From Rubellimicrobium sp. (lineage in GTDB: Bacteria; Pseudomonadota; Alphaproteobacteria; Rhodobacterales; Rhodobacteraceae): a stretch of DNA of 64,000 nt. The stretch is from the NCBI GenBank assembly GCA_019454835.1, contig JACFNP010000012.1:1-64000 (forward strand). Direction: 5' to 3'. Positions 1 to 64,000 of the stretch are shown here, in pieces. The number at the start of each line of letters is the position of its first letter. Position 1 is the first letter of the stretch. Position numbers and translations under genes: made by a program. The notes below the pieces were generated by a model, which made no database searches, was not told the DNA's origin, and saw only the letters and a list, made by a program, of their open reading frames with translations.

Positions 1-1128
1 CTCATCATCATTCCCAACCAGAACCTGTTCCGGCTGGCGAACGAACGCACCACCTTCACCGAAGCCTTCGCAATGGCCGACGACGTGCTCTATCAGGGCG
101 TGAAGGGCGTCACCGACCTGATGGTGCGGCCCGGCCTCATCAACCTCGACTTCGCCGACGTGCGCGCGGTGATGGACGAGATGGGCAAGGCCATGATGGG
201 CACCGGCGAGGCCGAGGGCGAGGATCGTGCGCTTCATGCCGCCGAAAAGGCGATCGCCAACCCGCTGCTCGACGAAATCAGCCTTCGCGGCGCCAAGGGC
301 GTGCTCATCAACATCACCGGCGGCTATGACCTGACGCTGTTTGAACTGGACGAGGCCGCGAACAAGATCCGCGAGGAAGTCGATCCCGAAGCCAACATCA
401 TCGTCGGCTCGACGCTCGACCCGTCGATGGAAGGCGTGATGCGCGTGTCGGTGGTGGCCACCGGCATCGACGCCGTGGCCCGCGAGAGCGAGGTGCCGGT
501 GCCGCGCCGCCAGTTGTCGCAACCCCTGCGCGAAACGGTGAGCATCGAGGAACAGGTGCCCGAACCCGCCGCCGTCGCGGCACGGGCGCCGGAACCGGCG
601 GTCGCCGCGATGCGCGAACCCGCCCCCGTCGCCAGCCACCGGGGCCTGTTCGACGACCCGATCTTCGACGAACCCGCCGCAACGGACGCAGGCGGCGCGG
701 ACGAGGCCGCCCACGACGGCCTGCCGCCGCCCGCCTACAACCCGCAACGCGCCCGCGCGCCCGAACCGCGCGCCGCCGATCCCGTGCCGGAACCGCGCGC
801 GGCCCGGCAGGCCGAGGACTTCGTCGCGCCGCGTCCGCCCGCAGGCACGCCCTCGGCCGAGGCGCTGGCCCGTCTCCAGAACGCGATGCGCCGCCCGGCG
901 GATACGCCGCGCGCCCCGGCACCCGACGCCCGCGCCCCGCGCCCCGAGGTCGAAAAGCCGCGCTTCGGGCTGAACTCGCTCATCAACCGGATGACCGGCA
1001 CCGGCCATGCGCCCCAGGCGGCGGCGGATGCCTGGCACGACGAGGCGGATGCAGGCCCCGAGGCGGCGCCGGACGAGGAACGCGACCGCATCGAGATCCC
1101 GGCCTTCCTGCGCCGCCAGGCGAACTGA
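1..1128 (+). CDS. ftsZ: Cell division protein FtsZ, C-terminal part (5' end outside window)
   Basis: The reading frame is open from the first base, so the gene is cut by the window edge. It encodes the end of the GTPase core ([11 protein letters not shown], then [10 protein letters not shown]), the C-terminal subdomain, a long Pro/Ala/Arg-rich linker and the conserved C-terminal peptide [10 protein letters not shown] that docks FtsA and other Z-ring partners. FtsZ polymerises into the cytokinetic ring on the inner face of the membrane. The long low-complexity linker is normal for alphaproteobacteria. lpxC follows in the usual alphaproteobacterial order. Identification is secure. Confidence 0.97.
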
Positions 1129-1153
1129 GACCGGGCCGCGACCGACGACCGAC

Positions 1154-1188
1154 AGGGGGCGCATCCGGACAGGATGCGCCCCCTTTGT
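1154..1188 (+). terminator. Rho-independent terminator after ftsZ
   Basis: A perfect 13-bp stem (AGGGGGCGCATCC pairing with its complement, 5-nt loop) is followed by a short T run, 25 bp after the ftsZ stop. It separates ftsZ from lpxC transcription. Confidence 0.85.
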
Positions 1189-1328
1189 CCTTGCGCCACC
1201 ATATCTTGCGCCTCTGTGTCAGTGCGGTTGCAATCCGTGATTTGAGCACCGACATGGCGGCAAGTAAGACTCCGTTAACCCCTGCGGCAGGCAGGGGCGG
1301 GTTCGTGAACGGATGACGGAGGCGCGGG

Positions 1329-2255
1329 TTGCGCAGGACGTTGCAAAGGATGGTCAGGATCACCGGCTGCGGGCTGCACAGCGGCCGGTCGGTCACGCTT
1401 GACCTGCATCCGGCGCCCGCAGGCCACGGAATCGCCTTCCGTCGCACCGACCTGCCCGGCGCGCTGCCGATCCCGGCGCGCTGGGACCATGTCGAACAGA
1501 CGCCGCTCAATACCCGGATCGTGAACGGCGCGGGCAACAGCGTCTCGACCATCGAGCATCTCATGGCCGCGCTGGCGGGTTGCGGCTGCACCGATGTGCT
1601 GGTCACGCTGGACGGACCCGAGGTGCCGATCCTCGACGGCAGCGCGACGCCCTTCGTCGCGGCGATCCTCGATGCGGGCCTGCGTCACCTGCACGGCGAG
1701 CTGCCGGTGATCGAGATTCTCGCCCCCGTCGAGGTGCGCGAGGGCGCGGCCTTCGCCCGGCTGTCGCCCGCGACGCTGCCGCAGTTGCATTTCGCCATCG
1801 ACTTCGACGATGCCGCCATCGGCCGCCAGGAGCGGCGGCTTGACCTGCGCAACGGGGCCGTCATCGACGAGCTGGCCGACAGCCGCACCTTCTGCCGTCT
1901 TGCCGATGTCGAACGGATGCAGGCCGACGGCCTTGCGCTTGGCGGCACCTACGAAAATGCCGTGGTCGTGGACGGTGCCCGCGTGCTGACGCCCGGCGGC
2001 CTGCGTCACGCCGATGAACCCGTGCGCCACAAGATGCTGGACGCGGTCGGCGATCTGGCGACGGCGGGCGCGCCGATCCTCGGCCTCTACGAGGGCGAGC
2101 GGGCAGGGCACGCGCTGACCAACCGGCTGCTGCGGGCGCTTTTCGCGCAGCCCGGCAGCCACCGGCTGCGCCGGGCGACCCCGGCGCTGGCCGCGCTTCT
2201 GCCCGGCGCAGGGCTGGACGGCGCCGCGCACGCCACGGCCCGCCGCGTCGCCTGA
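1329..2255 (+). CDS. lpxC: UDP-3-O-acyl-N-acetylglucosamine deacetylase LpxC
   Basis: LpxC is the Zn-dependent cytoplasmic deacetylase that commits UDP-acyl-GlcNAc to lipid A synthesis. The 308-aa product has the family signatures: GCGLHSG near the N terminus, TIEHLMAAL carrying a zinc His, and RHKMLDAVGDL carrying a second zinc His and the zinc Asp. A TTG start at 1329 is chosen because GGAGG lies about 7 bases upstream and the N terminus then aligns with the family; an in-frame ATG at 1350 would cut into the conserved first strand. It follows ftsZ, the common alphaproteobacterial arrangement. The gene lies just after the ftsZ terminator, so it probably has its own promoter in 1189-1320. Confidence 0.96.
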   Translation: MRRTLQRMVRITGCGLHSGRSVTLDLHPAPAGHGIAFRRTDLPGALPIPARWDHVEQTPLNTRIVNGAGNSVSTIEHLMAALAGCGCTDVLVTLDGPEVPILDGSATPFVAAILDAGLRHLHGELPVIEILAPVEVREGAAFARLSPATLPQLHFAIDFDDAAIGRQERRLDLRNGAVIDELADSRTFCRLADVERMQADGLALGGTYENAVVVDGARVLTPGGLRHADEPVRHKMLDAVGDLATAGAPILGLYEGERAGHALTNRLLRALFAQPGSHRLRRATPALAALLPGAGLDGAAHATARRVA

Positions 2256-2345
2256 CGCGCCCCTGCTGCCACGAATGGCCCGCACCGTCGGCCCGGCGCC
2301 GCGAATACGGTTGCGGCGGCGGGGCAGGGCTGGCAGGCATCGGCC

Positions 2346-3233
2346 ATGGTCCTGAGATGGATATGGGAACAACTGAAAAGCGCCGGGCGCATTGCCTGGG
2401 CGGTCTGGAACGTGTCGTCGCGCACCCATATGGGGCTGATCGCGGCGGGCGTGGCGTTCTACGGGTTTCTCGCGCTGTTCCCCGGCATGGCGGCGCTGAT
2501 CGCGATCTTCGGGCTGATCTCGGACCCCGAGGTCGTCCAGAGCGAAATCGAGCTGCTGCGCGACGTGATCCCCGACGCGGCCTTCGGCCTGATCGTCGAC
2601 CAGTTCACCCGGCTGCTGGCAGCATCGGGATCGGCGCTGCGCTGGACAACCTTCGTGTCGTTCGCGGTGGCGCTCTGGTCGGCAAGGGCGGGCGTGTCGG
2701 CGGTGGTGCAGGGACTGAACGCGATCTACGACATCCCCGACCGTTTCGGCCTGTGGCACGAGGTGCTGTCGCTTCTGATGACGGTCATATTGATGGGGGT
2801 CGCGGTGGTGGCGATGCTGATCGTCGTGGTCGCGCCCATCGTGCTGGCGGTCTTTCCGCCCTATCCGGCCATGGGCCTCGCGCTTGAAGGGTTGCGCTGG
2901 GGGACGGCCTTCGCGGTTCTCGTGGGCGGGTTGTGGATGCTGTATAACTACGGCCCCAACCGCCGCCCGCAGGGGCGCATCTGGATGACGCCGGGTGCGA
3001 TGGCGGTGGTGATCCTGTGGCTCCTCGCGTCCTGGGGGCTGAGCTATTATCTGTCGAACTTCGGTCGCTACAACGAAATCTACGGCTCGATCTTCGCGGC
3101 CATCGCGCTGCTCTTGTGGCTGTGGGTCTCGGCCTGGCTGATCCTGGCGGGGGCCGCGCTGAACGTCGTCATCGAGCGGCTGCAACGCAGGCGGCGGCAG
3201 GTCGCCGCGCAGGCCGCCAAGCCCCTCCCTTGA
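2346..3233 (+). CDS. YihY/BrkB-family inner membrane protein
   Basis: The 295-aa integral membrane protein has about six hydrophobic segments. Its N-terminal [15 protein letters not shown] motif and C-terminal [18 protein letters not shown] segment are characteristic of the YihY/BrkB family, once misnamed ribonuclease BN. The biochemical role of the family is not settled. The gene stands between lpxC and clpP on the same strand with a gap of 90 bp before it and 50 bp after it, and may be co-transcribed with either. The family call is confident; no function is proposed. Confidence 0.9.
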
Positions 3234-3283
3234 ACCCCGACTGGCGCGTCACTAAGACAGGGCGACCAACCCCCCAAAGGACC

Positions 3284-3925
3284 ATGAGCCAGATGAGAGA
3301 CCCGATCGAACATTACATGGACCTCGTCCCCATGGTCGTCGAACAGACCAGCCGCGGCGAGAGGGCCTACGACATCTTCTCGCGGCTGCTGAAGGAACGG
3401 GTGATCTTCCTGACCGGGCCGGTGCATGACGGCATGGCCAGCCTGATGGTCGCGCAGCTTCTGCATCTCGAGGCCGAGAATCCGAAGAAGGAAATCTCGA
3501 TGTATATCAACAGCCCCGGCGGTGTCGTCACCTCGGGCCTGTCGATCTACGATACGATGCAATACATCCGCCCCAAGGTTTCCACCCTGGTGATCGGGCA
3601 GGCGGCCTCGATGGGGTCGCTCCTGCTGACGGCGGGCGAAAAGGGGATGCGCTTCTCGCTGCCCAACAGCCGCGTCATGGTGCACCAGCCCTCGGGCGGC
3701 TATCAGGGCCAGGCCACCGACATCATGATCCACGCCCGCGAGACCGAAAAGCTGAAGCGGCGCCTGAACGAAATCTACGAGAAACACACCGGCCAGGATT
3801 ACGCGACGGTCGAGGCCGCGCTCGAGCGCGACAACTTCATGTCGCCCGAGGATGCCAAGGCATGGGGCCTGATCGACGACATCCTCGCCTCGCGCGGCAA
3901 GGAAGCCGATTCACCTGCGTCCTGA
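3284..3925 (+). CDS. clpP: ATP-dependent Clp protease proteolytic subunit ClpP
   Basis: ClpP is the tetradecameric serine protease that degrades substrates unfolded by ClpX or ClpA. The 213-aa product has the complete catalytic triad: Ser109 in QAASMGS, His134 in MVHQPSGG and Asp183 in ERDNFMS, plus the NSPGG oxyanion region. An AAAGGA Shine-Dalgarno at 3276-3281 is close to the ATG at 3284. The ATG at 3293 (MRDPIEHYM) has better spacing and matches many homologues, so the true start may be three codons later. clpX follows 118 bp downstream, the usual partner arrangement. Confidence 0.97.
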
Positions 3926-4043
3926 GCGCATGTGGTAACGATGCCGCCAATCAGGCGTTGTGAAGACACCCTGCCTGTCCTAGGGTCCGGGGCGGGCAGG
4001 CGCCGAAACGACAGCCGGAACGACAAGGGAGCCGGGAACCACG

Positions 4044-5309
<1,266 letters not shown>

Positions 5310-5377
5310 GCGCGGGGCCACTGGACCTTGCGCCCCGGCTGGGGCACAAGCGGGCAGGCACCGGATACGAGGACGGC

Positions 5378-5761
5378 ATGGGACTGGGGCGCGCATTCAC
5401 ACGGCTGTTCACCTGGTGGCAGGGGCAGACCTACAACACGCAATTCTTTACCGCCCTTCGGGGCGTGAAGGTGGGTGAGGATGCCGAGGGCAACGTCTAT
5501 TACCGCACCCGCAACGACCGGCACCGCTGGGTGATCTACAACGGCGAGGCCGAGGGTTCGCGCGTCGGGCCGGACTGGCACGGCTGGCTGCACCGCACCT
5601 GGGACGAGCCGCCGACCGAACGCCCGCTGAAGCACCAGCCCTGGGAAAAGCCCCATCTGCCGAACCTGACCGGCACGCCTGCAGCCTATGTGCCCGCCGG
5701 GGCGATGCTCGAGGGGCGCCCGCTGGCCCGCCGCGACTATGAGGCGTGGTCGCCCGAATAG
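5378..5761 (+). CDS. NDUFA12-family accessory subunit of NADH:ubiquinone oxidoreductase
   Basis: The 127-aa product matches the NDUFA12/B17.2 family, a supernumerary complex I subunit shared by alphaproteobacteria and mitochondria. The pattern is typical: [16 protein letters not shown] and a Pro-rich [10 protein letters not shown] tail. It would sit on the matrix-arm side of respiratory complex I in the cytoplasm. A GAGGAC Shine-Dalgarno precedes the ATG. The TAG stop is formed by the first bases of a family-B repeat, so the C terminus may have been set by the repeat insertion. mlaD and DUF2155 follow. Confidence 0.92.
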
Positions 5762-5872
5762 AGCATTTCGCAGTCAAATGGTGACATTTGACGCCCGCGG
5801 CAATGCGCGAAGACAACAGGTTAGAGCGGGTCCGCCGAATCCATGAAAACGCGACCCGCTCCAGGCAGCGGA
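5759..5872 (+). repeat. Family-B dispersed repeat, copy 1
   Basis: First of four copies of an element of about 105 bp. It begins TAGAGCATTTCGCAGTCAAA, contains a short hairpin (GTCAAATG/CATTTGAC) and ends in a larger inverted repeat (GAGCGGGTC/GACCCGCTC). Its TAG is the stop codon of the upstream NDUFA12 gene; its other end abuts the mlaD ribosome-binding site. Confidence 0.9.
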
Positions 5873-5881
5873 GGACGGCGC

Positions 5882-6334
5882 ATGGAGGGCAACCGCAGCG
5901 AGGTCGCGGTCGGCGCGCTCGTGCTGATTGCCGCCGTGGGGTTCCTTGTCTGGCTGCTCCAGTTCGCGGCGCCGCTCGGGCGCGGCGGCTATGAGGTGAC
6001 GGCCAGCTTCCGTTCCGCCGAAGGCGTCGCGGTCGGCTCGGAGGTGCGCCTTGCGGGCATCCGCATCGGCCAGGTCGCGGGCATGACGCTCGACCCCGCG
6101 ACGTTCCGCGCCCGCACGGCCATGCGCCTTGACGATGGGGTCGTGATCCCCTCGGACAGCAGCGCGGTCATCGCCTCGGACGGGCTGATGGGTGGCGCCT
6201 ATGTCGAGATCGTCCCCGGCGGCGCCCCCGACGATCTGGCGCCCGGCGGCGAAATCCTCGACACCCAGGGCGCGGTGAGCCTGCTCGATCTTCTGGTCAA
6301 ATACGCCAGCGGCAGCGGGGAGGGCGGCGAATGA
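5882..6334 (+). CDS. mlaD: MlaD-like outer membrane lipid asymmetry protein (MCE domain)
   Basis: The 150-aa product has one N-terminal transmembrane anchor (VGALVLIAAVGFLVWLLQF) followed by a single MCE domain (YEVTASFRSAEGVAVGSEVRLAGI). MlaD forms a periplasmic hexameric ring on the MlaFEDB ABC complex that moves phospholipids between the membranes. The start at 5882 is supported by GGAGGA six bases upstream; the longer frame from 5843 would begin inside the family-B repeat. The stop overlaps the next ATG (ATGA). The other mla genes are not in this window. Confidence 0.9.
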   Translation: MEGNRSEVAVGALVLIAAVGFLVWLLQFAAPLGRGGYEVTASFRSAEGVAVGSEVRLAGIRIGQVAGMTLDPATFRARTAMRLDDGVVIPSDSSAVIASDGLMGGAYVEIVPGGAPDDLAPGGEILDTQGAVSLLDLLVKYASGSGEGGE

Positions 6335-6747
6335 GGGGCTTGGCCCTGATCCTTGCGGCGCTGCTGGGCGCCGCCCCGGCATTGGCCGAGCCGACGATCA
6401 CCACCTCGCAGGGCACGGTGCGCGTGCTTGACAAGATCACCGGCACGGTGCGCGACCTGACCCTCACGACCGGGACCAGCGAGGTCATCGGCCATCTGAC
6501 CATCACCATGGGCGAGTGCCGCTTTCCGCGCGACAACCCCACGGGGGATGCCTATGTCCAGCTCGTCATCCAGGACACCCGCGACTCCGAACCCGCCTTT
6601 GCGGGCTGGATGGTGGCCTCGGAACCCGCGCTCGAGCCGTTCGACCATCCGCGCTATGATGTCTGGGCGCTCTCCTGCGTCATTCCCGACGCCGATGCGC
6701 CGGTGCTGAACCTCGAACCGGCCCCCGAGGAAGCCCCGCCCGAGTGA
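6331..6747 (+). CDS. DUF2155 domain exported protein
   Basis: The 138-aa product has a Sec signal peptide ending ALAEP and a mature domain matching DUF2155, a family found in alphaproteobacteria. Visible features are TVRVLDKITGTVRDL, two Cys residues (GECRFPRD and ALSCVIPD) that could form a disulfide, and FAGWMVASEPAL. The function is unknown. It overlaps mlaD by 4 nt (ATGA), suggesting coupled translation. Its last 94 bp overlap the convergent aat gene on the opposite strand. The family call is confident. Confidence 0.88.
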   Translation: MRGLALILAALLGAAPALAEPTITTSQGTVRVLDKITGTVRDLTLTTGTSEVIGHLTITMGECRFPRDNPTGDAYVQLVIQDTRDSEPAFAGWMVASEPALEPFDHPRYDVWALSCVIPDADAPVLNLEPAPEEAPPE

Positions 6748-7316
6748 AGCCGCGCCTGCCCGCGCACGGCAGGCTGCAGCCGCCGCAGGTAGTCCGCCCG
6801 CGACAGTTCCACCGCCCCCAGCGACGCCAGATGCGGGGTGAGAAACTGCACGTCGAACAGCCGGAACCCGCCCGCGACCAGCAACCTGTGCAGCACCGCC
6901 AGCGCCATCTTCGAGCCGTCGGTCGCGGCGCTGAACATGCTTTCGCCGAAGAACGCCGCGCCGATGGTCAGGCCGAACACGCCGCCGACCAGCGCCTTGC
7001 CATCCCAGATTTCCAGCGAACGGGCCGCACCCGTGGCGTGAAGCTCGTCGTAGACGCGGACCAGGTCGGCGTTGATCCAGGTCTCGTCACGCCCGGCGCA
7101 GCGGGCGACCACCTGCGCGAAGGCCGCGTCCAGGCTGGCCTCGTAGCGACCGGAACGCAGCTTGCGCGCAAGGCTGCGGCTGGTGTGAAAGCCGCCGACG
7201 GGAAACACGCCGCGCCGTTCGGGATTGACCCAGAAGATGTCGTCCGAGGCGCGCCCCTCGGCCATCGGGAAGATGCCCGTCGCATAGGCTGCAAGCATGT
7301 CCCCGGCGCGCAGCAT
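6654..7316 (-). CDS. aat: Leucyl/phenylalanyl-tRNA--protein transferase
   Basis: Aat transfers Leu or Phe from charged tRNA to N-terminal Arg or Lys residues, marking proteins for ClpS-ClpAP degradation (bacterial N-end rule). The 220-aa product shows the family core: YATGIFPMAE, FWVNPERRGVFP, FFGESMFS and DGSKMAL. It follows accC by about 10 bp and is probably in the accB-accC-aat operon. The core ends near LRRLQPAVRG. The last 30 or so residues (Ser/Gly-rich) are encoded antisense to the end of the DUF2155 gene and look non-conserved, so this tail may be a run-on to the next stop. Confidence 0.93.
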   Translation of the reverse strand: MLRAGDMLAAYATGIFPMAEGRASDDIFWVNPERRGVFPVGGFHTSRSLARKLRSGRYEASLDAAFAQVVARCAGRDETWINADLVRVYDELHATGAARSLEIWDGKALVGGVFGLTIGAAFFGESMFSAATDGSKMALAVLHRLLVAGGFRLFDVQFLTPHLASLGAVELSRADYLRRLQPAVRGQARLHSGGASSGAGSRFSTGASASGMTQESAQTS

Positions 7317-7325
7317 CGGCGCGCA

Positions 7326-8675
7326 TCAGCCGCCCAGATGGGTGCGCAGCCATTCCTCGAGCCAGTGGATGTTGTAGTCGCCCTTGCGGATCGCCTCTTC
7401 GCCGAGCAGCGCGTGAAACAGCGGGATCGTGGTGTCGATGCCGTCCACGACCAGTTCGGACAGGGCGCGGTCCAGCCGCGCCAGCGCCTCGGGCCGGTCG
7501 CGGCCATGGACGATCAGCTTGGCGATCAGGCTGTCGTAGAAGGGCGGAATCCGGTAGCCCGCGTAGATGGCGCTGTCCATGCGCACCCCCAGCCCGCCCG
7601 GCGCGTGGAACTGCGTCACCGTGCCGGGGCAGGGCGAGAAATTGGGCAGCTTTTCGGCGTTGATGCGCACCTCGATGGCGTGGCCCTGAATCTGCAAATC
7701 GTCCTGCGCGAACGACATCGGCAGCCCGGCGGCGACGCGGATCTGTTCGCGCACCAGATCGACGCCGAAGATCGCCTCGGTCACCGGATGTTCGACCTGC
7801 AGGCGGGTATTCATCTCGATGAAGTAGAATTCACCGTTTTCATAGAGATATTCGATGGTTCCGGCGCCGATATAGTTGATCTCGGCCACCGCCGCCGCGC
7901 TGATGCCGCCGATCCGCGCGCGTTCCTCGGCGCTGATGACCGGACCGGGCGCTTCTTCGAGCACCTTCTGGTGGCGCCGTTGCAGCGAACAGTCGCGCTC
8001 GCCCAGATGCACGGCATTGCCGCGCCCGTCGCCGAAGATCTGCAATTCGACATGGCGCGGCGTGGTGAGATATTTCTCGAGATAGACCTCGTCGTTGCCG
8101 AAGGCGGCCTTGGCCTCGGTCCGGGCGGTCTTCAGCGCGATTTCCAGCTCGGCCGCGTTGCGCGCAACCTTCATGCCGCGCCCGCCGCCGCCTGCGGTGG
8201 CCTTGACGATCACCGGATAGCCGATGTCGGCGGCGATCTTCAGCGCCTCGGCGATCTCGCTGACGCCGCCTTCGGAACCCGGCACGACAGGGATGCCCAG
8301 CCGCTTTGCGGTCTCCTTGGCGGTGATCTTGTCGCCCATGATGCGGATATGGTCGGCCGAGGGGCCGATGAAGGTCAGGCCGTGATCCTCGACCGCCTGC
8401 ACGAAATTGGCGTTTTCCGACAGGAATCCGTAACCCGGATGGATCGCCTGCGCGCCGGTCACCTCGCAGGCGGACAGGATCGCCGGGAACGACAGATAGG
8501 ATTGCGACGAGGGCGGCGGGCCGATGCAGACCGATTCATCGGCCATGCGCACATGCATCGCGTCCGAATCGGCGGTGGAATGCACCGCGACCGTGGCGAT
8601 GCCCATTTCGCGGCAGGCGCGGATGACGCGCAGCGCGATCTCGCCCCGGTTGGCGATCAGGATCTTGTCGAACAT
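7326..8675 (-). CDS. accC: Acetyl-CoA carboxylase, biotin carboxylase subunit
   Basis: AccC uses ATP and bicarbonate to carboxylate the biotin on AccB, the first half-reaction of fatty acid synthesis. The 449-aa protein has the full family length and order: N-terminal domain ([16 protein letters not shown]), ATP-grasp with the Gly-rich loop GGGGRGMK, and the catalytic strand [14 protein letters not shown]. It starts 8 bp after the accB stop; aat follows. No oddities were seen. Confidence 0.98.
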
Positions 8676-8682
8676 GACCCGC

Positions 8683-9174
8683 TCACTCGATGATCATGAG
8701 CGGGGTGCCGTATTCGACCGGCGTGCCGTCCTCGACCACGATGCGCCTGACCGTGCCGCCGCGCGGGGCGGGGATCTGGTTCATGGTCTTCATCGCCTCG
8801 ATGATGAGCAGCGTGTCGCCCTGTTCGACCTGCTGGCCGATCTTGACGAAGGGTTCGGACCCCGGTTCGGCCTGAAGGTAGACCGTGCCGACCATCGGCG
8901 AGGTGACGGCGCCGGGATGGGCCGCCGGGTCGCCCGCGCCTTCGGCCGGGGCAGGGGTGGCAGGGGTCGCCGGGACCGCCACGGCGACGGGGGCGGGTGC
9001 AACGGGGGCGACGCTCTGGATCACGGCGGGCGCGGTGCGGCTGACCCGGACCACGAGGCTGTCGTCTTCGTCGAATTCACGTTCGACCTCGATCTCGGTG
9101 AGATCGTTCTCGCGCAGGAGGGCAGCGAGCGCGCGGATGAATTCCACGTCGTCCTGTCGGTCCGATTTCGCCAT
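8683..9174 (-). CDS. accB: Acetyl-CoA carboxylase biotin carboxyl carrier protein
   Basis: The 163-aa product has an N-terminal AccB domain ([20 protein letters not shown]), a flexible Ala/Pro-rich linker and a C-terminal biotinyl domain with the biotinylation motif EAMKTMN (Lys about 129). Most bacterial carriers have Leu or Met where this one has Thr. It is the first gene of the accB-accC-aat operon. The promoter is expected in the roughly 170 bp before the first family-A repeat. Confidence 0.96.
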
Positions 9175-9346
9175 TCTCTGCCCCTGCCTGTTTCGCCTGC
9201 GGGCGCGCCCCGCAACCGTTGGCCGGTCCGGGTAACCCGCGATTGTCTATAGGACATGCGCAGGGGCGAGGAAAGTGCGATCCCGCCGGGGGCAGGGCGC
9301 GCGAGGTGCGGTCTGCCGGGGCAGGGCGCCCGTGCGAACCGCATGT

Positions 9347-9439
9347 CCCGTCATTGCGAGGCGCCGCAGGCGACGAAGCAACCCCGATGTTGTGCGTGAG
9401 CGGTCGGGGTTGCTTCGGCTTGCGCCTCGCAATGACGGG
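9347..9439 (+). repeat. Family-A palindromic repeat, copy A1
   Basis: Imperfect palindrome of about 93 bp. It opens CCCGTCATTGCGAGG, has the inner motif GAAGCAACCCCGA, a variable tip, the mirror motif TCGGGGTTGCTTCGGC, and closes CCTCGCAATGACGGG. This copy is in the plus orientation (GACGAAGC in the left arm). It lies between accB and a small - strand gene. Confidence 0.9.
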
Positions 9440-9561
9440 TTTTGCTGGTGGCGGTGCCGCGCCAGCCCGCGCAGAACCGTTCGCCCGATTGCCCTGCGGG
9501 CCGGGGCAGGGCGCGTGAGGCACGGTCTGCCGGGGGCAGGGCACACGCGCGAACCGCATGC

Positions 9562-9654
9562 CCCGTCATTGCGAGGAGCCGCAGGCGACGAAGCAACCCC
9601 GATGTTGCGCGCGAGCGGTCGGGGTTGCTTCGGCTTCGCCTCGCGGGTGACGGG
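9562..9654 (+). repeat. Family-A palindromic repeat, copy A2
   Basis: Plus orientation, 122 bp after A1. The left flank of about 40 bp (GCACGGTCTGCCGG...GCGAACCGCATG) is a near copy of the left flank of A1, so repeat and flank were duplicated together. The closing arm is altered to CTCGCGGGTGACGGG. Confidence 0.88.
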
Positions 9655-9677
9655 GGTTGCAGGCGGCGCGGTGCCGG

Positions 9678-10007
9678 TCAGTCCGGCGTGACCCGGCGGC
9701 CCGTCGCGGTTGCGGCGCGGCGCGGGTGGTCGTCGTCGGTGGCGGGCAGCATCGTGACGCCCCAGGGTTTCAGCACCCGCTGCGCCTGCCGGACGGCGGG
9801 CGGCCCTTCTTCGGCGGCGACGGCCACGAGGCTGCGGCTGACTTCGGCCAGTTGCGCGAGCGGTGCGGGCAGGACCGAGGCTGCCGCCACGGCAGGTCGC
9901 GGGTCGCGCACCAGCGCGGCGGCATCGGCGGCGGGCCGCAGATCGGCGGCCACCTGCGGGGGCGGCTGCGCGACCGCGCCCGGCAGGACAAGAGGCGGGA
10001 TGTCCAT
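9678..10007 (-). CDS. Hypothetical protein, Ala/Pro/Val-rich
   Basis: The 109-aa product is not recognised. The start at 10007 (MDIPPLVLPG) is chosen because AAAGGGGA lies about 6 bases upstream; an in-frame start at 10040 has no such signal. The protein has no signal peptide or membrane segment. It is low-complexity at the N terminus and has a more ordered C-terminal half (AVRQAQRVLKPWGVTMLP). It is divergent from the FliM/FliN-like gene with a 209-bp gap, so a flagellar link is possible but unproven. Confidence 0.6.
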   Translation of the reverse strand: MDIPPLVLPGAVAQPPPQVAADLRPAADAAALVRDPRPAVAAASVLPAPLAQLAEVSRSLVAVAAEEGPPAVRQAQRVLKPWGVTMLPATDDDHPRRAATATGRRVTPD

Positions 10008-10216
10008 GTCGATTCCCCTTTGTTCGCGGGCACCCGGCATGGTTCGCGGGCACCCGGCCCGAGAATGGCACCGCCGGGTTAAGACCAGGTGAACGCGCGC
10101 AGCCCCGCCCGTCAGAGCGGGTTGCTTTTGCGCAAATTCGGCGGATTAGCGATTTCTCAATCAATTGCTGCAACTCTCGGTCCCGTATCGAAACGGCAAC
10201 CGGGGCAGGCTCGACC

Positions 10217-11149
10217 ATGGCCGGGCATGAAGGTCATCGCGCCATACTCGCGCGGATGGTGTCGCGCGGCACCCGGCCCGAGGGTGCGGTGCTGTCGCCG
10301 ACCCGCGCGCTGCGCATCGCGCTGACGCGGGCGGCCGAAACCGTCGCGGGCCTCGGCGTCACCGCCCTCGGTGCCGCCGATGATGAGGCCGATCTTGCCG
10401 ACCTTCTGGCGCGGGTCGGCGATGACTGGCTGTTCCTGCGCCTCGATGCGGCCACCGGCCCCGGCATCGCCGCCTTCGATCCGGCGCTGCTGATGGCGCT
10501 GGTGGAAATGCAGACCTGTGGCTGTCTGATGGCCCGCGAACCCGATGCCCGCGCGCCGACCGCCGCCGATGCCGCGCTGGCCGAACCGCTGGTCGGCGCC
10601 TTTCTTGACGAACTCGCCCCGCTGGCTGCAGGCACGGCGCTGGACGGCTGGCCCGGCGCCTGCGTGCCCGGCCCGCGCCTCGCGGATCGCCGGGTGATCG
10701 GGCTGGTGCTGCCCGAAACCCGCTTTCGCATCGCCAGCGTGTCGGCATGGCTCGGCACCGGCGAACGGCAGGGCGCCTTCCTGATCGGCCTGCCGGTAAA
10801 CGCACCGCCCGACTGGCAGGGCGAACGGCAGGCCATAGCGGCGGACTGGCGCGCCGCACTGGGCGAATCGGTGATGGAGGCCAGACTGTCGCTCGACATC
10901 GTGCTTGACCGGGTGCCGCTGCCGCTGGAGAGCGTGGCCGATCTGGTGCCGGGGCAGGTGCTGCCGCTGCCGGGCGTGCAGGTCACGGGCGCGCGGGTGG
11001 AAACCGCACGCGGCCTGTGCATCGGCGCGGGCCGCCTCGGGCAGAGCGCGGGAATGCGCGCGCTGCGCCTCGAACGCGCCAGCGCCACCGAACCGGAGAT
11101 GCTGCCCCGGACCACCCCCGGCGCGCTCCCGGCGCTGGACATGACCTGA
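10217..11149 (+). CDS. FliM/FliN-family flagellar motor switch protein
   Basis: The 310-aa protein ends in a SpoA/FliN domain (LSLDIVLDRVPLPLESVADLVPGQVLPLPG), the fold of the flagellar C-ring and of type III secretion sorting platforms. The upstream part (FDPALLMALVEMQTCG, then EPLVGAFLDEL) resembles the FliM middle domain. It probably forms part of the switch complex at the cytoplasmic face of the basal body. No other flagellar gene is in the window, so it may be a second FliM/FliN-like copy. The start is the ATG at 10217; the Shine-Dalgarno is weak. It is the last host gene before attL, which begins 81 bp downstream. Confidence 0.8.
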   Translation: MAGHEGHRAILARMVSRGTRPEGAVLSPTRALRIALTRAAETVAGLGVTALGAADDEADLADLLARVGDDWLFLRLDAATGPGIAAFDPALLMALVEMQTCGCLMAREPDARAPTAADAALAEPLVGAFLDELAPLAAGTALDGWPGACVPGPRLADRRVIGLVLPETRFRIASVSAWLGTGERQGAFLIGLPVNAPPDWQGERQAIAADWRAALGESVMEARLSLDIVLDRVPLPLESVADLVPGQVLPLPGVQVTGARVETARGLCIGAGRLGQSAGMRALRLERASATEPEMLPRTTPGALPALDMT

Positions 11150-11230
11150 TCGGCCACGGGCGGGGTGCCGATGCGGGGGCGCCGACGGCAGGCGGGGGCG
11201 CGTGACTGCGGTGCATGTTCAGACGTGCAT

Positions 11231-11258
11231 TTGGCGCATAATAGATAAACTGTAAAGT
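11231..11258 (+). other. attL: hybrid dif-like XerCD site, left prophage boundary
   Basis: A 28-bp site: XerC arm TTGGCGCATAA, central hexamer TAGATA and a divergent XerD arm AACTGTAAAGT. The left part matches bacterial dif, the right part does not. It shares the 15 bases GGCGCATAATAGATA with the site at 17890 in the same orientation. The reading is host XerC arm joined to phage XerD arm. Confidence 0.85.
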
Positions 11259-11280
11259 GCTTTTTCGGCGCACATCATCT

Positions 11281-11717
11281 GGGTGGCAGCGCCACCCGCA
11301 GGGCCGGACGGCACCGCGCAGGGCAGATGTGGTAGGTTTTTCGCCTGTTTAGGCGCAACTTACGCGCGAGCGCCGGGATGCGCCAATTATGCCACGGTGC
11401 GCCCCGTGGATGCCCGACTGGCCGGTGTCCGGTCGGCTGGAAGGCATCGAGACTGCGCCCCTTCGGGGCTTGCCCTTCGGGCGCCTTCGGCGGCTCGATG
11501 CCTTCCAGCCGACCGGACACCGGCCAGTCGTGATATTGATAGACGGAGCCGCGCGTGGCGCGGCACACGATAAGCAGGAACCGCCGCAAAGCGGCGGCAA
11601 GCCGCTAGTCGCGGTTCCTGCGCTGCGTTGCACACCAAGGACGTGCCGCCCACGGGCGGAAACGTGGGATTGAATTTTCGGCACGGTGACCGGCCAACCT
11701 GCGGCTCTAGAGAGCCG
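11281..11717. other. Structured non-coding region of the microvirus
   Basis: At least six perfect stems occur in a row: GGGTGGC/GCCACCC at 11281-11297, the 36-bp stem at 11416-11529, GCCGCGC/GCGCGGC at 11548-11564, an 11-bp stem at 11574-11621, nested stems at 11642-11685, and CGGCTCT/AGAGCCG at 11702-11717. No convincing gene was found here. This is a likely seat of single-strand signals such as complementary-strand initiation or packaging. Confidence 0.6.
11416..11529. repeat. 114-nt cruciform with three TTCG mini-hairpins in its head
   Basis: Two perfect 36-bp inverted arms (11416-11451 and 11494-11529) enclose 42 nt that hold three consecutive small hairpins, each with a TTCG loop (GCCCCTTCGGGGC, GCCCTTCGGGC, GCCTTCGGC). 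As single-stranded DNA or RNA it would fold into a long stalk with a three-fingered head. Confidence 0.85.
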
Positions 11718-11874
11718 GAAGGATAGCCGGAGGACAACCAGTCGATCGCGCGCGCCATTGCCACGACAGACGAGCGTGGCGGATCGGCGCCGTTGCGGCT
11801 CCGCCGCGAGCGATAACAGACGTGCCACTCCATCCAGAGCGTTTGTTGGTCACAGACGCATGGACGGCCCAAGA

Positions 11875-11923
11875 GCAAAAAACCGGCGGGCTGCGCCCGC
11901 CGCCCTCCGGGGTCGTTTTTTGC
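11875..11923. terminator. Bidirectional terminator at the end of the phage rep transcript
   Basis: GCAAAAAAC at 11875-11883 pairs with GTTTTTTGC at 11915-11923, around an inner GC stem CGGCGGGC-TGC-GCCCGCCG. An A run and a T run flank the GC core, so it can terminate transcripts from either side, in particular the - strand rep transcript. Confidence 0.75.
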
Positions 11924-11999
11924 GGCCGTCAACCGTCGTGGCGCATCTGTCAGCCTATTTGGCTGAGATGAAGAAAGGAGCGGCGGCAGCGGCAGCGCC

Positions 12000-12107
12000 T
12001 CACTTCCTGCCGATGCGCCAGAGGGCGCGGAGCAAGAGGGCGGCGAAGATCGCCGCGATGATCAGGGCCGCGAGCGCGATACCTGGCATCATCTGGATGG
12101 TGTCCAT
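12000..12107 (-). CDS. Phage TM microprotein downstream of rep (35 aa)
   Basis: A 35-codon ORF beginning MDTIQMMPG, followed by one hydrophobic segment (IALAALIIAAIFAALLLRAL) and a basic tail RIGRK. An AAGGA Shine-Dalgarno sits about 7 bases before the ATG. It is 144 bp after the rep stop and before the terminator region, so it is probably the last gene of the rep transcript. Topology suggests a small inner membrane protein with a cytoplasmic basic end; holin, lysis or superinfection-exclusion roles are possible. Nothing recognisable by family. Confidence 0.6.
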   Translation of the reverse strand: MDTIQMMPGIALAALIIAAIFAALLLRALWRIGRK

Positions 12108-12251
12108 GCTCAATCCTTGCACCAAGGGATGAAGGGCCTTCCCCGGCCCCCGCCGTGTCCGCCCTTCGGTCGGTTATCTTTCGGACGTTCCTTGCAGGTC
12201 GGCAAGTGTTGTCTGCGCACGTCATCAGGTGTGGAGCGTGAATTCCTGTCG

Positions 12252-13520
12252 TCATGCAGGGTTGCCGCCCCGAGTGGCGTCGAAAGGTCCGGCGGGGTCG
12301 GAGTTGGGGAAGACGAGGCGCGAGAGCTTCGTTCCTCGCGCAGAGCAGTGCGGGTTGCTACCGCCCCGCCCATCCCTCTGACGGTCTTCGACCGAGGGTG
12401 CTCCGTCCGTAGCGACATACTCCCAAGCGCCGCCGTCCGTCGGCCAGAGGCGGCGGACTTGGAGGGCGGCGAGGTCGTCGTCGCCGAGATTGTGGAGGCA
12501 GTCCCGACAGGGGAGCGAGGAGCCGCAGCGGCGCGCGAAGGCGCGGCGTTCGTATTCTGCGGCGTCCTGTCGGGCGCGGTTGGCGAACCTTGTCTCCTGT
12601 CGTTCGTAGTCCGGGTGTTCCGGGTCGTCCTCTGGCGGCGTGGCCGGGCCATTGAGTATCTCCATGTCGCTTTCGTTGTCGGCACACGAGGCCAGTAGGG
12701 CGGGCCACTGTGGCGCAGGGGCGCCGGTGGCCCATTCCGCGCGCTTGTTCAGCGCGACGAGGCCCCACAGCAGCGTTTCACGAAACCGCCCGTTCGGGTG
12801 GTAGTAGCCGGACAGGCCCGGCACCTTCAGTTTCGTGGAGGGAAGCACCGAGTGCGTTGCATCGAGCGCTTCCAGTTTCCGCATGAGCCACGTCTCGCCT
12901 ATGGGCGGGCGCTTGGACATTCGGAATAGACCAGTGGCGAAGTTCTCGGCCTTGGCCTCGCGCATCGTGCCGCGCGACTTTTCGCCGGTGAACTGGTCTT
13001 TGAGACAATACGAGAGGACATAAGCCATGCCCCCCTCATCGGGTTCTTGCAGCGTCACGAACCCGAAGGGCCACAGGGACCAGTTGAGGCGGCGTTTGCG
13101 CTTGCCGACCGTCATCATGTCCGCCCGAGCGGCAACCGCGCCGTAGCGGCCCCGGAAGGTCCCGATGCGCGTCAGATCGAGGTCGGAATACAGGATCAGG
13201 TGCCAGTGGCACCGCCCGTAGCGGTCGCCTTGCTCCCCGGCGCAGAGAAATCTCACCCTGGCGGATGGATCAGCGCGGCGGCAGGCTTGAGCCAGCCGCT
13301 TCAGGAACGCCCGGACATCGGCATAGGCGAACATGCGGGCGCCGTCGCGCCCTTGTTCGGTCTCGTCCGAGTAGGTCAGCGCCACGCAGAGCGTGTTCGG
13401 CCACATGGCCTTTTCGGCCATGGCCCGCGCGACCCAGCCGTGCCGCCTGACGGCGATGCACTCATCGCAGGTGCGGCAGGCGAAGGTTTTGCCTTGGTTC
13501 GTAATGGGGCGGGTGCACAT
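12252..13520 (-). CDS. Microviridae replication initiator (HUH endonuclease, gpA/VP4-like)
   Basis: The 422-aa product is a rolling-circle initiator that nicks the replicative form and ligates unit-length ssDNA. It has an N-terminal Cys cluster (CRTCDEC), the HUH motif HWH at about residues 105-107 (RCHWHLILYS), and the paired catalytic tyrosines Y167/Y171 in AYVLSYCLK. A further CxxC (LPCRDC) lies near the C terminus. The start at 13520 (MCTRPITNQG) matches microvirus initiators, with GAGAGG about 10 bases upstream; the frame is open further upstream but runs through a hairpin and the operator. It is the only gene of its class in the prophage and appears to have its own promoter. Confidence 0.92.
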   Translation of the reverse strand: MCTRPITNQGKTFACRTCDECIAVRRHGWVARAMAEKAMWPNTLCVALTYSDETEQGRDGARMFAYADVRAFLKRLAQACRRADPSARVRFLCAGEQGDRYGRCHWHLILYSDLDLTRIGTFRGRYGAVAARADMMTVGKRKRRLNWSLWPFGFVTLQEPDEGGMAYVLSYCLKDQFTGEKSRGTMREAKAENFATGLFRMSKRPPIGETWLMRKLEALDATHSVLPSTKLKVPGLSGYYHPNGRFRETLLWGLVALNKRAEWATGAPAPQWPALLASCADNESDMEILNGPATPPEDDPEHPDYERQETRFANRARQDAAEYERRAFARRCGSSLPCRDCLHNLGDDDLAALQVRRLWPTDGGAWEYVATDGAPSVEDRQRDGRGGSNPHCSARGTKLSRLVFPNSDPAGPFDATRGGNPA

Positions 13521-13542
13521 GGGGAAGGCGCCTCTCGTAGTG

Positions 13543-13574
13543 TCTATAAGTGCATACAGGAACAAGGGTATGCA
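13543..13574 (-). promoter_or_regulatory. Candidate rep promoter with palindromic operator
   Basis: On the - strand a perfect palindrome TGCATAC-N10-GTATGCA (13551-13574) is followed three bases later by TATAGA (13543-13548), a plausible -10 box. The palindrome would overlap the spacer and -35 region, the usual position for a repressor site. The rep ATG is about 23 bases further on. Confidence 0.5.
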
Positions 13575-13578
13575 GGCG

Positions 13579-13610
13579 CCCCGGCCCCCACGTTCGTTAG
13601 GGGGCCGGGG
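13579..13610 (-). terminator. Hairpin ending the phage structural transcript
   Basis: CCCCGGCCCCC at 13579-13589 pairs with GGGGGCCGGGG at 13600-13610 over a 10-nt loop, 5 bp after the stop of the last gene of the structural operon. No U tract follows, so it may be an attenuator or 3' stabiliser rather than a classical terminator. Confidence 0.5.
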
Positions 13611-13615
13611 CTTGG

Positions 13616-13789
13616 TCAGCGGTACCACCCCGGAGGGGTGCCCGCTTTTATCCAGGGCGCGCGCTGGTGAGACCACGCGCGATAGGTCGAGAAGGGTCCG
13701 CATTCACCGTCGTGAACGCTCCAGCCGAAAGCCCAGGAGATTTTCTCAGGTTGCTCGCGGATGCCCGCCCATTCAAAGAGGCTGACCAT
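13616..13789 (-). CDS. Phage small ORF, 57 aa, coupled to the amidase gene
   Basis: The ATG overlaps the amidase stop as TGATG, a standard reinitiation arrangement. The product begins MVSLFEWAGIREQPEK and is rich in Trp (WAFGWSVHDG, YRAWSHQRAPW). It has no membrane segment or signal peptide. The family is not recognised. It is the last gene before the hairpin at 13579-13610. Confidence 0.6.
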   Translation of the reverse strand: MVSLFEWAGIREQPEKISWAFGWSVHDGECGPFSTYRAWSHQRAPWIKAGTPPGWYR

Positions 13790-14238
13790 CAGAACACCGG
13801 AAGCCAATCTTCCTGTTTGACCTTGAAGCCGGGGCACAGCTTTTCAGCGTAGTCGTTGTGCCCGGTGACGCGCTCGATCCCGTCGATCTCGGCGATCTTG
13901 GCGCGCAAAGCGCGCCATTGCGCGGTCGTGAACCAGTCCCAGAACTGGCCGACACGCTCGACCTTGCGGCTTTCGATCAGGAGGAAGCCAAGGCTTCCCC
14001 GGTTGCGTTCGAGGCAATGGGCGCCGATGCGCTCGAAGTTGCGCCCGGAAACCCATGTGCCATCCGGCATGAACAGGCCGTGATAACCGAACCCGGTGAA
14101 ACCGCGTTCGACGTGCCATCGGTTGATGGTCGAGAAGACCTGAAAGCCGGACATGCCGTCGAATTGGCCGGTCCTGATTGCAGCGCAATGCAGGACGACC
14201 TCACGCACCGGATAACGGGCGTTGCCCTGAAAGATCAT
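13789..14238 (-). CDS. N-acetylmuramoyl-L-alanine amidase, T7-lysozyme-like endolysin
   Basis: The 149-aa product matches the Amidase_2 (PGRP/T7 lysozyme) family, which cleaves the bond between MurNAc and the stem peptide. Candidate zinc ligands fall where T7 lysozyme has them: His17 (VVLHCAA), His127 (TGHNDYAEK) and Cys135 (LCPGF), with the catalytic Lys133 and a GYHGLF motif between. There is no signal peptide, so a holin or other membrane protein would be needed for access to the wall. Its ATG overlaps the previous stop (ATGA). Classical microviruses of the phiX174 and gokushovirus types lack such an enzyme. Confidence 0.9.
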   Translation of the reverse strand: MIFQGNARYPVREVVLHCAAIRTGQFDGMSGFQVFSTINRWHVERGFTGFGYHGLFMPDGTWVSGRNFERIGAHCLERNRGSLGFLLIESRKVERVGQFWDWFTTAQWRALRAKIAEIDGIERVTGHNDYAEKLCPGFKVKQEDWLPVF

Positions 14239-14558
14239 TCGCGGTCCTCCACAAAGTGACAGTTCGAGACCCGGTAGGGCCGGTTGAACATGACGACGCC
14301 ATGCGTCTCGGTCAGATCGAGCCGATGCGTTCGCGCCGCGATCCGCACGGCGATGGAAACCGCCTGGGCGAAGTCGTCGGGCAGGTCGAAGCTATCGCCG
14401 TATTTCACGGCGAAGCCCGGCCCGGTTGTCAGAGGCACGGACTTGGCAGGCCAGCCGTGTTTCACGAGCGCCTTGACCACGAGCGCGGCCAAATAGGCGG
14501 CGGGGCCTTTGTCCTTCGGCACCCGCCACACGCGCTTGATGTAGCGCCTACTCGTCAT
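14235..14558 (-). CDS. Phage hypothetical protein, 107 aa
   Basis: A basic N terminus (MTSRRYIKRVWRVPKDKG) is followed by a compact alpha/beta-looking domain (AYLAALVVKALVKHGW, then FAQAVSIAVRIAARTHRL). It overlaps the preceding gene by 11 nt and the amidase by 4 nt, so it is translated as part of the structural/lysis operon. The family is not recognised. Its place beside the amidase suggests a lysis or wall-related role, but this is only context. Confidence 0.65.
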   Translation of the reverse strand: MTSRRYIKRVWRVPKDKGPAAYLAALVVKALVKHGWPAKSVPLTTGPGFAVKYGDSFDLPDDFAQAVSIAVRIAARTHRLDLTETHGVVMFNRPYRVSNCHFVEDRE

Positions 14559-15006
14559 TGGCGCCCTCGGGGTTGCCCTCGATCAGGTCGGGGGCCTTAT
14601 CGGCCTCGACCTTCTCCGCAGGGGGCGCCTTCGGGATGCGCTCGATGCTGGCAAGCGCGCGTTCGCGCCGCTCGACGCGGTCGGTCGCCGCCTTCATGCG
14701 GTTGAGCGTGACGCGCATTTCGCGCTCAAGGCGCGATGCCGAGGTCGGCTGATAGTCCGGGTTCGCGCCGCTGTCGGTCGCGCCCGGCCCGTAGGGCTGG
14801 ACCATGACGCGATGCCTGGGCGCCACGGCCACCAGCCCCTCGGAGACCTCGAAGGTTGCCCCATCGGGCAGAAGATCGAGGTAGGGCGCCGCCCGGACGG
14901 CGCCGGGCGGCACGGCGACGGTCATTACGACCTCGCCGTCAAGGACGACATCAAGGAAGCCGCCGTCCTTGGAGACGAGCGTCGTATTCCTGGTCACTTC
15001 GTTCAT
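14548..15006 (-). CDS. Phage protein in the scaffold (VP3) position, 152 aa
   Basis: The gene follows the major capsid gene by 4 bp. The start at 15006 (MNEVTRNTT) is preferred over an ATG at 15024 because GAGGA lies about 9 bases before it. The N-terminal half looks beta-rich (GGFLDVVLDGEVVMTVAVPP); the C-terminal half is predicted helical and charged (SRLEREMRVTLNRMKAATD, then ERRERALASIERI). A helical, charged protein next to VP1 is what internal scaffolding proteins look like, but sequence identity to VP3 is not obvious to me. Confidence 0.6.
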   Translation of the reverse strand: MNEVTRNTTLVSKDGGFLDVVLDGEVVMTVAVPPGAVRAAPYLDLLPDGATFEVSEGLVAVAPRHRVMVQPYGPGATDSGANPDYQPTSASRLEREMRVTLNRMKAATDRVERRERALASIERIPKAPPAEKVEADKAPDLIEGNPEGANDE

Positions 15007-15010
15007 GGGG

Positions 15011-16585
15011 TCATTCCTCATCAAAGATGTCGGCTTCGCCGATGATCGCCAGTTCCTCGACCGGGGTCGGGCCGATAATCATCGGGGTTTGGAGCACCGC
15101 GTTCGAGGACACGACGTAGGTGCAAACCTCGGCGTTCTGGTCCGCGAACGGGTAGTGGGAGAGGTTCTGCGGATAGAGGATGGTGTCGGGCGTCACCGAC
15201 AGCGGCACCTCTAGCTGCCAGACCGCCGTCTTGTTCTCGACCGTGTTCGGGTCGAGGTGGCGGTTCAGGCCGTAGTGCACGTAGGTGGCCTTCAACTGGT
15301 TCAGGCCCGTATACATGGTGACGGTGGCCTCGTCGCCGGACGCGCAGTCGCTGTCCAGTTCCCGGATGGTCACCGGGACGGGGTCGAGCGCAAGTTCGTC
15401 GGCAACGAAGTTATCGACGCCCCACACGTCCGAGAGGAACGGGTCGGGCTGCGACGAGATGGTTTCGTCGGGCTTGAGGCAGGCGAAAGTGATGACTATG
15501 CCGCCCAGTTCGGTCTTGGGGATGGGCACGTTGAAGCCCATCATCAGCATCATGTCGGAACGCATGGTGTCATCTTCGACGCCGACCTTGTCGGTAGCGC
15601 CGACGATGGAGCGCCCGAAGGCCCGCTGTTCCTGATAGATGACGAACGGGGTTTTCCCCGTATCGACGGAGAGGCCATGCGCCCAGCGGAGGACCATTTC
15701 CTCGCCATACTCGGGATTGTCGTCCACAATCTGGCGCATGGTGCGCGTCAGGCGGTCGCGGGTTTCGGCGTTGTAAAAGTCGGTCAGGGAGACCGCCCCG
15801 GCTTCCGCTCCATTGAGCGCCGCGACCACGCCGCTATAAGCGACATAAGCGTTGCCCGTGCTGGCAGCGGTTTCCGCGCCCATGTTCACCTGCGCCAGCT
15901 TCCCGTCGCTCGACCCCGTGGAAAGGGTTTTACCCTTCTGCAACGCGCCGCCCGAAGTCGAGCGAATTTCCGGCGCCGACGCCGGAAAGGTCACCGGCAA
16001 CGACATGTTCGGGATATCAAGCTGCACCGAACCGTTGATACGGTCGTCGGGGTCGAGAACCGCGTTGAAGCGGTCCAAGACGGTTTGCGAGATCAGCGCA
16101 GGGGTTATGGCGGTGTTGTTGGCGAGGAGCTTCGTCGCGTAGACATACTTGCGAACCCGCAGGAAGTTCACAGCGGCGTTGTGCGCAAGGCGCACCATTT
16201 CGTTGACCTTCTTCACGCCGCCGATGGAGCGCGGGTTGACCCCGAGCCGCTTGGAAATCTCGCCTTCGGCTTCGAGGCCGAATAGCGGATTGCCGGAAAG
16301 CAGCTTCTCGCGGATCACTTCCGTGAGGCCCGCGAAGTCGGCGTCGGGGTCCTTTATGGCGTCGATCGCCTGCACCGGCACGAAGACGGAAATGACCTCG
16401 CCCGTAATGGGCGTGATCATGCGGCCCGCGATGGGGTCGAGTTCAAGCGTGATCTGCTGCGAGAGCAGACCGCCCTCGTTGCCCCGGACTGGCACCGCCA
16501 GAACGGGCGCCAGCTTGCCGCCGCGAAAGCGGCCTACAAGCGTCCGGCTATCGCGCCGGACATTGCGGGTCGATTGATAGCTCAT
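15011..16585 (-). CDS. Microviridae major capsid protein (VP1/gpF)
   Basis: The 524-aa protein has the size and layout of microvirus VP1, the jelly-roll protein that builds the T=1 shell. Recognisable stretches are the N-terminal LDPIAGRMITPITGEVISVFVPVQAID, MRQIVDDNPEYGEEMVLRWAHG and the C-terminal FADQNAEVCTYVVSSNAVLQTP. An AAAGGG Shine-Dalgarno about 8 bases upstream lies inside the preceding microgene, whose stop overlaps this ATG (ATGA). No truncation or frameshift is visible. Confidence 0.92.
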   Translation of the reverse strand: MSYQSTRNVRRDSRTLVGRFRGGKLAPVLAVPVRGNEGGLLSQQITLELDPIAGRMITPITGEVISVFVPVQAIDAIKDPDADFAGLTEVIREKLLSGNPLFGLEAEGEISKRLGVNPRSIGGVKKVNEMVRLAHNAAVNFLRVRKYVYATKLLANNTAITPALISQTVLDRFNAVLDPDDRINGSVQLDIPNMSLPVTFPASAPEIRSTSGGALQKGKTLSTGSSDGKLAQVNMGAETAASTGNAYVAYSGVVAALNGAEAGAVSLTDFYNAETRDRLTRTMRQIVDDNPEYGEEMVLRWAHGLSVDTGKTPFVIYQEQRAFGRSIVGATDKVGVEDDTMRSDMMLMMGFNVPIPKTELGGIVITFACLKPDETISSQPDPFLSDVWGVDNFVADELALDPVPVTIRELDSDCASGDEATVTMYTGLNQLKATYVHYGLNRHLDPNTVENKTAVWQLEVPLSVTPDTILYPQNLSHYPFADQNAEVCTYVVSSNAVLQTPMIIGPTPVEELAIIGEADIFDEE

Positions 16586-16701
16586 GCGGATTTCCCTTTC
16601 GGTTTGATCTTGATGATGAGTTTCTTACCCGCGAGCTTCAGAAGCTCGCGGCGACGGGCGCAGCCCTCGCAAGGGCGGCGGCGGGGTTTCAGTGTGCCCA
16701 T
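16582..16701 (-). CDS. gpJ-like small basic DNA-packaging peptide (39 aa)
   Basis: A 39-codon ORF lies directly before the capsid gene. Its product starts MGTLKPRRRPCEGC and is strongly basic (ARRRELLKLAGKKLIIKIKP, then KGKSA). phiX174 gpJ is 38 aa, very basic, binds the ssDNA genome in the capsid and is also encoded immediately before the capsid gene F. The start has GGAG 9 bases upstream and overlaps the end of the pilot gene; the stop overlaps the capsid ATG. A CxxC pair is an unusual addition. Confidence 0.75.
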   Translation of the reverse strand: MGTLKPRRRPCEGCARRRELLKLAGKKLIIKIKPKGKSA

Positions 16702-17543
16702 GGATCAAGGCTCCACCGCTGCGGCGGGTAGCTGAACGGCGGGGGGGAGAGCGCAGAAGGCGACAGACCAGTCGGCGGATTGCGACGGGGCGGGCGCGGA
16801 AGGGGCTGGTAATACTGCCCGTCCGACATGCGCCAGACTTCTTCGCCGCGCGCCTGCGCGGCGCGACCGTCGCGGCGGTTCGCGTAGAGGTGGAGATTAT
16901 AGCGGGCGTCAGCCGCTATGCGCCCTGCGCCATACAACCACGACACCGCGTCGCCGTATTCTTGCTCGACAACTTCGGCAGGCGACCAGCCCGGCGCGGA
17001 GCCTATATAAAGGCCTCCAGCATATATACCATCGCCACGGTCCAAGCGATAATCAGAAGGGGCAGGATGGTTGCCACGAGGATGAAACACCCCAAAGCTG
17101 TCCACAACGCCTTCAGGGTTTTCATCGCCACGCGCTCCCAATGCGGCGCGCGTCGTCGGCACCGCTTCACGCTGTGCATAGACGCCGCCGACACGCGGGC
17201 GCAAGGTCAGGCTGCGAACCTGCTCCTGCAACTCGCGGTTCTGCTGTTCAAGCTGGCTGACCGCGCCGACTTCGTCCTGGCGCTTTGCCAGACCATCGGC
17301 GAGGATCATGCCAGCGTCGGCGATGGCCGACCCCATGTAAGCCGAGCTTTCCGAGGGGCCGACTGCGGAACTGACGCCGAGCAGCGTCAGCGGGTTGAAC
17401 CCGTATTCCTCCGCCGCGTCGCGGGCGCCTTGGGCTTGGCCCATGAGCGCGCCACGGCTGTTCTCACGCGCGGAGGTCTGTCTCGGGCGGCCCAAGATGC
17501 CGCCGAGCAGAGAGCCGCCAGCGCGGATCAGGTCGGGCCACAT
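16689..17543 (-). CDS. Microviridae DNA pilot protein (VP2/gpH-like)
   Basis: The 284-aa product shows the VP2 pattern. It has a Gly/Ala-rich N terminus with a hydrophobic start (LIRAGGSLLGGILG), the stretch EEYGFNPLTLLGVSSAVG typical of microvirus pilot proteins, a coiled-coil stretch (AVSQLEQQNRELQEQVRSL) and a Pro-rich tail. VP2 forms the tube that delivers ssDNA through the envelope. The ATG at 17543 overlaps the preceding stop as TGATG; an in-frame GTG at 17552 is possible. Codons over roughly 17004-17126 are unusually A/T-ending, explained by an overlapping gene there. Confidence 0.85.
   Translation of the reverse strand: MWPDLIRAGGSLLGGILGRPRQTSARENSRGALMGQAQGARDAAEEYGFNPLTLLGVSSAVGPSESSAYMGSAIADAGMILADGLAKRQDEVGAVSQLEQQNRELQEQVRSLTLRPRVGGVYAQREAVPTTRAALGARGDENPEGVVDSFGVFHPRGNHPAPSDYRLDRGDGIYAGGLYIGSAPGWSPAEVVEQEYGDAVSWLYGAGRIAADARYNLHLYANRRDGRAAQARGEEVWRMSDGQYYQPLPRPPRRNPPTGLSPSALSPPPFSYPPQRWSLDPWAH
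17003..17125 (-). CDS. Overlapping TM microgene inside the pilot gene (40 aa), candidate lysis protein
   Basis: In an alternate frame of the pilot gene, a 40-codon ORF starts with ATG preceded by GGGAG at 7-base spacing. Its product has a basic start MKTLKALW followed by one continuous hydrophobic stretch (CFILVATILPLLIIAWTVAM) and ends LEAFI. By hand count 28 of its 40 codons end in G or C, while the pilot frame over the same bases has only 15 of 41; just upstream the pilot frame has 18 of 26. The bias switch suggests selection on this frame. phiX174 gene E is likewise a TM lysis gene overlapping another gene. Confidence 0.65.
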   Translation of the reverse strand: MKTLKALWTALGCFILVATILPLLIIAWTVAMVYMLEAFI

Positions 17544-17743
17544 CAGCACCACCTCGCGAACTTGGACAGGTCGCGGCGCAGGGTCCGTTCGTTGACCCAG
17601 AAGATGTCCGCGACGATGGCCGCTTCGGGGGGCAGGGGCGCGTCGGGGTCATCGACCCAGTCGAAGGCCCCGTAATTCGCGAGCAGCGCCCAGAGGGCTT
17701 GCTCATAGGTCTGGACCGGCTCCCGGTAGCGCTCACCCCGCAT
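17543..17743 (-). CDS. Phage small ORF, 66 aa, upstream of the pilot gene
   Basis: The product begins MRGERYREPVQTYEQALWAL and ends ERTLRRDLSKFARWC; it is soluble-looking and moderately acidic in the middle (DWVDDPDAPLPPE). The ATG overlaps the 3' end of the preceding TM microgene by 11 nt and the stop overlaps the pilot ATG (TGATG). Context therefore supports translation. The family is not recognised. Confidence 0.6.
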   Translation of the reverse strand: MRGERYREPVQTYEQALWALLANYGAFDWVDDPDAPLPPEAAIVADIFWVNERTLRRDLSKFARWC

Positions 17744-17855
17744 AGCAGATCATCGCATATACGGAGGGATATTGAGCGGCGACGAGCGCCGACAGCGCTC
17801 CGACCACGGCGGGGATCACCGGGCGGAGCAGGGCCAGAAGGACAGGATTGATCAT
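17733..17855 (-). CDS. First phage gene: TM microprotein (40 aa)
   Basis: A 40-codon ORF with AGGA 5 bases before the ATG. The product begins MINPVLLALLRPVIPAVVG and is hydrophobic for most of its length, with prolines near residues 4, 12 and 15 and a short C-terminal YAMICYAG. It is the first gene of the structural operon and overlaps the next gene by 11 nt. Since the phage carries a signal-less amidase, a holin-like role is plausible; a membrane role in injection is an alternative. Confidence 0.65.
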   Translation of the reverse strand: MINPVLLALLRPVIPAVVGALSALVAAQYPSVYAMICYAG

Positions 17856-17861
17856 TTGTTC

Positions 17862-17888
17862 CTCGCGTCGTTACAGCTACGACGCGAG
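17862..17888 (-). promoter_or_regulatory. Perfect hairpin between attR and the first phage gene
   Basis: CTCGCGTCGT pairs with ACGACGCGAG over a 7-nt loop, one base from the XerC arm of attR. On the phage sense strand the stem's end merges with the Shine-Dalgarno of the first gene (GCGAGGAAC), so folding would hide that site. Confidence 0.6.
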
Positions 17889-17889
17889 A

Positions 17890-17917
17890 TAGGCGCATAA
17901 TAGATATTATGTTAACT
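17890..17917 (+). other. attR: intact dif-type XerCD site, right prophage boundary
   Basis: XerC arm TAGGCGCATAA, central TAGATA and XerD arm TTATGTTAACT give a full 11-6-11 dif architecture, close to the E. coli site (XerD arm TTATGTTAAAT). Phage XerC arm joined to host XerD arm is the simplest reading, so the prophage has rebuilt a usable dif at its right edge. It lies 19 bp from the tsf terminator. Confidence 0.88.
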
Positions 17918-17936
17918 ACACCAACGCCCCGAAACG

Positions 17937-17966
17937 AAAAAGGCCACGGGAACCCGTGGCCTTTTC
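17937..17966 (-). terminator. Rho-independent terminator of rpsB-tsf
   Basis: AAAAAGGCCACGGG pairs with CCCGTGGCCTTTT around AA. Read on the - strand it is a GC stem followed by a U run, 25 bp past the tsf stop. Confidence 0.88.
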
Positions 17967-17991
17967 GATGCTTGCGCCTCAATCCTGATGT

Positions 17992-18900
17992 TCAGGTGCC
18001 CGCCATCCGCGCGACTTCGGCGGCGAAGTCGTCTTCCTTCTTCTCGACACCTTCGCCGACTTCCATGCGGACATAGCCGGTGATCTCGACCCCGGCGTCC
18101 TGCGCGGCCTGGGCGACGCTGAGATCCGGGTTGATGACGAAGGCTTGGCCGAGCAGCGTGTTCTCGGAGAGGAACTTCTTCATCCGGCCCGGAATGATGT
18201 TGTTGTGGATGACCTGCTCGGGCTTGGGCTTGGCGGCGGTGGCGTTTTCCTCCAGCGCCTTCGCGGTTTGCACCTCCAGCTCGCGCGCCATGATCGCCGG
18301 GTCGAGCTCGGCCTCCGACAGCGCAAGCGGCGCGCTGGCGGCGATGTGCATGGCGAACTGGCGGCCGATCTCGGCGGCCTTGTCGGCCGGTCCCTTCAGC
18401 GCCACGAGGACGCCGATCTTGCCCATGCCGTCCGTGGCGGCGTTGTGGACATAGGAGACCACGGTTTCGCCCTCGAGCACCGCCATGCGGCGCAGGGCCA
18501 GGTTCTCGCCGATGCGGGCGATGGCCGACTGGATCACCTGCTCGACCGGCTCGCCGTTCAGATGCGTGGCGTTGAGCACCTCGATATTGTCCGCCGATTC
18601 GTGTGCAACACGCGAGATTTCGCGCACAAGCGTCTGAAAATCGGCGTTTTTCGCAACGAAGTCGGTCTCGGAGTTCAGTTCGACCACGACGCCGCGCCCG
18701 TCGCGCACCTGCACGCCGACAAGGCCCTCGGCGGCAGTGCGCCCGGCCTTCTTGGCGGCCTTGGCAAGGCCCTTGGTGCGCAGCCAGTCGATGGCCGCTT
18801 CCATGTCGCCGTCGGTCTCGGTCAGCGCCTTCTTGGCGTCCATCATGCCCGCGCCGGTCGTGTCGCGCAGTTCCTTCACCATCTGGGCGGTGATCGCCAT
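17992..18900 (-). CDS. tsf: Translation elongation factor Ts
   Basis: EF-Ts recycles EF-Tu by exchanging GDP for GTP. The 302-aa product has the N-terminal UBA-like domain ([19 protein letters not shown]), the EF-Tu contact signature [12 protein letters not shown] and the dimerisation region ending in the family C terminus. It is the second gene after rpsB with an 81-bp gap, the standard rpsB-tsf pair, and ends at a strong terminator. As a highly expressed gene it points toward the dif site, as expected for the right replichore. Confidence 0.98.
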
Positions 18901-18981
18901 GTCACTCTCCTTCGGAAAATCGAATAGCCCGGCGGGCGGCTGCCCGCCGGGAAAGCACGGGGCGCGCCCTGCCCCGCAGGA

Positions 18982-19761
18982 TCAGGCTTCGGCAGCCGCA
19001 GCGGCGGCCTCTTCAGCCAGCGCCTCTTCGGCCAGTTCTTCCATCGCGCCGATATCGACACCGGCCGCGCCGAGCTGCGCCGACATGCCGTCAAGCGCGG
19101 CGCGCGCCGCCAGATCGCAGTAAAGCTGGATCGCCCGCGAGGCGTCGTCGTTGCCGGGGATGACATGGGTGACGCCGTCGGGCGAGCAGTTGGTATCGAC
19201 CACGGCCACGACCGGGATGCCGAGCTTGCCGGCTTCCTTGATCGCGAGATCTTCCTTGTTCACGTCGATGACGAACAGCAGGTCGGGCAGGCCGCCCATC
19301 TCGCGGATGCCGCCCAGCGAGGCCTGCAACTTGGTGCGCTCGCGCTCCATGTTCAGGCGTTCCTTCTTGGTCATCCCCTCGAAGCCGCGGTCGGCCAGCT
19401 CGTCCAGCGCGCGCAGCCGGTTGATCGACTGCGAGACGGTGTTCCAGTTGGTCAGCGTACCGCCCAGCCAGCGGTGGTTCATGTAGAATTGCGCCGAACG
19501 TTCGGCGGCTTCGGCAACCGGCTTCTGCGCCTGGCGCTTGGTGCCGACGAACAGCACCCGGCCGCCGCGTGCCACGGTGTCGCGCACCACCTGCAGCGCC
19601 GCGTCCAGCATCGGCACGGTCTGGGTCAGGTCGACGATATGGATGCCGTTGCGCGCCCCGTAGATGAACTCGCCCATGCGGGGGTTCCAGCGTGCGGTCT
19701 GGTGGCCGAAGTGAACGCCGGCTTCGAGAAGCTGGCGCATGGTGAACTCGGGCAGAGCCAT
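18982..19761 (-). CDS. rpsB: 30S ribosomal protein S2
   Basis: The 259-aa product has the S2 signatures [20 protein letters not shown] and the conserved ending of domain two ([19 protein letters not shown], then [20 protein letters not shown]). S2 joins the small subunit late and bridges head and body. A short Ala/Glu-rich C-terminal tail is common in this group. It is co-transcribed with tsf. Confidence 0.98.
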
Positions 19762-20168
19762 GCAATATATCCTTTCCGGTTTCGCCCTTGGACGGGGTCT
19801 CGGGGCCTTGCCCCAACCGGCGGACCCGTGCGGATGTCTCCCGCACAGGGCCCACCCCGCCTGTGAAGTGTGCGCCGCCTAGCGCTTATGCCGGGCGATG
19901 TCCAGAGCCGGACCCCCGCCTCAGCAGGGCTATCGCATTTGCCGAACATACGGCGCGCGACCCGCAGATTTCCCCCTTCGGGCGTGCGCAGCACGACCGG
20001 CGCCCGCCCCGCCCCCCAGGGCGGGCGCATCCGCGCCCACCCCCGGTGCGGGCGCCGGTCATGCTGCCCCAGCGTTGCAACATGCGGGCGGTCGCGCCGG
20101 GCATGTGCGATTGCGTTGGGCAAGGGGGAGTCGGGGGATTGCGGGACAATCGGGGGAACGGCACATTT
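19762..20168. other. rpsB upstream region with an inverted repeat, no gene seen
   Basis: No convincing gene. The rpsB promoter and leader must lie here. An inverted repeat GACCGGCGCCCGC/GCGGGCGCCGGTC (19995-20007 and 20048-20060) encloses a second GC-rich stem. Its distance from rpsB (about 240 bp) makes a link to S2 autoregulation uncertain. Confidence 0.4.
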
Positions 20169-20258
20169 CGTCATTGCGAGGAGGCGCAGCCGACGAAGCA
20201 ACCCCGATGCTGCGCGCAAGCCGTCGGGGTTGCTTCGGCTGCGCCTCGCAATGACGGG
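20169..20258 (+). repeat. Family-A palindromic repeat, copy A3
   Basis: Plus orientation, between rpsB and the PAS gene. It is followed by the associated tail (GGGGGTTGCGGGCCGC ... GTTCGCCCGATTGCCCTG) also seen beside A1, A6 and A7. Confidence 0.9.
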
Positions 20259-20470
20259 GGTTGCGGGCCGCAGCGCCGTTCCGACCCGCGCAGCCGCAGT
20301 TCGCCCGATTGCCCTGCCCTCCGCCTTCATCTTTCCGCAAATATCCTGGGAGGCAACGCCCCCCTGCCCCGGTTAACCGATTAGCAATTTGGCAACTTCC
20401 CGGCCCCCGCCGGTCGCGCTAGATTTGCGTCGAAATCGCGTCAATTTGCCCCCGCATCCGAGGTCCGGCC

Positions 20471-21088
20471 ATGCGCAGCCCCGATACCGGCGATCCGCCC
20501 GACGCGCTGGCGCCCGCGCTCGCGGCGCTCGAGGCGCATTGGCACGGGCTGCGCGGCCCGCGTCTCATGCCCGCGCGCGGCGAGATCAGGGCGCGCGACA
20601 TCGACCCCGCGCTGCCCTGCCTGTTTCTTGCCGAGCCGGTGGCGCCGTCGGTGCTGCGCATCCGTCACGCCGGGCGGAGCTTTGCCGGGGTGGCGGGGAT
20701 GGAACCGCGCGGGATGCCGCTGTGCGCCTTCTTCACCCCCGAGGGCCGCGCGGCGCTGCGTCCGCTGCTGGCCGAGATGCAGGAAAGGCCCGCGATCCTT
20801 GGTCTCGACCTGATTGCCGGGCGCGGGATCGTCGCGCCGCGCGTCGCGGCGCGGCTGCTGATCCTGCCGCTGTCCGACACCGGCCTGCGGCCCGATTGTT
20901 TCGTCGGCGTGCTCGCCTGCCCGGCCGCCGTGCAGCGCCCGCTGCGCTTCGACATCGGCGCGGGGCCGGTGCGGCTCGATCCGTTGCAGGCGGGCGCGGC
21001 GCGGCCGCGTCTGGTCGCCTCGGGCGGGCTGCGGCGGGCCGGGCACGCCCCGCGCCCGGCCCTGCGTCTGGTGGTGGCGAACGGCTAG
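20471..21088 (+). CDS. PAS-domain protein (PAS_5-like)
   Basis: The 205-aa product resembles the alphaproteobacterial PAS_5 family: an N-terminal helix (LAALEAHWHGLRGPRLMPAR), LPCLFLAEPV, then a PAS-like core (VLRIRHAGRSFAGVAGMEPRGMPLCAFF). There is no output domain, so it would be a stand-alone sensor or adaptor; members of the family are often linked to developmental or envelope signalling, but no specific role is known. The TAG stop is created by the first bases of family-B copy 2. The C-terminal 40 residues are Arg/Ala-rich and poorly structured. Confidence 0.72.
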   Translation: MRSPDTGDPPDALAPALAALEAHWHGLRGPRLMPARGEIRARDIDPALPCLFLAEPVAPSVLRIRHAGRSFAGVAGMEPRGMPLCAFFTPEGRAALRPLLAEMQERPAILGLDLIAGRGIVAPRVAARLLILPLSDTGLRPDCFVGVLACPAAVQRPLRFDIGAGPVRLDPLQAGAARPRLVASGGLRRAGHAPRPALRLVVANG

Positions 21089-21191
21089 AGCATTTCGCAG
21101 TCAAATGGTAACATTTGACGCCCGCGACAATGCGCAAAAACAAAGGGTTAGAGCGGGTCCGCCGAATCCGTGAAAACGCGACCCGCTCTAA
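21086..21191 (+). repeat. Family-B dispersed repeat, copy 2
   Basis: Nearly identical to copy 1 (TAGAGCATTTCGCAGTCAAA ... GAGCGGGTCCGCCGAATCC ... GACCCGCTCTA). Its TAG is the stop codon of the PAS gene; the other end is 2 bp from the stop of the convergent DAHP synthase gene. Confidence 0.92.
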
Positions 21192-21193
21192 GC

Positions 21194-22564
21194 TCAGCCG
21201 TTTGCCGCCTGCGCCAGATTGCGCCGCCGCGCCGACAGTTCCTCGGCGACCAGAAACGCCAGTTCCAGCGACTGGCTGGCATTCAGGCGCGGATCGCAGG
21301 CGGTGTGATAGCGGCTCGACAGGTCCTCGTCGGTCACCGCGCGCACCCCGCCGGTGCATTCGGTCACGTCCTTGCCGGTCATCTCGAAATGCACCCCGCC
21401 GGGGATCGTGCCCTCGGCGTTGTGGACGGCGAAGAATTCGCGGACCTCGCGCAGCACGGACTCGAAGGGCCGGGTCTTGAAGCCCGAGGACGACTTGATC
21501 GTGTTGCCGTGCATCGGGTCGCAGGTCCAGGTGACATTCGCCCCTTCCTCGCGCACCGCGCGGATCAGGCGCGGCAGGTTTTCACCCACGTTGCCCGCCC
21601 CGAAGCGCGCGATCAGCGTGACGCGCCCGGCCTCGTTGTTGGGGTTCAGCTTCTGCAACAGCGCCTTGAGATGCCCCGAGGTCAGCGACGGGCCGCATTT
21701 CAGCCCGATCGGGTTCAGCACGCCCCGGCAGTATTCGACATGGGCGCCGTCGGGCTGGCGGGTGCGGTCGCCGATCCAGATCATGTGCCCCGACCCGGCC
21801 AGCACCTGCCCGGTGGTCGAATCAACGCGGGTCAGCGCCTCCTCGTATTCGAGCAGCAAAGCCTCGTGGCTGGTATAGAATTCCACCGTCTGCAGGACAT
21901 GCTCGGCCTCGTCGCGGATGCCTGCGGCCTCCATGAAGTCGAGCGTGTCCGAGATGCGGTTGGCGAGATCGCGGTATTTCGACGCCTCGGGCGCGCCGGT
22001 GAAGCCCAGCGTCCAGGCATGGACCGCGTGCATGTCGGCATAACCGCCGGTGGAAAACGCGCGCAGCAGGTTCAGCGTCGCCGCCGCCTGCGTGTAGGCC
22101 TGCAGCATCCGCGCCGGATCGGGCGTGCGCGCGGCGGGGTCGGGATCGAAGCCGTTGATGATGTCGCCCTTGTAGGAGGCAAGCTCGACGCCGCCGACCA
22201 CCTCGGTCGGCGAGGAGCGCGGCTTGGCGAACTGGCCCGCCATGCGGCCGACCTTCACCACCGGCACCTTGGCGCCCCAGGTCAGTACCATGGCCATCTG
22301 CAACATGACCTTGAAGGTGTCGCGGATGCTGTCGGCGGAAAACTCGGCAAAGCTCTCGGCGCAGTCGCCGCCCTGCAGCAGGAACGCCTCGCCCCGGCCG
22401 ACGGCGGCAAGCTGCGCCTTCAGGCGCCGCGCCTCGCCGGCAAAGACCAGCGGCGGATAGGAGGCGAGCCGTTGTTCGACCGCGTGCAGCGCATCGGCGT
22501 CGGGATAGTCCGGCATCTGGATCCGGGGAAGATTGCGCCAGTCGGTTTTCTGCCACTCGGTCAT
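21194..22564 (-). CDS. Class II 3-deoxy-7-phosphoheptulonate (DAHP) synthase
   Basis: This enzyme condenses phosphoenolpyruvate and erythrose-4-phosphate, the first step of the shikimate pathway. The 456-aa product is a plant-like class II (AroA-II) enzyme: [39 protein letters not shown] and [21 protein letters not shown]. The start at 22564 ([15 protein letters not shown]) is decided by AAGGAG six bases upstream; an ATG at 22570 touches that Shine-Dalgarno. Single gene, convergent with the PAS gene. Confidence 0.96.
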
Positions 22565-22700
22565 CTGCATCTCCTTGTGCCGCCGGAAAGCTGCTGGCGG
22601 TCTGCGTCGGAGTGCGGGTATAGCCCCGGCACGAGATCAAGTCCAATGCCTGCGCCGCGCTGCAGAGCGACCGGGCGCGCGGCGTGTTTCGTCATCATAT

Positions 22701-22793
22701 CCCGTCATTGCGAGGAGCCGCAGGCGACGAAGCAACCTCGATGGTTGTGCGCGAGCGGTCGGGGTTGCTTCGGCTTCGCCTCGCAATGACGGG
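22701..22793 (+). repeat. Family-A palindromic repeat, copy A4
   Basis: Plus orientation, in the divergent interval between DAHP synthase and the GlxA-type regulator. It has complete opening and closing arms (CCCGTCATTGCGAGG, CCTCGCAATGACGGG). Confidence 0.9.
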
Positions 22794-22921
22794 CTTGGCA
22801 ATGGCGGGATATTCGCGTCGCGCGGCCGCCGGTCGCGGCGGGATGCCGCATTTGACGCATCATCTGTCGCATCGTATCGAGACCCTGCGGCGAATCGGTC
22901 CCGCGCACCGGAAGTCGTCCC

Positions 22922-23953
22922 ATGACACGCAGCTTTTCACCAGCCCTCTCCGCAACCCGCGCCGCGCAGCCCCGCGACGGCGTGCGCCGGTTCGTCTTCG
23001 TGCTGCTCGACCGCTTCACGATGCTCTGCTTCGCCAGCGCCGTCGAGGCGCTGCGCATCGCCAACCGCATGGCCGGGCGCGACCTCTATAGCTGGACCAT
23101 CATCAGCGAGGGCGGCACCCCGGTCGCCTGCTCGAACGGCACGGTGTTCCAGGTCGACATGGGCCTCGAGGCGCTTGAACGCGACGACACCGTGTTCCTG
23201 TGCGGCGGCATCGACGTGCAGGACGCGACGACGCGGCATCTTCTGGGCTGGCTGCGGCGCGAGGCGCGGCGCGGCATTACCATGGGCGGTCTGTGCACCG
23301 CAGGCTACACGCTGGCCAAGGCCGGGCTGCTGGACGGCCGGCGCGCGACGATCCACTGGGAAAACCACGACGGTTTCGCCGAGGAATTCCAGGATGTCGA
23401 ACTGACCAAATCGGTCTTCGTCATCGACGGCAACCGGATCACCACGGCGGGGGGCACGGCGTCCATCGACCTGATGCTGAAGCTGATTGCCGACGACCAC
23501 GGCGAGGAACTGGCCAATGCGGTGGCCGACCAGCTCATCTATTCGTCGATCCGCACCGACCAGGACACGCAGCGCCTGTCGATCCCGACGCGCATCGGCG
23601 TGCGCCATCCGCGCCTGTCGCGCGTCATCCAGATGATGGAGCAGGCCATCGAGGAACCGATCAGCCCCGCGACGCTGGCCCGCGACGTGGGGATGTCTAC
23701 CCGCCAGCTCGAACGGCTGTTCCGCCGCTACCTCGACCGCAGCCCCAAGCGCTATTACATGGAACTGCGGCTCCAGAAGGCCCGCAACCTGCTGATGCAG
23801 ACCGACATGAGCGTCATCAACGTCGCGCTGGCCTGCGGCTTTGCCAGCCCGTCGCATTTCTCGAAATGCTACCGCGCGCACTACCATATCACCCCCTACC
23901 GCGAACGCGGCAGCCAGGGCGCGCAGCCCGCCGCGGGCGGCCGCGAAAGCTGA
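22922..23953 (+). CDS. GlxA-family transcriptional regulator (DJ-1/PfpI + AraC HTH)
   Basis: The 343-aa product has a DJ-1/PfpI-like sensor domain (residues about 20-190; GGLCTAGYTLAKAGLLDGR) and a C-terminal AraC-type double HTH (about 235-330; SPATLARDVGMSTRQLERLF and INVALACGFASPSHFSKCYR). The layout and YYMELRLQKARNLL are typical of regulators of choline, glycine betaine or carnitine catabolism (GbdR/CdhR group), but the target cannot be told from here. The nearest downstream operon is the branched-chain amino acid type transporter, separated by two repeats; control of that operon is possible. Confidence 0.88.
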   Translation: MTRSFSPALSATRAAQPRDGVRRFVFVLLDRFTMLCFASAVEALRIANRMAGRDLYSWTIISEGGTPVACSNGTVFQVDMGLEALERDDTVFLCGGIDVQDATTRHLLGWLRREARRGITMGGLCTAGYTLAKAGLLDGRRATIHWENHDGFAEEFQDVELTKSVFVIDGNRITTAGGTASIDLMLKLIADDHGEELANAVADQLIYSSIRTDQDTQRLSIPTRIGVRHPRLSRVIQMMEQAIEEPISPATLARDVGMSTRQLERLFRRYLDRSPKRYYMELRLQKARNLLMQTDMSVINVALACGFASPSHFSKCYRAHYHITPYRERGSQGAQPAAGGRES

Positions 23954-23961
23954 TCGTGTTT

Positions 23962-24053
23962 CCGTCATTGCGAGGAGGCGCAAGCCGACGAAGCAACCCC
24001 GATGTCGTGGGTGAGCGGTCGAGGTTGCTTCGGCTGCGCCTCGCGGGTGACGG
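23962..24053 (+). repeat. Family-A palindromic repeat, copy A5
   Basis: Plus orientation, directly after the regulator stop. The closing arm is altered to CTCGCGGGTGACGG. It forms a tight direct pair with A6 (11 bp apart). Confidence 0.88.
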
Positions 24054-24064
24054 TGGGAAGGTGT

Positions 24065-24152
24065 CGTCATTGCGAGGAGCCGCAGGCGACGCGGCAACCC
24101 CGATGTTGTGTGTGAGCGGTCGAGGTTGCTTCGGCTGCGCCTCGCAATGACG
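24065..24152 (+). repeat. Family-A palindromic repeat, copy A6
   Basis: Plus orientation, second member of a direct pair. The left arm has GACGCGGCAACC instead of GACGAAGCAACC. It is followed by the associated tail ending GTTCGCGCGATTGCCC. Confidence 0.88.
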
Positions 24153-24303
24153 AAATTCGCGGGCGGCGGTGCCGCGTCAACCCGCGCGAAGCAGTTCGCG
24201 CGATTGCCCTTCCATTCAGGCTTTTCTTTTGGCGACATGCTGGCTACCGTGCACAGCGGGAAGAACCTGATCCATCCGAATGTGATCCAACAGGGAGAAC
24301 GTA

Positions 24304-25491
24304 ATGAAGAAACTGCTTCTGGCCTCAGCGGCCATGTCGCTCGTGGCGGCCGGCGCCATGGCGGAGGGCGAGGTGAAGCTCGGCCTCCTGCTCGGCTATA
24401 CCGGCCCGCTCGAGACCCTTGCCCCGCCGATGGCCGCCGCCGCCGAACTCGCGGCTGCCGAAGTGAACGAATCCGGCAATTTCCTTGACGGGACCACCGT
24501 GACCACGGTGCGCGCCGACGACACCTGCATCGACGGCAGCGCCGCGCAGGCTGCGGCCGAACGGCTGGTGACCGCCGACGGCGTCTCGGCGCTCGTGGGC
24601 GCGATGTGCTCGGGCGTCACCGGCGTCGTGCTGCAGAACGTCGCGCGACCGAACGGCATCGGGATGATCTCGCCCTCGGCGACCTCGCCCGCGCTGTCCA
24701 CCGTCGAGAGCGACGGCCTGTTCTTCCGGACCTCGCCCTCGGACGCGCGCCAGGGCCAGATCCTCGTCGACATGATGCGTGACCGTGGCTACGACACCAT
24801 CGCCATCACCTACACCAACAACGACTACGGCAAGGGTCTTGCCGACAGCATCGAGGAAGCCTTCACCGCCTCGGGCGGCACGGTGACCATCGACGCCCCG
24901 CACGAGGACGGCAAGGCCGACTATTCGGCCGAAGTCGCGGCCCTCGCGGCGGCGGGCGGCCAGGTGCTCGTGGTGGCGGGCTACATCGACCAGGGCGGTC
25001 GCGGGATCATCCAGGGCGCGCTCGACACCGGGGCCTTCGATACCTTCGTGCTGCCCGACGGCATGTATGGCGAAAGCATCATCGACAATATCGGTGACGC
25101 GATGAACGGCTCGTTCGGCGATGCGCCCGGCTCGGATTCCAACGGGGCCGACATCTTCGCCGAAATGTCGGCGGCGGCGGGCTTCGACGGCACGGCGGCC
25201 TTCTCGGGCCAGACCTACGACGCGGCGGCGATGATCCTGCTGGCCATGCAGGCCGCCGGTTCGACCGATCCGAAGGCATGGACCGAGCATGTCATGGACA
25301 TCGCCAACGCCCCCGGCGAGCCGATCCTTCCCGGCGAACTCGGCAAGGCGCTGGAGCTGATCTCGCAGGGCGTGGACATCGACTATGTCGGCGCGACCGC
25401 CGTGGAGCTGATCCCGCCGGGCGAAGTCGCGGGCAACTTCCGCGAGTTCGAGATCCAGGACGGCAAGATCGTCACCATCGGCTTCCGCTGA
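24304..25491 (+). CDS. Branched-chain amino acid type ABC transporter, periplasmic binding protein
   Basis: The 395-aa protein begins with a Sec signal peptide (MKKLLLASAAMSLVAAGAMA) and has the periplasmic type I binding fold (LLLGYTGPLETLAPPMAAAAEL, LVGAMCSGVTG, ITYTNNDYGKGLADS). It captures the substrate for the LivHMGF membrane complex encoded immediately downstream. Two Cys residues (DDTCIDG, GAMCSG) could form the disulfide seen in relatives. Substrate specificity in this family ranges from Leu/Ile/Val to other amino acids, amides and urea-type compounds, so it is left open. Confidence 0.93.
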   Translation: MKKLLLASAAMSLVAAGAMAEGEVKLGLLLGYTGPLETLAPPMAAAAELAAAEVNESGNFLDGTTVTTVRADDTCIDGSAAQAAAERLVTADGVSALVGAMCSGVTGVVLQNVARPNGIGMISPSATSPALSTVESDGLFFRTSPSDARQGQILVDMMRDRGYDTIAITYTNNDYGKGLADSIEEAFTASGGTVTIDAPHEDGKADYSAEVAALAAAGGQVLVVAGYIDQGGRGIIQGALDTGAFDTFVLPDGMYGESIIDNIGDAMNGSFGDAPGSDSNGADIFAEMSAAAGFDGTAAFSGQTYDAAAMILLAMQAAGSTDPKAWTEHVMDIANAPGEPILPGELGKALELISQGVDIDYVGATAVELIPPGEVAGNFREFEIQDGKIVTIGFR

Positions 25492-25600
25492 TCGCGGGCC
25501 GGATGGCCGGACGGACGACAGGTGCGGCCCGGAGCAAGTCTCCGGGCCGCTGCCTCAATAACGGGGAACGGGACAACCCGGCCCATACAGGGAGAACCGC

Positions 25601-26383
25601 ATGATCGTCGTCGACGATGTGCACAAGCACTTCGGCGGATTCCGTGCCGTTGACGGGGCGAGCTTCGAGATCGCCAAAGGCTCGATCACCGGACTCATCG
25701 GTCCGAACGGCGCGGGCAAATCGACCGTGTTCAACGTCATCGCCGGGCTTCTGAAACCCACCTCGGGCCGCGTCCTGATGGAGGGCGAGGACATCACCGG
25801 CCTTGCGCCGCACGAACTGTTCCACAAGGGCCTGCTGCGGACGTTCCAGATCGCGCATGAATTCCCCACCATGACCGTGCGTGAGAACCTGATGATGGTC
25901 CCCGGCAGCCAGCACGGCGAAACCCTGTGGAACGCGCTGTTTCGCCGCCGCGAGATCGCCGCCGAGGAGGCCGCGCTGGCCGACAAGGCAGCGGGGGTGC
26001 TCGACTTCCTGACCATCTCGCATCTGGCGGATGAAAAGGCGGGCAACCTGTCGGGCGGGCAGAAGAAGCTGCTCGAACTGGGCCGCACGATGATGGTCGA
26101 CGCGAAGGTCGTGTTCCTCGACGAGGTCGGCGCAGGCGTGAACCGCACGCTGCTCAATACCATCGGCGACGCCATCGTGCGGCTGAACCGCGAGCGCGGC
26201 TACACGTTCTGCGTCATCGAGCACGACATGGATTTCATCGCCCGCCTGTGCGACCCGGTCATCGTCATGGCCGAGGGCAAGGTTCTGGCGCAGGGCACCG
26301 CCGACGAAATCCGCCGCAACGAGGCCGTGATCGAGGCCTATCTGGGCACTGGCATGAAGCACCGGGAAATGGCGGGCGCATGA
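25601..26383 (+). CDS. livG: Branched-chain amino acid type ABC transporter ATPase LivG
   Basis: The 260-aa nucleotide-binding subunit has Walker A GPNGAGKST, the signature LSGGQKKLLELG, Walker B AKVVFLDEV and the switch His in CVIEHDMDF. The D-loop reads VGAGVN. It pairs with LivF to drive the LivHM permease. The stop overlaps the livF start (ATGA), so the two ATPases are translationally coupled. Confidence 0.95.
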   Translation: MIVVDDVHKHFGGFRAVDGASFEIAKGSITGLIGPNGAGKSTVFNVIAGLLKPTSGRVLMEGEDITGLAPHELFHKGLLRTFQIAHEFPTMTVRENLMMVPGSQHGETLWNALFRRREIAAEEAALADKAAGVLDFLTISHLADEKAGNLSGGQKKLLELGRTMMVDAKVVFLDEVGAGVNRTLLNTIGDAIVRLNRERGYTFCVIEHDMDFIARLCDPVIVMAEGKVLAQGTADEIRRNEAVIEAYLGTGMKHREMAGA

Positions 26384-27219
26384 GCGAAGAGGAAAACCTC
26401 AAGGCGCTGCGCAACACGCGCGGCAACAAGGACGCCTCGATCACCCGCACCGAGGGCATGAGCACGGCCGAGCCGGTCCGGCCCGGCGGACACGCCTTCC
26501 CGGCCCCCGGCGGCCCGTTCCTGGCGGGCGAGGGCATGACCGGCGGCTACGGGCGCGGCGCCGACATCCTGCACGACTGCACCATTGCCGTCGAAAAGGG
26601 CCAGATCGCCGTGATCGTCGGCCCGAACGGCGCGGGCAAGTCGACGGCGATGAAGGCGATCTTCGGGATGCTGCCGCTGCGCAAGGGCCGGGTGCAACTG
26701 GACGGCGAGGACATCACCGGGCTTGCACCGCCCGACCGCGTGGCGCGCGGCATGGCCTTCGTGCCGCAGGTGAACAACGTGTTCACCTCGATGACCGTGC
26801 AGGAAAATCTCGAGATGGGCGCCTTCCTGCGCCGGGACGATTTCTCGGGCACGATGGAGCAGGTCTTCGATCTGTTCCCGATCCTGCGCGAAAAGCGCCA
26901 GCAACCGGCGGGCGAACTGTCGGGCGGCCAGCGCCAGCAGGTCGCGGTCGGCCGGGCGCTGATGACCGAACCGAAGGTGCTGCTTCTGGACGAACCGACC
27001 GCCGGGGTATCGCCCATCGTCATGGACGAACTGTTCGACCGCATCATCGAGGTAGCCCGCGCCGGAATCACCATTCTCATGGTCGAACAGAATGCCCGGC
27101 AGGCGCTGGAGATCGCCGACATCGGCTATGTGCTTGTCCAGGGCGCCAATGCCCATACCGGCACCGGGAAGGAGCTGCTCTCCGATCCGGTGGTCCGGCG
27201 CAGCTTCCTCGGGGGCTGA
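26380..27219 (+). CDS. livF: Branched-chain amino acid type ABC transporter ATPase LivF
   Basis: The 279-aa product has Walker A GPNGAGKST, signature LSGGQRQQVAVG, Walker B VLLLDEPTAGVSP and switch His replaced in the usual LivF way (LMVEQNARQAL). An N-terminal extension of about 50 residues (MSEEENLKALRNTRGNKDAS onward) precedes the ABC core and is not usual for LivF in general. The start at 26380 overlaps the livG stop. Internal ATGs at 26458 and 26536 are possible but lie at or after the core boundary. Confidence 0.93.
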   Translation: MSEEENLKALRNTRGNKDASITRTEGMSTAEPVRPGGHAFPAPGGPFLAGEGMTGGYGRGADILHDCTIAVEKGQIAVIVGPNGAGKSTAMKAIFGMLPLRKGRVQLDGEDITGLAPPDRVARGMAFVPQVNNVFTSMTVQENLEMGAFLRRDDFSGTMEQVFDLFPILREKRQQPAGELSGGQRQQVAVGRALMTEPKVLLLDEPTAGVSPIVMDELFDRIIEVARAGITILMVEQNARQALEIADIGYVLVQGANAHTGTGKELLSDPVVRRSFLGG

Positions 27220-27297
27220 GATGACGCCCCCCTGCCCCGTGACCTTCCGGGCCGCCGGCCCGGCGCCTGTCGAACCGAACCCGAGGAGCGGCGCCTG

Positions 27298-28308
27298 ATG
27301 GATATCCTCAACGCCCTCGTGGTGTTTCTGAACTTCGTCTTCATCCCGGCGGCCACCTACGGCTCGCAGCTTGCGCTGGGGGCGCTGGGGGTGACGTTCG
27401 TTTATGCGATCCTGCGCTTCTCGAACTTTGCCCATGGCGACACGATGGCCTTCGGGGCCATGGTGACGATCTATGCGACCTGGGGCCTGCAGGCCCTGGG
27501 CGTCAGCCTCGGGCCGCTGCCCACCGCGCTGCTGGCGCTGCCGGTCGGCATCGCGGTCACGGCGGTCTTCCTGCTGGCCACCGACCGTGTCGTGTTCCGC
27601 TTCTACCGCGAGAAACGCGCCGCGCCGATCATCGTCGCCATCGTCTCGCTGGGGGTGATGTTCGTGCTCAACGGCATCGTGCGGCTGTTCATCGGCGTCG
27701 ATGACGTGATCTTCCTCGACGGGCTGCGCCAGATCATCACGCCCGCCGACTTCAAGGCGTGGAGCGGCCTCGACGAGGGCCTCGGCCTGAAGATGAGCCA
27801 GGCGATCACGCTGGTCGTCGCCATCATCTCGGTGATCCTGCTGTTCTGGTTCCTGAACCGCACCCGCACCGGCAAGTCGATGCGTGCCTATTCCGACAAC
27901 GAGGATCTGGCGTTGCTGTCCGGCATCAACCCCGACCGGGTGGTCGCGGTCACCTGGATCATCGTCGCGGCGCTGACCACGACGGCGGGGGTGCTCTACG
28001 GTCTGGACAAGACCTTCAAGGCCTATGTCTACTTCCAGCTTCTGCTGCCGATCTTCGCGGCGGCCATCGTCGGCGGCCTTGGCAGCCCGCTGGGCGCCAT
28101 CGTCGGCGGCTACATCATCGCGTTTTCCGAAGTGATCGTCACCTACGCCTGGAAGAAGGTCGTCACCTATCTGGTGCCGGAATCCTGGGCGCCGGACGGG
28201 CTGCTCCAGCTTGTCACTACCGACTACAAGTTCGCGGTCAGCTTCTCGATTCTGGTCATCGTGCTGATCTTCATGCCGACCGGCATCTTCAAGGGGAAAT
28301 CGGTATGA
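27298..28308 (+). CDS. livH: Branched-chain amino acid type ABC transporter permease LivH
   Basis: The 336-aa integral membrane protein has about eight hydrophobic segments, the family motifs ALGVTFVYAILRFSNFAHGD near the N terminus and the coupling region (RAYSDNEDLALLSGINPDRVV), and ends with the GGLGSPLGAIVGG segment. It forms the membrane channel with LivM. The stop overlaps the livM ATG (ATGA). Confidence 0.94.
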   Translation: MDILNALVVFLNFVFIPAATYGSQLALGALGVTFVYAILRFSNFAHGDTMAFGAMVTIYATWGLQALGVSLGPLPTALLALPVGIAVTAVFLLATDRVVFRFYREKRAAPIIVAIVSLGVMFVLNGIVRLFIGVDDVIFLDGLRQIITPADFKAWSGLDEGLGLKMSQAITLVVAIISVILLFWFLNRTRTGKSMRAYSDNEDLALLSGINPDRVVAVTWIIVAALTTTAGVLYGLDKTFKAYVYFQLLLPIFAAAIVGGLGSPLGAIVGGYIIAFSEVIVTYAWKKVVTYLVPESWAPDGLLQLVTTDYKFAVSFSILVIVLIFMPTGIFKGKSV

Positions 28309-29606
28309 AGTCGCGCAACATCCTGCTGTTTTCCGGGGTCGCGGCGCTGTTCGTGGCGACCGGCCTGTTCGCAAGCTGGAATCAGGCGCTGCTGATCCTG
28401 AACGTCTCGCTGATCTCGGCGGTCATCGCCATGGGCGTGAACCTGCAATGGGGTTATGCGGGCCTGTTCAACGCCGGGGTGATGGGTTTCGCGGCGCTTG
28501 GCGGGCTGGCGGTGGCGCTGACTTCGGGCAGGCGCGCGCCGGATGCCTTTGCGGCGGGCGGATTGCAGATTTTCGCGGCGCTCGCGCTCGCCGTCGCGGT
28601 CATTGCGGGCGCGATCTTCCTGTGGCGGCGGATGGAGCGCGGGCGGGCGCGCAACATCGCCACGGCGGTGATTCTGGTGGTGGGCTTCGTCATCTACCGC
28701 ATGATCTTCGACCCGGCGGTCGCGCGCGTCGAGGCGGTGAACCCGGCGGGCACCGGCAATGTCGGCGGGCTGGCGGTCAACTCGCTCTGGGGCTGGGCGC
28801 TGGGTGCGCTGCTGGCCGCCGGAGCCGCCTGGCTGGTCGGCAAGACCGCGCTGGGGCTGCGCTCGGACTACCTGGCCATCGCCACGCTGGGCATCGCCGA
28901 GATCATCATTCAGGTTCTCAAGAACGAGGACTGGCTGGCGCGCGGCGTGAAGATGGTCAACGACCTGCCGCGCCCCTGGCCCGTCCCGCGCGAGGTGGAC
29001 CTGCAGCAAAGCGCGCGCTTCGTCGAATTCGTGCGCGACTGGGGCTGGGAGCCTGCGCTGGCATCCACGATCTTCGTGAAGATCATCTATGCGGTGCTGT
29101 TCCTCGTCGTGCTCGGGCTGGTCATCTGGCTGTCGGAACGGGCGCTGAATTCGCCCTGGGGGCGAATGATGCGGGCGATCCGCGACAACGAGGTCGCCGC
29201 CGCCGCCATGGGCAAGGACGTGACCCGGCGCCACCTGCAGGTGTTCATGCTGGGCTGCGCGCTGGCCGGGATCGGCGGCGCGATGATGGTGTCCATGGAC
29301 AGCCTGATGAACCCCGGCACCTACAACCCCTTGCGCCACACCTTCCTGATCTGGGTGATGGTCGTGGTCGGCGGCTCGGGGAACAACTGGGGGTCGCTGC
29401 TGGGCGCGCTGCTGGTGGGCTGGCTCTATCTCATCGTCGAGCAGGTCGGCCCGACGGTCATGGGGTTCGTCACGTCGGGGATGGCCGACGGGCCGCTGCG
29501 GATGCATCTCATCGACAGCGCGCCGCATCTGCGGCTGCTGTCGCTGGGCGTCATCCTGCTGCTGGTGCTGCGCTTCGCGCCGAGGGGCCTCATTCCCGAG
29601 AAGTGA
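28305..29606 (+). CDS. livM: Branched-chain amino acid type ABC transporter permease LivM
   Basis: The 433-aa membrane protein has the LivM motifs GYAGLFNAGVMGFAALGG, LGLRSDYLAIATLGIAEII and the coupling motif RAIRDNEVAAAAMGKDV. It is the last gene of the five-gene operon (binding protein, livG, livF, livH, livM). It starts at 28305, overlapping livH. No terminator is directly attached; a small transcription unit follows before the next strong terminator. Confidence 0.94.
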   Translation: MKSRNILLFSGVAALFVATGLFASWNQALLILNVSLISAVIAMGVNLQWGYAGLFNAGVMGFAALGGLAVALTSGRRAPDAFAAGGLQIFAALALAVAVIAGAIFLWRRMERGRARNIATAVILVVGFVIYRMIFDPAVARVEAVNPAGTGNVGGLAVNSLWGWALGALLAAGAAWLVGKTALGLRSDYLAIATLGIAEIIIQVLKNEDWLARGVKMVNDLPRPWPVPREVDLQQSARFVEFVRDWGWEPALASTIFVKIIYAVLFLVVLGLVIWLSERALNSPWGRMMRAIRDNEVAAAAMGKDVTRRHLQVFMLGCALAGIGGAMMVSMDSLMNPGTYNPLRHTFLIWVMVVVGGSGNNWGSLLGALLVGWLYLIVEQVGPTVMGFVTSGMADGPLRMHLIDSAPHLRLLSLGVILLLVLRFAPRGLIPEK

Positions 29607-29632
29607 CCCGGCGTCCGCATCGGCATTGGCAG

Positions 29633-29661
29633 TTGACGGTTGCGTGATCCTTTCCTACTGT
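29633..29661 (+). promoter_or_regulatory. Sigma70-type promoter of a candidate sRNA
   Basis: TTGACG (29633-29638), a 17-bp spacer and TACTGT (29656-29661) form a near-consensus promoter in the gap after livM. The start point is expected near 29668. Confidence 0.55.
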
Positions 29662-29667
29662 CCCGCC

Positions 29668-29729
29668 AATGGTCGGCAAAGTCCGACAGGGAGAAGTTGA
29701 AAAGAGGCCGGTTCCGGCCTCTTTTCTTT
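29668..29729 (+). ncRNA. Candidate small RNA of about 60 nt
   Basis: Between the promoter above and a strong terminator lies a short unit with one small stem (GTCGG/CCGAC, 29672-29687), a single-stranded A/G-rich stretch (CAGGGAGAAGTTG) and the terminator stem AAAAGAGGCCGG/CCGGCCTCTTTT (29700-29725) with a T-rich tail. An exposed purine-rich segment and an intrinsic terminator fit a trans-acting sRNA. It could also be a leaderless attenuator of the next gene. Confidence 0.45.
29700..29729 (+). terminator. Rho-independent terminator of the candidate sRNA
   Basis: AAAAGAGGCCGG and CCGGCCTCTTTT form a 12-bp arm pair with a very short loop, followed by TTTTCTTTC. It would also stop read-through from livM. 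Confidence 0.85.
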
Positions 29730-29828
29730 CGCCGGTGAATCGCGCACGGCCCCGCCCTCACCCTGTTTTCACCTGACAGCGTCGGGCAGGCATGGTAAGC
29801 GCCCCGCAACACAATCAGGGAACCCGTC

Positions 29829-30530
29829 ATGCGTCTTGCACTTGCCATCGCGTCGGCCGCGCTTCTCGGCCTCAGCCTGCCGCTTGCGGCCCAGGAGGCG
29901 GCGACCGACGCCCCCGCAGCGGGCGAAAGCACCTCGCCGGTGGATGATCTCGGCCTCGACATGGGCAGCGAGGTCGACCAGGGGCCGCGCGCGGGCGAGT
30001 TCTACATTCGTCAGGAATTCGGCGACTGGGCCATGCGCTGCATCGCCCTGCCCGACCAGGCCGACCCCTGCGAGCTGTATCAGCTTCTGCACGGCCCCGA
30101 CGGCACGGCGGTCGCCGAACTGACCGCCTTCCCGCTGCCGCCCGGCGGCCAGGCGACGGCGGGCCTGACCGTCGTGGCTCCGCTTGAAACGCTGCTCACC
30201 GAAGGGGTGGTGCTGAATGTCGACGGCCAGAATGCCCGCCGCTACGAATTCAGCTTCTGCAATCGCGCGGGCTGCATCGCCCGGATCGGCCTGACCGATG
30301 CCGAGGTGGCGGCCCTAAAGCGCGGCAACCGGGCGGGCCTGCGCATCGTGCCCGCCGCCGATCCGTCGCATCCGTTCGACCTGACGGTGTCGCTGACCGG
30401 ATTCACCGCCGGCATGGAAAGCAGCACCGCCTACGACCCGTCGCTGGTGGACCCGAACGAGCCGGATGTCAGCGCGCCGGAAGCCGCCCCTGCCCCCGAA
30501 ACCGGGGACGACGAGGGCGCCGCCGAATAG
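29829..30530 (+). CDS. Invasion-associated locus B (IalB) family exported protein
   Basis: The 233-aa product has a Sec signal peptide (MRLALAIASAALLGLSLPLAAQ) and the IalB core: FGDWAMRCI, PCELYQLL, ARRYEFSFCNRAGCIARIGL and LRIVPA. Four Cys residues suggest two disulfides in the periplasm. The family is widespread in alphaproteobacteria and its role outside Bartonella is unclear. N- and C-terminal ends are acidic low-complexity tails. A perfect terminator follows 25 bp after the stop. Confidence 0.87.
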   Translation: MRLALAIASAALLGLSLPLAAQEAATDAPAAGESTSPVDDLGLDMGSEVDQGPRAGEFYIRQEFGDWAMRCIALPDQADPCELYQLLHGPDGTAVAELTAFPLPPGGQATAGLTVVAPLETLLTEGVVLNVDGQNARRYEFSFCNRAGCIARIGLTDAEVAALKRGNRAGLRIVPAADPSHPFDLTVSLTGFTAGMESSTAYDPSLVDPNEPDVSAPEAAPAPETGDDEGAAE

Positions 30531-30554
30531 GCGCGGGTCAGCCGCAGGACCGCA

Positions 30555-30585
30555 CCGCCCGGCAGGCCGCTGCCGGGCGGTTTTC
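30555..30585 (+). terminator. Rho-independent terminator after the IalB-family gene
   Basis: CCGCCCGGCAG (30555-30565) pairs perfectly with CTGCCGGGCGG (30570-30580) over a 4-nt loop, followed by TTTT. Confidence 0.88.
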
Positions 30586-30608
30586 GTTTGGCGTAGCGGT
30601 ACGGCGCC

Positions 30609-31817
30609 TCAGGCGCGGCGCAGCGCCAGAACGGCGTTCAGCCCGCCGAAGGCAAAGGCATTGGTCAACGCCACCGAAACCTGCGCCTCGCGCGCCGTGT
30701 TCGGCACCACGTCCAGCGCACATTCGGGGTCGGGTTCCTCATAGCCGATGGTCGGCGCGATCACGCCGTCGCGCAGGGCCATGATGCAGGCCAGCAGCTC
30801 CACCGCGCCGGTGCCGCCGATCAGGTGGCCGTGCATGGATTTCGTCGAGGACAGCATCAGCCGGTCGGCATGGGCGCCGAACACATGGCTGACGGCGGCA
30901 CATTCGGTCTTGTCGTTGGCCGCCGTGCCGGTGCCGTGGGCGTTGATGTAGCCGACCTCATGGGGTGCCATCCCGGCATCCGCCAGCGCCCCGGTGATCG
31001 CGCGTTCGGCCCCCGCCGCCTGCGGCATGACGATGTCGGCGGCGTCGGCGCTCATGGCAAAGCCCGCGACTTCGGCAAGAATGTCGGCGCCGCGCGCGCG
31101 CGCGTGCTCCCATTCCTCGAACACGAACACCGCCGCACCCTCGCCCTGCACCATGCCGTTGCGGTTGGCGGAAAACGGGCGGCAGGCGTCGCGCGACATG
31201 ACCCGCAGACCCTCCCACGCCTTGATGCCGCCGAAGCACAGCATCGCCTCGGAGCCGCCGGTCAGCATCACGTCCGCCCCGCCCGCGCGGATCATCTGGA
31301 AGGCCAGCCCCATGGCGTGATTGGAACTGGCACAGGCGGTCGACACGGTGAAGGACGGGCCGCGCAGGCCCCATTCCATGCTCACATGGCTGGTGGCGGC
31401 GTTGTTCATCAGGCGCGGCACGATGAAGGGATGGACGCGGTTCTTCCCCTCTTCATAAACGGCGCGATAGTTTTCGTCCTGCGTATTCAGCCCGCCGCCC
31501 GAGGTGCCGAGGATGGCGCCCGAACGCAGGCCGAGCGCCTCGTCGAAGGTCAGGCCCGCCTGCGCCACCGCCTCGCGCGCCGAGAGCAGCGCGAATTGCG
31601 TGAAACGGTCGCAGAGCGCGATCTGCTGGCGGTTGAAATGCGCGGCCTCGTCATAGCCCTTCACCTGCGCGCCGATCTGGACGGACAGGCGGTCAACGTC
31701 GCGGATATCCAGCGGGCCGATGCCGCAGCGCCCCTCGCGCATCGCGGCCAGCGTCGACGCCACGTCATGCCCCAGCGCGTTGATCGTGCCCGCGCCGGTG
31801 ATGGCGACCCGCCTCAT
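30609..31817 (-). CDS. Beta-ketoacyl-ACP synthase (KAS II / FabF-like)
   Basis: The 402-aa condensing enzyme has the Cys-His-His triad: Cys in STACASSNH, His in NAHGTGT and His in SMHGHLIGG, plus the C-terminal NAFAFGGLNAVL. It extends acyl-ACP by two carbons. Differences from primary FabF and its tight coupling to a dedicated acyl carrier protein (4-nt overlap) suggest a specialised acyl chain. lpxD follows after a repeat, so a lipid A acyl chain is a reasonable but unproven target. Confidence 0.9.
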   Translation of the reverse strand: MRRVAITGAGTINALGHDVASTLAAMREGRCGIGPLDIRDVDRLSVQIGAQVKGYDEAAHFNRQQIALCDRFTQFALLSAREAVAQAGLTFDEALGLRSGAILGTSGGGLNTQDENYRAVYEEGKNRVHPFIVPRLMNNAATSHVSMEWGLRGPSFTVSTACASSNHAMGLAFQMIRAGGADVMLTGGSEAMLCFGGIKAWEGLRVMSRDACRPFSANRNGMVQGEGAAVFVFEEWEHARARGADILAEVAGFAMSADAADIVMPQAAGAERAITGALADAGMAPHEVGYINAHGTGTAANDKTECAAVSHVFGAHADRLMLSSTKSMHGHLIGGTGAVELLACIMALRDGVIAPTIGYEEPDPECALDVVPNTAREAQVSVALTNAFAFGGLNAVLALRRA

Positions 31818-32083
31818 GCGGGCGCGGCCCCGTTGCCTGCGACCAGCCCCTCGACGGCGCGGATGATCGCCGCGACCGACGAGATGTCGAAGTCCCCGGC
31901 GTCGGGTTCGTTGGCATTGAAGGGCACCGATACGTCGAAGGCTTCCTCGATGGCGAAGATGCTCTCGACCAGCCCGAGAGAGTCGATGCCCAGATCGGCC
32001 AGCGTCGCCTCGTCACGCACATCGGCAGCGTCAAGCATCGCCTGCTGGGCAATGATCTCGATCACCCTGTCTCTGATCGTCAT
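31814..32083 (-). CDS. Acyl carrier protein (specialised)
   Basis: The 89-aa protein carries the phosphopantetheine motif LGIDSLGLVESIF (Ser in DSL). The surrounding helices differ from housekeeping AcpP: ALFDVS-type acidic helix II is EEAFDVSVPF here. The start at 32083 (MTIRDRVIEII) gives the normal ACP length; the frame open upstream runs into a family-B repeat. The stop overlaps the ketosynthase ATG (ATGA), so the two are produced together. Confidence 0.9.
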   Translation of the reverse strand: MTIRDRVIEIIAQQAMLDAADVRDEATLADLGIDSLGLVESIFAIEEAFDVSVPFNANEPDAGDFDISSVAAIIRAVEGLVAGNGAAPA

Positions 32084-32127
32084 GGCGTTCTCCGAAAACC
32101 GGGTCATCCTTGCGGATGCAGCCCGTC

Positions 32128-32232
32128 TAGAGCATTTCGCAGCCAAATGGAACATTTGGCGCCCGCGACAATGCGGCAAAACAACAAGTTAGAGCGGGTC
32201 CGCCGAATCCGCCGAAACGCGACCCGCGCTAG
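32128..32232 (+). repeat. Family-B dispersed repeat, copy 3
   Basis: Plus orientation (TAGAGCATTTCGCAGCCAAA ... GAGCGGGTCCGCCGAATCC ... GACCCGCGCTAG). Here the far end, read on the - strand as CTAGCGCGGGTC, provides the TAG stop of lpxD. The small hairpin changes on both sides (GCCAAATG/CATTTGGC), so pairing is preserved by a compensatory change. Confidence 0.9.
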
Positions 32233-33338
32233 TCGGTCCCGTCGGAATTTGGAACACTTCCCTGCGCCGCGCCGCCCAGCCGCTGCAACAGGCGCGGCAG
32301 GCGTCGCAGCGCCTTGTAGGCCGCCACCTGCACCGGCATCGGCATCGCCGGATAACCCAGCATGATGCGCCCGGCGGGGATGGTCGAGAGCGCAATGGTC
32401 CCGCCGCCCAGCACCACGTCGTCACCGACCCGGATATTGTCGGCCAACCCGCACTTGCCGCCCGCAACCACGCGGTTGCCGACCACGGCAGAGCCGCCGA
32501 TGGCCGCCTGCGCGGCAAAGAGGCAGTCTTCGCCGATCACGACATTGTGGCCGATCTGGGAAAGGTTGTCGATCTTGGTGCCCCGTCCGATGCGGGTGGC
32601 GCGAATCGTGCCCGCATCGACGCAGGCATTGGCGCCGATCTCGACCTCGTCGCCAATATCGACCCCGCCCAGCGAATGAATCCGCTGCCAGCGCGGATCG
32701 CCGGTCGCATCGGGCACGGCCTCGCCCAGCGTGGCCCGCGCCAGTTCCGCCCGCGACGGCCCCGCCGTGACGAAGGAAAACCCGTCGCCGCCGATCACCG
32801 CGCCGGGCTGCACGATCACGCCCGCGCCGATGTGCACGCGCGGGCCGATGCGCACGCCCGCGTGGATCAGGCAGTCCGCGCCGACCACCGCCCCCGCCGC
32901 GATGGCGACCTGCGGGCCGATGCGGGTGCCCGCGCCGACCGCGGCACCCGCCCCGATGACCGAAAACGCCCCGACGGAAACCCCCTGCCCCACGGTCCCC
33001 TCGACCAGTGCCTGCGGATGGATGCCCGGCGCGAACCCGGGCCCCGGATCGAGCGCCTGCGTCAGATGCGCCATCGCCAGCCGCCCGCGTGCGGCGAAGA
33101 TCGCGCCGCGCAGGCCGAGGCCCTGCCAGTCGGCGTCCGGCCACAGCAGCGCTGCCCGCGCCGCGCCCTGCCCCAGCGCCGCCGCCCAGCGTGGCGACAA
33201 TGCAACGGCAAGGTCGTCCGGCCCCGCCGCCGCAGGTTCGGCGGCGCCGGTCACCCGCAGGCTGCCGTCGCCCGCCCAGGTGCCGCCAAGCGCCGCCGCC
33301 AGGTCGTCAAGCCGCCAGCCGGCCCCGGCCTCGCGCAT
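32229..33338 (-). CDS. lpxD: UDP-3-O-acylglucosamine N-acyltransferase LpxD
   Basis: LpxD adds the second hydroxyacyl chain in lipid A synthesis using acyl-ACP. The 369-aa product has an N-terminal uridine-binding domain and a long left-handed beta-helix of hexapeptide repeats (VGQGVSVGAFSVIGAGAAVG, then LFAAQAAIGGSAVVG). The catalytic His is expected in NLSQIGHNVVIG. The ATG overlaps the L,D-transpeptidase stop (TGATG). The C terminus is set by a TAG from family-B copy 3. Confidence 0.95.
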   Translation of the reverse strand: MREAGAGWRLDDLAAALGGTWAGDGSLRVTGAAEPAAAGPDDLAVALSPRWAAALGQGAARAALLWPDADWQGLGLRGAIFAARGRLAMAHLTQALDPGPGFAPGIHPQALVEGTVGQGVSVGAFSVIGAGAAVGAGTRIGPQVAIAAGAVVGADCLIHAGVRIGPRVHIGAGVIVQPGAVIGGDGFSFVTAGPSRAELARATLGEAVPDATGDPRWQRIHSLGGVDIGDEVEIGANACVDAGTIRATRIGRGTKIDNLSQIGHNVVIGEDCLFAAQAAIGGSAVVGNRVVAGGKCGLADNIRVGDDVVLGGGTIALSTIPAGRIMLGYPAMPMPVQVAAYKALRRLPRLLQRLGGAAQGSVPNSDGTD

Positions 33339-34933
33339 CAGCCCTGCACACCGGGTGCGGCGACCCCGGCCCCGACCAGGGCCTCCCAGACCCGCGCATC
33401 GCGGCCATAGATGTCGGCGCGATATTCGACCTGACCGTCAGGATCGACGAAGGCGGTGCGGTAATCGAGATGCACCGGCACCGGCTGCTCAAGGTTCACC
33501 CGCGTCTCGGCGCCCGTGCGCAGGATCGTGTTGAACATTCCTTCGGGGTCGTCGCTTTGCCGCGCCAGCAGTGCATAGGCAAAGTCGCGCGGATCCTGCA
33601 GGCGGATGCAGCCGTGCGAGAAGGCGCGCACCTCGCGCTGGAACAGGCTGCGCGACGGCGTGTCGTGCAGGTAGATGTTCCACGGATTGGGGAACATGAA
33701 CTTCACCACGCCAAGGGCATTGCCCGCAGAGGGCGGCTCGACCATGGAATAGGGAAAGCTGCGGGCGCTGAACTGGCTGAAATCGGCGGTCGAGCGGTTC
33801 ACGACCCGGCCCTGACTGTCGATGACCCGGATATGGCTGACCGCGCCCGGATTGCGTTGCAGTTGCGGCAGGTATTCGCCGACCACGATCGAGCGCGGCA
33901 CATGCCAGCTCGGGTTCAGGACCAGATATTCCATCAGGTCGGAAAACTCGGGGCTTTGCCGGTCGGACGAGGTCGCGCCGATGACCGAGCGGGTTTCAAA
34001 GGTGATGATGTCGTCATCGACGAGGCGGACGTGGAAATCGGCGAGATTCACCCAGATATGGCGCGCGCCGCGATCCGGGCCGATCCAGCGCTCGCGCTCC
34101 ATGGCGACGATGATCGCGCGCAGCCGCATCTCGGGGCTGGTGTTGAGCGCCGCAATAGTGGACCCGCCCGCGACGCCGTCGGCATCGAGGCCGTGGGTCT
34201 CCTGAAAGCGCCGGACCGCCTCGACGATGGTGCCGTCATATTCGGCGGTCACCGACGGGGCGAGATAGCCCATCGCCACCAGACGGTCGCGCAGCGCCAC
34301 GACCTGCGCGCCGTGATCGCCGGGCGCAAGGCTGCCCGCGCCGACGGCAGGCCCCCAGCCGCCTGCGGCGATCACGTCCAGAAGATCGAGCCGCGCCGCC
34401 ATCAGCCGCGCATATTCCGCCGAACGCGGCGCCAGCGCCGCCAGAAAGGCGCCGGGCGTCGGGCTGGCCGCGAAATCCCCCAGAAGCGCGGGGGCATCGA
34501 CATGCCGGGCCTCGCGCTTGTTGGCGCCGTAGACCCGCGCCGGGTCGAGGATCCCGTTCTGGAGCGCCTGCGCCCAGTCCACGAGCAGCGTGCTCATCTC
34601 GACTTCCAGCGCCCCGCGCGCGCTGGCGCCGGTCGCGGCCCGCAGCCGGGCGACCAGCGCCTCGGCATCGAATCGCGCCGCAGGCAGCGCGTGCAGCGGT
34701 GCCTCGCCCAGCACGGCCAGAAAGGCGTTGCGGCGCGCCACGGCGGCGGCGTCCGATCCGGTCCAGATTCCCGCAAAGTCGCGCCCGCGATAGAAGGCGG
34801 CGATATCCGGGTTTTCAGCCGCTGCCTGCGCGACGCCAAGCGTGAACCCGCCGACCTGCGCGGCGGCAGGCAGCGCCGTCCCGGCCAGCAGGACCGACAG
34901 CGCGAGGGCAAGCGAGGGGCGAAAGGCAGTCAT
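33338..34933 (-). CDS. L,D-transpeptidase (YcbB-like, YkuD domain)
   Basis: The 531-aa protein has a Sec signal peptide (MTAFRPSLALALSVLLAGTA), a middle peptidoglycan-binding domain (VVALRDRLVAMGYL, then GTIVEAVRRFQETHGLDADG) and a C-terminal YkuD catalytic domain with the active-site motif SHGCIRLQD. Such enzymes make 3-3 (mDAP-mDAP) crosslinks or attach lipoproteins to the wall. The start at 34933 gives a clean signal peptide; the frame is open for 12 more codons upstream. The gene is divergent from a DUF882 endopeptidase and coupled to lpxD. Confidence 0.92.
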   Translation of the reverse strand: MTAFRPSLALALSVLLAGTALPAAAQVGGFTLGVAQAAAENPDIAAFYRGRDFAGIWTGSDAAAVARRNAFLAVLGEAPLHALPAARFDAEALVARLRAATGASARGALEVEMSTLLVDWAQALQNGILDPARVYGANKREARHVDAPALLGDFAASPTPGAFLAALAPRSAEYARLMAARLDLLDVIAAGGWGPAVGAGSLAPGDHGAQVVALRDRLVAMGYLAPSVTAEYDGTIVEAVRRFQETHGLDADGVAGGSTIAALNTSPEMRLRAIIVAMERERWIGPDRGARHIWVNLADFHVRLVDDDIITFETRSVIGATSSDRQSPEFSDLMEYLVLNPSWHVPRSIVVGEYLPQLQRNPGAVSHIRVIDSQGRVVNRSTADFSQFSARSFPYSMVEPPSAGNALGVVKFMFPNPWNIYLHDTPSRSLFQREVRAFSHGCIRLQDPRDFAYALLARQSDDPEGMFNTILRTGAETRVNLEQPVPVHLDYRTAFVDPDGQVEYRADIYGRDARVWEALVGAGVAAPGVQG

Positions 34934-35222
34934 GGCGGGTCCGTCGAAAAATGGCGCGAAATCAGCCACAGGCTAACCCGCCCTGCCCTGCGGTGCCACC
35001 GACAACATGCGATCACGCGAATGCGGGTGCAGTTGCGCCACAGGCCGGGCAGATGTCCGCGCCGCTGCGTTCCGGCAAGAATTCGCCGATCCGCACCAGG
35101 TGCGGGGAAAAGCGGCAACGCGGGGGTTGGTCCGAAAAGGTCTTTGTGCCATGCTCGCCCCACATCTGGGGAAAGATGAAGAACAACAGACCACGATCCC
35201 AGTGGTCGGGACAGGCTCGGAA

Positions 35223-35792
35223 ATGATGCAGACTTCAGCTACCGGGGTCTCCCGGCGTGGTATCCTCGGTGTGTTTGCGGCGCTCACGGTTGCGGCCGCG
35301 CCCACGATGTCAAAGGCCGCCGGCCTGATGCGTGGCGCGGGCGATGTCCGCAAGCTCAAGATGTACAACGGCCGCACCGGCGAAAGCCTCGAAACCGTCT
35401 ACTGGATCGACGGCGACTATATCGGCGAAGCCGTGCGCGAGGTCAGCCTGTTCATGCGCGACTGGCGCAACGGCGAAGCCGTCGCCATCGACACCCGCAC
35501 CATGGACATCATGGCCGCCTCGCACCGCCTTCTGGATGTGAGCGCGCCTTACATGCTCTTGTCCGGCTATCGCTCGCCCGCGACCAATTCGATGCTCGCG
35601 CGCAACACGCGCGGCGTGGCCAGCAACTCGCTGCACATGCGCGGCCAGGCCGCCGACCTGCGGGTCGAGGGGCGCTCGGTCTCGCAGATCGCCAGCGCGG
35701 CGACCTCGTGCCAGGCGGGCGGGGTCGGGCGCTATCCGCGCTCGAACTTCGTCCACATGGATTGCGGCCAGGTCCGCTACTGGGCAGGCTGA
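35223..35792 (+). CDS. DUF882 (MepK-like) murein endopeptidase, Tat-exported
   Basis: The product is about 189 aa with a twin-arginine type leader (VSRRGILGVFAALTVAAAP) and the DUF882/M15-like domain: LLSGYRSPATNSML, SLHMRGQAADLRVEG and NFVHMDCGQVRYW hold the predicted zinc ligands. The E. coli relative MepK cuts 3-3 crosslinks. Two adjacent ATGs (35223, 35226) are possible; I chose the first. The 289-bp interval to the divergent L,D-transpeptidase gene holds no other gene and should contain both promoters. Confidence 0.88.
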   Translation: MMQTSATGVSRRGILGVFAALTVAAAPTMSKAAGLMRGAGDVRKLKMYNGRTGESLETVYWIDGDYIGEAVREVSLFMRDWRNGEAVAIDTRTMDIMAASHRLLDVSAPYMLLSGYRSPATNSMLARNTRGVASNSLHMRGQAADLRVEGRSVSQIASAATSCQAGGVGRYPRSNFVHMDCGQVRYWAG

Positions 35793-35887
35793 ACCGCCGC
35801 CTGACGCGGCTGTCGGGGGGCGTCGTCCCCCAAGGCAATCGGGCGAATGGCCCGGTGCGGGTTGGCGCGGCCCCGCCGCCCGCAAAC

Positions 35888-35980
35888 CCCGTCATTGCGA
35901 GGCGAAGCCGAAGCAACCCCGACCGCTCGCATAATGCCCTCGGGGTTGCTTCGTCGGCTGCGCCTCCTCGCAATGACGGG
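35888..35980 (-). repeat. Family-A palindromic repeat, copy A7
   Basis: Minus orientation, between the DUF882 and DsbA-family genes. Its left flank (35826-35887) is the reverse complement of the associated tail that follows A1, A3 and A6. Confidence 0.9.
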
Positions 35981-36170
35981 AGATGCCGTTCGCCCGATTG
36001 CCCTGCGTCGTCCCCCCCGTTTTATTCGTGCGCAACGGCATGACGCGCACCGTTTGCGCCGGTTTCGTTCGCACATGCACAGCCTTGCGGTTTGCACCCG
36101 CCCGGCCCGCAGCGTAGAGACCGGCCGCAGGGCAGTGCCCATTCCTTTCAGAACAGGCCGGAAACACGCC

Positions 36171-36818
36171 ATGGTGCGACTCGACATCCTGTCCGATCCG
36201 ATCTGCCCGTGGTGCTACATCGGCAAGGCCAATCTCGACCGGGCGCTGGTCGGCCGGGCCGATGTGCCGTTCGTGATCGAATGGCATCCGTTCCAGCTCA
36301 ACCCCGAGATGCCGCGCACGGGCGTGGACCGCGACAGCTATCTGGCCGCGCGCATGGGCGGCGCCGAGGGCATGGCGCGCGCCGATGCCATGCTGGCCGA
36401 ACGGGCCGAGGCGGCGGGGGTCACGATCAACCGCTTCGTGGGCCAGCGCATCCCCAACACGCTGGACGCCCACCGCCTGATCCACTGGGCCGGGATCGAG
36501 GGGCGGCAGAGCGCCGCCGTCGATGCCCTGTTCGCCGCGAATTTCGTCGAAGGCCGCGACATCGGTGACCGGGCCGAACTGGCCGGGATCGCGGGCCGGA
36601 TCGGTCTCGACGCCGCCGCCGTCGCCCGGCTTCTGGACAGCGACGCCGACATCGACCTGATCCGCGAGCGCGAGTCCCATTCGCGGGCACGCGGCGTCAG
36701 CGCGGTGCCGACCTTCATCATCGCCGACCATTACGTCGTGCAGGGCGCCCAGCCGCCCGAGCTGTGGTTGCAGGTCATCGACGAGATCGCCGCCGAAGCC
36801 GCAGGAGACGGGGCATGA
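36171..36818 (+). CDS. DsbA-family oxidoreductase (FrnE-like)
   Basis: The 215-aa thioredoxin-fold protein has the active-site CPWC at residues 12-15 (DPICPWCYIGKANLDRAL), the FrnE hallmark IEWHPFQLNPEMP and a cis-Pro loop SAVPTFII. There is no signal peptide, so it acts in the cytoplasm as a thiol oxidoreductase or isomerase. The stop overlaps the MFS start (ATGA) and the two genes are coupled. Confidence 0.92.
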   Translation: MVRLDILSDPICPWCYIGKANLDRALVGRADVPFVIEWHPFQLNPEMPRTGVDRDSYLAARMGGAEGMARADAMLAERAEAAGVTINRFVGQRIPNTLDAHRLIHWAGIEGRQSAAVDALFAANFVEGRDIGDRAELAGIAGRIGLDAAAVARLLDSDADIDLIRERESHSRARGVSAVPTFIIADHYVVQGAQPPELWLQVIDEIAAEAAGDGA

Positions 36819-38053
36819 CCCAGGCCGACTGCCGGGCGCAGATCGCGGCGCATGACCGCGCAGCCACCGAATCGCCGCGCCGGGTCGAGTTCATCGGCCT
36901 TCTGGCGCTGATGATGGCGGTGACGGCCTTCGGCATCGACGCGATGCTGCCCGCGCTGCCGCAGATCGGCGGCGCGCTGGTCCCCGACGACCCGATCCGC
37001 GCCCAGCTTGTTATAACCTCGTTCATCTTCGGCATGGGCGTCGGCACCTTCGTCACCGGGCCGCTGTCGGATTTTCTCGGCCGCAAGCCGGTGATCGCGG
37101 TGGGCCTCGTCCTTTACGCGGCGGGCGCGCTGGTGTCCTGGGCGGCGCCCTCGATGACCACGCTGCTGGCCGGACGGTTGCTGATGGGGCTGGGCGCCTC
37201 GGGGCCGCGCGTCACGGTCATGGCCATCGTGCGCGACCGTTTCCACGGCGCGGAAATGGCGCGGATCATGTCGCTGGTGGCGGTGGTGTTCATGGTGGTG
37301 CCCGCCATCGCGCCCTCGACCGGGGCGCTCATCATGCACGGCGCGGGCTGGCGGGGGATATTCCTGTTCTACGCGCTGTTCGCCACACTGGCGCTGAGCT
37401 GGTTCTACCTGCGGATGCCCGAGACGCTGGCCACCGCCGCGCGCCGCCCGGTGCGGCTGGCGATGATGCGCGACGCCCTGCGCGAGATGGCGCGGCTGCC
37501 GGTGATCCGGCTGTCAATCGCGATCCAGCTCATGGTGTTCGGGATGATGTTCGCCATGCTGTCGTCGATCCAGGGAATCTTCGAGACGGCCTATGACCAG
37601 GGCACGAACTTTCCGCTGTGGTTCATGGTCATCGCGGGCGCCTCGGCGGCGTCGGGCCTGCTGAATTCGCATATCGTCATGCGGATCGGCATCCTGCGCA
37701 TCGTGCGCTCGACATTCGCGGTGCAGGTGGTGCTGACCGTCGGGATGCTGGCCGTGCTGGCGCTGCCGCTGCCGCGTCAGGTCGAATTCGTGTTCTGGAT
37801 GATCTGGGCCTCGTCGGTGTTCATGCAGACCAGCCTGACCGTGGGCAACGTGAACGCGCTGGCGATGGAGCCGGTCGGCCATATCGCCGGGCTGGCCTCG
37901 TCGCTGATCGCGGCCTTTGCGACCATCGGCTCGGTGGTGCTGGCGGTGCCCATCGGGCTGGCCTCGGACGGCACGCCGCTGGCGATGGCGCTCGGCGTGC
38001 TGGTGCTGGCCGGGCTGTCGCTGGTCCTGTCGTGGCGGCTGCGCGAGGGGTGA
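36815..38053 (+). CDS. MFS transporter, Bcr/CflA drug-efflux type
   Basis: The 412-aa protein has 12 predicted transmembrane segments, with the Bcr/CflA motifs DAMLPALPQIGGAL in the first loop and GPLSDFLGRKPVIAVGL (motif A), followed by ASGPRVTVMAIVRDRF (motif B/C region). It is likely a proton-driven exporter of small hydrophobic compounds; substrates cannot be inferred. Start at 36815 with AGGAGA upstream, overlapping the FrnE-like gene. Confidence 0.9.
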   Translation: MTQADCRAQIAAHDRAATESPRRVEFIGLLALMMAVTAFGIDAMLPALPQIGGALVPDDPIRAQLVITSFIFGMGVGTFVTGPLSDFLGRKPVIAVGLVLYAAGALVSWAAPSMTTLLAGRLLMGLGASGPRVTVMAIVRDRFHGAEMARIMSLVAVVFMVVPAIAPSTGALIMHGAGWRGIFLFYALFATLALSWFYLRMPETLATAARRPVRLAMMRDALREMARLPVIRLSIAIQLMVFGMMFAMLSSIQGIFETAYDQGTNFPLWFMVIAGASAASGLLNSHIVMRIGILRIVRSTFAVQVVLTVGMLAVLALPLPRQVEFVFWMIWASSVFMQTSLTVGNVNALAMEPVGHIAGLASSLIAAFATIGSVVLAVPIGLASDGTPLAMALGVLVLAGLSLVLSWRLREG

Positions 38054-38076
38054 CGATAGCGGGGCACCCCGGCCAC

Positions 38077-38166
38077 CGTCATTGCGAGGCGCAGCCGAAG
38101 CAACCCCGACCGCTCACGCACAACATCGGGGTTGCTTCGTCGCCTTCGACTCCTCGCAATGACGGG
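38077..38166 (-). repeat. Family-A palindromic repeat, copy A8
   Basis: Minus orientation, between the convergent MFS and mfd genes, ending 6 bp from the mfd stop. Inner arm reads TTCGTCGCCTTCGACTCC. Confidence 0.9.
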
Positions 38167-38171
38167 GGTTG

Positions 38172-41100
38172 TCAGCCCGCCGCCCGCGCGGCCAGGTCGC
38201 GGGCGATCTGGAAGGCGCCCTTCACGCGCGCGTTGTCGCCGGGCCAGTCGCGGCTGATGACGATGCGGTTGTCCTTCACCTTTGCCGCGCCCTTCTGGTC
38301 GTGCAGGAACGCCACCAGCCCCTCGGGCGAGGCATAGCGGTCCTCGTGGAAGCGCACCGTCGCGCCCCTTGGCCCGGCATCAAGCTGCGCAATCCCGGCC
38401 TTGAGGCACATCGCCTTGATCCGCACCACCGCCAGCAGCGTGTTCACCTCGCGCGGCAGCGGACCGAAGCGGTCGATCAGTTCGGCGGCAAAGCCTTCGA
38501 GTTCGACCTTGCCGGACAGTTGCGACAGCCGCCGGTATAGCCCCAGCCGCACGTCGAGATCGGGGACGTAGTCCTCGGGGATCAGAACCGGCACGCCAAG
38601 GCTGATCTGCGGCGCCCATTGTTCGCTGCCGGTGGTCAGGTCGCCCTGCCCGGCGCGCAGCCGGTCGATTTCGTCCTGGAGCATCTGCTGGTAGAGCTCG
38701 AAGCCGACCTCGCGGATATGGCCGGACTGTTCCTCGCCGAGGATGTTGCCCGCGCCGCGAATGTCCAGGTCCTGCGAGGCCAGCGTGAACCCGGCGCCCA
38801 ACGTATCCAGCGCCCCCAGCACCCGCAGCCGCCGTTCGGCCTGCAGCGTCAGCTTCTGGCGCGGCTGGGTGGTCAGCCAGGCATAGGCGCGGGTCTTGGC
38901 GCGCCCGACCCTGCCGCGAATCTGGTAAAGCTGCGCCAGCCCGAACATGTCGGCGCGGTGCACGATCAGCGTGTTGGCGCGCGGAATGTCCAGCCCCGAT
39001 TCGATGATCGTCGTGGACAGCAGCACGTCGAAGGCGCCGTCGTAGAAGGCGTTCATGCGCTGGTCCAGATCGCCCGCCGCCATCTGCCCGTGCGCCACCA
39101 CGGCGCGCACCTCGGGCACCTCGCGCCTCAGCCAGTCCTCGATCTCGGGCAGGTCGCTGATGCGCGGCACGACGAAGAACGACTGCCCGCCCCGGTAATG
39201 TTCGCGCAACAGTGCCTCGCGCAGGGTCACGGTGTCGAATTCGCTGACATAGGTGCGGATCGCCAGCCGGTCGACGGGCGGCGTGGCGATCACCGACAGC
39301 GAACGCACGCCCGACAGCGCCAGTTGCAGGGTGCGCGGGATCGGCGTCGCGGTCAGGGTCAGGACGTGAACGTCCGAGCGCAATTCCTTCAGCCGCTCCT
39401 TGTGGGCGACGCCGAAATGCTGTTCCTCGTCCACGATCAGCAGGCCGAGGTCGCGGAAACGGATGCTTTTGGCCAGCAGCGCATGGGTGCCGATGACGAT
39501 ATCGACCGTGCCCTCGGCCAGCCCCTTGCGGGTCTCGTCCGCCTCGCGGGCGGGGACGAAGCGCGACAGTTGCCGCAGGTTCAGCGGAAAGCCCCGGAAC
39601 CGTTCGCTGAAGTTCTGGAAATGCTGGCGCGACAGCAGCGTCGTGGGTGCGACCACCGCCACCTGCACCCCGGACATGGCGGCGACGAAGGCCGCGCGTA
39701 GCGCTACCTCGGTCTTGCCGAAACCCACGTCGCCGCAGATCAGTCGGTCCATCGGCGTGCCCGATTCCATGTCCGCCAGCACGTCCTCGATGGCCTGCAA
39801 CTGGTCGTCGGTCTCGGCATAGGGGAAGCGGGCGAGGAACTGGTCCCACAACTCGCCCGGCGGGCTGATTTCCGGCGCGTGGCGCAATTCGCGTTCGGCG
39901 GCGATGCGGATCAGGCGGCCCGCCATCTCGCGGATGCGCTGCTTGAGCCGCGCCTTGCGCGCCTGCCAGGCGCCGCCGCCCAGCCGGTCGAGCAGCCCTT
40001 CCTCGTGGCCATAGCGCGAGAGCAGCTCGATATTCTCGACCGGCAGGTAAAGCTTCGCGCGGTCGGCATATTCGATGGCCAGACATTCATGCGCCGACCC
40101 GGCGGCGGTGATGACCTCGAGGCCCAGGAACCGCCCGACGCCGTGTTCGATATGCACGACCAGATCGCCGGGGGTCAGCGACTGCGCCTCGGTGATGAAA
40201 TCCTCGGCGCGGCGCTTGCGGCGCGCGCGTTGCAGCAGCCGCTCGCCCAGCACGTCCTGTTCGGAAACGACCGTCAGGCCCTTTGCCTCGAAGCCCTGTT
40301 CGAGCGGCCAGATCGCCAGATGGACGCCCTGCCCCCTGACCGCGCCGAAATCGGCCACCTCGTGCAGCGCGGTCAGCCCCTCGTCGTGGAGCAGCCCCGC
40401 CAGCCGTTCGCGGGCGCCTTCGGACCACGAGGCGATGATGACCCGGCCGGTCTTTTCCTTCGCCCGCAGATGCGCGGCGAGCGCGGCGAACAGGTTGACG
40501 CTTTCGATCTGGCGCTCGGGGGCAAAGTCGCGCCCGATCCGCCCGCCCGCGTCGATGACGCCCGGCCCGGTCGGCTGCGGCAGCGCCACGAAGGACAGCA
40601 CCCGCCGGGGCGCCAGCGCCGCGCGCCAGCCTGCATCGTCGAGATAGAGCGTGTCGGGCGGCGCGGGTTTGTAGACGCTGTCATGGCGGCCTTTCAGCGC
40701 CATGGCGTCACGCCGGGCCTCGTACTGGTCGATGATCTGGGTGCGGCGGGCCTCGCGCGCGGCGTCGAGGCGATCATCGAGCGTGACGCTGGCCTCGGGC
40801 AGCCAGTCGAACAGGGTTTCAAGCCGCTCGTGGAAGAAGCCCAGCCAGTGCTCCATCCCCTGCTGCTTGCGCCCCGCGCTGACCGCCTCGTAAAGCGGGT
40901 CATCGCTGCCGCCCGCGCCGAATTCGGCGCGGTAGTTCTGCCGGAAGCGGGTGATCGCCTCGTCGTCGAGGATCACTTCGGAGGCGGGCGCAAGGTCGAT
41001 GGCCTGCAAGGTGCCGGTCGTGCGCTGGGTTTCGGGGTCGAAGCTGCGGATGCCGTCAAGCGTGTCGCCGAAGAAATCAAGCCGGATCGGCGCGGCGCGG

Positions 41101-41603
41101 CCCGGCGGAAACAGATCGAGGATGCCGCCGCGCTGCGCGTAATCGCCCGGCTCGGACACGGTCGGCGTCGGCACGAAGCCCATGCGCACCAGCCAGGCCC
41201 GCAAGGCGGCATCGTCCACCCGTTCGCCCACGCGGGCCGAAAAGCTGGCGCCGCGCAACACCTCGCGCGCGGGCACGCGCTGGGTGGCGGCGTTCAACGT
41301 GGTCAGCAGCACGAAACGCCCGCGCAGTCCGCCAGCCAGCGCAGCCAGCGTCGCCATGCGCTCGGCGGCTATCTCGGGGTTGGGCGAGACGCGGTCATAG
41401 GGCAGGCAGTCCCAGGCCGGGAAGGTCAGGACCGGCAGCAGCGGGTCCAGAAACGCCAGCGCCGCGCGCATCGCCGCAAGGCGCCGGTCGTCGCGGGCGA
41501 CATGCAGCAGCGGCGCGCCGCTTGCGTCGAGTTCGCGCAGGACAAGCTGCGCGTCGAACCCTTCGGGCGCGCCCGAAACCGTGACATGGCTGGCCGATGA
41601 CAT
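38172..41603 (-). CDS. mfd: Transcription-repair coupling factor Mfd
   Basis: Mfd removes RNA polymerase stalled at lesions and recruits UvrA. The 1143-aa product has the UvrB-like N-terminal module (LPYDRVSPNPEIAAERMATL), the RNA polymerase interaction domain (PGDLVVHIEHGVGRFLGL), Walker A GDVGFGKTEVALRAAF, the DEEQHFGV box, helicase motif VI region and the C-terminal inhibitory domain. The start at 41603 (MSSASHVTVSG) gives normal length; the open frame further upstream passes through two family-A repeats and is not coding. Confidence 0.97.
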   Translation of the reverse strand: MSSASHVTVSGAPEGFDAQLVLRELDASGAPLLHVARDDRRLAAMRAALAFLDPLLPVLTFPAWDCLPYDRVSPNPEIAAERMATLAALAGGLRGRFVLLTTLNAATQRVPAREVLRGASFSARVGERVDDAALRAWLVRMGFVPTPTVSEPGDYAQRGGILDLFPPGRAAPIRLDFFGDTLDGIRSFDPETQRTTGTLQAIDLAPASEVILDDEAITRFRQNYRAEFGAGGSDDPLYEAVSAGRKQQGMEHWLGFFHERLETLFDWLPEASVTLDDRLDAAREARRTQIIDQYEARRDAMALKGRHDSVYKPAPPDTLYLDDAGWRAALAPRRVLSFVALPQPTGPGVIDAGGRIGRDFAPERQIESVNLFAALAAHLRAKEKTGRVIIASWSEGARERLAGLLHDEGLTALHEVADFGAVRGQGVHLAIWPLEQGFEAKGLTVVSEQDVLGERLLQRARRKRRAEDFITEAQSLTPGDLVVHIEHGVGRFLGLEVITAAGSAHECLAIEYADRAKLYLPVENIELLSRYGHEEGLLDRLGGGAWQARKARLKQRIREMAGRLIRIAAERELRHAPEISPPGELWDQFLARFPYAETDDQLQAIEDVLADMESGTPMDRLICGDVGFGKTEVALRAAFVAAMSGVQVAVVAPTTLLSRQHFQNFSERFRGFPLNLRQLSRFVPAREADETRKGLAEGTVDIVIGTHALLAKSIRFRDLGLLIVDEEQHFGVAHKERLKELRSDVHVLTLTATPIPRTLQLALSGVRSLSVIATPPVDRLAIRTYVSEFDTVTLREALLREHYRGGQSFFVVPRISDLPEIEDWLRREVPEVRAVVAHGQMAAGDLDQRMNAFYDGAFDVLLSTTIIESGLDIPRANTLIVHRADMFGLAQLYQIRGRVGRAKTRAYAWLTTQPRQKLTLQAERRLRVLGALDTLGAGFTLASQDLDIRGAGNILGEEQSGHIREVGFELYQQMLQDEIDRLRAGQGDLTTGSEQWAPQISLGVPVLIPEDYVPDLDVRLGLYRRLSQLSGKVELEGFAAELIDRFGPLPREVNTLLAVVRIKAMCLKAGIAQLDAGPRGATVRFHEDRYASPEGLVAFLHDQKGAAKVKDNRIVISRDWPGDNARVKGAFQIARDLAARAAG

Positions 41604-41678
41604 GGCGCCCAACTGGGGCGGGTGCCCGGTGATGTCAACCGCGTCACGCGGCGGTTTCGCGCCCCGGCGGACGAAGGC

Positions 41679-41767
41679 CGTCATTGCGAGGAGCCGAAGG
41701 CGACGAAGCAACCTCGATGCTGCGTGTGAGCGGTCGAGGTTGCTTCGGCTTGCGCCTCGCAATGACG
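41679..41767 (+). repeat. Family-A palindromic repeat, copy A9
   Basis: Plus orientation, upstream of mfd. First member of a direct pair, 10 bp from A10. Left arm reads GAGCCGAAGGCGACGAAGC. Confidence 0.9.
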
Positions 41768-41777
41768 AGAACACCGC

Positions 41778-41867
41778 CGTCATTGCGAGGAGCCGAAGGC
41801 GACGAAGCAACCCCGATGTTGTTGAGCAAGCGGTCGGGGTTGCTTCGGCTTGCGGCTCGCAATGACG
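41778..41867 (+). repeat. Family-A palindromic repeat, copy A10
   Basis: Plus orientation, second member of the A9/A10 direct pair, before the 3' end of the SufBCD-associated gene. The tip (TGTTGTTGAGCAAG) differs from A9. Confidence 0.9.
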
Positions 41868-41890
41868 ATGCCCCCGACGAACCCCGCGCC

Positions 41891-42412
41891 TCAGATCATC
41901 ATGTAGGCGAACAGGTGCAGCATCGCCACCGCCGCCGTCACGCAGATCGAGAGCATCCCGATCACCTGCGTCCAGAAGCGTTGCCGCAGCAGCAGGCGCA
42001 GCAGGCGGGGGCCGGTCGCCTCTTCCTGGAAGATGCGGTTCGCGGTGAACATGCCCATGACGCCGACCAGCGTTGCGGGCACCATGATGAGTTCGATGGC
42101 CAGCGCCAGCTCGATTCCATACCAGATGCCAAGCGTCAGCATCACCGTATGGACAAAGGCCATGCCGCCCGCGACCCACGGCCCGCCTTCCTGCACGATC
42201 TTGGCCGTGCGGCGCACCTGGATCGCGGCAAGGGTCTCGACATCGGCCATGTCCTCGCCGCCCTTGCGCCGCGCGCGCTGGATGCGGTCGAAGGGCACGC
42301 CCAGCGGGCGATAGCTCATCTGGCTCCAGGCGATGGTGACGACGATCCAGTACCAGACGCTCGAGAACGACCTGAGGTCGATCACTTCGAGAAAGGTTGC
42401 GCTCAAGTTCAC
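41891..42412 (-). CDS. Membrane protein annotated in relatives as component of SufBCD complex
   Basis: The 173-aa product has an N-terminal hydrophobic segment (FSSVWYWIVVTIAWSQMSY), a cytoplasmic basic loop (VPFDRIQRARRKGG) and two or three C-terminal membrane segments. The pattern matches a Rhodobacteraceae family commonly labelled component of SufBCD complex, although no suf gene is nearby and the label is weakly founded. The GTG start at 42412 with GGAG 10 bases upstream gives an N terminus that aligns with the family; longer frames overlap the hemB leader. Confidence 0.65.
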   Translation of the reverse strand: MNLSATFLEVIDLRSFSSVWYWIVVTIAWSQMSYRPLGVPFDRIQRARRKGGEDMADVETLAAIQVRRTAKIVQEGGPWVAGGMAFVHTVMLTLGIWYGIELALAIELIMVPATLVGVMGMFTANRIFQEEATGPRLLRLLLRQRFWTQVIGMLSICVTAAVAMLHLFAYMMI

Positions 42413-42537
42413 CGCGGCCCGGCTCCGATTCAATCCGGCGCCGACCCTAGGCGCCTGTTCCGGCGATGCCCAGACTTGAGACGCGCGCCGATCCGTGCAA
42501 ACCCCGTTTCTGTGACCGAAAGAACAGGGCTGCCCCC

Positions 42538-43536
42538 ATGACCGCGCCGATTGCCCCATTCCCCGCTGCCCGCCCGCGCCGCCTGCGCGCCACACCGGCG
42601 CTGCGCGCCATGGTGCGGCAGGCGCGGCTGGCCCCGTCCGATTTCATCCTGCCGATGTTCGTGCAGGACGGCCATGACAGCGAAAGCGTGATCCCCTCGA
42701 TGCCGGAGGTAACGCGCAAGAGCGTGGACCGCATTGCCGCCGCCGCACGCGAGGCATGGGCACTGGGAATCCCCGCCGTCTGCATCTTTCCCTACACGCC
42801 GCTTTCCGCCCGCACCGCCGATTGCGCGATGGCCTGGGACGATGACAACATCGCCAACCGGGCGATCCGCGCGGTCAAGGATGCGGTGCCCGAGATGGCG
42901 GTGATGACCGACATCGCGCTCGATCCCTACAATATCGACGGCCACGACGGCTTCGTGCGCGACGGGCGCATCGTCAACGACGAAACCGTCGAAGCGCTGG
43001 TGAAGATGGCGCTGGCACAGGCGCGGGCGGGGGCCGACATTCTGGGGCCTTCCGACATGATGGACGGGCGCGTCGGCGCGATCCGCAAAGCGCTGGAATC
43101 CGAAGGGTTCCGCGACGTGGCGATCCTGTCCTATTCGGCCAAATACGCCTCGGCCTTCTACGGGCCGTTCCGCGATGCGGTCGGCGCCTCGGCGGCGCTG
43201 AAGGGCGACAAGAACACCTACCAGATGGACCCCGGCAATTCCGACGAGGCGCTGCGGCTGGTCGCCCGCGATCTGGCCGAGGGCGCCGACATGGTGATGG
43301 TGAAGCCGGGGATGCCCTATCTGGATATCTGCCGCCGGGTGAAGGATGCGTTCGGGGTGCCGACCTTCGCCTATCAGGTCTCGGGCGAATACGCGATGCT
43401 GAAGGCTGCCGCCGCGAACGGCTGGCTCGATGGCGACAAGGTGATGATGGAAAGCCTGCTCGCGTTCAGACGCGCGGGCTGCGACGGGATCCTGACCTAT
43501 TTCGCCTGCGACGCCGCGCGGATTCTGGGCGCCTGA
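42538..43536 (+). CDS. hemB: Delta-aminolevulinic acid dehydratase (porphobilinogen synthase)
   Basis: HemB joins two 5-aminolevulinate molecules into porphobilinogen for heme and chlorophyll synthesis. The 332-aa product has the catalytic lysines in SYSAKYASAFYGPF and VMVKPGMPYLDI, plus GPSDMMDGRV. The metal site is of the Mg/K type rather than the Zn-Cys type (MTDIALDPYNIDGHDG has Asp/Ala in place of the Cys cluster). Start at 42538 (MTAPIAPFP). Single gene. Confidence 0.97.
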   Translation: MTAPIAPFPAARPRRLRATPALRAMVRQARLAPSDFILPMFVQDGHDSESVIPSMPEVTRKSVDRIAAAAREAWALGIPAVCIFPYTPLSARTADCAMAWDDDNIANRAIRAVKDAVPEMAVMTDIALDPYNIDGHDGFVRDGRIVNDETVEALVKMALAQARAGADILGPSDMMDGRVGAIRKALESEGFRDVAILSYSAKYASAFYGPFRDAVGASAALKGDKNTYQMDPGNSDEALRLVARDLAEGADMVMVKPGMPYLDICRRVKDAFGVPTFAYQVSGEYAMLKAAAANGWLDGDKVMMESLLAFRRAGCDGILTYFACDAARILGA

Positions 43537-43662
43537 CGCGCGCTTTCACGCCGATTTGCGGCGCCCTGCCCCTCGTGCGTGACAGCGGCGGCGGTTGCGC
43601 GCTATCATCACCGCAAGCGGCCGGCGAACGGGTCGCAGACCACCCGAGGCGAGGAGCAGAAC

Positions 43663-44220
43663 ATGGCCGGTATTTCCAGACGTATCTTCATCGCCGCCGC
43701 GCTGGCCCCCGTGGCGCTGGCCGCGTGCAGCAACGGCATCGGCTCGCAGGGCGCAGCCGAGGTCGATGCGCGGGCGACGGCGGCGCTCGATTATCTCTAT
43801 CGCACCTATCCCGACACGCAGGGGCTGGCGCAAAGGGCGTCGGGGATTCTGGTCATGCCGCTGATGACTAAGGTGGGGCTGGGCTTCGGCGGTTCCTACG
43901 GGCGCGGCGTGCTGCGCGTCGGCGGCACCACGGTCGATTACTATTCGGCGACCAGCGCCAGCGCGGGCATCCAGATCGGCGCCCAGCAATACAGCCATGT
44001 GCTGTTCTTCATGACTCCCGACGCGCTGGCCGACTTCCGCGCCTCGCCGGGCTGGGTCGCGGGTGCGGGCGTCGATTACGCCATCGCGGGCGAGGGCGAG
44101 ACCCTGCTGGCCGACACCACCACCTCGATGTCGCGGGTGATCGCGGTGATCTTCGGCCAGAGCGGCCTGCGCGTCGGCGCGACCGTCGAGGGGACGAAAT
44201 ACACGCGGATCATTCCGTAG
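43663..44220 (+). CDS. YSC84/SYLF-domain lipoprotein
   Basis: The 185-aa product has a twin-Arg-containing leader and a lipobox (SRRIFIAAALAPVALAACS), so it is probably a lipoprotein. The mature part is a SYLF domain: GILVMPLMTKVGLGFGGSYGRG, YYSATSASAGIQIGAQ and a C-terminal IFGQSGLRVGATVEG. SYLF domains bind lipids; bacterial function is poorly known. Start at 43663 with GAGGAG upstream. Two family-A repeats follow. Confidence 0.88.
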   Translation: MAGISRRIFIAAALAPVALAACSNGIGSQGAAEVDARATAALDYLYRTYPDTQGLAQRASGILVMPLMTKVGLGFGGSYGRGVLRVGGTTVDYYSATSASAGIQIGAQQYSHVLFFMTPDALADFRASPGWVAGAGVDYAIAGEGETLLADTTTSMSRVIAVIFGQSGLRVGATVEGTKYTRIIP

Positions 44221-44258
44221 GGCGGATAGCTGCCCCCGCGTTGCGCGGGGGGGCGGGG

Positions 44259-44347
44259 CGTCATTGCGAGGCGTAAGCCGAAGCAATCCATACCGGGCGC
44301 ACACAACGTCGAGGTTGCTTCGTCGGCTTCGCCTCCTCGCAATGACG
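44259..44347 (-). repeat. Family-A palindromic repeat, copy A11
   Basis: Minus orientation, first of the A11/A12 direct pair after the SYLF gene (9-bp gap). The left arm reads GAAGCAATCCATACC, a variant shared with A15 and A19. Confidence 0.88.
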
Positions 44348-44356
44348 AAGGGATAA

Positions 44357-44447
44357 CGTCATTGCGAGCCGCGAGGCGAAGCAACCCCGACCGATAACCC
44401 ACAACATCGGGGTTGCTTCGTCAGCTTGCGCTTCCTCGCAATGACGG
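44357..44447 (-). repeat. Family-A palindromic repeat, copy A12
   Basis: Minus orientation, second of the pair, 26 bp from the stop of the penicillin acylase gene. Opening arm is slightly altered (ATTGCGAGCCGCGAGGCG). Confidence 0.88.
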
Positions 44448-44473
44448 TGGCCCGCACTGTCTACACGCCCCCC

Positions 44474-46939
44474 TCACCCGCCCGCAGGCAGCAGATGCGT
44501 CACGCCCGCAGCGCCGGCGCGGGCAAGTTGCGGGTCCAGCGACATCGGGATGTATTCGCCGCGCCGCCACAGCGCGCCGAGGTCGTCGTAGTAGCGCGAC
44601 AGCGGATGCCCCGACTGGCCGGTCGAGGTGATGAACACCGACGAATCGGGATCGGCAAAATCGTAGACGCCGCGATAGCCCGCGCCTTCCACGTCCTCGA
44701 AGGGCGCCGCGCCGCTGCCGCGCGTCAGGCCCCGGTTCAGCGTGTCGTCGCCGCCGCTGACCGGCTGGCGGATGTTGACGATCCAGCTCAGCAGCGGCGT
44801 CGCGCCCAGCGTCTCGTGGTCGTGGGTCGCCACGTGCGCATCCCCCCAGCGCAGGGATTCCAGCGTGCTGCCGTAGTGGTCGCCCAGCCAGACTAGCGCG
44901 TCATCCAGCGCCATGCGCGCGATGTCGGTGCAGGTCTCGACCGGCGCCGATTGCAGCACGTCGCACCACACCCCGGCGCCGCCGGTGTTGCGGAACACCC
45001 TTTCGATGAAACGCGCATCGACATGGGTATAGACCGAGGCCAGCGGCCCCAGCTCGTCGCGGATCAGACGCTCCTGCAGGGCGCGCATCCACGCGGCATA
45101 GATGAGCGGCTCGGGCATGTGCTCGCTCATCTCGCCGTTCCATTCGGCCAGCAGCGCCAGCGCATCCTGCCTGCGGCGCTCGGGCGTGCCCTCGGGGGCG
45201 GCCTCGCCGGTGAACCACAGGTCGGCGCCCACCAGCGGCAGCAGGTCGCGCGCCGACTGGCTGACGGTGTCGAGCTGCGCCTCGATGAAGCTGTCGCGCG
45301 AATGCACCGCGCGCTGCTGCATGAGAAAGGCCCAGCGGGCGATGCGGGTGCTGTCGCCCCAGGTAAAGCTGACATGGCGGGGAAAGGGCGCGTCGGTGAC
45401 GCGGTTATTGGTATGGCCGACGATGCCGCCGGGCGGGTCGGTGACGCCGGGGTTGTCGGCATAGGGAAAGAACCCCTGCCAGCGGTTTTGCGGCAGATAG
45501 CCGAAGCCCGGCATCCGCCCCTGCGTCAGGCTGTCGGGGTCGCGCATCGGCAGGCGCCCGATCAGCTTGACGGCGACATGGTTGCGGTCGGCCACGGTCA
45601 GCATCTCGGCAGGCGCCACGAACAGCGCCCCGGCGGCGAGCGCGTCACTCACGCTGGATGCGCGCATGATGCGCATGGCGGCGGTCATCGAGGTGTCCGC
45701 CGCATCAAGCGCGGTCCAGGCGATCGCGGTGACATGGCCGGGCGGGCGGATGGTGCCGAGGTTATACTGGTCCGGCGGGATCACGGGGCCGTTTTCGGTC
45801 CATTGCAGGGTGATGGTGACCGGCGCGCGGCCTTTCACCTCGATGATCGAATCGCGGTGCTCGAAATCCACCCAGCCGTCGGGGCCGCGATACTGGCCCG
45901 CGTTGGCCGGGTTCACCTCTTCGACGAACACGTCCTGATCGTCGGCCCAGGCGCCGGTGACGCCCCAGCCCAGATCGGCGCTGCGCCCCGAGATCACCAC
46001 CGGCACACCGGGGATGGTCGCGCCGATCACCCCGCCCGAGGCAAGCTCGAGCCTTGCGAGATAGAACAGCGCGGGGGCCGTCAGTTCCACATGCGGGTCG
46101 GCGGCCAGCAGCGTCGATCCCGAGGCAGAGCGCGCAGGCCCCGCCGCCCAGGCATTCGAGGCCGCCGCCAGCGCCACATCCTGCGCCACCGGCGAGAACG
46201 GGTCGGGCGCGGTCGTGTCCGCCGCATAGCGCGGCAGGCCCGGCATCAGCGCCGCATAGGGCGGCAGCGACAGCGTGGGCGCCAGCGGGTCGTCGGGCAG
46301 GATGTCGGCCAGCCGCTCGGGCGGGATCAGCAGCGAGGTGCGCGCGCGGCGCACCTCGGCCTGCACCTGCGTCGTCGAGCGCAGCGCCATCAGTTTCAGG
46401 ATGGCGATGGAATCGGCGGGCTGCCAGGGCGCGATCGCATGGTTGAACAGCCACATCTCGGGCGCGCCGCGGCCCCGCGCGCCCTCGTTCACCTCGGCCA
46501 GCCAGGCGTTCACGCCCGCCGAATAGGCATCGAGCGCCGCCTGCGTCTGCGCGTCCTGCGCCGCGACCGACGCACGGGCAAGCCCATACAGGTCGAACCG
46601 GCGCAGCAGCATGTCCGAGGCCAGCGCGCGTTCGCCGAACAGCTCCGCCAGCCGCCCCTGCGCGGTGCGCCGCAGCATGATCATCTGCCAGAGCCGGTCC
46701 TGCGCATGGGCCCAGCCCAGCCCGAAGAACACGTCGCGGTCGCTGGCGCCGAAGACATGCGGCACGTCGCTGATGTCGCGGACGATCTCGACCGGGGCAC
46801 CGATCCCGGCGACCTCGGCGGTCATGTCGTAGTCGGGCAGCGAGCGCGCGGCGAAATACCACACCAGCGCCAGACCTGCGGCGATCATCACGATCAGCCC
46901 GGTGGCGATGCGCAGAAGCCAGCGGAAGACGACAATCAT
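44474..46939 (-). CDS. Penicillin acylase family protein (N-terminal nucleophile hydrolase)
   Basis: The 821-aa protein starts with one transmembrane anchor (WLLRIATGLIVMIAAGLALVW), then the alpha-chain region (FGLGWAHAQDRLWQM), the autoprocessing point before Ser in AAASNAWAAGP and the beta chain (WGVTGAWADDQDVFVEEV). These enzymes hydrolyse amides such as beta-lactam side chains or N-acyl homoserine lactones. The substrate here is unknown; quorum-signal degradation is one possibility. The gene is flanked by family-A repeats downstream and an oxidoreductase gene divergent at the start. Confidence 0.9.
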   Translation of the reverse strand: MIVVFRWLLRIATGLIVMIAAGLALVWYFAARSLPDYDMTAEVAGIGAPVEIVRDISDVPHVFGASDRDVFFGLGWAHAQDRLWQMIMLRRTAQGRLAELFGERALASDMLLRRFDLYGLARASVAAQDAQTQAALDAYSAGVNAWLAEVNEGARGRGAPEMWLFNHAIAPWQPADSIAILKLMALRSTTQVQAEVRRARTSLLIPPERLADILPDDPLAPTLSLPPYAALMPGLPRYAADTTAPDPFSPVAQDVALAAASNAWAAGPARSASGSTLLAADPHVELTAPALFYLARLELASGGVIGATIPGVPVVISGRSADLGWGVTGAWADDQDVFVEEVNPANAGQYRGPDGWVDFEHRDSIIEVKGRAPVTITLQWTENGPVIPPDQYNLGTIRPPGHVTAIAWTALDAADTSMTAAMRIMRASSVSDALAAGALFVAPAEMLTVADRNHVAVKLIGRLPMRDPDSLTQGRMPGFGYLPQNRWQGFFPYADNPGVTDPPGGIVGHTNNRVTDAPFPRHVSFTWGDSTRIARWAFLMQQRAVHSRDSFIEAQLDTVSQSARDLLPLVGADLWFTGEAAPEGTPERRRQDALALLAEWNGEMSEHMPEPLIYAAWMRALQERLIRDELGPLASVYTHVDARFIERVFRNTGGAGVWCDVLQSAPVETCTDIARMALDDALVWLGDHYGSTLESLRWGDAHVATHDHETLGATPLLSWIVNIRQPVSGGDDTLNRGLTRGSGAAPFEDVEGAGYRGVYDFADPDSSVFITSTGQSGHPLSRYYDDLGALWRRGEYIPMSLDPQLARAGAAGVTHLLPAGG

Positions 46940-47038
46940 CGGTTCACATCACGGGTTCCGGGGCGCCGCTTGACGGTCGGTCGCGCCCCGCTAGGCTGGC
47001 CCGAGCGTATTCCAGAGTCGCATCAGGGGGGCAAGGGC

Positions 47039-47926
47039 ATGGCCAGAGACGGGGCACGGGTGGCATTCCTCGGGCTGGGGGTGATGGGCTTCCCGATGGC
47101 CGGGCATCTCGCGGCGGCGGGGCATGAGGTGACGGTCTACAACCGCACCGCCTCGAAGGCGGCGGACTGGGTGACACAGCACGGTGGCAGCAGCGCCCCC
47201 ACCCCGCGCGCGGCGGCGGCGGGCGCGGAATTCGTCATGGCCTGCGTGGGCAACGACGACGACCTGCGCGCGGTGACGCTGGGTGACGAGGGGGCGTTTG
47301 CTGGCATGGCGAAAGGCGCGGTCTTCGTCGATCACACCACGGTGTCGGCGAAGGTGACGCGCGAGCTGGCGGCGATGGCGGCCGAACGCGGCCTCGGCTA
47401 TGTCGATGCGCCGGTGTCGGGCGGCCAGGCGGGGGCCGAAAAGGGCCAGCTTTCGGTGATGTGCGGCGGCTCCGAGGCCGATTTCGCCCGCGCCGAACCC
47501 GTCGTCGCCCCCTACGCCCGTATCTGCCGCAGGCTGGGGCCGACGGGGGCGGGGCAACTGACCAAGATGGTCAACCAGATCGCCATTGCCGGACTGGTGC
47601 AGGGCCTGTCCGAGGCGCTGCATTTCGCCGAAAAAGCCGGACTCGACGGCCGCGCGGTGGTCGAGGTGGTCAGCCAGGGCGCCGCCGGGTCCTGGCAGAT
47701 GGCCAACCGCTACCAGACCATGCTCGACGGCGAGTTCGATCACGGCTTTGCGGTGGACTGGATGCGCAAGGATCTCGGCATCTGTCTTGATGCGGCGGAC
47801 GAGGTCGGCGCCGCGCTGCCGGTGACCGCGCTGGTCGACCAGTTCTACAAGGAGGTCCAGCAGATCGGCGGGCGCCGCTGGGACACCTCGGCGCTGATCG
47901 CGCGGTTGCGGCGGCTGGACGGCTGA
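47039..47926 (+). CDS. NAD(P)-dependent 3-hydroxyisobutyrate dehydrogenase-type oxidoreductase
   Basis: The 295-aa protein has the Rossmann motif FLGLGVMGFPMAGHLAAAGH, the substrate signature DAPVSGGQAGAEKGQLS and the catalytic Lys in GAGQLTKMVNQI. The family covers 3-hydroxyisobutyrate, tartronate semialdehyde and related beta-hydroxyacid dehydrogenases and the exact substrate cannot be read. It is divergent from the penicillin acylase homologue with a 99-bp gap. Start at 47039; the frame is open far upstream antisense to the acylase and not coding. Confidence 0.9.
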   Translation: MARDGARVAFLGLGVMGFPMAGHLAAAGHEVTVYNRTASKAADWVTQHGGSSAPTPRAAAAGAEFVMACVGNDDDLRAVTLGDEGAFAGMAKGAVFVDHTTVSAKVTRELAAMAAERGLGYVDAPVSGGQAGAEKGQLSVMCGGSEADFARAEPVVAPYARICRRLGPTGAGQLTKMVNQIAIAGLVQGLSEALHFAEKAGLDGRAVVEVVSQGAAGSWQMANRYQTMLDGEFDHGFAVDWMRKDLGICLDAADEVGAALPVTALVDQFYKEVQQIGGRRWDTSALIARLRRLDG

Positions 47927-47954
47927 GCAGGCGACGGCGCGCGTCGTCGTTCTT

Positions 47955-48043
47955 CCCGTCATTGCGAGGCGCAGCCGAAGCAACCTCGACCGCTCACGCA
48001 ATCCCCTTGGGCTTGCTTCGTCGGCTGCGCCTCGCAATGACGG
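47955..48043 (-). repeat. Family-A palindromic repeat, copy A13
   Basis: Minus orientation, single copy between the convergent oxidoreductase and dsbB genes, 5 bp from the dsbB stop. Confidence 0.9.
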
Positions 48044-48047
48044 TGGG

Positions 48048-48527
48048 CTATGACGATGCGCCCCCCTGGCCGGGCGCGCGCGCCGCGCGCAGCCAGACCA
48101 CCACCAGCAGGAACGAGAACACTGCGTTCCAGGCCGCCATCGACAGGCCCATGAAGCTCCAGGCGATCTGGTCGCAGAGGATCAGGCGCGGCCCGTCCAG
48201 CGCCAGCAGGTCGCCCCCCGACAGCCCGCCCAGGCCGCCGCCCGCCTGCGTGCAGGACGCAGGCCCCGGCCACCAGCCCTGTTCGACACCGGCGTGAAAG
48301 ACCCCGATCCCGCCGGTGATCGCGACGGCCAGCGCCCCGGCCCAGAGCAGCCATGTGACCGGAACGAACAGCGCCGCCACCGCGATGACCACCGCCGCCA
48401 TATGCGGCCAGCGCTGCCAGTAGCACATCTTGCAGGGCGCGTAGCCCAGCCACTGAAAGACCCATGCCCCGCCCAGCAGCGCAGCCGAGCCGAGCGCGGC
48501 AATCAGGGTCAGCGTTCTGCAGCGCAT
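48048..48527 (-). CDS. dsbB: Disulfide bond formation protein B
   Basis: DsbB reoxidises DsbA with quinone in the inner membrane. The 159-aa protein has four hydrophobic segments, the first periplasmic Cys pair as CKMC (GYAPCKMCYWQRW) and the second pair in a loop spanning SCTQ and ILCDQ. The FrnE-like DsbA-family gene is more than 10 kb away and cytoplasmic, so the periplasmic partner is elsewhere. Confidence 0.92.
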   Translation of the reverse strand: MRCRTLTLIAALGSAALLGGAWVFQWLGYAPCKMCYWQRWPHMAAVVIAVAALFVPVTWLLWAGALAVAITGGIGVFHAGVEQGWWPGPASCTQAGGGLGGLSGGDLLALDGPRLILCDQIAWSFMGLSMAAWNAVFSFLLVVVWLRAARAPGQGGASS

Positions 48528-48617
48528 CTCGTCCCTCCGTTTGCCGCCCTTCCTGCGCCGCCCGCCGGACGCTTGGCAAGGGCGCGGTGCTCACGAGCCT
48601 GTGCTGGCGGCATCTGC

Positions 48618-48705
48618 CGTCATTGCGAGGCGAAGCCGAAGCAACCCCGACCGCTCGCGCACACCATCGAGGTTGCTTCGTCGGCTGCGCCTCCTCGCAA
48701 TGACG
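48618..48705 (-). repeat. Family-A palindromic repeat, copy A14
   Basis: Minus orientation, first of a direct pair (8-bp gap) in the 382-bp divergent interval between dsbB and the DUF2892 gene. Apart from the repeats nothing else is evident in this interval. Confidence 0.9.
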
Positions 48706-48713
48706 TGGGTGAT

Positions 48714-48804
48714 CGTCATTGCGAACGAAGTGAAGCAATCCATACCTGGCGCGCCGCCCGGCCCCATGGATTGCTTCGTCGCCTGCGGCTCCTCGCAATG
48801 ACGG
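48714..48804 (-). repeat. Family-A palindromic repeat, copy A15
   Basis: Minus orientation, second of the pair, of a variant subtype (CGAACGAAGTGAAGCAATCC on the left, GGATTGCTTCGTCGCC on the right). The same subtype is the second member in A16/A17 and A18/A19. Confidence 0.88.
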
Positions 48805-48909
48805 AATCTGCCGCCCGCCGTGTCCGGGGTTGCATTTGCCGCCCCCGCGCGCATCTGTCATATCGGGACGCGCGCATGTGTCGTGCGCAGGCAGCGGAGG
48901 GAACGAGGC

Positions 48910-49119
48910 ATGTTCACCATCAACGAAGGCAAGGCCGACCGCATCATCCGCGTGGTGATCGGCGCGGCGCTGCTCATCTGGTTCTTCGTCGATTCGACCA
49001 CCGGCTTCTGGCACTGGATCAAGCTGATCGGCATCCTGCCGCTGGTCACCGGCGCCGTGGGGCATTGCGGGCTGTATTCGCTGCTCGGCATCAACACCTG
49101 CCCGACGAAGCCGAAGTGA
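48910..49119 (+). CDS. DUF2892 (YgaP-like) small membrane protein
   Basis: The 69-aa product has two hydrophobic segments (IIRVVIGAALLIWFFV and LIGILPLVTGAVGHCGLYSL) and a conserved Cys near each end of the second segment (GHCGLY, NTCPTK). It matches DUF2892, the membrane domain found alone or fused to rhodanese in YgaP. A rhodanese gene is about 3.1 kb downstream beyond uvrA. Start at 48910 (MFTINEGKADRI). Function unknown. Confidence 0.88.
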   Translation: MFTINEGKADRIIRVVIGAALLIWFFVDSTTGFWHWIKLIGILPLVTGAVGHCGLYSLLGINTCPTKPK

Positions 49120-49126
49120 TCGCGCT

Positions 49127-49226
49127 GAGCGGGCCGCGTTTCCATGGTTGCGGCGGACCCGCTCTGACCCTTTGCTCCTGCGCATTGTCGCGGGCGTCAA
49201 ATGTGACCGTTTGACTGCGAAATGCT

Positions 49227-49229
<3 letters not shown>
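49127..49229 (-). repeat. Family-B dispersed repeat, copy 4
   Basis: Minus orientation. Read on the - strand it starts TAAAGCATTTCGCAGTCAAA and ends with a diverged GAGCGGGTC...CCGCTC arm. The leading TAA is the stop codon of uvrA. Confidence 0.88.
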
Positions 49230-52082
<2,853 letters not shown>

Positions 52083-52147
52083 GATGCCCCCGCAGGCTGA
52101 CCCGCCCTACATAGCGCCCCCGGCGCGGCGTTCCAATGGGGAATGAT

Positions 52148-52162
52148 GAACGAACAGTGAAC
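52148..52162. promoter_or_regulatory. Putative LexA (SOS) box upstream of uvrA
   Basis: GAAC-N7-GAAC, which reads GTTC-N7-GTTC on the uvrA strand, the alphaproteobacterial LexA recognition sequence. It is about 66 bp before the uvrA start. Known biology: uvrA of Rhodobacter is SOS-regulated through this motif. Confidence 0.75.
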
Positions 52163-52256
52163 CATGAATTGACATCGCGGACCCGGCTTTTGTCTTTACA
52201 TTCCTGTTTCGTGATGTATTACCGCCCCGAACCCGGCCAGCATCAGGAACCGACTC

Positions 52257-52616
52257 ATGTTCTCATTTCTCCGCCGCCCCGCCGAAGCCCGCCCGGACCC
52301 CGCCGAACTTGTCCGCATGGCACAGGCCGGCGAGGCCATCGTCATCGACATCCGCGAGCCGGGCGAGGTCCGCATGACCGGCAAGGCCGCCTGTGCGCTG
52401 CACATTCCCATGGCGACCCTGCGCACGAAATGCGACCCCGCCTGCAATGAATGTGCGCCCGAGCTGAAGAACGACCTGCCGGTGATCCTGTACTGCGCCT
52501 CGGGCGCCCGCGCCGCGATGGCGGCGCGGCTGATGAAGCAGTTGGGCCACAAGCAGGTCTGGAACCTCGGCGGCCTGTCGAACTGGCAGGCGGCAGGCGG
52601 CAAGATCGGGCGGTAA
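52257..52616 (+). CDS. Rhodanese-like domain protein
   Basis: The 119-aa single-domain protein has the rhodanese features IVIDIREPGEV and the active-site loop YCASGARAAMAA with the catalytic Cys. Two further Cys residues (CDPACNEC) in the middle could bind metal or form a disulfide. It may carry sulfane sulfur. Divergent from uvrA; the intervening 174 bp hold the SOS box and presumably both promoters. Confidence 0.9.
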   Translation: MFSFLRRPAEARPDPAELVRMAQAGEAIVIDIREPGEVRMTGKAACALHIPMATLRTKCDPACNECAPELKNDLPVILYCASGARAAMAARLMKQLGHKQVWNLGGLSNWQAAGGKIGR

Positions 52617-52642
52617 CGCCGGAGGGGGTCGGTCCCTTCGGT

Positions 52643-52733
52643 CGTCATTGCGAGGCGAAGCCGAAGCAACCTCGACCGCTTGCTCAATGCCGTCGAGGTT
52701 GCTTCGTCGGCTTTGCCTCCTCGCAATGACGGG
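52643..52733 (-). repeat. Family-A palindromic repeat, copy A16
   Basis: Minus orientation, first of a direct pair after the rhodanese gene, 6 bp from A17. Confidence 0.9.
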
Positions 52734-52739
52734 AGGTCT

Positions 52740-52817
52740 CGTCATTGCGAACGAAGTGAAGCAACCCCGACCGCTCACACACCCTCGGCGTTGGCGCCTC
52801 CGCCGCCTCGCAGTGAC
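52740..52817 (-). repeat. Family-A palindromic repeat, copy A17 (degenerate)
   Basis: Minus orientation and the variant subtype (GCGAACGAAGTGAAGCAACC). The right arm has lost most of its match and ends CCTCGCAGTGACAG. Confidence 0.8.
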
Positions 52818-52828
52818 AGCCCCCGTGC

Positions 52829-54226
52829 CTAGAAATGGATCGCCCTGCCCCAGGCCGAGAGCACGCTTTCGTGCATCATCTCGGACAGGGTCGGGTGCGG
52901 GAAGACCGTCTCGATCAGTTCGGCCTCGGTGGTTTCAAGGGTGCGGCCGACGATATAGCCCTGGATCAGTTCGGTGACCTCGGCGCCGATCATGTGGGCG
53001 CCCAGCAGTTCGCCGGTTTTCGCGTCGAACACCGTCTTGACCAGCCCCTCGGGTTCGCCCAGCGCGATGGCCTTGCCGTTGCCGATGAAGGGGAAGCGGC
53101 CGACCTTCACCTCATGGCCTGCGGCACGGGCGGCGGCCTCGGTCATGCCGACGCTGGCGACCTGCGGGTTGCAGTAGGTGCAGCCCGCGATGGCGCCCGC
53201 GCGGATCGGATGCGGCTTGCCGCCCGCGATCAGTTCGGCGACCATCACGCCTTCATGGCTGGCCTTGTGGGCCAGCCAGGGCGGCCCGGCGATGTCGCCG
53301 ATGGCATAAAGTCCGGCCACGCCGGTGCGGCAGAACTCGTCCACCACCACATGCGTGCGGTCGATCTTCACGCCCAGCGCGTCGAGACCCAGATCCTCGG
53401 TATTGCCGACGATCCCCACGGCGGAAATGACCGTGTCGAAATCCTGCGTCGTGACCTTGCCGCCCGCCTCGATATGGGCGGTGACGCCCTTGCCCTTCCT
53501 GCGGTCAAGCTGCTTCACGGCGGCGCCTTCGAGAATGGTCATCCCCTGCTTCTGGAATGCCTTCTTCGCCAGACCCGAGATTTCCTCATCCTCGACCGGC
53601 AGGATGCGCGGCAGCACCTCGACCACGGTAACCTTGGCGCCGAACGTGTTGAAGAAACTGGCGAACTCGATCCCGATGGCGCCCGAGCCGATCACCAGCA
53701 GCTTCTTCGGCATCCGTTTCGCCACCAGCGCGTCGCGGTAGCTCCAGACCAGATCGCCGTCGGCCTCGAGGCCCGGCAGCTCGCGGGCGCGGGCGCCGGT
53801 GGCGAGGATGACGGCCTTCGCCTCGAGCGAATCCTCGCCCTTGTCGGTCGTGACCGCGACCTTGCCGGGTGCGGTCAGGCGGGCGGTGCCCATGACCACC
53901 GTGACCTTGTTCTTCTTCAGCAGATGCGCGACGCCCGCCGACAACTGCTTCGCCACGCCGCGCGAGCGTTTCACCACCGCGTCGAGATCGAAGTCGATGT
54001 CGTCGGCTTCAAGCCCGAACTCCTCGGCCCGGTGCATGAGGTGATAGACCTCGGCCGAACGCAGCAGCGCCTTGGTCGGGATGCAGCCCCAGTTGAGGCA
54101 GATGCCGCCCAGATTCTCGCGCTCGACCACGGCGACGTTCAGGCCCAGTTGCGCGGCACGGATCGCCGCGACATAGCCGCCCGGCCCGGCGCCGATCACG
54201 ATCAGGTCGAAGGTCCTGGCGGCCAT
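52829..54226 (-). CDS. lpdA: Dihydrolipoyl dehydrogenase
   Basis: E3 component of 2-oxoacid dehydrogenase or glycine cleavage complexes; it reoxidises dihydrolipoamide with NAD. The 465-aa protein has the FAD motif GAGPGGYVAAIRAAQLG, the redox disulfide GGICLNWGCIPTK, an NAD motif (VIGSGAIGIEFASFF) and the C-terminal catalytic His in FPHPTLSEMMHES. It has no lipoyl domain. It stands alone here, so the partner complex cannot be deduced. Confidence 0.96.
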   Translation of the reverse strand: MAARTFDLIVIGAGPGGYVAAIRAAQLGLNVAVVERENLGGICLNWGCIPTKALLRSAEVYHLMHRAEEFGLEADDIDFDLDAVVKRSRGVAKQLSAGVAHLLKKNKVTVVMGTARLTAPGKVAVTTDKGEDSLEAKAVILATGARARELPGLEADGDLVWSYRDALVAKRMPKKLLVIGSGAIGIEFASFFNTFGAKVTVVEVLPRILPVEDEEISGLAKKAFQKQGMTILEGAAVKQLDRRKGKGVTAHIEAGGKVTTQDFDTVISAVGIVGNTEDLGLDALGVKIDRTHVVVDEFCRTGVAGLYAIGDIAGPPWLAHKASHEGVMVAELIAGGKPHPIRAGAIAGCTYCNPQVASVGMTEAAARAAGHEVKVGRFPFIGNGKAIALGEPEGLVKTVFDAKTGELLGAHMIGAEVTELIQGYIVGRTLETTEAELIETVFPHPTLSEMMHESVLSAWGRAIHF

Positions 54227-54314
54227 GGTTTTCCCCCGCTTGCGTTGACAGAACAGCCCGACGTTAGACTGTCCGGCGCCGCTTCGCCAGATACACGGAC
54301 CCGTCGGAGGAATT

Positions 54315-55802
54315 TCAGGGCGGCGGCGCGCGCGGCACGGCGATGCGCACCGCGTTGCGCCCCGCCCCCTTGGCCGCGTAGAGGGCGGAATCCGCCTCGC
54401 GCAGAAGCTGGCCGGTCGCCAGCCCGTTCGCGGGAAAGGACGCCACCCCGCATGAAACCGTCACCCTGGGCAGCGTTTCGCGCAGGTAGGTGACGCGCAG
54501 GCCTGCAATGCCGTCGCGTATCCGTTCGGCCAGCGCCTGCACCTGGTCGGCACCGGCATCGGGCGCCAGAACGACGAATTCCTCGCCGCCGTAGCGGCAG
54601 GGGATTTCACCGCTGCCCAGCGCGTCGGACAGCCAGGTGCCGATGGCGCGCAGGGCGGCGTCGCCCGCGTCATGGCCGTGATTGTCGTTGAAGGTCTTGA
54701 AGTGGTCGACATCAAGGGAAACAAGGCCGAAATCCGTTCCCCGACGCCCCGAGACCGACACCTGCCGCCGCAGCGCGTCAAGGAAATAGCGCCGGTTGTA
54801 GAGGCCGGTCAGCGGATCGCGAATCGACTGGTCGCGCAATTCGTCGCGCAGTTTCGCATTGGCGATGGCCATGGAAATCTGTTCGCCGCAACGCATCGCA
54901 AATTCCTCCAGCGCGTCGATGCCGTGGTCGGAATCGGGGTCGAAGCGGATATGCAGAAGGCCCACGGTGTCGCCATGGGCGACGATGGGCACGCAGATAT
55001 ATTCACGCAGCCGGCTGGTATGTCCGTGGGCGGTCACATGATCGCAGGGCAGGCACAGGCCGCCGTCGCGGTGCTGGTAGCTGTGCCCGCGGCGCAAGGC
55101 CCAGCAGGAATCGGCGGCGATGGTCGGGTGCAGATGCGCGGTGTTCCATTTCACCTGACCGTCAAGCGCATCGCGGGAATTGGAGTAGATGTAGAGTTCG
55201 CCCTTCGCGCCCGGCAGCAACAGCGGCATGAAGCGTTCGACCACCATGTAGAGTTCGTCGAGCGACTTGCAGCTTTGCAGCCATTCGTTCAGCTCGGCGA
55301 GACGCCGGGCCTCGGCCTGGCGGGTGCGTTCCTGCGCGAGGATGTCGCGGGTGCGGCGTTCGGCGTCCTCGGCGGCGAGCTTGGCGCGGGCGAGGTCCGC
55401 CTGCGCGCGGCGCGCATCGGTCACGTCGGTCAGCGTGACCACGGTGCCGCCGTCGCGCATCGGGCGACCCGTCGTCAGCACCACGCGCCCCGAGGGCAGC
55501 GTGCGGTCGAAGGCATAGGGCTGCGCCGATGCGGTCATCCGCTCGATCTGGTCAAGGTTGTCCTGCGTGATGTCGCCACGGGCCAGCGTCCGGGCACGGA
55601 AATCGGCCCGCGTCGTCGTGTGCGACAGGAAGGTGCCGTCGATTTCGAGCATCGACCAGACCCGCGCGTTGAACAGCAGGCAGCGGCCATCGTCCGACCA
55701 GGCGATGACGCCCTGTTCCATCACGTCGATCACCTGCCGCGCGAGCGCCGCCGGATCATCGGCGGCGGCGTCGGCAGGGCGTGCGTCAAGCGCCGTGTCC
55801 AC
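54315..55802 (-). CDS. Diguanylate cyclase with PAS and GAF sensor domains
   Basis: The 495-aa protein has an N-terminal PAS-like domain (VIDVMEQGVIAWSDDGRCLL), a short coiled coil (LAAEDAERRTRDILAQERTR), a GAF domain (SLDELYMVVERFMPLLLPGA; DHVTAHG and LCLPC provide Cys/His) and a GGDEF domain with the active-site loop RYGGEEFVVLAPD, so it should make c-di-GMP. I see no RxxD inhibitory site five residues before that loop, which reads GEIPCRYGG. The GAF domain contains a C-x2-C-x10-like cluster that could sense metal or redox state. It is not next to its targets. Confidence 0.92.
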   Translation of the reverse strand: MDTALDARPADAAADDPAALARQVIDVMEQGVIAWSDDGRCLLFNARVWSMLEIDGTFLSHTTTRADFRARTLARGDITQDNLDQIERMTASAQPYAFDRTLPSGRVVLTTGRPMRDGGTVVTLTDVTDARRAQADLARAKLAAEDAERRTRDILAQERTRQAEARRLAELNEWLQSCKSLDELYMVVERFMPLLLPGAKGELYIYSNSRDALDGQVKWNTAHLHPTIAADSCWALRRGHSYQHRDGGLCLPCDHVTAHGHTSRLREYICVPIVAHGDTVGLLHIRFDPDSDHGIDALEEFAMRCGEQISMAIANAKLRDELRDQSIRDPLTGLYNRRYFLDALRRQVSVSGRRGTDFGLVSLDVDHFKTFNDNHGHDAGDAALRAIGTWLSDALGSGEIPCRYGGEEFVVLAPDAGADQVQALAERIRDGIAGLRVTYLRETLPRVTVSCGVASFPANGLATGQLLREADSALYAAKGAGRNAVRIAVPRAPPP

Positions 55803-55860
55803 CCCCGCTTCCTGCGGATCGGTGCTAGCGGCAAGAGCTTAACGAAACGTGAATACCGCC

Positions 55861-57747
55861 TCAGAACAGCGGCGTGCCCTCGCGCATCGCCCTGGCGAAG
55901 GCGCCGTAGCCGCCCTGGGCCAGCCATTCGCGTTCCTCGTCGGTATCCTCGCGCCCGAGCGCGACGTTGCGGTTGGGGAACCGCCCGAAGCGCTGGATCA
56001 CCGCCTGATGGGCGCGGGCATGGACAAGGTGCTCGTCGCTGGGCAGCCGGTCGTCGATCAGTTGCACGGCGCGGGCCTGGTCGGACTCGTCCTCGGAATG
56101 CTCGAAGGGCAGATAGAAGAACTGGCGCGCGGGCGGCTCGATCTCGAGGTCGAAGCCCTTCGCCACCGCCTCCTTCGCCGCCGCCAGCGCCAGCGGGTCG
56201 GTGGCGAAGCTGTCGCCATGGCCACGGAACATGTTGCGCGGCAACTGGTCGGTCAGGACCAGATAGGCCAGCGTCCCGCGCGCGTCCGCCAGCCAGTCGC
56301 GGAAGGCGCCGTCGCGCGCCTCGGCCCAGGCTGCGGCGAAATGCGCGCGGCACCTTGCGTCGATCTCGTCGCCGCCCTGATACCAGCCAGCCTCGCCGAT
56401 CTCGTCGAGCCAGAAATGCAGCACCCTGTCGGGCGTCATCGCCGCGTCATCCATGATCGTCTCCCTTTCATCTCCGGCAGCGGCTGTCGCGTCCTCGTCG
56501 GCGTCAAGCGCCGCATCCGCTGCCGCTTCCTGCGCCGCGCCGGCCGCCAGCGCGGTCGCCTCGGCGGTCATCGGCGCAAAGGCGCCGCGTTCGCCCACCA
56601 TCTCGCGGTCGGGCGCCGCCTTGTGGCGCCACAGCGCAAAGGCCGCGACGCCGCCGAGCAGCAGCACCAGCACCGCCCAGAAGCCGCGCGGGCCGACGCC
56701 GTCCATGGCCCAGCCGATGGCGAACGGCCCCATGATCGACCCCAGCCCGCTGACGAACTGAAAGCCCCCGGCGGCGGCGGCCATGTCGCTGCGGTCGAGA
56801 TAGTCGTTCGCATGGGCGCTGAGCAGCGGATAGAGCGCATTGGCCGTGGCGCCGACCATCGCCGCCGCGAGGCAGGCGATCCAGAACGACCCCGAGGCCA
56901 GCGTGCCGATCGCCGCCCCCGCCGCCCCGGCGCCCGACAGGATGACCACCAGGATGCGCCGGTCCATCTGGTCCGACAGCCAGCCGATGGGATATTGCAC
57001 GAGGAACGGCACCGCATAGGCCACCGCGATCAGGATCGAGATCTGCGGCACGCTCAGCCCGACCCGCGTGCCGTAGATCGCCACCATGCCCATGAAGGCG
57101 GAAAAGACCGCGCCCACGAAGAACATGCCGGTCACCGCCAGCGGCGATGCCGCGACCAGGCGCTTCAGCGGCAGCGGCTTGGTCTCGCCGTAGGCGGGCG
57201 TATGGCTGGTGACCGACAGCAGGATCGGCGCAAAGGACATCGACACCAGCACCGAGGGGATGATGAAGACGATGAACCCCTGCACGTCGGCGCTGGCCAG
57301 CAGATATTGCGCCAGCACGATCCCGGCCATCTGCGCCATCATGTAGAGCGACAGCGCCTTGCCGCGGTTCTGGTTGCTGGCCAGGTCGTTCAGCCAGCTT
57401 TCGGCGGTGATGTAGACGCCACAGAAGCAGAACCCGACCACGATCCGCATCCCGATCCATGCCCAGGGGGCGGTGATGGTCGGATACAGGACGAGGATCG
57501 CCGAGATCAGCGACCCCAGTGCCGAGAACACCCGCACATGCCCGACCCGGCGCAACAGCGCGGGCGCCCCGCGCGAGGCGAACAGGAAGCCGACGTAATA
57601 GGCCGACATGACCATCGAGATGTCGAGCGTGCTGAATCCGGCGGCTTCACCGCGCAGGCCGAGCAGCGGCCCCTGCACGCCGTTGCCGATCATCAGCATG
57701 AAGACGCCCAGAAGCAGCGCCCATGAACTCTGCAAGACCCCGATCAT
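55861..57747 (-). CDS. MFS transporter fused to a DUF924 domain
   Basis: The 628-aa frame combines two unrelated proteins. Residues 1 to about 390 are a 12-TM major facilitator of the YcaD type (PLLGLRGEAAGFSTLDISM; GFCFCGVYITAESWLND; YPIGWLSDQMDRR). After an Ala/Asp/Glu-rich linker, residues from about 432 are a DUF924 domain (RVLHFWLDEIGEAGWYQGG; YLVLTDQLPRNMFRG; FFYLPFEHSED). At the junction AAAGGGAG is followed six bases later by an in-frame ATG (56454), so DUF924 may also be made separately. No stop separates the halves. Confidence 0.88.
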   Translation of the reverse strand: MIGVLQSSWALLLGVFMLMIGNGVQGPLLGLRGEAAGFSTLDISMVMSAYYVGFLFASRGAPALLRRVGHVRVFSALGSLISAILVLYPTITAPWAWIGMRIVVGFCFCGVYITAESWLNDLASNQNRGKALSLYMMAQMAGIVLAQYLLASADVQGFIVFIIPSVLVSMSFAPILLSVTSHTPAYGETKPLPLKRLVAASPLAVTGMFFVGAVFSAFMGMVAIYGTRVGLSVPQISILIAVAYAVPFLVQYPIGWLSDQMDRRILVVILSGAGAAGAAIGTLASGSFWIACLAAAMVGATANALYPLLSAHANDYLDRSDMAAAAGGFQFVSGLGSIMGPFAIGWAMDGVGPRGFWAVLVLLLGGVAAFALWRHKAAPDREMVGERGAFAPMTAEATALAAGAAQEAAADAALDADEDATAAAGDERETIMDDAAMTPDRVLHFWLDEIGEAGWYQGGDEIDARCRAHFAAAWAEARDGAFRDWLADARGTLAYLVLTDQLPRNMFRGHGDSFATDPLALAAAKEAVAKGFDLEIEPPARQFFYLPFEHSEDESDQARAVQLIDDRLPSDEHLVHARAHQAVIQRFGRFPNRNVALGREDTDEEREWLAQGGYGAFARAMREGTPLF

Positions 57748-57837
57748 CCGCGCCCTCTCGTGCCGTCGGGACGTTCTAGCAGCGCAAGCGCCGGGGGGAT
57801 AGCCGATTGCGAACCGCCATGGCGCGTTCGCGCCGTT

Positions 57838-58305
57838 TCACCGGGCCGTCGCGCCGCCGGTTCCGCCGTAGATCGCGCGGGCGCGGGTCTCGAAGGCGCG
57901 CACGATGCGCTGCATGGCGTCGTAGAAGAAGAACCCCGCCGCGCCCTGCAACAGGCGGTTGCGGAACTCGAAATCGACGTGGAAGGCGATCTCGCAGCCG
58001 TGGTCCGTATCGCTGAACGCCCAGTTTGAGCGCATGTGGTGGAACGGGCCGTCGAGATATTCGATGTCGATGCGCAGCGGGTCCTCGCGCAGCTCGACCC
58101 GGCTGCCGAAGCGTTCGCGGAACACCTTGAACGACACCACGAGGTCGGCCAGCATCAGCCGATGATCGCCCTCGTCCGTCACGGAACGGATGCGCGCGGC
58201 GGCGACCCAGGGCAGGAACGTCGGATAGGCCGCGACATCGGCGACAAGGTCGAACATCTGCCGCGCCGTCCAGGGCAGCGCGCGGGTCTCGGAATGCTGG
58301 GGCAT
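57838..58305 (-). CDS. RatA/Coq10-type SRPBCC family protein
   Basis: The 155-aa START-like protein matches the bacterial RatA/Coq10 family: LVADVAAYPTFLPWVAAARI, DLVVSFKVFRERFGSRVEL and FEFRNRLLQGAAGFFFYDAM. Coq10 homologues bind ubiquinone and help its use in respiration; the RatA toxin label from E. coli is less likely here. The start at 58305 (MPQHSETRALPW) matches relatives; upstream the frame is open but non-conserved. Divergent from radA with 95 bp between. Confidence 0.9.
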   Translation of the reverse strand: MPQHSETRALPWTARQMFDLVADVAAYPTFLPWVAAARIRSVTDEGDHRLMLADLVVSFKVFRERFGSRVELREDPLRIDIEYLDGPFHHMRSNWAFSDTDHGCEIAFHVDFEFRNRLLQGAAGFFFYDAMQRIVRAFETRARAIYGGTGGATAR

Positions 58306-58400
58306 GAGTGGCCTTCCGTTGCGCGCGCCCCCTGTCGCCCCTGCGCCGGGTGATTGCAAGGGGCGGTTGCGCGAGGGCATCGGGCATTGCACAAGGCGGC

Positions 58401-59789
<1,389 letters not shown>

Positions 59790-59795
59790 GGGCAG

Positions 59796-60383
59796 ATGCA
59801 GGGTTTCACACTCATCGACGCGGTGGTGGGCGTCATCATCGTGCTCTCGGCGCTGCTGGCCTATTCGCGCGGCTTCGTGCGCGAGGTGCTGGCCATCGCG
59901 GGCTGGGTCGCGGCGGCCGTGGTGGCCTTCATCTTCGCGGCGCAGGCGCAGCCGCTGGTGCGGCAGGTGCCGGTGGTCGGCGACTTCATCGGCGATTCCT
60001 GCGAACTGTCCATCGTCGCGGCCTTTGCGGCGATCTTCGCCGTGGTGCTGGTGCTGGTGTCGATCTTCACGCCGCTGTTCTCGTCGGTCGTGCAGCGCTC
60101 GACGCTGGGCGCGGTCGATCAGGGCCTGGGCTTCCTGTTCGGCGCCCTGCGCGGGGTGATTCTGGTCGCCATCGCCTTCTTCATCTACCAGACCGTGCTG
60201 TCGGCCCAGAACATCGCCATGATCGAGGACAGCCGCGCCGCCGCCGTCTTTTCCCGCATGACCGAGCGGATCGAGGGCCAGGACCCCGAGCGCGCCCTTG
60301 GCTGGGTGACGCAGCAGTATCAGCGCCTGATGTCGAGCTGCGACGCCCCCGCCACGCCGGTCGCGCCTGCGGTGCCCGACTGA
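59796..60383 (+). CDS. CvpA-family membrane protein
   Basis: The 195-aa product begins MQGFTLIDAVVGVIIVLSAL and has four hydrophobic segments typical of CvpA (VREVLAIAGWVAAAVVAFIF; VDQGLGFLFGALRGVILVAI). CvpA was first linked to colicin V production; its general role is unresolved but it is often associated with envelope stress or purF. The Ala/Pro-rich C terminus is disordered. purF follows after a pair of repeats, the same order as in many bacteria. Confidence 0.9.
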   Translation: MQGFTLIDAVVGVIIVLSALLAYSRGFVREVLAIAGWVAAAVVAFIFAAQAQPLVRQVPVVGDFIGDSCELSIVAAFAAIFAVVLVLVSIFTPLFSSVVQRSTLGAVDQGLGFLFGALRGVILVAIAFFIYQTVLSAQNIAMIEDSRAAAVFSRMTERIEGQDPERALGWVTQQYQRLMSSCDAPATPVAPAVPD

Positions 60384-60394
60384 GGCCGTTTCAA

Positions 60395-60484
60395 CCCGTC
60401 ATTACGAACGCAGTGAAGCAACCCCGACCGCTTGCTCAACAGCTTCGGGTTGCTTCGTCGCCTGCGGCTCCTCGCAATGACGGG
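60395..60484 (-). repeat. Family-A palindromic repeat, copy A18
   Basis: Minus orientation, first of the direct pair between cvpA and purF (7-bp gap), variant left arm (GTCATTACGAACGCAGTGAAGC). Confidence 0.88.
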
Positions 60485-60491
60485 GGGTGAT

Positions 60492-60582
60492 CGTCATTGC
60501 GAACGAAGTGAAGCAACCCATTCCGGGCGCAGCACCCGGCCCTGTGGATTGCCACGTCGCCTGCGGCTCCTCGCAATGACGG
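60492..60582 (-). repeat. Family-A palindromic repeat, copy A19
   Basis: Minus orientation, second of the pair, of the variant subtype (GCGAACGAAGTGAAGCAACC ... GGATTGCCACGTCGCC). About 100 bp before the purF start. Confidence 0.88.
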
Positions 60583-60683
60583 CACCCCTCGCAATGCCGG
60601 TGTCGCTGCCGATTGGCGGGTGACAGCGCTGCGGCGCGGCGTTATGAGGCGCGCATCCTGACCAGCACGGAAAGGCGCCGCCA

Positions 60684-62144
60684 ATGCGCCCCCTTCTGCC
60701 CTTCGACGGCGACACCCTGCATGAAGAATGCGGGGTTTTCGGCATCATCGGCGCGGCGGATGCCGCCCAGTTCGTGGCCCTTGGCCTGCACGCGCTGCAG
60801 CATCGCGGCCAGGAGGCGGGCGGCATCCTCACCCATGCGCCCGCGACCGGCTTTCATGCGGCGCGCCGCATGGGCTATGTGCGCGACAACTTCACCTCGC
60901 GCGAGGTCATCGATTCGCTGCCCGGCCCGATCGGGATCGGCCATGTCCGCTACGCGACCTCGGGCCGCAAGGGCCAGACCGAGCTGCGCGACGTGCAGCC
61001 GTTCTTCGGCGAACTGGCGCTTGGCGGGGTGGCGATCTCGCACAACGGCAACCTCACCAATGCCGAGGCGCTGCGGCGCGAGCTGATCGAGCGCGGCTCG
61101 ATCTTCCAGTCGGGGTCCGACTCGGAATGCATCATCCACCTGATGGCGCGCTCGATGGGCCGTTCGATCCCCGACCGCTTCGAGGACGCGCTGCGCAAAT
61201 GCGAGGGCGCCTTCTCGGTCGTCGCCATGACGAAGGACGAACTGATCGGCTGCCGCGACGCGCTGGGGGTGCGGCCGCTGGTGCTGGGGCGGCTGGGTGA
61301 AGGCTGGGTGCTGGCGTCGGAAACCTGCGCGCTCGACATTATCGGCGCGCGCTTCCTGCGCGAGGTGGCGCCCGGCGAGATGGTCGTCATCACCGAGGCG
61401 CGCGGGCTGGAGAGCCATTTCCCATTCCGCCCGCAGAACCCGCGCTTCTGCATCTTCGAGCATGTCTATTTCAGCCGCCCCGATTCGATCATCGGCGGCC
61501 GCTCGGTCTACGAGGCGCGGCGCCAGATCGGCGTGGAACTGGCGCGCGAAACGCCGGTCGAGGCCGATCTGGTCTGTTCGGTCCCCGATTCCGGCACGCC
61601 CGCCGCCATCGGCTATGCGCAGGAATCAGGCATCCCCTTCGGCATGGGGATCATCCGCAACCAGTATGTCGGGCGCACCTTCATCGAGCCGACCGACCAG
61701 ATCCGCAACATGGGCGTGCGGCTGAAGCTGAACGTGAACCGGGCGCTGATCGCCGGGAAGCGGGTGGTGCTGGTCGACGATTCGGTCGTGCGCGGCACCA
61801 CAAGCCGCAAGATCGCCCAGATGGTGCGCGACGCGGGCGCCGCCGAGGTGCATTTCCGCATCGCCTCGCCGCCGACCTCGTGGCCCTGCTTCTACGGCGT
61901 CGATACCCCCGAACGCGGCAAGCTGCTTGCCGCCCACATGAGCGAGGAAGAGATGCGCGCCCATCTGCGCGTCGACAGCCTGCGCTTCGTGTCGCTGGAC
62001 GGCCTCTATCGCGCCGTGGGCGAAAAGGACGGCCGCAACGACGCCGCGCCGCAATATTGCGACGCCTGCTTCTCGGGCGACTACCCGGTGGCACCCTCGG
62101 ACATGATCGCCGAGGGATTCCGCATGAAGGACGCGGCGGAATAG
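60684..62144 (+). CDS. purF: Amidophosphoribosyltransferase
   Basis: PurF makes phosphoribosylamine, the first committed step of purine synthesis. The 486-aa product has a short propeptide ending before Cys in EECGVFGI (the N-terminal nucleophile), the PRPP motif VVLVDDSVVRGTTSRKI and the ammonia-channel loop. The cysteines of a [4Fe-4S] cluster are present (CIFEHVYF, WPCFYG and CDACFSGDYPV), so it is the Bacillus-type enzyme. Followed by a family-A repeat. Confidence 0.97.
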   Translation: MRPLLPFDGDTLHEECGVFGIIGAADAAQFVALGLHALQHRGQEAGGILTHAPATGFHAARRMGYVRDNFTSREVIDSLPGPIGIGHVRYATSGRKGQTELRDVQPFFGELALGGVAISHNGNLTNAEALRRELIERGSIFQSGSDSECIIHLMARSMGRSIPDRFEDALRKCEGAFSVVAMTKDELIGCRDALGVRPLVLGRLGEGWVLASETCALDIIGARFLREVAPGEMVVITEARGLESHFPFRPQNPRFCIFEHVYFSRPDSIIGGRSVYEARRQIGVELARETPVEADLVCSVPDSGTPAAIGYAQESGIPFGMGIIRNQYVGRTFIEPTDQIRNMGVRLKLNVNRALIAGKRVVLVDDSVVRGTTSRKIAQMVRDAGAAEVHFRIASPPTSWPCFYGVDTPERGKLLAAHMSEEEMRAHLRVDSLRFVSLDGLYRAVGEKDGRNDAAPQYCDACFSGDYPVAPSDMIAEGFRMKDAAE

Positions 62145-62153
62145 CGGCATCTT

Positions 62154-62243
62154 CCGTCATTGCGAGGAGCCGCAGGCGACGAAGCAACCCCGATGTTGTG
62201 TGGGAGCGGTCGGGGTTGCTTCGGCTGCGTCTCGCAATGACGG
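62154..62243 (+). repeat. Family-A palindromic repeat, copy A20
   Basis: Plus orientation, single copy 10 bp after the purF stop. Closing arm has CGTCTCGCAATGACGG. Confidence 0.9.
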
Positions 62244-62428
62244 CAGCCTTTGCCCCCCGGACCCCGCGCTTGCATCACGGGGCAAAGCAGACGAATAGGG
62301 CGCGACCCTCGGGCGGGCCTTGTTCGATCCGTTTGCACGGCTCCGCCCCGACCTGTTGAATCGTCGCACCGTCGCTGGCGCCGGATCGCCCATCCGGCTG
62401 CGACATGCGCCCGGCCACGGAGAGCGCC

Positions 62429-63067
62429 ATGCCCACCGCCCTTGTCACCGGCGCCACGCGCGGGCTCGGCTTTGCCGTGGCGCGCGCGCTTGCACCCACG
62501 CACCATGTCGTGGCCGTGGGCCGGACCACCGGCGCGCTCGAGGAACTCGACGACGCCATCCGCGCGGCTGGCGGTCAGGCGACGCTCGCGCCCATGGACA
62601 TCACCATCGCCGAGGCGATGCAGCAGCTTTGCCGGGGGGTCTTCGAGCGCTTCGGCAGGCTTGACCTCTGGGTCCATGCGGCGATCCACAGCGGCCCGCT
62701 GGCGCCCGCGCCGCATCTGCAGGACAAGGATTTCGACCGCTGCCTTGCGGTGAACGTCAAGGCCACGCAGCGCCTGATCGGCTATGTCGCCCCGCTTCTG
62801 GGCCAGGACGGGCGTGCGGTGTTCTTCGACGACCCGCAGGCGGGCAGGCCCTTCTACGGCCATTACGGCGCCACCAAGGCCGCGCAGGTCGCGCTGGCGC
62901 AAAGCTGGGCCGCCGAGACCGCCCGCACCGGGCCGCGCGTCGCCATCCTTGCGCCGCAGCCGATGGCCACCGCCATGCGCGCGCGGTTCCACCCCGGCGA
63001 GGACCGCAGCCGTCTTGCCACCCCCGACTCCGAGGCCGCGCGGCTTTTGCCGGAAATCCTTAGCTGA
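62429..63067 (+). CDS. Short-chain dehydrogenase/reductase (SDR) family protein
   Basis: The 212-aa protein has the SDR cofactor motif VTGATRGLGFAVARA, the NNAG-type strand changed to HAAIHSG and the catalytic YxxxK in YGHYGATKAAQ. The usual catalytic Ser is replaced by Asp/Pro context (FFDDPQAGRPF), so activity is uncertain. The start at 62429 (MPTALVTGA) has a CGGAGA Shine-Dalgarno. Substrate unknown. It precedes surE on the same strand with a 59-bp gap. Confidence 0.85.
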   Translation: MPTALVTGATRGLGFAVARALAPTHHVVAVGRTTGALEELDDAIRAAGGQATLAPMDITIAEAMQQLCRGVFERFGRLDLWVHAAIHSGPLAPAPHLQDKDFDRCLAVNVKATQRLIGYVAPLLGQDGRAVFFDDPQAGRPFYGHYGATKAAQVALAQSWAAETARTGPRVAILAPQPMATAMRARFHPGEDRSRLATPDSEAARLLPEILS

Positions 63068-63126
63068 CACGCGGTTGCGGCAGCGCGGCCCTGCCGGTAT
63101 TCAGGTGACACCGCACGGAGGGGCTG

Positions 63127-63921
63127 ATGCGCATTCTGGTGACCAACGACGACGGCATCAACGCGCCGGGCCTTGCCGTGCTTGAAAGCATCGCCGCCGA
63201 CATCGCCGGACCCGGCGGCGAGGTCTGGGTCGTCGCCCCCGCCTTTGAACAATCCGGCGTCGGCCACGCGATCAGCTTCATCCATCCGACCATGATCACC
63301 GGATTCGGCCCGCGCCGCTTTGCCGCCGAGGGCAGCCCCGCCGATTGCGTCATGGCGGGCATCCATGACGTTGTGCCCGGCGGGCCGCCCGATCTGGTGC
63401 TTTCAGGCGTGAACCGGGGCAACAACGCGGGCGAGAACGTCGCCTATTCCGGCACGATCGGCGCCGCGATGGAGGCCGCGCTGCAGGGCGTCAACGCCAT
63501 CGCCCTGTCGCAGTTCTTCGGCCCCGAGAACCTTGCCACCGACGACCCGTTCGACGCGGCCCGCGCCCACGGCACCGACACGGTGCGGCGCATCCTCGAT
63601 CACGCCGACTGGGGTGCGGCGCCCTACAGTCTGTTCTACAACGTGAATTTCCCGCCGGTCCCCGCAAGGGACGTGCGCGGCACCCGCGTCACCCGCCAGG
63701 GTTTCCGCCGTCTCAGCCGCCACCGCGTCGAACATACCGTGTCACCCGCCGGGCGGCGGTTCCTCTGGGTCCACTCCGGGCCGCAGGACGAAATGACCGG
63801 CGAGGGCACCGACGTGCAGGCCTGCGTCGAGGGCTATGTCTCGATCACGCCGCTGACCGCCGACCTGACCTGCGACCACGCGGTCGCGCGGCTGCGCGCC
63901 GGGTTCGGGGACCGCTCTTGA
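63127..63921 (+). CDS. surE: 5'/3'-nucleotidase SurE
   Basis: SurE is a metal-dependent nucleotidase, linked to stationary-phase survival and to pcm. The 264-aa product has the signature [41 protein letters not shown] and the C-terminal [11 protein letters not shown]. Its stop overlaps the start of pcm (TTGA), the standard surE-pcm pair. Confidence 0.96.
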
Positions 63922-64000
63922 CCGCCGCACCCGATCACCCCCCGGCCATGAGCGACGAGGCGCGGATGCGCTTTGTCTTCACGCTGCGGCAGGCGGGGGT
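63918..64000 (+). CDS. pcm: Protein-L-isoaspartate O-methyltransferase, 5' fragment
   Basis: The visible N terminus contains [17 protein letters not shown], typical of Pcm, which repairs isoaspartyl residues. Two starts are possible: TTG at 63918, overlapping the surE stop, or ATG at 63948. The gene continues beyond the window. Confidence 0.75.

Follow-up and report, generated by a model that had tools for sequence, protein, structure and literature searches.

The closest described systems include small phages that lodge in dif sites. Ebor (PP754850.1, "Tainavirinae") has been reported as a plaque-forming microvirus of an alphaproteobacterium, present as a prophage between dif sites and equipped with a peptidoglycan hydrolase verified by experiment (mBio 2025, PMC11980548), and the same report places other Rhodobacteraceae prophages in its genus-level group. 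The enterogokushovirus EC6098 is reported to lysogenise E. coli only with xerC, xerD and the phage dif motif (eLife 2020, PMC7062461). In VGJphi-type elements, which are filamentous phages, XerC is described as starting the exchange at a single dif-like double-stranded attP, and integration as reversible (review PMC4246890).

We analyzed a window of 64,000 nucleotides from Rubellimicrobium sp., in which a microvirus of 6,659 bp at 11242-17900, with its genes on the minus strand, adjoins tsf and appears to be intact. With a probability of roughly 90%, we are dealing with a temperate microvirus near Ebor, in the proposed subfamily Tainavirinae, that has inserted into the chromosomal dif of a Rhodobacter-kin bacterium; here "temperate" and "intact" describe what the sequence suggests. 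It is an additional member of a kind already known through Ebor, and knowledge of dif-borne microviruses as a kind is unchanged by it. The earlier claim that temperate microviruses are rare, and that few carry wall-lysis enzymes, is dated, as Ebor has been published with both traits. The features are as follows:

11233-11258, plus strand: left junction, with XerC arm GGCGCATAA (11233-11241), TAGATA (11242-11247) and degenerate XerD arm AACTGTAAAGT (11248-11258)
11259-12109, minus strand: strongly structured non-coding region, from the gp10-like ORF to the left junction (DNA folding)
11415-11530, no strand assigned: 37-bp perfect inverted repeat with a 42-nt loop (arms 11415-11451 and 11494-11530)
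12110-12685, minus strand: gp10-like basic ORF across the rep 3' end, with an uncertain start codon (C-terminal motif)
12252-13520, minus strand: VP4, HUH initiator of rolling-circle replication, 422 aa, ATG at 13520 (REP_ORF2-G2P above cut-off; about 51% to Ebor gp9; HWH and YVLSY (YxxxY) motifs)
13789-14238, minus strand: N-acetylmuramoyl-L-alanine amidase, T7-lysozyme family, 149 aa (Amidase_2 above cut-off; 65% to Ebor gp7; T7 lysozyme E 3e-14)
14235-14558, minus strand: gp6-like protein, 107 aa (48% to Ebor gp6, E 2e-21)
14548-15024, minus strand: gp5-like protein, 158 aa (38% to Ebor gp5, E 5e-23)
15011-16585, minus strand: VP1 major capsid protein, 524 aa (62% to Ebor VP1; 9ffg E 8e-214)
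16582-16701, minus strand: 39-aa Lys/Arg-rich gpJ-like peptide that contains CxxC and lies just upstream of VP1 (translation)
16689-17552, minus strand: VP2, H-like DNA pilot protein, 287 aa (34% identity with Ebor VP2 across residues 13-243, E 7e-18)
17543-17743, minus strand: gp2-like protein, 66 aa (36% to Ebor gp2, E 1e-5)
17733-17855, minus strand: gp1-like small hydrophobic ORF, 40 aa (translation; position as Ebor gp1)
17892-17917, plus strand: right junction, a complete rebuilt dif, with XerC arm (17892-17900), TAGATA (17901-17906) and XerD arm TTATGTTAACT (17907-17917)

VP1, VP2, a gpJ-like peptide, an HUH initiator and a dif-like site at each end had all been named by the sequence-only reading, and all were found in the element; in line with the absence of an integrase, no integrase family was detected among the nine ORFs scanned (Pfam, PHROGs). 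The start proposed there, 11242, stands, and the end moves from 17901 to 17900, one base less, in an extent that presumes XerC cleavage between the XerC arm and the central hexamer. Parts beyond that earlier list are the gp1-, gp2-, gp5- and gp6-like genes, the basic ORF across the rep 3' end and the 37-bp perfect inverted repeat. The frames of VP1, VP2, Rep, amidase, gp2, gp5 and gp6 are open, with lengths near those of Ebor, and catalytic residues are kept in Rep and in the amidase, which is a likely endolysin. The gp1-like 40-aa ORF showed no clear counterpart of Ebor gp1 by sequence (best tblastn E 0.98), and no repressor-like gene was recognised in the element.

The order VP2-VP1-gp5-gp6-amidase-Rep-gp10 is common to the element and Ebor, whose genomes are of similar size (6,659 versus 6,611 bp), and gp2 too fits this shared order. 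The relationship to Microviridae anticipated for VP1 and Rep was borne out, with identities to Ebor of 62% for VP1 and about 51% for Rep; that of the amidase is 65%. By its genes, namely homologous VP1/F, the HUH initiator VP4/A and the pilot protein VP2/H, the element belongs in Microviridae. Published VP1 thresholds are at least 30% identity for the family and at least 50% for the genus, over at least 80% of the length (mBio 2022, PMC9239249); on VP1 identity the element falls within the proposed Tainavirinae, with 62% over 100% of the length to Ebor (E 8e-214 for the solved capsid protein) and 59% over 99% to Ascunsovirus oldenburgi ICBM5, a Sulfitobacter phage (OM782324.1). A VP1 tree of 17 rows puts the element together with Ebor and ICBM5 and keeps the microviruses of Rhizobium, tortoise and Ciona separate, with supports of 91/99 for a ten-row group and 91/97 for an eight-row group, below the tool's mark of 95/80.

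Ebor differs in carrying a putative methylase, gp8, for which tblastn gave no match in the window, and in its reported site in the cbbII operon, whereas the window element lies beside tsf; the latter also has a longer, more structured non-coding region and the 39-aa peptide. ICBM5 shares a Rep of 40% identity and a gp5-like protein, but is only 5,581 bp long, and the amidase, gp6 and the 39-aa peptide are unmatched in it; an att site of the tested shape was not seen in ICBM5.

A 15-bp core, GGCGCATAATAGATA, is repeated without change, its two copies beginning at 11233 and 17892, 6,659 bp apart. The right site is a full dif (GCGCATAA-TAGATA-TTATGTTAACT) and the sole match at up to three mismatches in the 2.87-Mb host assembly, where the reversed control pattern gave 0 matches. 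The left site agrees with it at 20 of 25 positions, all five mismatches falling within the XerD arm. We note that the left junction joins the host XerC side to the phage XerD side. Across same-family genomes with both positions known, the own genome included, dif lies at most 4 kb from tsf in 10 of 13. Insertion at the host dif had been proposed, with the lack of a dif at this position in prophage-free close relatives named as evidence against it. A genome of the same genus with no VP1 match (G085) agrees with the proposal: beyond tsf, at a distance of about 0.2 kb, it has an empty dif-type site, with synteny on one flank only. The other flank of G085 is rearranged, the left-flank DNA of the window is unmatched in it, and left-flank proteins gave matches in 0 of 14 related loci; since the left flank is not conserved, the empty-site argument applies to the tsf side.

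The absence of its own integrase, the dif-type site at both ends and the insertion at a chromosomal dif mark the element as a probable integrative mobile element exploiting Xer (IMEX), and the host assembly encodes two XerC/XerD-type recombinases (302.9 and 213.6 bits, both below the curated XerD cut-off of 329.6 bits). The attP has an intact XerC half and an altered XerD half, as in Ebor. EC6098, also a microvirus without integrase, is reported to use XerC/XerD and dif, with a phage-side site that varies more in its spacer and its XerD arm (PMC7062461), but it belongs to the Gokushovirinae of enterobacteria, with reported genomes of 4.3-4.7 kb. In VGJphi the mismatch is reported from the central region, beside the XerD site; in the window element the two central hexamers are the same, and it is the XerD arm that has changed.

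Xer recombination, excision, replication, virion formation and lysis are steps that we infer. Circular single-stranded DNA would enter the cell and be converted to a double-stranded form, whose att (XerC arm, TAGATA and a weak XerD arm) would be recombined with the host dif by XerC/XerD. After integration the tsf side would still have a full dif, and chromosome dimer resolution would thereby survive. The reverse reaction would free a 6,659-bp circle, rolling-circle replication would be driven by the HUH initiator, capsid assembly and filling would involve VP1, VP2 and one or both basic proteins, and the wall would be opened by the amidase.

Eight further microvirus insertions were found in seven related genomes, and seven of the eight insertions have recognisable dif-type sites at both ends; for the Pseudogemmobacter faecipullorum insertion a dif-type end pair was not found. 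The prophages of Rhodobacter sp. SW2, Oceanicola sp. S124, Pseudogemmobacter humi and P. faecipullorum have VP1 proteins 65-69% identical to that of the element and a complete gene set, gpJ-like peptide and amidase included, but measure about 6.1-6.4 kb where ends were located. In P. humi, two microviruses occupy one dif. IMG/VR searches for more relatives yielded one for VP1, none for gp6 and one for Rep.

These comparisons bear on other readings of the locus. Integration by chance or by another recombinase, with coincidental dif-like ends, could draw on the degenerate left XerD arm, but is very improbable given that an identical 15-bp repeat lies exactly at both edges, that one copy is the assembly's only full dif and that seven of the eight other insertions examined show a like arrangement. 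It is scarcely credible that the element is a plasmid-like or satellite rolling-circle replicon and not a phage: the Pfam match of Rep is to the general REP_ORF2-G2P family, and VP1 was matched by no PHROGs family and by no Pfam family above cut-off, yet it shares 62% identity with the solved capsid protein of Ebor, which forms virions, and VP2 and a likely endolysin are present.

A less remote alternative, which we still regard as unlikely, is a cryptic, non-inducible remnant whose frames are open but which has lost excision or virion production. Decay does occur in the group, as at least the amidase frame of the Oceanicola sp. S124 prophage has an in-frame stop at codon 63 and two genomes (G327 and G214) hold VP1 pieces only. 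The window element, however, combines open frames near Ebor lengths with retained catalytic motifs and two recognisable junctions, which argues against a remnant.

The inner TT of the XerD arm is replaced by AA in six of seven sites of the same polarity, Ebor included, and by AC in the seventh. It is possible, rather than probable, that dif-borne tainaviruses share an att rule by which the XerC arm is kept, the host's variable central hexamer is copied and the inner TT becomes AA; the site-pair searches required near-identical cores, and the identity of the hexamer within each element is thus partly built in. If the rule were true, XerC alone would start integration, re-excision driven by FtsK/XerD would be disfavoured and a wild-type dif would be rebuilt for the host, and the range of hosts open to lysogeny would depend on the central hexamer. 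One P. humi phage has the mirror design, with the XerC arm damaged, which may be what lets two different microviruses share one dif. The element provides a complete example of a small single-stranded DNA phage in the site for chromosome-dimer resolution, and nine insertions in eight genomes (window included) can now be compared. This makes it testable whether a weakened XerD half and a host-matched hexamer decide the direction, stability and host range of Xer-mediated microvirus lysogeny.

In phiX174, gpJ lies upstream of F, and the 39-aa peptide holds the equivalent position before VP1. A comparable peptide occurs in the window and in six relatives; its counterpart is absent from Ebor, and a candidate gpJ is thus supplied for a group whose published isolate is without one. 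The gp10-like ORF ends in an F[IV]PWC motif that lies beyond the rep overlap and was present in 12 of 12 elements examined, and Ebor gp10 is reported to be a virion protein (PMC11980548). Taken jointly with the att rule, and as tentatively, the tainavirus group may fill its capsid with two basic proteins, the gpJ-like peptide and the gp10-like protein.

The structured non-coding region gave five Rfam hits (E up to 1), none at gathering score, which does not support a known RNA; the best, a plant-style microRNA model, fitted the long hairpin with a score of 53 of 128 bits. No plasmid matched the region, phages gave short weak matches only (E 0.07), and short weak matches were seen in 5 of 60 related genomes, the own genome aside. 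DNA folding gave z -10.65 against 20 shuffles (11260-12110) and z -16.06 for a second slice of the non-coding region, compared with -2.96 to -8.95 for the non-coding regions of nine relatives and -2.02 to -6.52 for four stretches of coding sequence from the element. The idea that structure is common to the non-coding regions of the group was dropped, as only the window's -16.06 stands clearly apart. An inverted-repeat search of the window returned two matches, where 0 were expected.

The element is 6,659 bp long, running from 11242 to 17900 in the window, and all of its recognised genes lie on the minus strand. Its G+C content is 64.8%, compared with 68.6% and 67.6% in the flanks sampled. It is bordered on the right by tsf and then rpsB, and on the left by a gene for a protein with a FliMN_C domain.

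Genes of the element, from first to tenth in the virion sense
17733-17855, minus strand, hydrophobic ORF (40 aa)
17543-17743, minus strand, gp2-like protein
16689-17552, minus strand, VP2
16582-16701, minus strand, basic peptide (39 aa)
15011-16585, minus strand, VP1 (major capsid protein)
14548-15024, minus strand, gp5-like protein
14235-14558, minus strand, gp6-like protein
13789-14238, minus strand, amidase
12252-13520, minus strand, HUH initiator
12110-12685, minus strand, basic ORF overlapping the end of the initiator

Approximately 0.85 kb without a recognised gene closes the element after the last of these ORFs. When nine ORFs were scanned against Pfam, the initiator (REP_ORF2-G2P) and the amidase (Amidase_2) scored above cut-off, and PHROGs recognised the same pair; VP1 gave a sub-threshold chance match in Pfam and nothing better. 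Comparison at the DNA level with 50,697 phage records yielded two matches, the dif-flanked Rhodobacter phage Ebor (PP754850.1) and Ascunsovirus oldenburgi (Sulfitobacter phage ICBM5, OM782324.1). VP1 matched 15 records, with Ebor at 61.8%, ICBM5 at 59.4% and the remainder far behind at 21-25%, and matched the solved Ebor capsid protein with an E value of 8e-214, which bears out the sequence-only reading of a Microviridae prophage. The VP1, VP2 and HUH initiator named there are indeed present, being among the seven Ebor proteins with counterparts in the window (VP1, VP2, gp2, gp5, gp6, the amidase gp7 and the initiator gp9). In the same protein comparison Ebor gp10 matched at its C-terminus, gp8 had no match and gp1 no convincing one. 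In a VP1 tree of 17 rows, the window, Ebor, ICBM5 and about eight related sequences form a ten-row group (support 91/99) that contains an eight-row subgroup without internal resolution (91/97), both values being below the tool's 95/80 mark. The element adds one member to a phage kind already described, and the publication on Ebor, its closest relative, already reports the same way of life and wall enzyme. The comparison contributes the gpJ-like peptide, a phage att site whose design recurs and, in Pseudogemmobacter humi, a double insertion.

A full dif forms the right junction, and at up to 3 mismatches it is the sole match in the element's own assembly; the left junction differs at 5 of 25 positions, every one of them in the XerD arm. 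A looser dif pattern was found in 190 of the 394 genomes of the family sample; as we read the table, four of the 190 have two matches and the reversed control pattern occurs in nine genomes. Among 25 same-family genomes with known tsf positions, 13 had a looser dif match, located within 4 kb of tsf in ten (own genome included), 29 kb away in one and on another contig in two. The insertion site is therefore most likely the chromosomal dif, as the sequence-only reading had proposed. Proximity to tsf and rpsB is also a handy marker for locating dif in this Rhodobacteraceae sample.

That reading would have been contradicted by prophage-free relatives lacking dif here; G085, a genome of the same genus with no VP1 match, carries a dif-type site approximately 0.2 kb past tsf, and its far side differs. 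The window's left-flank DNA has no match in G085, and left-flank proteins matched none of 14 related loci. Right-flank DNA (19761-24000) has matches on either side of the G085 dif, a pattern that suggests a rearrangement around dif within the genus.

VP1 was found in seven of the 394 genomes, own included, two holding pieces only and one a distant form; for the pieces in G327 and G214, the ends were examined by dif scan only. A further genome scan turned up four named loci with a related prophage. Counting the Rhodobacter sp. SW2 locus and G111 as one, there are eight insertions besides that of the window, in seven genomes: Rhodobacter sp. SW2 (L005), Oceanicola sp. S124 (L007), P. faecipullorum (L006), P. 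humi (L004, two insertions) and L043, L047 and L048 (genomes G328, G382 and G026). Dif-type sites lie at both ends in seven of the eight; in L006 the site-pair search found no such pair. In L004, L005 and L048 tsf and a site are at most 4 kb apart, and tsf is absent from the stretches examined of L006, L007, L043 and L047. In P. humi (NZ_UXAW01000089.1, 558-12914), two different microviruses adjoin back to back at a single dif, where three dif-type sites are found. The left phage (558-6811, minus strand) has a 551-aa VP1 grouping with that of G026 and an M15-type peptidase (2756-3439); the right one (6811-12914, plus strand) is a tainavirus. Temperate microviruses of Bacteroidetes were reportedly the subject of an earlier study. 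A 5.4-kb Microviridae prophage is described for three roseobacters (PMC8224337), and further literature comprises PMC11195240, PMC9239249, PMC2731167 and PMC9512667.

Reading from XerC to XerD, host dif XerD-side arms start with TT; the phage arm starts with AA in the window, L005, L007, L047, L048 and Ebor, and L043 has AC there. In the left P. humi phage TT is retained and the departures come further along the arm; in the right one the XerD arm is normal and the XerC arm damaged. These arms recall the enterogokushoviruses, whose phage-side site varies more in the spacer and XerD arm (PMC7062461), and VGJphi, where XerC performs the exchange (PMC4246890). We infer that XerC starts integration in this group as well. 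Two proteins of the own assembly match the XerD family model, at 302.9 and 213.6 bits and thus both below the 329.6-bit cut-off; they could plausibly be XerD and XerC. The eight integrated elements whose ends are known have five different central hexamers between them, and within each element the two ends agree, which is weak evidence because the site-pair searches demanded near identity. The TAGATA hexamer of the window was seen only in the own genome and G214 among the dif matches listed; G214, the only other genome with it in that set, has this dif at C10:10745-10761 and its VP1 piece on another contig (C18:62397-62792).

The 39-aa basic peptide before VP1 (16582-16701), the gpJ-like peptide of the earlier reading, takes the position of J, which precedes F in phiX174, and similar peptides occur in six relatives (the right P. 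humi phage, L005, L006, L007, L047 and the related locus L052). These Lys/Arg-rich peptides of 32-43 aa end at or just before the VP1 start and have Cys, Arg and Lys positions in common. Ebor, L043 and L048 yielded no such peptide, and the 31-aa basic ORF that lies within the end of VP2 in ICBM5 looks unrelated. In the Ebor paper (PMC11980548) Gp10, a virion protein, is put forward as the J analogue, and the window's gp10-like ORF carries, beyond the end of rep, a C-terminal F[IV]PWC motif present in 12 of 12 elements examined.

HxH and YxxxY motifs occur in the initiator, as in all 13 examined (window and two viral contigs counted). The amidase aligns with T7 lysozyme over residues 12-142, and what we take to be the zinc ligands and catalytic pair of the latter match up. 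Its homologue Ebor Gp7 degrades Rhodobacter peptidoglycan (PMC11980548). In L007 the amidase frame (9593-10036) is interrupted at codon 63 by an in-frame stop.

The non-coding region contains a 37-bp perfect inverted repeat with a 42-nt loop, with no second copy elsewhere in the own assembly. As a single strand, the region is far more stably folded than its 20 shuffled versions (z -10.65, or -16.06 when the slice is cut slightly differently), compared with -2.96 to -8.95 for the relatives' regions and -2.02 to -6.52 for coding controls. At a guess, it may act as a terminator or complementary-strand origin. Short conserved stretches, possibly origin elements, are common to some non-coding regions of L005, L006, L007 and Ebor, and the window's region has nothing in common with them beyond 14 nt. 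The Ebor region also holds two copies of a 56-nt stretch, about 80% identical.
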